A DNA stretch of 29,972 nucleotides from a virus. A program made the position numbers and the translations under genes. The notes beneath the pieces are model-generated. The model made no database searches. It was not told where the DNA came from and saw only the letters and a program-made list of their open reading frames with translations. Every line of letters starts with the position of its first letter. Position 1 is the stretch's first letter. The stretch lies in the IMG/VR virus record IMGVR_UViG_3300020438_000175, positions 1 to 29,972 of that record; one strand, given 5' to 3'. This document shows, piece after piece, positions 1-29,972 of this stretch.

Positions 1-2
1 CA

Positions 3-1310
3 GAAGCATTCTTTGAATTAAACAGAACAGATGATCCTGCTGGTGATCAAAATATTGGAGTAATTGAATTTAGTCAAGGAAATGCAGCTTCAAGACTTGC
101 TGCACGAATTATAACTCGTAGAGATGGTGGTGTTTGGGGAGCAGCAAGTCTTCCTACCAGATTTGAATTCCATACATGTATTAGTGGATCAAATACTACT
201 AGTGAAAAAATTCGTATTGCATCAAATGGCAATCTTCTTCCAGGTGGAGACAATTCACAAGATATTGGATCATCATCTAGTAAAAGATTTGCCAATTTAT
301 ATCTTTATAATACTACATATTTTGGACCTAATGGTTCTTTAGTAAAAGAAAATAATCTTAGATTCCAAGCATCTGGAGCTTCATATATTGATCAGGCAAC
401 CGCTGGTCAGAATCTGATCTTTAGAACGTCAGATAGTTCTTCACTTGACGTAACGGCAGGATACATCAGTAACAAGGGAACTTTATCTTTATCAGGTGTT
501 ACCAATTCACGTGCTTTGGAAATTAATGCTGGTGGCGGTGCTTCATCATTAGTCTTTGATCGTAATGGACATATAACATCAAACATTCGTGCTGGTGATG
601 GATACTCAAACGTTTCTGGTGGTTCTGGTGGTGGATCAAGGATTACGTTAAATAAAGAATATATGCAGTTCTGGACTTATCCTTATGTAAATGGATATAT
701 TGAACCAACTTATTCCAAGAGATTCCAAGTTGATAATCAGGGAGCATCATGTTATGGATCTGGAAATGGAAATGGAAGATATCATTTTACCAATGAAACT
801 GCAAATACGAATAGACACGTAGAACATTCATTTGCAAGAGTAGGTGGAAGTAATAGAGGAACTACTGCTTGCGTGTATGTTGGTGAGAATAGTAACGCAC
901 AAGGTGAAGTAATTGTAGTTACTTCAGGATCAAATGGATCGCTGTCTAGTGGAGTTATTATTAACAATAATTCTCAATCATGGTCAGCATATTCCGATAC
1001 CAGATTAAAGAATAAGATAAGTGATATTACAAATGCATTAACAGGTATTAGTCAAATAGATACTTGGAAGTATTCTATGAAAGATGATTCTACAAATGAA
1101 CCTAAGTTAGGTGTTACTGCACAATCAGTACAATCAGTCTATCCAGAGGTTATTAGTCAGAGAGATAGGATAACTGATGATACTGATGATACTGAGTACT
1201 TGCAAGTTGCATACACAGAATTAATTCCTGTTTGTATCGCAGCTATTAAAGAGTTAAAGGCAAAGGTAGAAACCCTTGAAGCAGAAGTTACTACACTTAA
1301 ATCTGCATAA
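3..1310 (+). CDS. Tail fibre protein, C-terminal part, with Peptidase_S74 chaperone domain (5' truncated)
   Basis: The frame is open from the left edge, so the true start lies outside; about 435 residues are visible. The front is low-complexity fibre sequence with the common phage fibre phrase DIGSSSSKRFANLYL near residues 90-105. The last ~105 residues are a Peptidase_S74 (intramolecular chaperone autoprocessing) domain: SDTRLKNKI around residue 331, GVTAQSVQSVYPEV, then YTELIPVCIAAIKELK and a closing heptad-like helix. In this family the domain trimerises the fibre shaft and then cuts itself off at the Ser of the SDxRLK motif; that is family knowledge, and the Ser (S331 of the visible part) is present. 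A TTG at 516 could be mistaken for a start, but coding sequence clearly continues upstream of it. The stop overlaps the next ATG (TAATG). Confidence 0.88.
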   Translation, partial: EAFFELNRTDDPAGDQNIGVIEFSQGNAASRLAARIITRRDGGVWGAASLPTRFEFHTCISGSNTTSEKIRIASNGNLLPGGDNSQDIGSSSSKRFANLYLYNTTYFGPNGSLVKENNLRFQASGASYIDQATAGQNLIFRTSDSSSLDVTAGYISNKGTLSLSGVTNSRALEINAGGGASSLVFDRNGHITSNIRAGDGYSNVSGGSGGGSRITLNKEYMQFWTYPYVNGYIEPTYSKRFQVDNQGASCYGSGNGNGRYHFTNETANTNRHVEHSFARVGGSNRGTTACVYVGENSNAQGEVIVVTSGSNGSLSSGVIINNNSQSWSAYSDTRLKNKISDITNALTGISQIDTWKYSMKDDSTNEPKLGVTAQSVQSVYPEVISQRDRITDDTDDTEYLQVAYTELIPVCIAAIKELKAKVETLEAEVTTLKSA

Positions 1311-1525
1311 TGGATCATTTGAAAGTAAAGGACAGTGATCATCTCTACAGGGATGTGAATACTGGTGCAATCATAAATACCGATAGGTCTTCTTTTGAGA
1401 AATATAAGAGGTCTAAGTTAAAGTTTCAGAATATGGAACATGAGTTAGATCATCTAAAAGGCGAGATAAGTGAGATCAAATCCCTCTTAAGACAATTGGT
1501 TAATACAGATGGCTCACACACTTAG
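1310..1525 (+). CDS. Small coiled-coil protein of the fibre cluster
   Basis: 71 residues. It starts at the ATG overlapping the stop of the S74 fibre gene (TAATG), which suggests translational coupling. The N-terminal half contains YRDVNTGAIINTDRSS; the C-terminal half (about residues 38-65) is a charged heptad-type helix (MEHELDHLKGEISEIKSLLR) that should form a coiled coil. Short proteins of this shape (a beta-like N-terminus naming a 'D-N-x-A-I-x-N-T' stretch, then a coiled coil) are common beside structural genes of T4-like marine phages, but I know of no assigned function. It probably binds or oligomerises with a fibre or baseplate component; that is inference from context. Its 3' end overlaps the next gene by 17 nt. 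Confidence 0.72.
   Translation: MDHLKVKDSDHLYRDVNTGAIINTDRSSFEKYKRSKLKFQNMEHELDHLKGEISEIKSLLRQLVNTDGSHT
1372..1379 (+). promoter_or_regulatory. Possible late promoter (CATAAATA)
   Basis: Matches seven of eight bases of the T4 late promoter TATAAATA and lies 129 nt upstream of the ATG of the 498-aa fibre gene. It is inside the 71-aa coding region, unlike the other candidates in the window, which sit at gene ends, so chance occurrence in AT-rich DNA is quite possible. Confidence 0.25.
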
Positions 1526-3005
1526 GAAAGTTGATAAAGATTTCTCCTTTGATGAACAAAGGGTAGAACTTAATGAGCTAGCTTTAGATGTATATAATTT
1601 ACAGCATCATTTTGATGATCTCTCTCTTGATGATCTTGTTGATGTAAGTGCTGCTGGTGCTGCTATACAGCAAATAATAAAATTTAATGGTACTTCCTGG
1701 GTTCTAGATACGGACGTAGTTAGTACCAGTTTTAGTGTTCAGACTAATACTGCTAGTGGTGGTGGTGCTCTTTCATATGATAATAGTACTGCTATATTTC
1801 AATATACTCCACCATACTTAAGTAATTTCTTAACAAGTGTTGCTTTAAATGATCTTACAGATGTTAATACAGCAGGTGCTCAAACTGGTAAAATCATTAA
1901 GTATGATAGTACTGTTAATTCTGGTAGTGGAGGTTGGGTAGTAGCAGATGATAATACTACTGTTGCTAGTGCATTTATCAGTCTTACAGATACACCTTCA
2001 TCTCTTAGTGCTGGCAAGTGGTTAAAGGTAAATGTAGGTGGTACTGCTCTTGAGTGGACTGATGCTCCTTCTACTGGAGCAACTTCATTTATTGGACTTA
2101 GTGATACTCCAGGAACACTTACTGCTAATAAGTGGTTAAAGGTTAATGCTGGTGGTACTGCTTTAGAATATACCAATGAACCTACAGATACTACTTACAA
2201 TGTTTTTAGTACCACTGAAAATGGATTAGCACCACAATCTCCTGGTGGTACTACTAAGTTTCTTAGAGCAGATGGTAGTTGGGAGTTACCTCCCACATAT
2301 ACTGCTTTTACTGGCACAACTGTAGGTCTAGTTCCTACATCTACATCAGGTGAAACAACTAAGTTCTTAAGATCAGATGGTACTTGGGTTGATTCTCCTG
2401 GTGAAGCAAATGTTCAATCCGATTGGCAACAATCAACTACATCTGCTGATGATTATATAAAGAATAAACCAACTTTAGTAACTACTCTCAACGGACTTAC
2501 GGATGTCAATACAGCAGGTGCTACTACTGACAAAATCCTTAAATATGATAGTACTGCTAATGCTGGTGCTGGAGGTTGGGTAGTAGGAGATGATGTTACT
2601 GGTGGTGGAGCATCTGGTGCAAATGTTACTATTTCTGATACTGCTCCTACTTCCCCTAGTGTTGGAGATCTTTGGTTTAAATCAGATGAAGGTAGATTGA
2701 AGATCTATTATAATGATGGTGATAGTATTCAATGGGTTGATACTAGTCCAATTGGTTCTGGTGGAGGTACTGGTGGAAGTTTTAGTGTAACTACTGACGA
2801 TAATGAACCATCTAATCCTTCTGATGGTGATTTATGGTGGAAGTCTAATGAGGGTCAACTTAAAGTTTATTATCAAGATGCTAATAGTTCTCAATGGGTT
2901 GATACTGGAGGTGGATTTGTTGGTATTACATTAATTGCATTAAAGGATGTTGTTGCTGCATCATCTGATTTTGCTGATTTTAAAACACGTGTCGCTGCAT
3001 TGTAA
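1509..3005 (+). CDS. Repeat-built tail fibre protein, 498 aa
   Basis: Likely late structural protein of the tail fibre. The start ATG lies within the end of the preceding gene, giving MAHTLRKVDKDFSFDEQRVE, a non-repetitive head that could anchor to the baseplate. The body is a patchwork of fibre modules: LxDLTDVNTAGAxTxKIxKYDST appears at about residues 118 and 328, a SxLxAGKWLKVNxGGTALEW/Y module twice near residues 160-220, KFLRADGSW/KFLRSDGTW twice, and a SxGDLWFKSxEGxLKxYYxD module twice near residues 385-465. The protein closes with LKDVVAASSDFADFKTRVAAL, an ending I recognise from cyanophage fibre proteins. There are no enzymatic motifs. Which receptor or partner it binds is not visible in the sequence. 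Confidence 0.85.
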   Translation: MAHTLRKVDKDFSFDEQRVELNELALDVYNLQHHFDDLSLDDLVDVSAAGAAIQQIIKFNGTSWVLDTDVVSTSFSVQTNTASGGGALSYDNSTAIFQYTPPYLSNFLTSVALNDLTDVNTAGAQTGKIIKYDSTVNSGSGGWVVADDNTTVASAFISLTDTPSSLSAGKWLKVNVGGTALEWTDAPSTGATSFIGLSDTPGTLTANKWLKVNAGGTALEYTNEPTDTTYNVFSTTENGLAPQSPGGTTKFLRADGSWELPPTYTAFTGTTVGLVPTSTSGETTKFLRSDGTWVDSPGEANVQSDWQQSTTSADDYIKNKPTLVTTLNGLTDVNTAGATTDKILKYDSTANAGAGGWVVGDDVTGGGASGANVTISDTAPTSPSVGDLWFKSDEGRLKIYYNDGDSIQWVDTSPIGSGGGTGGSFSVTTDDNEPSNPSDGDLWWKSNEGQLKVYYQDANSSQWVDTGGGFVGITLIALKDVVAASSDFADFKTRVAAL

Positions 3006-3007
3006 CT

Positions 3008-6000
3008 ATGGCTATTAATTTTCCCAATAATCCAAATCCAAATGATACTTGGAGCGAAGTAGGTAAAACTTGGCTGTGGGATGGAACTACTTGGAAGTTA
3101 AACAGTACAACTTCTAGTGGAATAACTGATGGAGATAAAGGAGATATTACTGTATCAAATTCTGGTGGTACATGGAATATTGATGCTAATACTATTGGTA
3201 CTACTGAATTATCTGCATCAGGAACAACAGATTTAACAACATATTTAAGAGGTGATAATACTTGGCAACCTATTAGTGGTCTTAGTGGTCTTCAAAATGT
3301 CGTAGAGGACATAACTCCACAGTTAGGTGGTAAGTTAGATTGTCAGATTCATAATATAGATTTCTATAGTGGTGGTGCTTGTTTTGGTGGAGATAGTGCA
3401 TCCTATGGAGCTAGGATGTTTATCCATCATACTAATGGTAGTGGTGGTACATCATTTATAGATGATTCTAGTGCAAATGGTTTGTATTTAATGTATGGTA
3501 CTAGTAGCAACGGAAAAGTTGTAGTTAGAAACAGAACAGGAAGTACTCAATTAACTATTAATGATTCTGGTGTTCAACCAGTTAAGATACTTGACAAAGA
3601 TGGACAAGTAGGAGGTAGTGGTCAAATATTAAGTTCAACTGGAACTGGAATTGATTGGATTGATGTGATTTCCAAAGTAGGGACTATTACTGTAACAGAT
3701 GAAAGTCAAGACACAGAATGCTATCCCTTATTTTCTAAAGATCCTACTGGTGATATAGCACCTAAGACAGGAACTAATATTAAATTTAATTCTGCTTCAG
3801 GACAATTGGAAGCAGGTAGTTTCAAGAAGACTGGTGGGACATCATCAGAGTTTTTAAAAGCAGATGGTAGTATAGACACCACTACTTACTTATCATCTGT
3901 TGCATTGAATGACCTTAGTAATGTAGATGCAGTAACTAATGTTGCTCAAGGTAAAATTCTTAAGTATAATGGATCTGATTGGGAAGTAGCAGATGATAAT
4001 GCAAGTGGTGGCGGTGGTGGTGCTACAACCATTAATAATAACGCAGATAATAGAATTATAACTGGTTCTGCTTCTGCTAATACTTTAAATGCTGAATCCA
4101 GTTTAACTTATGATGGGAATTCACTCTTCTTCAGTGATGATAAAGCAATAAAATTTGGTAGTAATCTTCGTATGCAAATGTATACGGATGGTTCTATCAA
4201 TTATATAAAGTCAGCAACAGATGGTAGTGGTGCTTTTCCTATATCAATTCATTCTGGTTCTTCAGAAGTAATAAACATTGATGATGGAAACACACAGATT
4301 AAAACTGGACTTAAAGATAAGGATGGAGATTTAGGAAGTGCTGGACAAGTTCTTTCTTCTACTGGTACTCAGGTAAATTGGGTTAATGCTTCTACTGGTG
4401 GTAGTGATACTAATACAACTTATAGTATATCTTGTGCTGATGGTGACAACGCAGACGAAGAAAAGATTAGATTAACTGCTGGTGGTAGTGGTAGTGGTGA
4501 TGATGATATAGTTTTAGAAGCTGGAACTGGCCTTACTATTGCTAGAGATGGAGATAAGATTACATTTACTAATAGCGTATCCAATAGTGATACAAAATAT
4601 GATCTAACAGGAGTAGCAACTAGTAACGGAGTAAAGATTAGATTAGCAGGATTAACTGCTTCTGGTAACACAAATGATGATGTAGAGTTTACTCCTGCTG
4701 GAGGAATATCCTATCAAGTTACTGGTAATACAGTTGAAATTAGTAGTATTAATAGTCTTAGTGGATTGAGTGATGTTGACTATCAAAGTGGATCACCTGC
4801 TAATAATAAGATATTAAAATTTAACACTAGTGTTAATGGTGGTAAATGGGTTCTTGCTGATGATGTATCTGGTGGTTCTGGTTTAACAATAGCAAATAAT
4901 GCAAATAATAGAATTGTAACTGGTATGGGTGGATCTGGTTTACATGCTGAAGGAAATCTAACTTTTGATGGTTCTACTCTTTCTGTTACTGGTACTGCTA
5001 CAATTAGTGGTGCTCTTACTGCTGGTGGTTTGACATACCCAACTACAGATGGGACAAATGGTTATCAGTTAACTAGTGATGGAAATGGTAACGTAACATG
5101 GCAACCATCTGGTACTACTGATCTTACAGGTTATGTAAAGAAAACTGAAGCTGCATCTCTAACATTAGCAAGGACTGGAGCAAGTAATTATATTATAGTT
5201 AATACAGAAAGTTATTTTGATCTTAATACAAGTGCTCAATGTACTCTTGATATTGGTGCTCAGTTCGCAGTTGATGCTGTAGGACAAATACAATTACATT
5301 CTGATAGTTATGCTGAAACTAAAAGTACACTTTTTAATTTTAAGAATGTTGCTGGTAATTCAACATACGCACAAATTAATTCCACTGGATTAAATTTATA
5401 TACTGGTGGAATTGTAGACAAAAATGGAGACACAGGAACAGCAGGTCAAGTATTAAGTACAACTTCTGGTGGATTGGATTGGGTTGATGCTACTGGTTCT
5501 GCATATGATCTAACAGGAGTAGCAACTAGTACTGGATTTAAAATTAGATTAGCAGGATTAACTGCTTCTGGTAATACAAACGATGATATTGAACTTACTC
5601 CTGCTGGAGGAATTTCATATACAGTAACTGGTAACACATGCCAAATTAGTAGTATTAATAGTATTAGTGGATTGTCTGATGTTGATCTACAAGGTAATTC
5701 ACCTGCTAATAATCAAATATTAAAATTTAACACTAGTGTTAATGGTGGTAAATGGGTTCTTGCTTCTGATGATAGTGGTGGAGGTGCTGACGGTAATAAT
5801 TACCCAAGTTCATTTGGTTGGAATTCAGGTAATGGAGTTTTAACTCTAAATCGTTCTGGTCTTAGTGCTATAACTATTGATTTGGATGGTAGGTATGCTA
5901 CAGGGACAATACCAACTAATAACAATCAACTTACAAATGGTGCTAATTATATTACAGCATCAGGTACTGTCACAAATTCGGAAAAGGCTAGAATAAGAAC

Positions 6001-6685
6001 TGATACTGGTAGTGTAAATCATAATCTAGTATTTGTTGATTCATATACTGATAATCAGCTTCAAATTCTTAAAGTAGATAATGCGGATAATTCTTTATGC
6101 TACAATCCATCTGCAAATAAACTTATAGCACAAAATACACAGTCTTATTGGATGTCGGAATGGAGTGCTCCCTCTGGTGCTGCTGCAAACGGATATTCTG
6201 GACAGTTTCTTATATCTAAAGGTTCTAGTCCGTGGGAGTGGTCACCATACATGTATCAGTCAAGTTCTGGTGAATTATGGCTTAAATCAACTAGTGGTAC
6301 TCATGAAGGTGGTCATCTTCAATTTGAGGATATGGGCGGTAATACATCATATGCAGTAGATGTTTATAGAAATGGTTATGGTAGTGATGAAGTGCTGAGA
6401 TTTATTGATCAAAGTACAGGAACTGAAAGATTTAGTGTTGGTCCACAAGGTCAATGGGGAATAGGACATGTTGGTGCTCGTGATTATGGATCATTAGGTC
6501 AGGTAATGATTAGTAGGGGTTCAAGTCTATCCCCTCAATGGGGAAATGCGAGTGGTATAGCTGCAAGTGTTGTAGGACCTGATATAGATAACATATATGC
6601 TCAGTTAAATGCGATTGGTAATGACTCTAGTATAATAACTGTTGCACAAATTAAGGCTGCACTAGCTGCTCTCACTCGTAATTAA
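3008..6685 (+). CDS. Large modular tail fibre protein, 1225 aa
   Basis: Starts two bases after the previous stop, in the same transcription unit. The N-terminus (MAINFPNNPNPNDTW then VGKTWLWDGTTWKLNS) is a short module that begins many marine phage fibre proteins. The body is rich in Gly, Ser, Thr and Asn with many beta-type repeats, including repeated phrases such as DKDGQVGGSGQILSSTG and GTAGQVLSTTSGGLDWVDA. An 87-residue block is present twice, about 300 residues apart (see the direct repeats). The end, IAQxNAIGNDSS followed by VAQIKAALAALTRN, is again non-repetitive and helical. It should be an elongated trimeric fibre; no catalytic residues and no S74 domain are seen. The repeated modules link it to the 498-aa neighbour, so the two probably arose by module exchange. 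Confidence 0.86.
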   Translation: MAINFPNNPNPNDTWSEVGKTWLWDGTTWKLNSTTSSGITDGDKGDITVSNSGGTWNIDANTIGTTELSASGTTDLTTYLRGDNTWQPISGLSGLQNVVEDITPQLGGKLDCQIHNIDFYSGGACFGGDSASYGARMFIHHTNGSGGTSFIDDSSANGLYLMYGTSSNGKVVVRNRTGSTQLTINDSGVQPVKILDKDGQVGGSGQILSSTGTGIDWIDVISKVGTITVTDESQDTECYPLFSKDPTGDIAPKTGTNIKFNSASGQLEAGSFKKTGGTSSEFLKADGSIDTTTYLSSVALNDLSNVDAVTNVAQGKILKYNGSDWEVADDNASGGGGGATTINNNADNRIITGSASANTLNAESSLTYDGNSLFFSDDKAIKFGSNLRMQMYTDGSINYIKSATDGSGAFPISIHSGSSEVINIDDGNTQIKTGLKDKDGDLGSAGQVLSSTGTQVNWVNASTGGSDTNTTYSISCADGDNADEEKIRLTAGGSGSGDDDIVLEAGTGLTIARDGDKITFTNSVSNSDTKYDLTGVATSNGVKIRLAGLTASGNTNDDVEFTPAGGISYQVTGNTVEISSINSLSGLSDVDYQSGSPANNKILKFNTSVNGGKWVLADDVSGGSGLTIANNANNRIVTGMGGSGLHAEGNLTFDGSTLSVTGTATISGALTAGGLTYPTTDGTNGYQLTSDGNGNVTWQPSGTTDLTGYVKKTEAASLTLARTGASNYIIVNTESYFDLNTSAQCTLDIGAQFAVDAVGQIQLHSDSYAETKSTLFNFKNVAGNSTYAQINSTGLNLYTGGIVDKNGDTGTAGQVLSTTSGGLDWVDATGSAYDLTGVATSTGFKIRLAGLTASGNTNDDIELTPAGGISYTVTGNTCQISSINSISGLSDVDLQGNSPANNQILKFNTSVNGGKWVLASDDSGGGADGNNYPSSFGWNSGNGVLTLNRSGLSAITIDLDGRYATGTIPTNNNQLTNGANYITASGTVTNSEKARIRTDTGSVNHNLVFVDSYTDNQLQILKVDNADNSLCYNPSANKLIAQNTQSYWMSEWSAPSGAAANGYSGQFLISKGSSPWEWSPYMYQSSSGELWLKSTSGTHEGGHLQFEDMGGNTSYAVDVYRNGYGSDEVLRFIDQSTGTERFSVGPQGQWGIGHVGARDYGSLGQVMISRGSSLSPQWGNASGIAASVVGPDIDNIYAQLNAIGNDSSIITVAQIKAALAALTRN
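4598..4858 (+). repeat. Direct repeat copy A (261 nt, in frame)
   Basis: First copy of an in-frame 261-nt (87-codon) duplication within the 1225-aa fibre gene; it begins with codons for YDLTGVATSNG and ends with NGGKWVLA. The last 48 nt are identical to those of copy B. Confidence 0.85.
5504..5764 (+). repeat. Direct repeat copy B (261 nt, in frame)
   Basis: Second copy, exactly 906 nt downstream of copy A and of the same length, with scattered substitutions (for example N to T and V to F near its start). The terminal 48-nt block (5717-5764) equals 4811-4858. Confidence 0.85.
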
Positions 6686-6688
6686 ATT

Positions 6689-7024
6689 ATGGCAATTACT
6701 CATACCGAAACTGTTACTAATTTAACAGTATTAAATGATGGAACAGATCTTGTTTCAGTAATAGATATTACAACTGTTTCTGTTGATGATTCAGATCCTT
6801 CAAATCTTACACGAACATTTTATGATACCTATAAAGTAGATACTTCTGGTGGAGCATCTGCTTCTGGATTTGTAGCATATGGTAGTTTAACAGAGGATGT
6901 TATTAAGGGTTGGATAGCAGACAAACTTGCTGCAAGTCCTAGAAAGGCAGCTGCAGTGGCATGGATAGAAAATAAAAAGAATCCTCCAACACCTCCTGAA
7001 GTGGTTAAAACACTACCTTGGTAG
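6689..7024 (+). CDS. Conserved-type small phage protein, 111 aa, unknown function
   Basis: Begins MAITHTETVTNLTVLNDG three bases after the previous stop. The first two-thirds is beta-strand-like and Thr/Val/Asp-rich (VSVIDITTVSVDDSDP); the last third is a helix (EDVIKGWIADKLAA) followed by a Pro-rich tail ending in VKTLPW. Small proteins of this plan occur repeatedly in structural clusters of T4-like cyanophages, but I cannot name a function. Position after the two fibre genes suggests a virion or fibre-assembly role, by context only. Confidence 0.72.
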   Translation: MAITHTETVTNLTVLNDGTDLVSVIDITTVSVDDSDPSNLTRTFYDTYKVDTSGGASASGFVAYGSLTEDVIKGWIADKLAASPRKAAAVAWIENKKNPPTPPEVVKTLPW

Positions 7025-7027
7025 TCG

Positions 7028-7035
7028 TATAAATA
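7028..7035 (+). promoter_or_regulatory. T4-type late promoter TATAAATA
   Basis: Exact match to the T4 late promoter core, four bases after the stop of the 111-aa gene and 25 nt before the ATG at 7060. In T4 this element is read by the phage late sigma factor (gp55) with the gp45 clamp. Confidence 0.75.
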
Positions 7036-7059
7036 TTAGTACATTACCCATTGATTATT

Positions 7060-7284
7060 ATGGATCCCGCAAGTTTAAAAATTGAATTTGACAAGCAAGT
7101 TAAAGATGCTGATGCAAAGATTGTTGAAGCAGAAAAGAATTTATTACAACTTAGAGAGTATAAAACAAAACTTCTAGGTGGACTAGAGACATTGGAATTA
7201 CTTGCCCCAAAGACCGAGGAGCAGGTAGAGACACAGGATGGTCCCCCAGAGTCTACGACACCTGCTCCTGAAGGGGAGAGTTAA
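7060..7284 (+). CDS. Small coiled-coil protein with acidic Pro-rich tail, 74 aa, unknown function
   Basis: I take the ATG at 7060 (MDPASLKIEFDKQVKDAD); a TTG nine bases earlier would add three residues and cannot be excluded, and neither has a strong Shine-Dalgarno sequence. Residues 5-50 form one long charged helix with coiled-coil spacing (LKIEFDKQVKDADAKIVEAE, then LLQLREYKTKLLGGLETLE); the last 25 residues are acidic and Pro/Thr/Glu-rich, likely disordered. An exact late promoter lies directly upstream. A chaperone, adaptor or short coiled-coil virion component would fit, but nothing in the sequence decides. Confidence 0.7.
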   Translation: MDPASLKIEFDKQVKDADAKIVEAEKNLLQLREYKTKLLGGLETLELLAPKTEEQVETQDGPPESTTPAPEGES

Positions 7285-7292
7285 ACTAAATA
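7285..7292 (+). promoter_or_regulatory. Possible late promoter (ACTAAATA)
   Basis: Near match to TATAAATA starting immediately after the stop codon at 7282-7284, 24 nt before the ATG at 7317. The placement copies that of the better matches in this window, but two bases differ from the T4 consensus. Confidence 0.4.
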
Positions 7293-7316
7293 ATACGAAG
7301 GTATATTGTAAGTAAA

Positions 7317-7880
7317 ATGCCAGCAACAACGAAGAAGAATGTTGATCCGTCACATACTATTGAGTATCAAAGGACGGTTATTAACGATATGGCAGGAGAT
7401 CTGCATAGTATCTTTATGGGTACTGCTGCGATCAATGCTGCAACAATTCAAGTTGCTGGTGCGGATATAGGTTCTATCTCTGATCATGAAGATAGAACCA
7501 TATTTTATTATTACGGTCAATTCTCCGCTGATTATACGATAAATTCTCCTACTAAACTAGCGGAGATTCTTAGTCACGCAGATGCAACCTGTGATATTGA
7601 AGATTCTCAAACAGTTACAATTGATGATGGTTGTGCATTGGTTATTAGTGATACTACAAAATATGAGTTCTTTTCAAACATGACAGAAGAGACTAACCCT
7701 CAGAAGTTAGTTGGTTTTGCTGATAATGTAAGAACAACCTTTATAAAAGATATGGGTCTAACTGGAGCAAGGAAAGTTGGATATACTGTAGCACCTACTT
7801 ATGTGGATGACGATGTAACCATAGATATAGATGATACGATTACAGTTACCGTGGATGACGAAGCGGTATTGATTGTATAA
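7317..7880 (+). CDS. Hypothetical structural-cluster protein, 187 aa
   Basis: Starts MPATTKKNVDPSHTIEYQRT, with a weak AAGGT ribosome site 14 nt upstream of the ATG. The middle (residues 50-125) alternates short hydrophobic strands with acidic turns; the C-terminus is strongly acidic and repetitive (VTIDIDDTITVTVDDEAVLI), echoing the earlier TVTIDDGCALVI around residue 100. The Asp-rich beta repeats look like turns that could bind calcium, but no canonical EF-hand loop is present. I do not recognise a family. It precedes the beta-helix fibre gene, whose late promoter overlaps its stop codon. Confidence 0.72.
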   Translation: MPATTKKNVDPSHTIEYQRTVINDMAGDLHSIFMGTAAINAATIQVAGADIGSISDHEDRTIFYYYGQFSADYTINSPTKLAEILSHADATCDIEDSQTVTIDDGCALVISDTTKYEFFSNMTEETNPQKLVGFADNVRTTFIKDMGLTGARKVGYTVAPTYVDDDVTIDIDDTITVTVDDEAVLIV

Positions 7881-7883
7881 ATA
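7876..7883 (+). promoter_or_regulatory. T4-type late promoter TATAAATA overlapping a stop codon
   Basis: Exact late promoter core; its bases 3-5 are the stop codon of the 187-aa gene. It lies 41 nt upstream of the ATG of the 932-aa beta-helix fibre gene. Confidence 0.78.
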
Positions 7884-7924
7884 ACACAGAATAGTACTTG
7901 CCAAAACTTACGGAATAGCATAGC

Positions 7925-10723
7925 ATGTCAACATTAAGAGTAGACAAAATTAAAGCTCGTACTGGTACGACAGTCACAATACCAGATTCTCAGAACCTTT
8001 CAGTATCAGGGGCATTAACCGTTACAGGTACGCAAACCTTTGCAGCTGGTTCATCATTGAGTCTTCAAGGTGAAAATCTTAACTCTGGTACAAGAGGACA
8101 GATCCTTTATTACGATTCTACGGGAAAAATTGCTAAACTATCCGTTGGTTCTTCGGGTGCTGTTATTCAGTCTGATGGTACTGATGTTTCTTGGGGTAAC
8201 ATTGGTGGTGCTCCAAACATCTATTACGTTTCTACTAATGGTGTAGATGCTGCTGGTCGTGGTGGATCTATTGACGCTGCATTCAAGACTATTAAGTATG
8301 CTTGTGGTGCTATTGGTACTCCTACTGCAACTGCTCCTGCTGTTATTTACATTAAGGGTGGTGTTTATGAGGAAGTTCAACTTCCAATTATTGTTCCACC
8401 ATATACAAGTGTTGCTGGTGACACATTAAGATCTACGATTGTTAAACCTAAGACTGGAGAAACTGACTCTGGTGGTTCTACACTTAATGTTAACTCAACT
8501 CTATTCCGTTGTAGTAATGGTACTATTCTTCAAGACATGGTTCTTGATGGTATGACTGGGTATACACCAGGAAACCCTGCTCATGCTCCAGAGAGTGCAA
8601 CTGTTAAAGGTACTTACTTTGCATTGAACTCTGCAAGTGCTATTACCGACAAATCTCCATACATCTATAATATAACATCATTTGGTGATGGTGCTACTGG
8701 TGCTGTAATTGATGGATCATTACATGGTAGTGGTCATAAGAGTATATTGTTCCACACCTACACTGCTATTCATAGTGATGGTTGTGGTATTTGGGCTCAT
8801 AGTAATGGTGTTGGAGAACTTATTTCCGTATTTACATACTATTGTCAAGTAGGTATTGCTGGTTCAAGTGGAGCAACTATGAGAGTTCTAAACTCTAGTT
8901 GTTCTTATGGTGAGTATGGTGTATATGCTGGTGGATTTGATGCATCAGAAACTACTAATAACGGTCAGGTTATTGGTACGATGCTTGCTTACACCAATGT
9001 TCTTTCTACAGACTTTCAGCCTGGTGAGCAAATAACTGGTGGTACTTCTAATGCAACTGCATATGTTATTAATATACAGTCAGAACCGAAAAGACTTTAT
9101 ATTGTTCAAAAATCTGGAACATTCCAAGCTGGTGAAGTTGTAACTGGAACTACATCTGGTGCTACAGCAACACTAGACTCTGGTGGTTCATTTGAGGTTA
9201 ATCAGACTGGTAGAATTCTAGTCACTACCTTTACTAATGCTCCTGTTGCTGGAGATGCATTACAGTTTGCTACAACTGATGGTAATGCATATCAGGTTCA
9301 GAGTGTCAGTCAAGTAACAGGAGGTAGTGTTGATTATAATGTAATTGTATTTGCTACATCAAGGGCAACTGCTGTTCCTGCTACTACAGTTGTTAATTGC
9401 AGAAAGAAATTTAGTCTTGTCCGATTAACTGGTCACGACTTTATGCAAGTTGGTACTGGTGATAGAACAACAACTAATTGGCCAGATAGTCCAACTCAAG
9501 CAGCAGATCCAGCTGATCAGATTGTTACTAATACCACAGACCCAGGACGTGTTTATCACGTGTCAACGGATGAAATGGGTAACTTCTATGTTGGTGAGTA
9601 CTTCAAGGTAGATCAGGCAACTGGTAAAGTTACTCTTGATGCTTCTGCTTTTGACCTGAAAGGTCTTGAGTCATTACAACTAGGTTCTGTTGGTGGTTTG
9701 ATTGGTGCTCAGATTAATGAGTTCTCAACAGACACTACATTATCACAGGATTCTAATGATAAGGTTCCTACACAGAAAGCTGTTAAGACATACGTTGATG
9801 CTCAAATAACTTTACAGGATCTTGACTTTACTGGTGATAGTGGAACTGGTGCTATTGATTTAGATTCAGCAGCATTAGCAATTGTTGGTACATCAAATGA
9901 AATTGAAACTGCTGCTAGTGGAACTACAGTTACAGTTGGTCTTCCTACTAACGTAACGGTTGGAAATGACTTAACTGTAACAAATACTTTAGGAGTAGGT
10001 GGTAACTTAACAGTAACAGGCAACTTCACCGTTAATGGAACCACAACAACAGTTGCTACAACTAACACAACAATTGCTGATAATCTAATAGAATTAAACA
10101 GTGGTGCTGGTTCAAACGCTAACGACTGTGGTATTCTAGTTGAAAGAGGATCTACAGGTGATAATGCTATTATCGCTTGGGATGAAAGTTCCGATGCTTG
10201 GTTCTTTGGTACAACTGATGCTACCAATACTTCTACTGGTAACTTAAACCTTACAGCACAACCTATTGTATGTGGTAATGTTACTGCTCTTGATGTATCC
10301 ACTACTCGTTTAATAACGAATGAGGTTATTGAGAAATGTAATATTGATACTGGCGGTGGAGTAACTAGTACTGTAGCTGTTAATTTGAAAGATTATGCAT
10401 TAAATTACTATGATACAGACAGTGCTGGTAACTGGACTTTCAATGCAAGAGGTGATGGATCAACTACATTAAATGCACTTCTAACAGATAATGATAGTCT
10501 TACCTTCACTTGTATCATAGATCATGGTGGTACTGCTCATTATATGAGTGGATTCCAGATTGACGGATCTGATGTATATTCATCAGTTCATTGGGCTGGT
10601 GGATCTGCACCTGAAGCAACTGATGCTAAAGCAAATGGAACTAGTGTTTATACATTTACCATAATTAAGAGAAGTTCTGGTAACTATAAAATTCTAGGTA
10701 ACTTCAGTGCATTTGAAGACTAA
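7925..10723 (+). CDS. Beta-helix tail fibre/tailspike-like structural protein, 932 aa
   Basis: N-terminus MSTLRVDKIKARTGTTVTIP is a typical virion-attachment start of marine T4-like fibres. From about residue 98 (IYYVSTNGVDAAGRGGSIDA, AAFKTIKYACGAIG, YIKGGVYEEVQLPIIVPP) the sequence reads as a pectin-lyase-type right-handed beta-helix with capping strand, continuing to about residue 340. Around residues 500-625 follows a conserved segment (RLTGHDFMQVGTGDRTTTNW, GRVYHVSTDEMGNFYVGEYF, KVPTQKAVKTYVDAQ), then short TVTGNFTVNGTTTT repeats, an ILVERGSTGDNAIIAWDES module and a C-terminal beta domain (VYTFTIIKRSSGNYKILGNF). The same order recurs in the 1582-aa gene, so the two are paralogues. Beta-helix spikes often bind or cut surface polysaccharide; I see no catalytic residues I could assign, so enzymatic activity is open. 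Confidence 0.86.
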   Translation: MSTLRVDKIKARTGTTVTIPDSQNLSVSGALTVTGTQTFAAGSSLSLQGENLNSGTRGQILYYDSTGKIAKLSVGSSGAVIQSDGTDVSWGNIGGAPNIYYVSTNGVDAAGRGGSIDAAFKTIKYACGAIGTPTATAPAVIYIKGGVYEEVQLPIIVPPYTSVAGDTLRSTIVKPKTGETDSGGSTLNVNSTLFRCSNGTILQDMVLDGMTGYTPGNPAHAPESATVKGTYFALNSASAITDKSPYIYNITSFGDGATGAVIDGSLHGSGHKSILFHTYTAIHSDGCGIWAHSNGVGELISVFTYYCQVGIAGSSGATMRVLNSSCSYGEYGVYAGGFDASETTNNGQVIGTMLAYTNVLSTDFQPGEQITGGTSNATAYVINIQSEPKRLYIVQKSGTFQAGEVVTGTTSGATATLDSGGSFEVNQTGRILVTTFTNAPVAGDALQFATTDGNAYQVQSVSQVTGGSVDYNVIVFATSRATAVPATTVVNCRKKFSLVRLTGHDFMQVGTGDRTTTNWPDSPTQAADPADQIVTNTTDPGRVYHVSTDEMGNFYVGEYFKVDQATGKVTLDASAFDLKGLESLQLGSVGGLIGAQINEFSTDTTLSQDSNDKVPTQKAVKTYVDAQITLQDLDFTGDSGTGAIDLDSAALAIVGTSNEIETAASGTTVTVGLPTNVTVGNDLTVTNTLGVGGNLTVTGNFTVNGTTTTVATTNTTIADNLIELNSGAGSNANDCGILVERGSTGDNAIIAWDESSDAWFFGTTDATNTSTGNLNLTAQPIVCGNVTALDVSTTRLITNEVIEKCNIDTGGGVTSTVAVNLKDYALNYYDTDSAGNWTFNARGDGSTTLNALLTDNDSLTFTCIIDHGGTAHYMSGFQIDGSDVYSSVHWAGGSAPEATDAKANGTSVYTFTIIKRSSGNYKILGNFSAFED

Positions 10724-10742
10724 TAACTAAAGGGAATAACAA

Positions 10743-11666
10743 ATGAGTCCGTTTTTACAAACACGAGGTGGTGGTTCTGCACAGGGGTATAAATCCTCTG
10801 GTGGAGGAGCTCTTGGATTAACTCAAAATACTGCTGTTACAAGAGTCTGGGATTTGATTCAGGGTGGTGCTGTTGACAGTGGTTATTATTGGTTAAAAGG
10901 TAATGGTTCAGTAGGTAATGCAAGACAATTCTATTGTATATTAGATCCTAACTGGATGAATCTCTCCAATACACCTATTGGTAATGAATATGGTTGGGCA
11001 ATTATTGCTAATCATGACGCAGCAAAATTGAGTAATGCAGGTCATCAACCACGCCCAACTGCTCAGACTGGTTATGCTGGAAGTGATGGTGGTAATGTTG
11101 GTGGGGCAAATGGACATCTTGCTCAAATTCCTGAATATAGTTACACTCAACATTTGGAATTGATGCCTTTTCGGATAATGATGCATTGTTGCTATAATAA
11201 TAGCAGCATGGGATCATGGAATACTAATAATGGATTAGGATTTCCACAATCTTATTACTACTGTGGTTGGGGTAGCGATCAAACTATTCCAGCTTCTAAT
11301 GGTTGGTATAAGGTTAGAGACTGGAGTTCTAGTGACTACTATCTTAGAATGAATGGTTCTAATCATGCAAGAAGACTTGCATATGGATCAAGTGATTATG
11401 ATGTTGAAGCTATGGGATGTTATTATCAAAGCAACACTAGTACTCCTTGGCAGGTAGGATCTGGTAGTTCTGCACAATATCCGAATTATATTGCCCCTTG
11501 GAGCCATAGTACTTCTGGAGCTTCAGCAACATTCTCATGGCACGATACTGCTAATTATGGTTGGGATGACTGGCAAGATGGATCTGGTATGGGAGATGGT
11601 TGGGCTACTGAGAGTGCAGGTGGTAATGCATATCGTAATTTACCAAGTATGATGTTAATACATTAA
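10743..11666 (+). CDS. Putative receptor-binding tail protein with fibrinogen-C-like region, 307 aa
   Basis: The N-terminus is Gly-rich (MSPFLQTRGGGSAQGYKSSG). From about residue 45, SGYYWLKGNG, then FYCILD and YGWAIIANHD match the start of the fibrinogen C-terminal fold (SGxYxI, FxVYCDM, GGWTLI pattern). The rest is unusually rich in Tyr, Trp, Asn and Gly (SYYYCGWGSDQT, YDVEAMGCYYQS, NYGWDDWQDGSGMGDGW) and ends AYRNLPSMMLIH. Fibrinogen-related domains bind sugars and acetyl groups through a C-terminal pocket, so a receptor-binding tip is a plausible role; this is inference and the domain match is from memory of the pattern only. Five cysteines are present. An AGGG ribosome site lies about 9 nt before the ATG. 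It follows the beta-helix fibre directly. Confidence 0.78.
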   Translation: MSPFLQTRGGGSAQGYKSSGGGALGLTQNTAVTRVWDLIQGGAVDSGYYWLKGNGSVGNARQFYCILDPNWMNLSNTPIGNEYGWAIIANHDAAKLSNAGHQPRPTAQTGYAGSDGGNVGGANGHLAQIPEYSYTQHLELMPFRIMMHCCYNNSSMGSWNTNNGLGFPQSYYYCGWGSDQTIPASNGWYKVRDWSSSDYYLRMNGSNHARRLAYGSSDYDVEAMGCYYQSNTSTPWQVGSGSSAQYPNYIAPWSHSTSGASATFSWHDTANYGWDDWQDGSGMGDGWATESAGGNAYRNLPSMMLIH

Positions 11667-11672
11667 AATAAA

Positions 11673-12008
11673 ATGGCAGCGATTCCTCTAAACTTATTGC
11701 TGGAAAAGGGAACCGATTGGGACGCTACCTTTAACATCCAGAATGAAGATAACACAACACCACTAAATCTGACTGGTTATACAGCAGAAGCTAAGATGAA
11801 GAAGAGTTATTACTCTACTGCATCTACTAGTTTTGTTGTCACATTTGTGGATCGTTATAATGGACAGTTAAAAATTGGATTGGCTAATGCTGCAACTGCT
11901 GCATTAGAAGCAAGACGGTATGTATATGATATTATATTAACATCTCCACAAAGTATTAAAACACGAGTCATAGAAGGTATTCTTGAAGTAACACCAGGGG
12001 TTACCTGA
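11673..12008 (+). CDS. BppU-N-like baseplate/fibre attachment protein, 111 aa
   Basis: Sequence MAAIPLNLLLEKGTDWDATF with LNLTGYTAEAKMKKS, then a TFVDRYNGQLKIGLAN strand pair and ARRYVYDIIL ends in VIEGILEVTPGVT. This arrangement (ligand-free start, 'linear TGY..A.mr', a 'G.l.l.l....t..l..g.yvyDi' hairpin, 'r.l.G.i.v.p.vT') is that of the small Ig-like beta domain found at the N-terminus of lactococcal baseplate protein BppU and of many phage baseplate proteins; the match is by pattern. It would be an adaptor joining fibres to the baseplate. The stop overlaps the next ATG (TGATG), so it is probably translated together with the 241-aa fibre protein. Confidence 0.78.
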   Translation: MAAIPLNLLLEKGTDWDATFNIQNEDNTTPLNLTGYTAEAKMKKSYYSTASTSFVVTFVDRYNGQLKIGLANAATAALEARRYVYDIILTSPQSIKTRVIEGILEVTPGVT

Positions 12009-12733
12009 TGCCAAATTATAATGTATCAGTAAAGTCTTCTAATTATCAGGTTCTATCAGAACCTCAGAAGAAATACAATGTTGGGGTTAACTATGAGATC
12101 CCCAGTAAGTATCTTCAGTATGGTAATGAGATACTCAATGTATCAAGTTGGGTATTCAATGGAACCAATACTGGGTTTCCATTAATTGATAATGCTGGTG
12201 ACGCATATACACCAGTTAATGATCAGCAATTGATTGTTGCTGTTGATGGATTAGTACAAGTTCCAGGTATTGATTACAGTACTAGTGGGACTAATATAAT
12301 TTTTACTACTGCTCCTACATCAGGACAGAAAGTATATGTTGTAGCATTATCTACAACTGCGGATTTAACAAGGACAATTAACTTTGTTGTTGATGCTGGT
12401 TCTTCACCAATGTCTTCTGGTGTTAAAGGGGATATGACTCTTGATGTTTCAGGAAAAATTGAATCCTGGACAATTATAGGAGATCAATCTGCTCAATGTC
12501 AGTTTGATATCAAGAAAGTTGATTATGCCAATTTTCCAAATTTTTCATCTATATGTGGTACAGAGAAACCTACTCTAGGTAATATTGGAGGAGGCACTAC
12601 ACAACGTATAAATCAAAATACCACACTCTCTACTTGGAATACAGCATTAACCGCTGGAGACATTCTACAATTTGAAATTGTATATGCTATAAATATACAG
12701 AGGTGCGTAGTTTCTATGAAGCTAGCACTTTAA
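12008..12733 (+). CDS. Tail fibre protein, 241 aa, with widespread C-terminal fibre domain
   Basis: Starts at the ATG overlapping the previous stop (MPNYNVSVKSSNYQVLSEPQ). Residues ~45-115 (NGTNTGFPLIDNAGDAYTP, QQLIVAVDGLVQVPGIDYST, then IIFTTAPTSGQKVYVVAL) are the fibre-connecting beta domain seen in many podo- and myovirus fibres. Residues ~135-241 (SGVKGDMTLDVSGKIESWTI, then DQSAQCQFDIKKVDYANFP, EKPTL, TLSTWNTALTAGDILQFEI) are the C-terminal domain shared by many phage fibre proteins, probably a trimeric receptor-binding tip. Coupling to the BppU-N-like gene suggests that the two form an adaptor-plus-fibre pair. Two late-promoter-like elements for the next gene lie in its last 50 nt. Confidence 0.84.
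   Translation: MPNYNVSVKSSNYQVLSEPQKKYNVGVNYEIPSKYLQYGNEILNVSSWVFNGTNTGFPLIDNAGDAYTPVNDQQLIVAVDGLVQVPGIDYSTSGTNIIFTTAPTSGQKVYVVALSTTADLTRTINFVVDAGSSPMSSGVKGDMTLDVSGKIESWTIIGDQSAQCQFDIKKVDYANFPNFSSICGTEKPTLGNIGGGTTQRINQNTTLSTWNTALTAGDILQFEIVYAINIQRCVVSMKLAL
12688..12695 (+). promoter_or_regulatory. T4-type late promoter TATAAATA near gene end
   Basis: Exact late promoter core inside the last codons of the 241-aa gene, 84 nt upstream of the ATG at 12780. A second candidate (12732) lies closer, so this gene may have tandem late promoters. Confidence 0.55.
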
Positions 12734-12739
12734 TAAATA
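12732..12739 (+). promoter_or_regulatory. Late promoter candidate AATAAATA at a stop codon
   Basis: Seven of eight bases match TATAAATA. It overlaps the last two bases of the stop codon of the 241-aa gene and is 40 nt upstream of the next ATG, the same geometry as the exact match at 7876. Confidence 0.55.
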
Positions 12740-12764
12740 ACAGTAATAACATAGGAAAGCACAC

Positions 12765-12770
12765 GAGGAG
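12765..12770 (+). promoter_or_regulatory. Strong ribosome binding site GAGGAG
   Basis: Good Shine-Dalgarno match nine bases before the ATG at 12780. It fixes that start and suggests high expression of the 483-aa protein. Confidence 0.7.
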
Positions 12771-12779
12771 TAAACTTAA

Positions 12780-14231
12780 ATGGCACTGCTAGTTACCGAC
12801 CAGGGTGAGATTGATTCACTCCGTACCTTATTAAACGCAACGCATCAGATTCCAAGGGATTTGGTATTGAAGCTCTATACTGGACCTTCAACAGCACCTT
12901 CAGAACAAGATGTTCCGTCTGCGACAAAATATTTTGAACCATTTGACGCTTCAAATAGTAGCGGATATGGTACTGCACCTAACACAGGATATGATAGTAT
13001 AACTAATGTTAGAACAGAGGAAGATCAGAAGTTCAATGAGAATTATGGTATACTTCTGAATGGTAATCGTTGGACAATTGCTACTACTACTTCTGGTCAA
13101 GGTATTGCAAAAACATTCGCTGGTACTACTGGTACATACCAGATTGTAGTTGATACCAATACTGATCTTAAGAAAGGAGACTATGTTACTGGTACTGGAA
13201 TTCCTGACAATACCTATGTTGTTGATATTGATGGTACTAATATTGAGATAAGTCAGAAGTTAACTGCTACGTCTAATGCTGGTACTAACTGTACATTTGC
13301 TGTTGGTAGAACAACTGCTTCTTATCCTGAGCAAATATTTACATTCTCTGGTGCTGCTGGTAATGTTTATGGTTATTATCTAGCACGTGCAAACAATATG
13401 CCTGTCACACTTCACGGAGTTGTTGATGGTGGTACATTAGCTGCTGCAACTAAAGTTGCTAAAGTAGAGTGTAAGGGAGTTATTGGTAATAAGTATATTA
13501 ACCTCAAAGACGTAGATGTTGATGGTGGAGCAGTTACTGCTGGTGCTGCTGATGGATATGCTATTACTATTACATCTAACGCAGCAAGTGTTAAGAAGGG
13601 TATGTTAGTTAAGAATGTTGCTAATGTTCCAACAGAAACACGTGTTGTTGGTGTAAGTGGAAATGTAGTTACTCTTGATAAACCAGTTACAGGTGGTGCT
13701 GCTTCTGGTACTGCTGCGTTTAGAACTAATGTTGCAGAAGATCTAACAATTGGTATGAAAGTATCTAAATTTGTTGATGCTTCTAATGCTGGTCCAGATG
13801 CGTTCCCTGCTGCTACAGTTATTGAAGGTATTGATTATGCAACTAAGAGTGGTGAGCAAGGACCAACAGTTTGGTTAAATAATGCACTTACAGATAACGT
13901 AGGTACTGCTAGTGATAACGATCAGGTTGATTTCAACTTTAGTGTTATGACAACAGATCCTAGTGGTTCTGCTGTTGATCACAATTTGAATCCTGGCGAT
14001 GTTATTTACATTGCTCAAGGTACTGCAAACGGACCTGATACTGCTGCTCATTACACAGTATTTGAGACTCCAACAAATAGTACATTTACTACAACACCTT
14101 CTCTACAAGGAACTGGAGATGCTACTTTATACTCAAGTATATTCTTTGCAGAACAGTTTACAAATGGTCCATACGCTATTCAAAACAGTGGAGACCAAAT
14201 TAAGGTTACTCTAAATGTCAGCCTAGACTGA
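12780..14231 (+). CDS. Virion structural protein, 483 aa, unknown position
   Basis: N-terminus MALLVTDQGEIDSLRTLLNA, then IPRDLVLKLYTG, and YEPFDASNSSGYG-like spacing (residues ~45-65) form a non-repetitive head domain. After about residue 100 the protein consists of beta-rich repeats of the type 'LKKGDYVTGTGIPDNTYVVD', 'VKKGMLVKNVANVPTETRVV' and 'LTIGMKVSKFVDA', each describing a short hairpin ladder and each followed by an I/VTLDKPVT- or IEISQKLT-like strand. The C-terminus (ESGDQIKVTLNVSLD-like) ends in a beta strand. It has its own late promoter candidates, a strong ribosome site and a terminator right after it, so it is set up as a highly expressed single-gene transcript. I think it is a major tail or decoration component; I cannot name it. 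Confidence 0.82.
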   Translation: MALLVTDQGEIDSLRTLLNATHQIPRDLVLKLYTGPSTAPSEQDVPSATKYFEPFDASNSSGYGTAPNTGYDSITNVRTEEDQKFNENYGILLNGNRWTIATTTSGQGIAKTFAGTTGTYQIVVDTNTDLKKGDYVTGTGIPDNTYVVDIDGTNIEISQKLTATSNAGTNCTFAVGRTTASYPEQIFTFSGAAGNVYGYYLARANNMPVTLHGVVDGGTLAAATKVAKVECKGVIGNKYINLKDVDVDGGAVTAGAADGYAITITSNAASVKKGMLVKNVANVPTETRVVGVSGNVVTLDKPVTGGAASGTAAFRTNVAEDLTIGMKVSKFVDASNAGPDAFPAATVIEGIDYATKSGEQGPTVWLNNALTDNVGTASDNDQVDFNFSVMTTDPSGSAVDHNLNPGDVIYIAQGTANGPDTAAHYTVFETPTNSTFTTTPSLQGTGDATLYSSIFFAEQFTNGPYAIQNSGDQIKVTLNVSLD

Positions 14232-14272
14232 TTATACATAGAGTATACCCAGTTTATATTCTTTACTTTGTG

Positions 14273-14299
14273 GGGGTTGCAGTTTGCGACCCCTTTTTT
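14273..14299 (+). terminator. Rho-independent terminator
   Basis: An 8-bp stem, GGGGTTGC paired with GCGACCCC (one T-G wobble), closes a 5-nt loop (AGTTT) and is followed directly by six T. It lies 42 nt after the stop of the 483-aa gene and 19 nt before the next ATG. It is the only textbook intrinsic terminator I see in the window. Confidence 0.92.
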
Positions 14300-14317
14300 A
14301 TTGGATTCTAGGTTTCT

Positions 14318-17300
14318 ATGCAATACGCTTATACCTCAGAAAGTGGATCACGTATCATTTCCGATCACGGAAGTGATGCTTTAAACAGCCAATCTGACGA
14401 AAAGCAATTTAAACCTAGGTATTACAACAGTATTAAAATTGAAGATTTTGTATATGAGTCATGGCCACCTTTATTAAGATATGGTGGTGGAGCAAGTTAT
14501 GAATACTATGATTCACCTATAACGAGTATTGTATGTCAAGGTGGGATATGCATATATTCATATGAAGCTGGAAATAAATCAGAGACAGTTGGACAACATG
14601 GAGCAAGTACTCTTAGTTTCCTTGCTGCAAGAAGGATTTCATCATTCCAGACTAATATAGGAAGTCGCACTGAGATATTTAAGTTTGTAGGTGCAGCTGA
14701 AAGTAGAGGATATGTTTATGAACCTGATATTACTGAGGATTATAATGAACTTGATTATGGATTGATAACTTCTAATCATACAGCAACAATAGATAATGGA
14801 TTGGTAAGTCACACTGATGCTGTAACAATAACAAGTCATGGAAATATATTAGATGGATATAGAACAAGATTTGGATTTAAGAAGACAATTGGTGAGGCAC
14901 AAGCTAAGGCAACTAATGCATGGGTAGGATCTGGTAGAATATTATCTTGGGGTAGACAAACATCTCCAGCCATATATGGATATATTGTTGATGGTAAGGT
15001 CAAAGGTCTATCTGGTATTGCGGATGCCTCGTTCACCACCAATCGTCTTGGTGGTGGACTTACTCCGCTTGGTGGTACTGCAATTATTGGTATCACAGTT
15101 CACGTTCATGGTGATGGTAATCTTAGAAAATTTGGTGGTTCAGCAGAGTCTGCAACATGGAACCCTGATGAGAAGCAAATGCTCTTCTCGTTCACGGGTG
15201 GACTTACTTCTGAGAAGCATGTAGAATCTTACGCTGGTTCTGGTAGGATTAAGAACCTTGCTAAGGTTGAAGCAGAGAAAGGTACTTTTAATTATGTTGG
15301 TTCTGGTGAGTTTAAGTTAAGACCAAGGAAACCTTCAACACATAGATTATCACATCTTTCTAACTTCACATTAGAAGCTTCTACACCATACTGGCATGGT
15401 CTTGGTGATCCTAATGGACATTGGGGCAACACACAACAATTAGGTGCTGTTCAACTCAAGGAACTTACTGAGTGGTCACACGAGAAACACACTGACAATT
15501 ATAATCAAAGTTCTATTGTTGAATATGTAGAACGAGATTGGGGTTTTGTTCAAACTGAATGTTCAAATATTGGTACTATCTCAACATCTGGTGATGTATC
15601 GGGATCAGTATCAGAATGTACTATTAAGATTGATCAAGGAGTAACAGCGAGAGTTACTTCTGGTCAGAATTATCAAGTTGCGTTAGGTAGTAACTCTGCA
15701 ACTAACTTTATAGATTATGGATTAGTATCCGAAGGTCATAGTCCCTCAGAAGATTGGGGTTGGATACTTGATTGGGGTACTAAGTCTCCATACGGATTAT
15801 TCAGATTTGATCACTCTGCTGAAGCAAGTATCCAATTCATTCCTAATTGGGTTGGTAGAGGTGGTCTTAGAATATTTGGTGCTTCAGAAATTCCTCTTGA
15901 TGTTAGTGTTTATGGTGCTGGTACTCTATTCTCAATGGGTGGTGGTGCTGAGAGTAGTAGTACTTCTGAACAACGTGGAGGACTCACTTCTCTTAGTGGA
16001 TCTGCTATTGTTGGTATTACTGCGATTACCACTGGTTCTGGTTCACTCAAGAAATTTGGTGGTTCAGCAGAGTCTGCAACATTCAATCCACTTGAAAGGC
16101 AGATGCTCTTCTCCTTTACTGGTGGTATTACCAGTGAGAAGCATACAGAATCCTATGTTGGTTCTGGAAGACTAAGGAACTTTGCGAAGTTAGAAGCAGA
16201 AAGAGGAACATTTGATTATGTTGGTTCTGGTGGATTTAAGTTCCAACCAGAAAATGCTATAGAGAAAAATACTGATTGCTATAATCAAAGTTCAATAGTT
16301 GATTTTGCACGTGCTGATTATGGAACTGTTGTAGATCAAAATCCTACAACAACTATAGATTATGGTAATGTTGCTGATAGTGCCAATGCAACAATTGATT
16401 ATGGTTGGATATTAGGAGAGAGAAGTGATCTAAGAACACCATATGGTCTCTTCAAGATTCAGTCTACAACTGATGTTGTTGTCAAGAAACAATTCTCTTA
16501 TGTTGGAATTGAATCAGTAATAAAATTAAGTGGAGTAGCGAGAGTACCACTTGAAGCTTCTGCACATGGTAAGGGTCATATTTTTGTAACTGGTGGTGCA
16601 TCTGAATCTTCAGTAGTTACTTCTATTGGTTCTGGAATTGAAAGACTTTCTGGTAATGCTGTTATTGGAATAGGATTAAGATATATTGGTTCTGGTTCTC
16701 TTAGAAAACTTGGTGGTCTAGCAGAATCTATTACCTTCAATCCTGATGAGAAGCAAATGCTCTTCTCCTTCACAGGTGGATTGACTAGTGAGAAGCATGT
16801 AGAATCTTATGTTGGTTCTGGATTCCTTAGAAACTTTGCTAGTGTTGAGACTAGAGCAACATTTGATTATGTTGGTTCTGGTGGAATTAAACTTAGACCA
16901 AGAAAACCAGTACAGTATGAGTTAGAAGAACTTTCTAACTTCACACTTGATAACTATGCACTCCAGTATGACTTTATTGATCTTGGTGATATTGACTTCT
17001 ATAACGAAGCAAATACCAACCTTGGTTCTGTAAAACTCAAGTGGTTAACTCTTGAGCAATCACATGAGAAACACACTGAAGCATATAATAATTCTGCATG
17101 TGAAGATGCTGTAGATCTTGATTATGGTAATCTTGTTAATCAAAATCTAACCAATTGTGTAGCAACTAGTGGTGTTATTAATACTAACACTACTGCTACT
17201 AGTGGATGTATTAAGGTTGCTACTGGTACAACACTTGCTATTGCTCCAAGCAATACATACACAATTCCAAATCAGTTAACAACACCTTCTGTTACTGAAG

Positions 17301-19771
17301 ATTACGGACTTGTTTCAGAATCTAACGCACCAGAGCATAGAGATTATGGTTGGATACTTGGAACTCTTTCCAAGAAGTGTCCATATGGATACTCGGATAT
17401 TATTGGTGCTGCTAAGACTCACTTTGTTGAGAAAATCATTACTACTGGTTACTCAGTTAGTGGTAAGGCTGGTGTTAATATCTTTGGTTCTGCTGATACA
17501 TTCTGGACTCCTCCATATCACGGTAGAGGTCTTGGTAGAATTATTGGATTTGGTCATGAGTCCTTTACTCCTGCTACTGCAATTGGAGAAGGTATTCTCT
17601 TCTCAATGGGTGGTGGTGCTGAGTCTACTTCTGTTCTTGGATATGGTGGTGGACTCTTCAAGATTGGATCTCAAGGATATACACTATTCAGTCTACTTCA
17701 TCCAGGTTCTGGTCTTATCAGAGTTACTGGAACTGGTACAGAATCCTTTACTCCATCAACATATGTTGGTTCTGGATCTCTCAAGAAATTCAGTGGTGCA
17801 GCAGAATCTGCTACTTGGAATCCATTGGAAAGGCAGATGCTCTTCTCCTTTACTGGAGTTGGAACAGAAACCTTTACTGCAAATCCACCAGAGGAAGGAA
17901 CGCAAGTTCGTATTTCTGGAGATGCTTTCCCAATATTCTTTATACCCAAATATCCTGGATCTGGTCTTATCAAGATTTCTGGGGAGGGAGATACCGACAG
18001 AACAAGATCCTTTGTTGGTTCTGGATCACTCAAGAAATTCTCTGGTGCAGCAGAATCTCTTACCTTCAATCCAGAAGAGAAGCAACTTCTATTCTCCTTT
18101 ACAGGAACAGGAACCGAGAAAGTTACATTCAATCCTCCAGAGGAAGGAACCAATATACGTCTTCGTGGAGAAGCAGTTCCCAGAGCAACAATATCTCAAG
18201 TTGGAGATCTCAGGATTCCTGTATTTGGAGATGCTTTTGCGACAGCAACTTTACGTCATATTGGTTCTGGTTCACTCAAGAAATTCTCAGGTGCTGCCGA
18301 GAGTATTACATTCAACCCAGAAGAGAAGAGACTTCTATTCTCCTTTGCAGGAACAGGATCAGAACGTACATTCGTTGTTCCTCCAGAAGGTGATGGTGTA
18401 CTCTTTACATTCGGTGGTTCAACAACAACATCTGCTACTTCATATCAAAGTACTGGATTATTCAGGGTTGATGGATTCACTGACTTTACAAGATCTAGAG
18501 ACTTTATTGGATCTGGTTCACTTAAGAAATTCAGTGGTGCTGCTGAGTCTCTTACCTTCAATCCTGAAGAGAAGCAAATGCTCTTCTCCTTTACAGGAGC
18601 AGGATCGGAACGTACATTTGTTGTTCCTCCAGAAGGCGATGGAAGAATTTCAATATATCCAGAAGCATCAGATTACAGATTCACACCTAACTGGAATTCT
18701 GTTGGTGGAATCAGAATTGATAATGAAGCTGCTTATAGATTTGCTCCTGTATGGATTGGTTCTGGTTCACTTAAGAAATTCAATGGTGCTGCTGAATCTC
18801 TTACCGTTAACCCACTTGAGAAGCAACTTCTATTCTCCTTTGTTGGTGAAAGGATTGCAGAGAAGAGAACTTCTAGAGAAATCAGTAAGGGTGGAACTCT
18901 TAGACTTGGTAATGATGCACATATTGTTTGGGTTCCAAATAATATTGGTTCTGGTACTATCTTCGTCAGTGGAACTGCTAAGACTCATTATGTTCCACAC
19001 ATTACTGGATCTGGTTCACTTTATAACTTCTCTGGTGCAGCTGAATCTAAATCTGTTGATATTACTACACTTCCAGCTCTGTTTAGAGTTTATGGTGATG
19101 GTGGTATTAGTCGCACCAGACCTTACATTGGATCTGGATCACTCAAGAAATTCCAAGGTGCAGCAGAATCTATTACCATCAACCCAGACGAGAAGCAAAT
19201 GCTCTTCTCCTTCTTGGGTCAAGGTACAACTACAAGAACAAGAAGCGAATCTGGTCAGGGTACAGTCAAGACACTTGGAGAATCTACAGTTCGGTTCTCT
19301 CCTGTATACTTTGGTTCAGGTACAGCAAGAGTTTCTGGCGAAGCAACTGTTACCAGAGCGAGAGACTTTGTTGGATTTGGTTCACTCAGAAAACTTTCAG
19401 GGGCAGCAGAATCTCTTACCTTCAATCCAGAAGAGAAGCAAATGCTCTTCTCCTTCCTTGGTGTTGGAGCAGAAAGCAGAACTTCAAGAGAACTCAGTCA
19501 GAGTGGAGTACTTACAGTCAGAGGAACTTCGGGAGATCCACTTCTTACATTTGCGGAACAACCAAGAGTTGAAATTGATATCACAGGAGATAGTTATGAT
19601 CTCCGTGCTCATGCATACCAAGGTTCTGGTAGAATTTCTAATGTCAATAATGCTGATGACGCATATGTACGTGCTCCATATAAGGGAAGTGGAAGAATTG
19701 CCCTTGCTGGTATCGCATTAGTACAAGTTCAGCTCTTCCAGCCACCTCATACTCAAGTCTGGATTATTTAA
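14318..19771 (+). CDS. Giant beta-repeat virion structural protein, 1817 aa
   Basis: No enzymatic domain is visible; the protein is almost wholly repeats. The base unit is about 20 residues, pattern xGSGxLxxxGxAxxxxxxxx (for example GSGLIKISGEGDTDRTRSFV). Four units make an 82-83-residue super-repeat carrying a signature that begins GSGSLKKFSGAAES and continues to EEKQMLFSFTG. Signature copies begin at residues 265, 573, 791, 1151, 1234, 1316, 1398, 1481, 1564 (degenerate), 1605 and 1686. The front half contains three larger modules with EKHTxxYNxS, EDYGWIL and PYGLF phrases. The first ~250 residues have a more varied head (MQYAYTSESGSRIISDHGSD). A long rigid appendage or tail-associated fibre is inferred. 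Proteins like this in marine T4-like phages have, as I recall, been labelled VrlC-like. The start lies just after a terminator with only a weak TAGG ribosome site. Confidence 0.87.
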   Translation: MQYAYTSESGSRIISDHGSDALNSQSDEKQFKPRYYNSIKIEDFVYESWPPLLRYGGGASYEYYDSPITSIVCQGGICIYSYEAGNKSETVGQHGASTLSFLAARRISSFQTNIGSRTEIFKFVGAAESRGYVYEPDITEDYNELDYGLITSNHTATIDNGLVSHTDAVTITSHGNILDGYRTRFGFKKTIGEAQAKATNAWVGSGRILSWGRQTSPAIYGYIVDGKVKGLSGIADASFTTNRLGGGLTPLGGTAIIGITVHVHGDGNLRKFGGSAESATWNPDEKQMLFSFTGGLTSEKHVESYAGSGRIKNLAKVEAEKGTFNYVGSGEFKLRPRKPSTHRLSHLSNFTLEASTPYWHGLGDPNGHWGNTQQLGAVQLKELTEWSHEKHTDNYNQSSIVEYVERDWGFVQTECSNIGTISTSGDVSGSVSECTIKIDQGVTARVTSGQNYQVALGSNSATNFIDYGLVSEGHSPSEDWGWILDWGTKSPYGLFRFDHSAEASIQFIPNWVGRGGLRIFGASEIPLDVSVYGAGTLFSMGGGAESSSTSEQRGGLTSLSGSAIVGITAITTGSGSLKKFGGSAESATFNPLERQMLFSFTGGITSEKHTESYVGSGRLRNFAKLEAERGTFDYVGSGGFKFQPENAIEKNTDCYNQSSIVDFARADYGTVVDQNPTTTIDYGNVADSANATIDYGWILGERSDLRTPYGLFKIQSTTDVVVKKQFSYVGIESVIKLSGVARVPLEASAHGKGHIFVTGGASESSVVTSIGSGIERLSGNAVIGIGLRYIGSGSLRKLGGLAESITFNPDEKQMLFSFTGGLTSEKHVESYVGSGFLRNFASVETRATFDYVGSGGIKLRPRKPVQYELEELSNFTLDNYALQYDFIDLGDIDFYNEANTNLGSVKLKWLTLEQSHEKHTEAYNNSACEDAVDLDYGNLVNQNLTNCVATSGVINTNTTATSGCIKVATGTTLAIAPSNTYTIPNQLTTPSVTEDYGLVSESNAPEHRDYGWILGTLSKKCPYGYSDIIGAAKTHFVEKIITTGYSVSGKAGVNIFGSADTFWTPPYHGRGLGRIIGFGHESFTPATAIGEGILFSMGGGAESTSVLGYGGGLFKIGSQGYTLFSLLHPGSGLIRVTGTGTESFTPSTYVGSGSLKKFSGAAESATWNPLERQMLFSFTGVGTETFTANPPEEGTQVRISGDAFPIFFIPKYPGSGLIKISGEGDTDRTRSFVGSGSLKKFSGAAESLTFNPEEKQLLFSFTGTGTEKVTFNPPEEGTNIRLRGEAVPRATISQVGDLRIPVFGDAFATATLRHIGSGSLKKFSGAAESITFNPEEKRLLFSFAGTGSERTFVVPPEGDGVLFTFGGSTTTSATSYQSTGLFRVDGFTDFTRSRDFIGSGSLKKFSGAAESLTFNPEEKQMLFSFTGAGSERTFVVPPEGDGRISIYPEASDYRFTPNWNSVGGIRIDNEAAYRFAPVWIGSGSLKKFNGAAESLTVNPLEKQLLFSFVGERIAEKRTSREISKGGTLRLGNDAHIVWVPNNIGSGTIFVSGTAKTHYVPHITGSGSLYNFSGAAESKSVDITTLPALFRVYGDGGISRTRPYIGSGSLKKFQGAAESITINPDEKQMLFSFLGQGTTTRTRSESGQGTVKTLGESTVRFSPVYFGSGTARVSGEATVTRARDFVGFGSLRKLSGAAESLTFNPEEKQMLFSFLGVGAESRTSRELSQSGVLTVRGTSGDPLLTFAEQPRVEIDITGDSYDLRAHAYQGSGRISNVNNADDAYVRAPYKGSGRIALAGIALVQVQLFQPPHTQVWII
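15110..19462 (+). repeat. Eleven copies of a 90-nt coding signature; near-regular 246-249 nt spacing at the 3' end
   Basis: Copies of the block coding for the GSGSLKKF...FSFTG signature start at 15110, 16034, 16688, 17768, 18017, 18263, 18509, 18758, 19007, 19130 and 19373. Intervals are 924, 654, 1080, 249, 246, 246, 249, 249, 123 and 243 nt. The copy at 19007 keeps only its first half (GSGSLYNFSGAAES), and the interval after it is half a period. Several copies share long identical stretches around the codons for LKKF and for LFSF. Confidence 0.9.
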
Positions 19772-19773
19772 AC

Positions 19774-19781
19774 CATAAATA
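19774..19781 (+). promoter_or_regulatory. Late promoter candidate CATAAATA
   Basis: Seven of eight bases match TATAAATA. It starts two bases after the stop of the 1817-aa gene and lies 27 nt before the ATG at 19809. Confidence 0.65.
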
Positions 19782-19808
19782 CAATATGAGAAAAGTGCGT
19801 AATAGTAG

Positions 19809-20270
19809 ATGACCACCCAAGTACAATTTAGAAAGGGTACTACCACAGAACACGCTCAGTTTACTGGTGCTAATGCTGAAATTACAGTTGACACCAAGAA
19901 GAAAACTGCTGTTGTTCATGATGGTACTGATATTGGAGGATATGAACTTCAACGAGCACGATGGGAACATCTAAATTCTAATCAACAACTTGTTTGTGGA
20001 CTTAGATATTTAATAGACACCTCATCTTCTGCTTTGTCTTTAACAATGCCTTATGAAGCTTCAGGTGTAGTTCCTCATGTAGGAGATATGATTGAATTGG
20101 TTGATATGAAATCAACTTGGGCAATAAATAATGTTACTTTAACTACTAGTAGCAGCACTATTAAATTTTTAAATCAATTTGGGAATACTGATCACGAATT
20201 CATTCTTGATATAGCTGGCATGTATACTCAATTTGTTTGGGACGGAACTTACTGGAGGATTTTAATGTAA
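19809..20270 (+). CDS. Mtd_N-like virion protein, 153 aa
   Basis: Residues 4-40 (VQFRKGTTTEHAQFTGANAE, then ITVDTKKKTAVVHDGTD) match the short N-terminal beta domain named after the Bordetella phage major tropism determinant (Mtd_N: RxGTxxxxAxFTGAxGEITVDTxKxxxxVHDGxT). It is common at the start of tail fibres, where it anchors the protein to the virion. The remaining 110 residues (YLIDTSSSALSLTMPYEAS, VGDMIELVDMKSTWAINNV, a closing FVWDGTYWRIL) are a beta domain found after many phage fibre anchors. Here the anchor is a separate 153-aa gene. It lies behind a late promoter candidate and is coupled to the next gene by TAATG. Confidence 0.84.
   Translation: MTTQVQFRKGTTTEHAQFTGANAEITVDTKKKTAVVHDGTDIGGYELQRARWEHLNSNQQLVCGLRYLIDTSSSALSLTMPYEASGVVPHVGDMIELVDMKSTWAINNVTLTTSSSTIKFLNQFGNTDHEFILDIAGMYTQFVWDGTYWRILM
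20254..20258 (+). promoter_or_regulatory. Ribosome binding site GGAGG deciding the start at 20270
   Basis: A strong Shine-Dalgarno 11 nt before the ATG at 20270, inside the end of the 153-aa gene. It favours that start over an in-frame alternative at 20237, which has no such site. Confidence 0.75.
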
Positions 20271-20635
20271 TGGCTTTACATCTTAGTTCAAGTAGCGGAA
20301 CAGTTGGGCAAACTGTAGCTCAATCAAACGACTTTACAGTTCATGCTCTGAGAAGAGACAAGGATGGTATGTTGCATTATACAAAGGCAAGATCTACAGA
20401 AGATGAAGTCTTTGATTTTCATCGTGAAGATGGTGAAGAGTATCCAGATTTTCTTCAAGGAACAGAATATGTCCTTGCTGACGCAGGTGACAAAAAGTAT
20501 TCAAATGACACTGATGATAAATACCAACAGTTCAGATTTGATTTCAGGAATTTGACTTATTTTATTGATGATAATGGTTACTTAGTCGGAAGACTAAATA
20601 AAACATATGATCACACAACTAACGGACCTAAGTAG
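20270..20635 (+). CDS. Conserved-type fibre-cluster protein, 121 aa, unknown function
   Basis: I choose the ATG at 20270 (MALHLSSSSGTVGQTVAQSN): it overlaps the previous stop as TAATG and has GGAGG upstream. The in-frame upstream start at 20237 would only add eleven residues shared with the previous gene. The sequence has a Ser-rich opening, then VHALRRDKDGMLHYTKARST, EDGEEYPDFLQGTEYV and RFDFRNLTYFIDDNGYLVGR. It has no cysteines, no membrane segment and no catalytic motif. Its place between an Mtd_N-like protein and a 1582-aa fibre implies a structural or assembly role; nothing more can be said from sequence. Confidence 0.75.
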   Translation: MALHLSSSSGTVGQTVAQSNDFTVHALRRDKDGMLHYTKARSTEDEVFDFHREDGEEYPDFLQGTEYVLADAGDKKYSNDTDDKYQQFRFDFRNLTYFIDDNGYLVGRLNKTYDHTTNGPK

Positions 20636-20647
20636 GGATTTTTAAAA

Positions 20648-23600
20648 ATGGCAGATTTTAGACTCGGCAGACTGAAGTTTAAGTGGCAAGGCAATTGGAC
20701 TGCTTCCACTGCTTACGTCATTGACGATATCGTTAAGTATGGTGGAAACTCATACGTTTGTACAACAAACCATACATCAACAACAGCAGAAACATCTTTT
20801 TATTCTTCTGATAATGCTAAATGGTCTGTTCACACAGAAGGCATTGTCAATAAAGGAGATTGGGCTGCCTCTACTTGGTACAAAATAAATGATGTTTTCA
20901 AGTATGGTAATACACAATATCGTGTTACTGCTGGATTTACATCTGCTGCTACTTTTTCCGATTCAAATACTACAGTTTACTTAGAAGGTCTTAAGTATGA
21001 AGATACTTGGACTGCCAGTACAACATATCAGGTTGGTGACATTGTAACTTATGGTGGTTATAGTTATTCTGCCAAAACTAATCATAGTTCTGCTACTGTT
21101 CCAAATTCAGATGCTACTAACTGGGCAGTTTTATCAGTTGGTTTTGAAGCAAAAGGAGCATATGCTGCTGGCACAACATACAAACTTGGTGATGTAGTTA
21201 GATATGGTGGTAACAGTTACGTAAATATATTAGTTGCTGCTGCTGGAACCGATCCTACAAATACTTCTAACTGGAAACTTCTTGCCGAAGGATTTAATTG
21301 GACTGGAAACTGGGCTGCTGGAACTGCATACAAATTAAATGATGTTGTTAACCGAACTTCAAACTCTTATGTTTGTGTTCAAGCTCATACAGGACAACAA
21401 CCAGAAACTGATACTGGTGGAGTATATTGGAATTACATAGCACAGGGTGGTTCTGCTGCTCAGGTGTTGACCACAACTGGTGACATGCTTTATCAGTCTG
21501 CTGGTACAATTGCTAGATTGGGACTTCCAGCATCAGCAACTGGTACTGTTGAAGAACAAAAAGGTGCTAGTGGTCAAGTATTGACAGTTGGTGGTTCTCC
21601 ACTTTTACCACAGTGGGAAAATAATAATACATCTGCACCTGTTTATTATGTTACTAAAGAGGGTTCTAATTCAAATAGTGGTAAGCAAATTTCAAGAGGA
21701 TTTGCTACTTTAAGATATGCTTGTGATCAAGTATCTGCATTAACAGGAGCAGCAAAACCTACTGCAACAAATCCAATTACAATCTATGTAAAATCTGGTA
21801 TTTACGAAGAGCAACTTCCTATTCATGTTCCTGAGTTTACTTCAGTAATCGGTGATAACATAAGATCTACATCATTTACACCTGCATCAGGTGATTCTGA
21901 TGAGTTGGATTTAGTATTCCAAACTGCTGCAACTCATGTTAAATTGGGTGACGTAGTTAGTAACTCAGCAAAGACAAAAACTGCTAAGGTAATGAAGCAT
22001 AGTACAGGTACTACCCTGACGCTTCTTCCTGTAACAGGTGGTGTATGGACTACTAGCGATAAGTATGTTGATATTATCAACAATAAATATGCAGATGGTA
22101 GAGATGTATTAAACAACAACAGAGTTTTCCTTGCTCATGAAGCGTATCATCGTCATGTTGCAAATGTAGGTGCTGTAACTGGTGCTGCGGGAGGAGTTAA
22201 AGATCAATTAACAGCTTTTGTTGATGCACTTGCTTTTAACCTAAAGCATGGAAGTAATAACGAAGTTTGGGATTTTACTAATTCTGTTCTTAGTGGAACT
22301 GATATTACTGGAGACGTTACTCAAGATAACCAATTAATTGAATATGTTAGAGATGCTGCAAATACAATATTAGCAGGTGGAACAGCAACAGTATCTGCTG
22401 GTAATAGCGAAACTCAAACTGCTTATAGTGGAACAGCAGATACTAATAATCCTAAGTGTCCTAATGTTACTTCTGCTGTAACAACTCTTGCAGCGATATT
22501 TACTTCTTGTAGGACTGCTAATAATATGGGTGGTACTTCTAAGAGTGAACCATTCATAGACATCACAACAGTATCTACTGTTTCAAATATCCATTCAACA
22601 TTCATATATCTTGCTGATCATACTATCGTTAAAGATTGTGTGTTTAACGGATTAGCAGGTTTTGCAGCTAATGGTGCTGACGACAAAAATATAGAAGCTG
22701 CTGTTATTAAGGGTGTATACTTTGAACTTGATCCTGCTTCAGCAGTTACCAAGTCACCTTATATTCAAAACTGTTCTGCATTAGGTGGTGCTGCACTTGG
22801 TGTATTATGTGATGGTGACTCTCATGTACACTTTGACAACTCTCCTACCCCATCCTTCAAGTCAATGTGCTTTGACGCATTCACGCAGGTTCTAGAGGGC
22901 GGTGCAGGGTTCTGGTGTAAGGGTACAGCAGCGATGGAAATCGTATCATCCTTCACTTATTATCATCACATGTCTTATTGCTCCACTGGTGGTGGTAAGA
23001 TTCGTGCTGTATCTGGTAACTCATCTTACGGTAAGTACGGTTGTATTTCTAGAGGATTTGATCCTAATGAGGTAACTACCGATGGTACGATTGCTGGTTT
23101 ACGTCTTAATATTAATGCATCTGGATCAAGTGCTGGTACATTCACAGACTTTGAAAGAATCCAAGGTAATACATCAGGTGCTGTTGGACAATTAAGAAGT
23201 AATCAAATACTTGAAGCAAATTATCTTAATTACATACCAATTAAAGGTACATTCCAAGATGGTGAAGTAATTCAAGGTATTGGTTCTACTGTTCCTAATA
23301 TTACTGCTAGTGGTGCAACAGTAACTCTTAAAGCATCTAATGCTGTTACTGGTCAGTATGGATATCAACTTATTGCTGAAGGATTAGCACTTGCTCCAGA
23401 CCAAGGTGGATCTGTTGAGTATGTTGACAATGGTTCAACTAATGATTCTAGTTCTTATGTTATTTCAAGTGCTAGTTATGGAGCACCAGATGGAAGAGGT
23501 TCTCTAACAGTAACCAGAGGATCATTAGGATCTAGTGCTGCTGTTCATTCTGGTACTGATACTGTTGCATTGTTCCCTGTTACAGCAGCTACAGGTACTA

Positions 23601-25396
23601 CATTGACTGCTGGTATTGATGCTAGTGTTACTAGTATTGATCTTAGTGTTCTTACTGGTGTTGCACAGAACGGATTCGTTGTTGTTGACAATGAATTGAT
23701 GATAATCACTGGTGTTACAGACGCAGATACAATTACTGTTACTCGTGCTCAAGAAGGTACATCTGCTGCTACACATGCTAATGGTGCTGCTGTTACAGTT
23801 CTTGGTGCTAAAGTTGCTTCTCAGGATACACTCCTTAAAGATACAACTGATGTCACTACTGATATTCGTGTAACTCAGGGTGGTATTATATTTAAGGCAG
23901 GAGATTATGCTAAGATTAATAATGAGTTTATGCTATTGAGTGCTGCGGCTGCAGATACAACTGGTATTACGATTATTAACTTTGCTGACGAGAAAGCAAG
24001 TTCTGCTGCTGCTGGTGCTGACCAGTTATTCAAGATTCGTTTCAGATATTCTCAGGTTCGCTTAACTGCTCATGACTTCCTAGACGTTGGTACAGGAGAC
24101 AGGTCAACAACTAACTGGCCTGGACTTCCATCCCAAGCGAATGTTCCTGCGAACGAAATTAATGAAGTTCGCCCAGGTCGTGTTTACTATGTTTCTACCG
24201 ACCAAGATGGTAACTTCGCCGTTGGTGAATACTTCAAGGTTGAACAGGCAACTGGTAAAGCAACATTGAATGCTAACGCATTTAATTTATCTGGTCTAGA
24301 CCAATTACAACTTGGTGCTATCGGTGCTACGTTGGGTGCTATGATTGATGAGTTCTCAATAGATGGAACTCTTGCACAAAATAGTGACGCTAAAGTTCCT
24401 ACACAGAAGGCTGTTAAGACTTATGTTGATGCTCAAATAGGTGGTGGTGGTGCTTCAACAACCATCAATACTGCTGGTGATACTGGTACAGGTAGTGTTG
24501 CTACTGGTACTCAAACCCTTAGTATTGTTGGTACAACAAATGAAATTGAAACACAAGCTGCTAGCCAAACAATTTATGTTAAACTTCCTGATGATGTAAC
24601 AGTTGGAAATAACTTAACTGTAACAAATGATTTAGCTATATCTGGTAATACAGTATTGACTGGTAACCTAACAGTTAACGGTACAACATCTACTGTTTCT
24701 ACAGCAAATACTACTGTTAGTGATAAATTACTTGAACTTGGAACTGGTACTACTGGTTCTCCAACTGGAGATATTGGTATTATCCTTGAAAGAGGAGATT
24801 CAAATAACGCCTTTATCGGGTGGGATGAGTCAGCAGACAAGTTTACATTAGCTACTACAACTGCAACTGGTTCTTCTGCTGGAGATCTAACACTCACAAC
24901 AGGAACACTTGTTGCAAACATAGAAGGTAATGTAACTGGTGATGTAACTGGTAATGTAACTGGTAATTTAACTGGTAACGTAACTGGTAATGCTACTGGA
25001 TTAAGTTCAACACCAAACATTTCTGTTGGTACAATAGCATGTGGTAATATCACTGGTACTGGAACTGTTAGTGATAGTATGGGTGATGTAAGGAAACTTC
25101 TAGTAAGATCAGTCTCTAGTGCTTATACCTTAGTTATTGGAGATAGCGGTAGATTTGTTGATACAACTGGTGCTGCGACAGTCACGGTTCCGAATGGAGT
25201 CTTTTCTGCTGGTCAAATGGTGACCATTTTGAACAACAGTGGTAGTGATATGACACTCGCTCAGGGTGGTGGATTCTCACTCTATAATGGAGCTGATGGA
25301 TCAACAGGTAACAAAATAATGGGAGCTAGATCAACAGCGACTATACTATTCCAAGGTAGTGCTAATGGATATCTTTCTGGTTCAAAAATAAGTTAA
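20648..25396 (+). CDS. Giant tail fibre with five carbohydrate-binding-type repeats and beta-helix, 1582 aa
   Basis: Residues 1-275 are five copies of a ~50-residue module 'GNWTASTAYVIDDIVKYGGN-SYVC', each with conserved W, aromatic Y and D-V/I-V strand, of the CBM5/12-like chitin-binding type. From about residue 331 (VYYVTKEGSNSNSGKQISRG, GFATLRYACDQVSA, IYVKSGIYEEQLPIHVPEFT) a pectin-lyase-type beta-helix follows the paralogue at 7925, but residues ~480-650 hold an extra, partly helical insertion. Residues ~1138-1265 repeat the paralogue's RLTAHDFLDVGTGDRSTTNW, GRVYYVSTDQDGNFAVGEYF and VPTQKAVKTYVDAQ segment. Then come GNVT tandem repeats (residues ~1427-1450) and a C-terminal knob (VTVPNGVFSAGQMVTILNNS). 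It is likely a long host-recognition fibre. Base composition is locally higher in GC near 22860-22920. Confidence 0.87.
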   Translation: MADFRLGRLKFKWQGNWTASTAYVIDDIVKYGGNSYVCTTNHTSTTAETSFYSSDNAKWSVHTEGIVNKGDWAASTWYKINDVFKYGNTQYRVTAGFTSAATFSDSNTTVYLEGLKYEDTWTASTTYQVGDIVTYGGYSYSAKTNHSSATVPNSDATNWAVLSVGFEAKGAYAAGTTYKLGDVVRYGGNSYVNILVAAAGTDPTNTSNWKLLAEGFNWTGNWAAGTAYKLNDVVNRTSNSYVCVQAHTGQQPETDTGGVYWNYIAQGGSAAQVLTTTGDMLYQSAGTIARLGLPASATGTVEEQKGASGQVLTVGGSPLLPQWENNNTSAPVYYVTKEGSNSNSGKQISRGFATLRYACDQVSALTGAAKPTATNPITIYVKSGIYEEQLPIHVPEFTSVIGDNIRSTSFTPASGDSDELDLVFQTAATHVKLGDVVSNSAKTKTAKVMKHSTGTTLTLLPVTGGVWTTSDKYVDIINNKYADGRDVLNNNRVFLAHEAYHRHVANVGAVTGAAGGVKDQLTAFVDALAFNLKHGSNNEVWDFTNSVLSGTDITGDVTQDNQLIEYVRDAANTILAGGTATVSAGNSETQTAYSGTADTNNPKCPNVTSAVTTLAAIFTSCRTANNMGGTSKSEPFIDITTVSTVSNIHSTFIYLADHTIVKDCVFNGLAGFAANGADDKNIEAAVIKGVYFELDPASAVTKSPYIQNCSALGGAALGVLCDGDSHVHFDNSPTPSFKSMCFDAFTQVLEGGAGFWCKGTAAMEIVSSFTYYHHMSYCSTGGGKIRAVSGNSSYGKYGCISRGFDPNEVTTDGTIAGLRLNINASGSSAGTFTDFERIQGNTSGAVGQLRSNQILEANYLNYIPIKGTFQDGEVIQGIGSTVPNITASGATVTLKASNAVTGQYGYQLIAEGLALAPDQGGSVEYVDNGSTNDSSSYVISSASYGAPDGRGSLTVTRGSLGSSAAVHSGTDTVALFPVTAATGTTLTAGIDASVTSIDLSVLTGVAQNGFVVVDNELMIITGVTDADTITVTRAQEGTSAATHANGAAVTVLGAKVASQDTLLKDTTDVTTDIRVTQGGIIFKAGDYAKINNEFMLLSAAAADTTGITIINFADEKASSAAAGADQLFKIRFRYSQVRLTAHDFLDVGTGDRSTTNWPGLPSQANVPANEINEVRPGRVYYVSTDQDGNFAVGEYFKVEQATGKATLNANAFNLSGLDQLQLGAIGATLGAMIDEFSIDGTLAQNSDAKVPTQKAVKTYVDAQIGGGGASTTINTAGDTGTGSVATGTQTLSIVGTTNEIETQAASQTIYVKLPDDVTVGNNLTVTNDLAISGNTVLTGNLTVNGTTSTVSTANTTVSDKLLELGTGTTGSPTGDIGIILERGDSNNAFIGWDESADKFTLATTTATGSSAGDLTLTTGTLVANIEGNVTGDVTGNVTGNLTGNVTGNATGLSSTPNISVGTIACGNITGTGTVSDSMGDVRKLLVRSVSSAYTLVIGDSGRFVDTTGAATVTVPNGVFSAGQMVTILNNSGSDMTLAQGGGFSLYNGADGSTGNKIMGARSTATILFQGSANGYLSGSKIS
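20669..21450 (+). repeat. Five tandem CBM5/12-like protein modules
   Basis: Each ~50-residue unit has the pattern W-x-A-x-T-x-Y-x-(I/L)-x-D-(I/V)-(V/F)-x-Y-G, then a S-Y strand, and a closing N-W-x-(V/L) strand. Units begin near GNWTASTAY, GDWAASTWY, DTWTASTTY, GAYAAGTTY and GNWAAGTAY. The units are diverged at the DNA level, so the array looks old and protein-selected. Confidence 0.85.
24926..24997 (+). repeat. Tandem 12-nt repeat, six units (GNVT)
   Basis: Six consecutive 12-nt units, first GGTAATGTAACT, encode GNVT, GDVT, GNVT, GNLT, GNVT and GNAT. Differences between units are single bases except the last. Such an in-frame array can gain or lose units by slippage without breaking the fibre. 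Confidence 0.92.
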
Positions 25397-25402
25397 GGAG
25401 GT
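25395..25402 (+). promoter_or_regulatory. Perfect Shine-Dalgarno AAGGAGGT overlapping a stop codon
   Basis: Eight-base match to the anti-Shine-Dalgarno, sharing two bases with the stop at 25394-25396 and lying six bases before the ATG at 25409. It is the strongest ribosome site in the window and makes coupled, high translation of the glycine-rich protein likely. Confidence 0.85.
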
Positions 25403-25408
25403 TATAAA

Positions 25409-26290
25409 ATGGCAACACAACAAACACTAGTTGGTATGGGGGGAGTGTCAGCACTGTATGACTTTGGTTCTGGTACGGTAACTTTTACTGCTAACGGCAG
25501 AGTAAATTACACTGGACCATCATTATCTGAGGTTAGAAGTGGTTTGAGTGGTGGCAATTCTGGTGTATGGAAAAATGATACCAATTTTCTTAATACAAGT
25601 AGTGGTTTCATATTATGGACAGTTCCTGCGGATGGAACTTATAGATTTAATACTCACGGTTGTCGTGGCGGTAACCAATATTCCAACGAGCAAGGTGGTT
25701 ATGGAACTCATATGAGAGGAGATTTTGTTCTTGTAAAGGGAGACGTTATTAAAATGCTAGTAGCACAACAGGGTGGTAGTAGTTATGGTGGCGGTGGTGG
25801 TATGTCTGCTGTTGCAACAAATAGTAATACTCCAATGATAGTTTCTGGTGGAGGGAATCCTACATCTCCTTGGAACAATACTACTAGAAATGCAACTACT
25901 AGTACTAATGGTACGTCTGGTAGTTACGGTTGGGAAGGTGGTAGTGGTGCTGGTGGATATAGTCAAGCTGGTGTATGGGGTGGTGCTGGATTTTATGGTA
26001 ATCCAGGTGGAAGTGAATCATGTGGTAGTACGAAACCTGTGTCATTTATAAATGGTGGACTGGGTGGATATAGTTGCAATGGACAAGGTGGTTGGGGAGG
26101 AGGATCTGGAACTGACGGATGTTGTTATGGAGCATCTGGTGCTGGTGGTGGATACTCTGGTGGTGCTGGTACTGCTAGTAGTGGTCAGTATGGAGGTGGA
26201 GGTGGTTCCTATAATAATGGAGCCAATCAATCAAACACCCAATCTGGCGAGACTTATGGTAAAATACAAATTGAATTCCTGGGTGCCTAG
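25409..26290 (+). CDS. Glycine-rich adhesin-like tail protein, 293 aa
   Basis: The first ~75 residues are an ordinary fibre-anchor region (MATQQTLVGMGGVSALYDFG). From about residue 70 (GFILWTVPADGTYRFNTHGC, then GDFVLVKGDVIKMLVAQQGG) begins the beta frame of a phage glycine-rich domain: a vPadGtY strand, a l.pGD.l.v strand and GGGGG loops. Residues 120-285 are long Gly/Ser/Asn/Tyr tracts (YGGGGGMSAVAT, GGWGGGSG, GAGGGYSGGAG) closing with TYGKIQIEFLGA. Gly-rich segments of this sort form polyglycine-II bundles in the gp38-type adhesins of T2-like phages and can bind receptors directly through variable loops; by analogy this is a receptor-binding tip. Five Cys in the Gly-rich part (C84 and later SCG, SCN, GCCYG) are unusual. 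The following gene may be its assembly partner. Confidence 0.84.
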   Translation: MATQQTLVGMGGVSALYDFGSGTVTFTANGRVNYTGPSLSEVRSGLSGGNSGVWKNDTNFLNTSSGFILWTVPADGTYRFNTHGCRGGNQYSNEQGGYGTHMRGDFVLVKGDVIKMLVAQQGGSSYGGGGGMSAVATNSNTPMIVSGGGNPTSPWNNTTRNATTSTNGTSGSYGWEGGSGAGGYSQAGVWGGAGFYGNPGGSESCGSTKPVSFINGGLGGYSCNGQGGWGGGSGTDGCCYGASGAGGGYSGGAGTASSGQYGGGGGSYNNGANQSNTQSGETYGKIQIEFLGA

Positions 26291-26320
26291 GTTCAATTGA
26301 TGTTAATACTAACTAACGTA

Positions 26321-26325
26321 GAGGT
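26321..26325 (+). promoter_or_regulatory. Ribosome binding site GAGGT
   Basis: Shine-Dalgarno match eight bases before the ATG at 26334; it supports that start. Confidence 0.6.
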
Positions 26326-26333
26326 ATAAGTTA

Positions 26334-26687
26334 ATGAGATTTCTAAAAGTTGTAAATGATGTTGTAGTAAATTATCAATATACTTTGGATAATTTATACG
26401 TAGACAACCCCACTGCACAAATTTACAAGAGTGGTAATAAATTACCATGTAAGGAATTATTAGAAAAATATAATGTATATCCATTGGTTACGACAAAGAA
26501 ACCAGAGGGGCCTACTGATGACGTTGTTACTGAAATTACTCCTATCTTTGATGGTGTAGAATGGATTCAACAATGGGAATCTAGACTTTATACAGAACAA
26601 GAAAAAATATTATTGAAGGATGAGTTTGACAATGCAAATAGAGTAGCAGTAGATATATTACTACAGCAAGCTGCTGAAAGTTCATAG
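26334..26687 (+). CDS. Possible tail fibre assembly protein, 117 aa
   Basis: The start ATG has GAGGT eight bases upstream. The sequence opens MRFLKVVNDVVVNYQYTLDN, carries KYNVYPLVTTKKPE and then a 'P-x-F-D-G-V-E-W-I-Q-Q-W-E-S-R' segment (residues ~80-95), ending in a helix (FDNANRVAVDILLQQAAESS). The phrase 'DGxWxQxW.(V/S)R.LT..E' before a C-terminal helix is typical of small phage tail-fibre assembly chaperones, and the position just after an adhesin gene fits, as gp38-like chaperones follow fibre genes. The family link is a pattern resemblance only; an unrelated small virion protein remains possible. Confidence 0.74.
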   Translation: MRFLKVVNDVVVNYQYTLDNLYVDNPTAQIYKSGNKLPCKELLEKYNVYPLVTTKKPEGPTDDVVTEITPIFDGVEWIQQWESRLYTEQEKILLKDEFDNANRVAVDILLQQAAESS

Positions 26688-26708
26688 ATGGTATGAGTGA
26701 TCTTGATT

Positions 26709-26716
26709 AATAAATA
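26709..26716 (+). promoter_or_regulatory. Late promoter candidate AATAAATA upstream of gp13
   Basis: Seven of eight bases match TATAAATA; it sits 22 nt after the preceding stop and 33 nt before the gp13 ATG, the right place to drive the gp13-gp14-gp15-gp16 series. Confidence 0.65.
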
Positions 26717-26743
26717 CCTCTAGGATAATAAAGACTAGGGGTA
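26715..26743 (+). promoter_or_regulatory. Hairpin covering the gp13 ribosome binding site
   Basis: TACCTCTAG (26715-26723) can pair with CTAGGGGTA (26735-26743) as nine pairs with one T-G wobble, around an 11-nt A-rich loop. The right arm contains AGGGG, the only plausible Shine-Dalgarno for the ATG at 26750. It resembles a weak terminator (a TATTTTA follows) but lacks a proper T run. Confidence 0.6.
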
Positions 26744-26749
26744 TATTTT

Positions 26750-27565
26750 ATGGCCGAGCCTGCCAGTAGAGCTCAACTAAAAGATTATTGTCTTAGAAAG
26801 TTGGGTTTCCCAGTCCTTGAGATCAATGTAGATGACGATCAGATTGAGGACTCAATTGATGATGCTCTTCAGTATTATCGTATGAGACATTATGATGGTG
26901 TTGAACTTGCTTACATGAAGCATTTGTTTACTGCTGCTGATGAAGCAAAATTTGATAGTCAAGAGACTACAACCACTGTTGGTAGTGGTGCAACTGCTAT
27001 AGAATGGAAGGTTAAAGATAGATATCTTACTCTTCCTGCTGATGTAGTTGGTGTATCTAAGGTATGGGGTCTTGCTAGTAATGCTGTTAGGAACAACTTA
27101 TTTGGTATTGAGTATCAGATTTTTTTGAATGATTTATATGCTGTAGGTTCTCTTGACTTCCTTAACTATTATATGGTTAAGACTTGGATGGAAAGTATGG
27201 ACATGATATTGAATAATGGTTCTTTTGTTCAATTTAGATTTAATATGAGACAAGATAGACTTTACATTGATGTGGGTAAGGACATGCTTGATGAAGATGT
27301 CCATGTCATTGTTGAATGTCATAGAGCATTGGATCCAGATACATTCACACAAGTTTATAGTGATGTCTTTTTAAAGAAATACACTACTGCTCTTATTAAA
27401 AGACAGTGGGGTCAGAACCTAATTAAGTTTAATGGTATTCAACTTCCTGGTGGAGTTGCCATTAATGGTAGAGAAATCTTTGAAGATGCTCAGAAAGAAA
27501 TTGCTGAGATTGAAGAGATGTCAACTACTACATATGAATTGCCACCATTTGACATGATCGGATGA
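26750..27565 (+). CDS. 13: gp13 neck protein
   Basis: T4 gp13 homologue, 271 residues (T4 gp13 is about 309). It helps finish the filled head by joining the portal vertex to the tail. Recognised from the N-terminus (RAQLKDYCLRKLGFPVLEIN, then VDDDQIEDSIDDALQYYRMR), the KDRYLTLPADVVGVSKVWGL segment, and the C-terminal ALIKRQWGQNLIKFNGIQLP and ELPPFDMIG motifs, plus its place directly before gp14 and gp15. The first codons (MAEPASRAQLKDYC) follow a promoter and a hairpin over the ribosome site. Its stop overlaps the gp14 start (ATGA), implying coupling. Confidence 0.93.
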   Translation: MAEPASRAQLKDYCLRKLGFPVLEINVDDDQIEDSIDDALQYYRMRHYDGVELAYMKHLFTAADEAKFDSQETTTTVGSGATAIEWKVKDRYLTLPADVVGVSKVWGLASNAVRNNLFGIEYQIFLNDLYAVGSLDFLNYYMVKTWMESMDMILNNGSFVQFRFNMRQDRLYIDVGKDMLDEDVHVIVECHRALDPDTFTQVYSDVFLKKYTTALIKRQWGQNLIKFNGIQLPGGVAINGREIFEDAQKEIAEIEEMSTTTYELPPFDMIG

Positions 27566-28974
27566 AAAAAGTATATTTTCCTCAGCATGGTGGTGTTGCC
27601 ACCGAACAGAATCTGGTACAGGACTTGGTTGATGAACAGATCAAGTTGTTTGGATCTGATGTTTTTTATATTCCTAGAGTACACCTTAAGGATAAGTCTC
27701 TTGGAGAAGTCATACAGTCTGAATTTAGTCAGAGCTATATGATAGAAATGTTCTTAGTGAATGTTGAGGGATTTGGTGCTGGTGCTGAGTTTGTAAGTAA
27801 GTTTGGTTTAAGAATAACAGATGAGATAACTTTTGTTGTGTCAAGAAGAAGGTGGGAACAGTCTGCCAATCCAGCGTTGAACCTTGCTGTAGATGGTAGA
27901 CCTAATGAAGGAGATCTAATATACTTCCCATTAACCGAGGATCTTTATGAAGTTAAGTACGTTGAACGAGAGAATCCTTTCTTCCAGTTAGGTAAACAGT
28001 ATTTCTATCAACTCACTGCTGAGCTTTATGAGCAGGGTGCTGATAAGTTTGATACAGGTATTGATGAGGTTGATGATATTGAAAGAGAGTTTAGTAATAT
28101 TACTACTCTCAATGTTGGACTCACTACTAGACAGACAGCAACTGGAACTCTTGAAGTAGATTCTTCTGGTGCTATATCATTAGCAACAGTAACACTTGCT
28201 GGTACTGGATATAACACTGCACCAAATGTTACTGTTAATGATCCTAATGGTAGTGGTGGAATTATTACAACGTCAATAATGGATGGTGGTGTTGTTACTC
28301 TTACTATTGTTAATGGTGGTAGTGGATATGACCCAACTAATATAAATCCACCAACTATTACTGTTGATGCTCCACCAACTGCTATTCAATTTGTTAATGA
28401 TGAGCATGTTGTTATAGGTGGATTTACTGCACAGGGTGCAGGAAGAACGTGGACTTCTGCTAATAAAGTTATTACAGTAACTGCACTTGGTAGTTTTGAC
28501 CCTACATTTGCTACAACTACACAGAAGAAATATTTCTACTGGAAATTTGAAGATAAACGTATTAGTTATGTTTATCAATATAATGGTACTACTGCAACTA
28601 CTGCTCCTGGTTTCTTCTATTATGATTCTGCTAATGTGAAATATGTTATTAATGCTTGGGAGGAGACTACCACTAGTGGTGGACAAGCAACAATGTATGA
28701 CTTAATGAGTGCTACTATTGCTGAAGTTGCTGATTGGAATGGTGTTACAAATACACTTGAAGTTATGAACCGTACAGGCAACTTCATTGATGGTGACATG
28801 ATTAGAGGCGTTGAATCTAATGCCATATATACATTAGGAACATTCTCTACTATTGATAATCAAAGTACAGAGTACGATCAAAATAAAGCAATTGAAGATG
28901 GTGCAGATGACTTAATTGATTGGGGTGAGAAGAATCCCTTTGGTGAATTTGGTAATTATACAGGTAGCTTCTGA
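27562..28974 (+). CDS. 14: gp14 neck protein with beta-repeat insertion, 470 aa
   Basis: T4 gp14 homologue; with gp13 it makes the neck between head and tail. The N-terminal part (MKKVYFPQHGGVATEQNLVQ, LVDEQIKLFGSDVFYIPR, EMFLVNVEGFGAGAEFVSKF, FVVSRRRWEQ, DLIYFPLTEDLYEVKYVERE) and the C-terminal DLIDWGEKNPFGEFGN are gp14. T4 gp14 is about 256 residues, so roughly 200 residues are extra. They lie between about residues 185 and 390 and contain two TLAGTGYNTAPNVTV/TIVNGGSGYDPTNINPP beta modules, then a Trp/Tyr-rich strand region. The start overlaps the gp13 stop (ATGA) and the stop overlaps the gp15 ATG (TGATG). Such an insertion on the neck surface could carry an attachment or decoration role; that is inference. 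Confidence 0.92.
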   Translation: MKKVYFPQHGGVATEQNLVQDLVDEQIKLFGSDVFYIPRVHLKDKSLGEVIQSEFSQSYMIEMFLVNVEGFGAGAEFVSKFGLRITDEITFVVSRRRWEQSANPALNLAVDGRPNEGDLIYFPLTEDLYEVKYVERENPFFQLGKQYFYQLTAELYEQGADKFDTGIDEVDDIEREFSNITTLNVGLTTRQTATGTLEVDSSGAISLATVTLAGTGYNTAPNVTVNDPNGSGGIITTSIMDGGVVTLTIVNGGSGYDPTNINPPTITVDAPPTAIQFVNDEHVVIGGFTAQGAGRTWTSANKVITVTALGSFDPTFATTTQKKYFYWKFEDKRISYVYQYNGTTATTAPGFFYYDSANVKYVINAWEETTTSGGQATMYDLMSATIAEVADWNGVTNTLEVMNRTGNFIDGDMIRGVESNAIYTLGTFSTIDNQSTEYDQNKAIEDGADDLIDWGEKNPFGEFGNYTGSF

Positions 28975-29771
28975 TGTTAGGAACACAATTTTATAATCAA
29001 GCAGTTAGGAAAACTGTTATTTCATTTGGTACTTTATTCAATAATATTGAATTGAAGAAGATTGTTGATGGACAAGTAATGGAGGTTGAAAAGGTTCCTC
29101 TTGCTTATGGTCCAAAACAAAAGTTTTTATATAGACTTCAAGGTAATCCTACCGATGGTAAGAAGGTAGCAATTACCATGCCACGTATGTACTTTGAAAT
29201 GACTGGTATTGATTATGATGCTTCAAGAAAAACACCTGCTACACAGAAGTATAAGACAGTTATAAATGATGAAGGTAATGAGGTAAGAACTCAGTACGTA
29301 CCTGTTCCTTACAATATTTCATTTGAAGTTGGCATCCTTGCTAAGTCTCAGGATGATGGACTTCAAATACTAGAACAGATTCTTCCTTTCTTTCAACCAT
29401 CATTTAGTATGAGTCTTAAGTTCATTCCTGATATGGATGAGGTTAGAGATGTTGCTGTTGTTTTAAACAATGTTGACTTTGAAGATGATTGGGAAGATGA
29501 TTTTACTACCAGACGAAGTATAACTTATTCAATGCAGTTTACTTGTAAGAGTTACATCTACGGTCCTTACACTAAGGCAGATGTTATTCGTAAGTCTCGT
29601 ATCATTGAAACCATTGGTGATACTAATGTCAATAAGAGACATGTTGAATTATCATACACACCTAAAGCGAAGACTGATATTAATCAGGACGGTCAGGTTA
29701 CAGCAGCAGATGATGCATTAGTAACTGCTGATGATGACTTTGGATTTAATGAAGGATTTGAATTCTTATGA
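28974..29771 (+). CDS. 15: gp15 tail terminator / sheath stabiliser
   Basis: T4 gp15 homologue, 265 residues (T4 gp15 is 272). It forms the hexameric ring capping tube and sheath and is where the neck docks. Recognised by QAVRKTVISFGTLFNNIELK, PLAYGPKQKFLYRLQ, TMPRMYFEMTGIDYD, VPVPYNISFEVGILAKSQDD, GLQILEQILPFFQPSFSMSL, VLNNVDFEDDWEDDFTTRRS and LTYSMQFTCK-type segments in the family order. The last ~30 residues contain DINQDGQVTAAD (residues 235-246), a dockerin/EF-hand-type calcium loop, which the T4 protein does not have as far as I recall. The start is coupled to gp14 (TGATG) and the stop to gp16 (ATGA). Confidence 0.94.
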   Translation: MLGTQFYNQAVRKTVISFGTLFNNIELKKIVDGQVMEVEKVPLAYGPKQKFLYRLQGNPTDGKKVAITMPRMYFEMTGIDYDASRKTPATQKYKTVINDEGNEVRTQYVPVPYNISFEVGILAKSQDDGLQILEQILPFFQPSFSMSLKFIPDMDEVRDVAVVLNNVDFEDDWEDDFTTRRSITYSMQFTCKSYIYGPYTKADVIRKSRIIETIGDTNVNKRHVELSYTPKAKTDINQDGQVTAADDALVTADDDFGFNEGFEFL

Positions 29772-29972
29772 ATAACCTAGAAGATAATATGGAAGAACTT
29801 CTTAATGTTGAAGTATCCGAAACACCTGAAGGTGGTTGTGCTAAACGCAAGGATCAACTCAGAGATGTCTCAGAGGACAGGGACAAGGACTATGAATATA
29901 CGAGAGCAGAACTCTATAGACTTATAGATCAGGGTCAGGAGGCAGTACAAGGGGCGTTAGAGGTCGCACAGG
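29768..29972 (+). CDS. 16: gp16 terminase small subunit, N-terminal part (3' truncated)
   Basis: Starts at the ATG overlapping the gp15 stop (ATGA) and runs off the right edge after 68 residues. The visible part has an acidic head (MNNLEDNMEELLNVEV), a KRKDQLRDVSEDRDKDYEYT basic/acidic stretch and RAELYRLIDQGQEAVQGALE, matching the T4 gp16 phrase 'DYEYSR..Y..LI..GQ.A...ML.(V/L)A', the first coiled-coil helix of the subunit. The full protein would be about 130-165 residues. It recognises or regulates DNA for packaging by the gp17 motor, expected next. Confidence 0.88.
   Translation, partial: MNNLEDNMEELLNVEVSETPEGGCAKRKDQLRDVSEDRDKDYEYTRAELYRLIDQGQEAVQGALEVAQ

Follow-up and report, generated by a model that had tools for sequence, protein, structure and literature searches.

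Introduction

T4-like cyanophages are abundant viruses of the ocean, and their marine representatives have been reported to be without wac, g10, g11, g12, g34, g35 and g37, so that the whisker and the short and long tail fibre genes of T4 are among those missing (PMC2984593). Because these genes are missing, unrecognised fibre proteins are to be expected in marine T4-like cyanophages. Virion proteomes have been described for S-SM1, S-PM2 and Syn9 (PMC3037559), and our literature search found no paper on S-SCSM2 or on a solved fibre of a T4-like marine cyanophage.

Here, we describe a giant repeat protein encoded in the tail fibre cluster of such a phage. As regards its proposed role, it resembles the T4 long tail fibre (gp34-gp37), also a long host-adsorption shaft in a T4-like virion, but it has no detectable homology to these proteins, and its only PHROG match is PHROG 11522. 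As regards gene position, P-SSM2 carries a tail spike with an S74 chaperone (PSSM2_298) in the place of the giant gene, two genes before PSSM2_300; however, the family profile finds no sequence relation between the two proteins, and the C-terminal S74 chaperone of PSSM2_298 is absent from ours. As regards construction, adenovirus-type shafts and the choline-binding, RHS/YD and filamentous-haemagglutinin repeats likewise consist of many copies of a short beta-rich unit of similar size, whereas none of the corresponding Pfam families appeared in scans of our protein or its relatives. The protein family itself is already catalogued as PHROG 11522, without function; what is new here is the anatomy of the protein, its leader hairpin, and a connection with the fibres that marine T4-like phages are reported to be missing (PMC2984593).

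Results

The 29,972-nt stretch that we analyzed (IMG/VR record IMGVR_UViG_3300020438_000175, hereafter the window) is, judging from its sequence, a fragment of an uncultured T4-like cyanophage (Kyanoviridae). It carries neck and tail genes of the Kyanoviridae type in their usual order, with homologues of the head-tail adaptor, head closure and sheath-stabiliser proteins at 26750-29771, and its gp14/gp15 show a 73% nucleotide match to Syn1 and S-RIM44. Wherever PHROG names a function for a plus-strand gene, it is that of a tail-fibre, tail, virion-structural or neck gene. The giant gene, its leader and its neighbours are listed in Table 1. The fibre cluster also includes a 1225-aa open reading frame without PHROG match (3008-6685, plus strand). 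Both large fibre proteins (7925-10723 and 20648-25396, plus strand) match PHROG 9851, so the window probably carries two paralogous fibres; the gene of the second contains a 12-nt tandem repeat (GGTAATGTAACT, 5.6 copies) at 24926-24992.

Table 1. The giant gene, its internal organization and its surroundings, in window coordinates
Feature	Position	Strand	Basis
111-aa protein of the L-shaped tail-fibre assembly family (PHROG 1084/3304; weak LtfC)	11673..12008	+	
241-aa virion structural protein, PHROG 10330	12008..12733	+	
483-aa protein, PHROG 10467, directly upstream of the giant gene	12780..14231	+	
Terminator-like hairpin and T run, ending 23 nt before the giant-gene start codon	14272..14294	+	
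Giant repeat protein, 1817 aa, PHROG 11522 family	14318..19771	+	open frame; PHROG 11522 E 2.9e-157; 60 units by profile
N-terminal short array 1, residues about 225-360, 6 recognised units	14990..15397	+	unit profile
Non-unit linker, DYG/DWG ... PYG type, about 130 residues	15398..15787	+	
N-terminal short array 2, residues about 491-635, 7 units	15788..16222	+	unit profile
Non-unit linker, DYG ... PYG type, about 72 residues	16223..16438	+	
N-terminal short array 3, residues about 708-853, 7 units	16439..16876	+	unit profile, self-comparison, relatives
Non-unit linker, DYG ... PYG type, about 168 residues	16877..17380	+	
C-terminal array, 37 units of 19-22 residues without a break (anchors 1057-1798)	17462..19744	+	self-comparison, unit profile
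Conserved last residues PHTQVWII	19745..19768	+	most conserved block of the giant protein
153-aa protein, Mtd_N and T4 gp9/gp10-N-like stretch, PHROG 9648 tail protein, directly downstream	19809..20270	+	
132-aa protein, PHROG 8997	20237..20635	+	
1582-aa tail fibre protein, PHROG 9851, five CBM_5_12 carbohydrate-binding stretches	20648..25396	+	

The frame of the giant gene is open across all of its 1817 codons, and its product is assembled from about 60 modules, each a unit of 20-21 residues. A first-pass annotation had proposed a ~20-residue unit with a super-period of 82-83 residues, and both periods are recovered by ungapped self-comparison, in which no trained model is involved: lag peaks stand at 20 (z 10.7), 41 (z 6.1), 82 (z 8.1) and 83 residues (z 10.8) over the whole protein, and at 20 (z 11.6), 41 (z 5.9), 82 (z 9.2) and 83 residues (z 18.6) over residues 1071-1817. 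A position-specific profile of the unit, approximately x-G-x-[LI]-[FI]-x-[FILV]-S-G-x-A-E-x(4)-[TF]-[TV]-x-P-x(2-4), recognises 60 copies with a chain score of 916, against 8.4 +/- 6.2 in 100 shuffles; as this profile was refined on 78 family members, the window protein among them, the lag analysis is the cleaner test of periodicity. The profile finds the unit in no other open reading frame of the window (next best chain score 10.3), and the step between neighbouring units is nearly always 19-22 residues throughout the family.

In the C-terminal array, four units make up a super-unit of 82-83 residues, composed of a constant pair followed by a variable pair. The nearly constant pair, GSGSLKKFSGAAESxTFNPEEKQMLFSFTG, opens at every fourth unit, and mean identity between copies is 69% in the first half of the super-unit and 32% in the second. 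The signature GSGSLxx[FL] starts at residues 1151, 1234, 1316, 1398, 1481, 1564, 1605 and 1686, that is at steps of 83, 82, 82, 83, 83, 41 and 81 codons, which reproduces exactly the spacing first noticed in the DNA (249, 246, 246, 249, 249, 123 and 243 nt) and includes one half step of 41 residues at 1564-1605. The repeat copies are old at the DNA level, since a DNA tandem-repeat finder reported no repeat in the giant gene and the constant pairs are 68% identical in DNA and 57% at third codon positions. Each copy in close relatives is nearest to the window copy of the same rank, a pattern that is gone in distant relatives.

The N-terminal half is organized differently. The unit had been noted to run through most of the protein, and a superhelix, with a continuous beta-solenoid or stacked-hairpin rod many tens of nanometres long, had been suggested; the units cover about two thirds of the chain, and the N-terminal half is segmented into blocks of about 7 units separated by non-unit linkers of 70-170 residues, which contradicts a single rod in this part. 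The third linker partly resembles the first, and array 3 starts 218 residues after array 2; three relatives (L008, L010 and L030) are without a 218-residue segment.

The PHROG 11522 profile matches most of the giant protein in 10 stretches. Two scans of viral contigs yielded 63 and 79 loci, with many contigs common to both, and members of at least 1370 residues contain 26 to 85 recognised units. The differences between relatives amount to whole units or entire blocks. Close relatives differ in length by 42, 81 or 218 residues, and many C-terminal runs count 37, 33, 29 or 25 units, i.e. one super-unit apart, in agreement with the earlier suggestion that the array expands and contracts in whole units. 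Cultured carriers are the Kyanoviridae S-CAM1 and S-CAM3 and the more distant S-SSM7, Sf-FS3 and S-SCSM2R, in whose records the protein is called hypothetical or 'TolB'. The S-CAM1 (AOV57604.1, 2130 aa) and S-CAM3 (AOV59077.1, 2558 aa) proteins share PHROG 11522, the unit, the cassette and the ..WII ending with the window protein but differ in the number of units and linkers and in inserted domains, and have no recorded function or structure. Those of S-SSM7 (SSSM7_110), Sf-FS3 (SfFS3_93) and S-SCSM2R (SSCSM2R_111, 'TolB') occupy the same position in the cassette and match the family profile at E 1e-42 to 1e-55, but have fewer recognisable units (26-33). In bacterial genomes, the sole match lies on a 9.3-kb contig of a Synechococcus MAG (NZED01000059.1, our L143), which is probably a phage contig binned into the MAG.

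Globular domains of adhesion type are inserted into the protein in some lineages. The S-SCSM2R protein (L066:14704-18813) has inserted FG-GAP repeats (E 4.9e-43), which probably explain its 'TolB' annotation, and another relative (L032:7470-14447) has a Reelin_subrepeat-B stretch near the N-terminus (E 2.1e-8), a model matched in 9 of 32 N-terminal members. These inserts may represent side domains on a common scaffold. By eye, the S-CAM3 relative (L067:14995-22671, 2558 aa) also has a seemingly duplicated non-unit domain of ~170 residues, at residues ~190-360 and 1330-1500.

Concerning the fold, the initial impression that no named family fits is upheld: sequence and profile searches of the PDB with the giant protein gave no significant match, NCBIfam none, and the weak Pfam matches obtained (DUF2807, CBM_35 and others, E 1e-4 to 1) were judged to be chance matches to repetitive beta sequence. 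Pfam scans also revealed no S74 (endosialidase-type) chaperone or other known fibre domain inside the protein. Mean hydrophobicity and beta propensity per unit position point to two short strands, and each unit may thus form a strand-turn-strand, with a GxLxxF-S-G-x-A turn followed by a Thr/Val/Phe-rich strand, the units stacking along the fibre axis. Assuming that the 60 units are solenoid coils at 0.48 nm, the array would be about 29 nm long; assuming stacked hairpins at about 1 nm each, about 60 nm. A superhelix, a beta-solenoid and stacked hairpins would all be candidate geometries. Coevolution over 2520 three-unit windows (mean-field, Neff 576) and 2686 two-unit windows (pseudolikelihood, Neff 696) gave neither a clear hairpin nor i+20/21 stacking, loop alignment noise being dominant in both.

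The super-unit could alternatively correspond to one ordinary globular, Ig-like beta-sandwich domain, of which many phage structural proteins contain tandem copies; the 20-residue signal would then be no more than the rhythm of its strand pairs. Eighty-two residues is indeed a usual size for an Ig-like domain, and the lengths of the C-terminal runs mostly differ by four units. However, one profile fits all four sub-units, and steps of 41-42 residues exist, both within the window protein and as length differences between relatives, making tandem Ig-like domains the less likely explanation; moreover, the N-terminal blocks of 7-8 units are not always multiples of four, and Pfam Ig families are unmatched in all 38 relatives. 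We therefore regard this arrangement as distinctly improbable.

AlphaFold models of the monomer have a mean pLDDT of 25.5 for the C-terminal part (38 sequences) and 27.9 for the N-terminal part (32 sequences). Such low confidence for a single chain would fit an obligate oligomer, although shallow alignments also give low-confidence predictions. The chains might form a trimeric interlocked shaft comparable to triple beta-spirals and other phage shafts, an arrangement that is compatible with an adsorption-fibre shaft and rivals only a single-chain rod. Phage fibre shafts are mostly trimers, and the Mtd_N-type neighbour is kin to trimeric receptor-binding proteins; against this, shaft families of Pfam and the PDB are unmatched by sequence, and the unit has 20-21 residues instead of the 15 of the adenovirus-type triple spiral. 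We consider a trimer to have a little less than an even chance.

The giant gene, located between fibre and neck genes, belongs to a cassette whose order is fixed. With re-fetched contigs included, the gene next upstream encodes a homologue of the 483-aa protein in 86 of 87 loci, and the gene next downstream a homologue of the Mtd_N-like 153-aa protein in 135 of 135. The order is kept in cultured S-CAM1, S-CAM3, S-SSM7 and Sf-FS3, and also in S-SCSM2R, there without a separate 153-aa gene. The S-SCSM2R relative of the 483-aa protein is annotated as 'tail fiber rope protein', the 153-aa protein matches Mtd_N (E 1.9e-11) and a gp9/gp10-N-like stretch (E 1.5e-4, below the curated cut-off), and the 132-aa protein is 54% identical to PSSM2_300 of P-SSM2.

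This stretch of genes leads into the neck genes gp13, gp14 and gp15, the downstream 153-aa protein is annotated as 'putative hoc protein' in S-CAM1, and the whisker gene wac is among those reported missing (PMC2984593). The giant protein could accordingly be a head or neck decoration or a collar appendage (Hoc- or whisker-like) and not a fibre of the tail tip or baseplate. However, the genes flanking it on each side have their matches in tail-fibre, tail-fibre-assembly and Mtd_N/gp9-10-like families, and the counterpart position in P-SSM2 is held by the S74 tail spike, so that we find a head or neck location unlikely.

The only strong intergenic hairpin on the plus strand of the window, a ten-pair stem followed by a T run, precedes the giant gene. 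Of 47 distinct loci, 46 have a comparable hairpin and T run upstream of the first ATG, at a distance of 13 to 54 nt; the 47th, S-SSM7, has a hairpin of other sequence (GGACTCTGC..GGCAGGGTCT) some 90 nt ahead of the annotated start. Seven pairs make up the consensus structure, with few two-sided changes; the stem is conserved in its very sequence, and covariation is therefore weak. Rfam has no match for this leader. The late-promoter motif TATAAATA occurs at three sites in the window, which equals chance expectation; none is near the start of the giant gene or between the hairpin and the start codon. One explanation is that partial read-through at the hairpin would lower the dose of the giant protein, making it a possible attenuator; another is that it may be a leader element influencing translation or the stability of the mRNA.

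Discussion

We propose that this T4-like marine cyanophage probably uses the giant protein as the shaft of a long fibre for host adsorption, or of an equivalent appendage of its tail. In favour of this reading are the periodicity, the two short strands suggested for the unit, the modular length changes, the fixed cassette among tail-fibre and other structural genes, the S74 tail spike at the corresponding place in P-SSM2, and the adhesion-type inserts of relatives. The earlier idea of an unusual phage appendage is plausible, judging by the gene context, from which we also infer a location in the virion. Our literature search found no virion proteomics for any phage carrying the gene, and S-SM1, S-PM2 and Syn9, whose virion proteomes are available (PMC3037559), are not among the sequence matches of the giant protein.

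Some observations count against a shaft. The single-chain models are of low confidence, coevolution gave neither stacking nor a clear hairpin, and the protein contains no S74 chaperone or other known fibre domain. Its conservation is a further point. Usual fibres have a conserved, virion-bound N-terminus and a variable C-terminal tip. The gradient is opposite here, as family conservation is about 0.23 at the N-terminus and reaches 0.78 over the last 17 residues, with an ending ..xVWII, ..YGWII, ..YVWMI or similar in nearly all complete members. Our guess is that the protein is joined to a conserved partner through its C-terminal end and exposes its N-terminal part.

If the giant protein is indeed a fibre shaft, a contact recurring every four units would lie in the constant pairs, which would touch another chain or a partner protein; exposure to the host or the solvent would fall to the variable pairs and the inserted domains. 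Fibre length would be tuned by recombination in whole units. The conserved ..VWII tip may join a partner encoded next door, e.g. the Mtd_N/gp9-10-like 153-aa protein, and the upstream 111-, 241- and 483-aa proteins may serve in assembly or attachment. Taken together, these features could define an undescribed shaft architecture, with a 20-21-residue beta unit, alternation of constant and variable pairs and length change in whole units; the conserved terminator-like hairpin ahead of its gene would fix how strongly it is expressed compared with the upstream fibre-assembly genes, and the protein would represent one of the missing long tail fibres of marine T4-like cyanophages. We put this full scenario forward tentatively, as a possibility that falls clearly short of probable.

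In several lineages of these abundant phages, the tail-fibre cluster encodes this large, syntenic repeat protein, a concrete candidate for a missing fibre. If the fold of its unit proves to be regular, it would add an evolvable shaft module to the known phage fibres, and may help in predicting host contact from environmental sequences.
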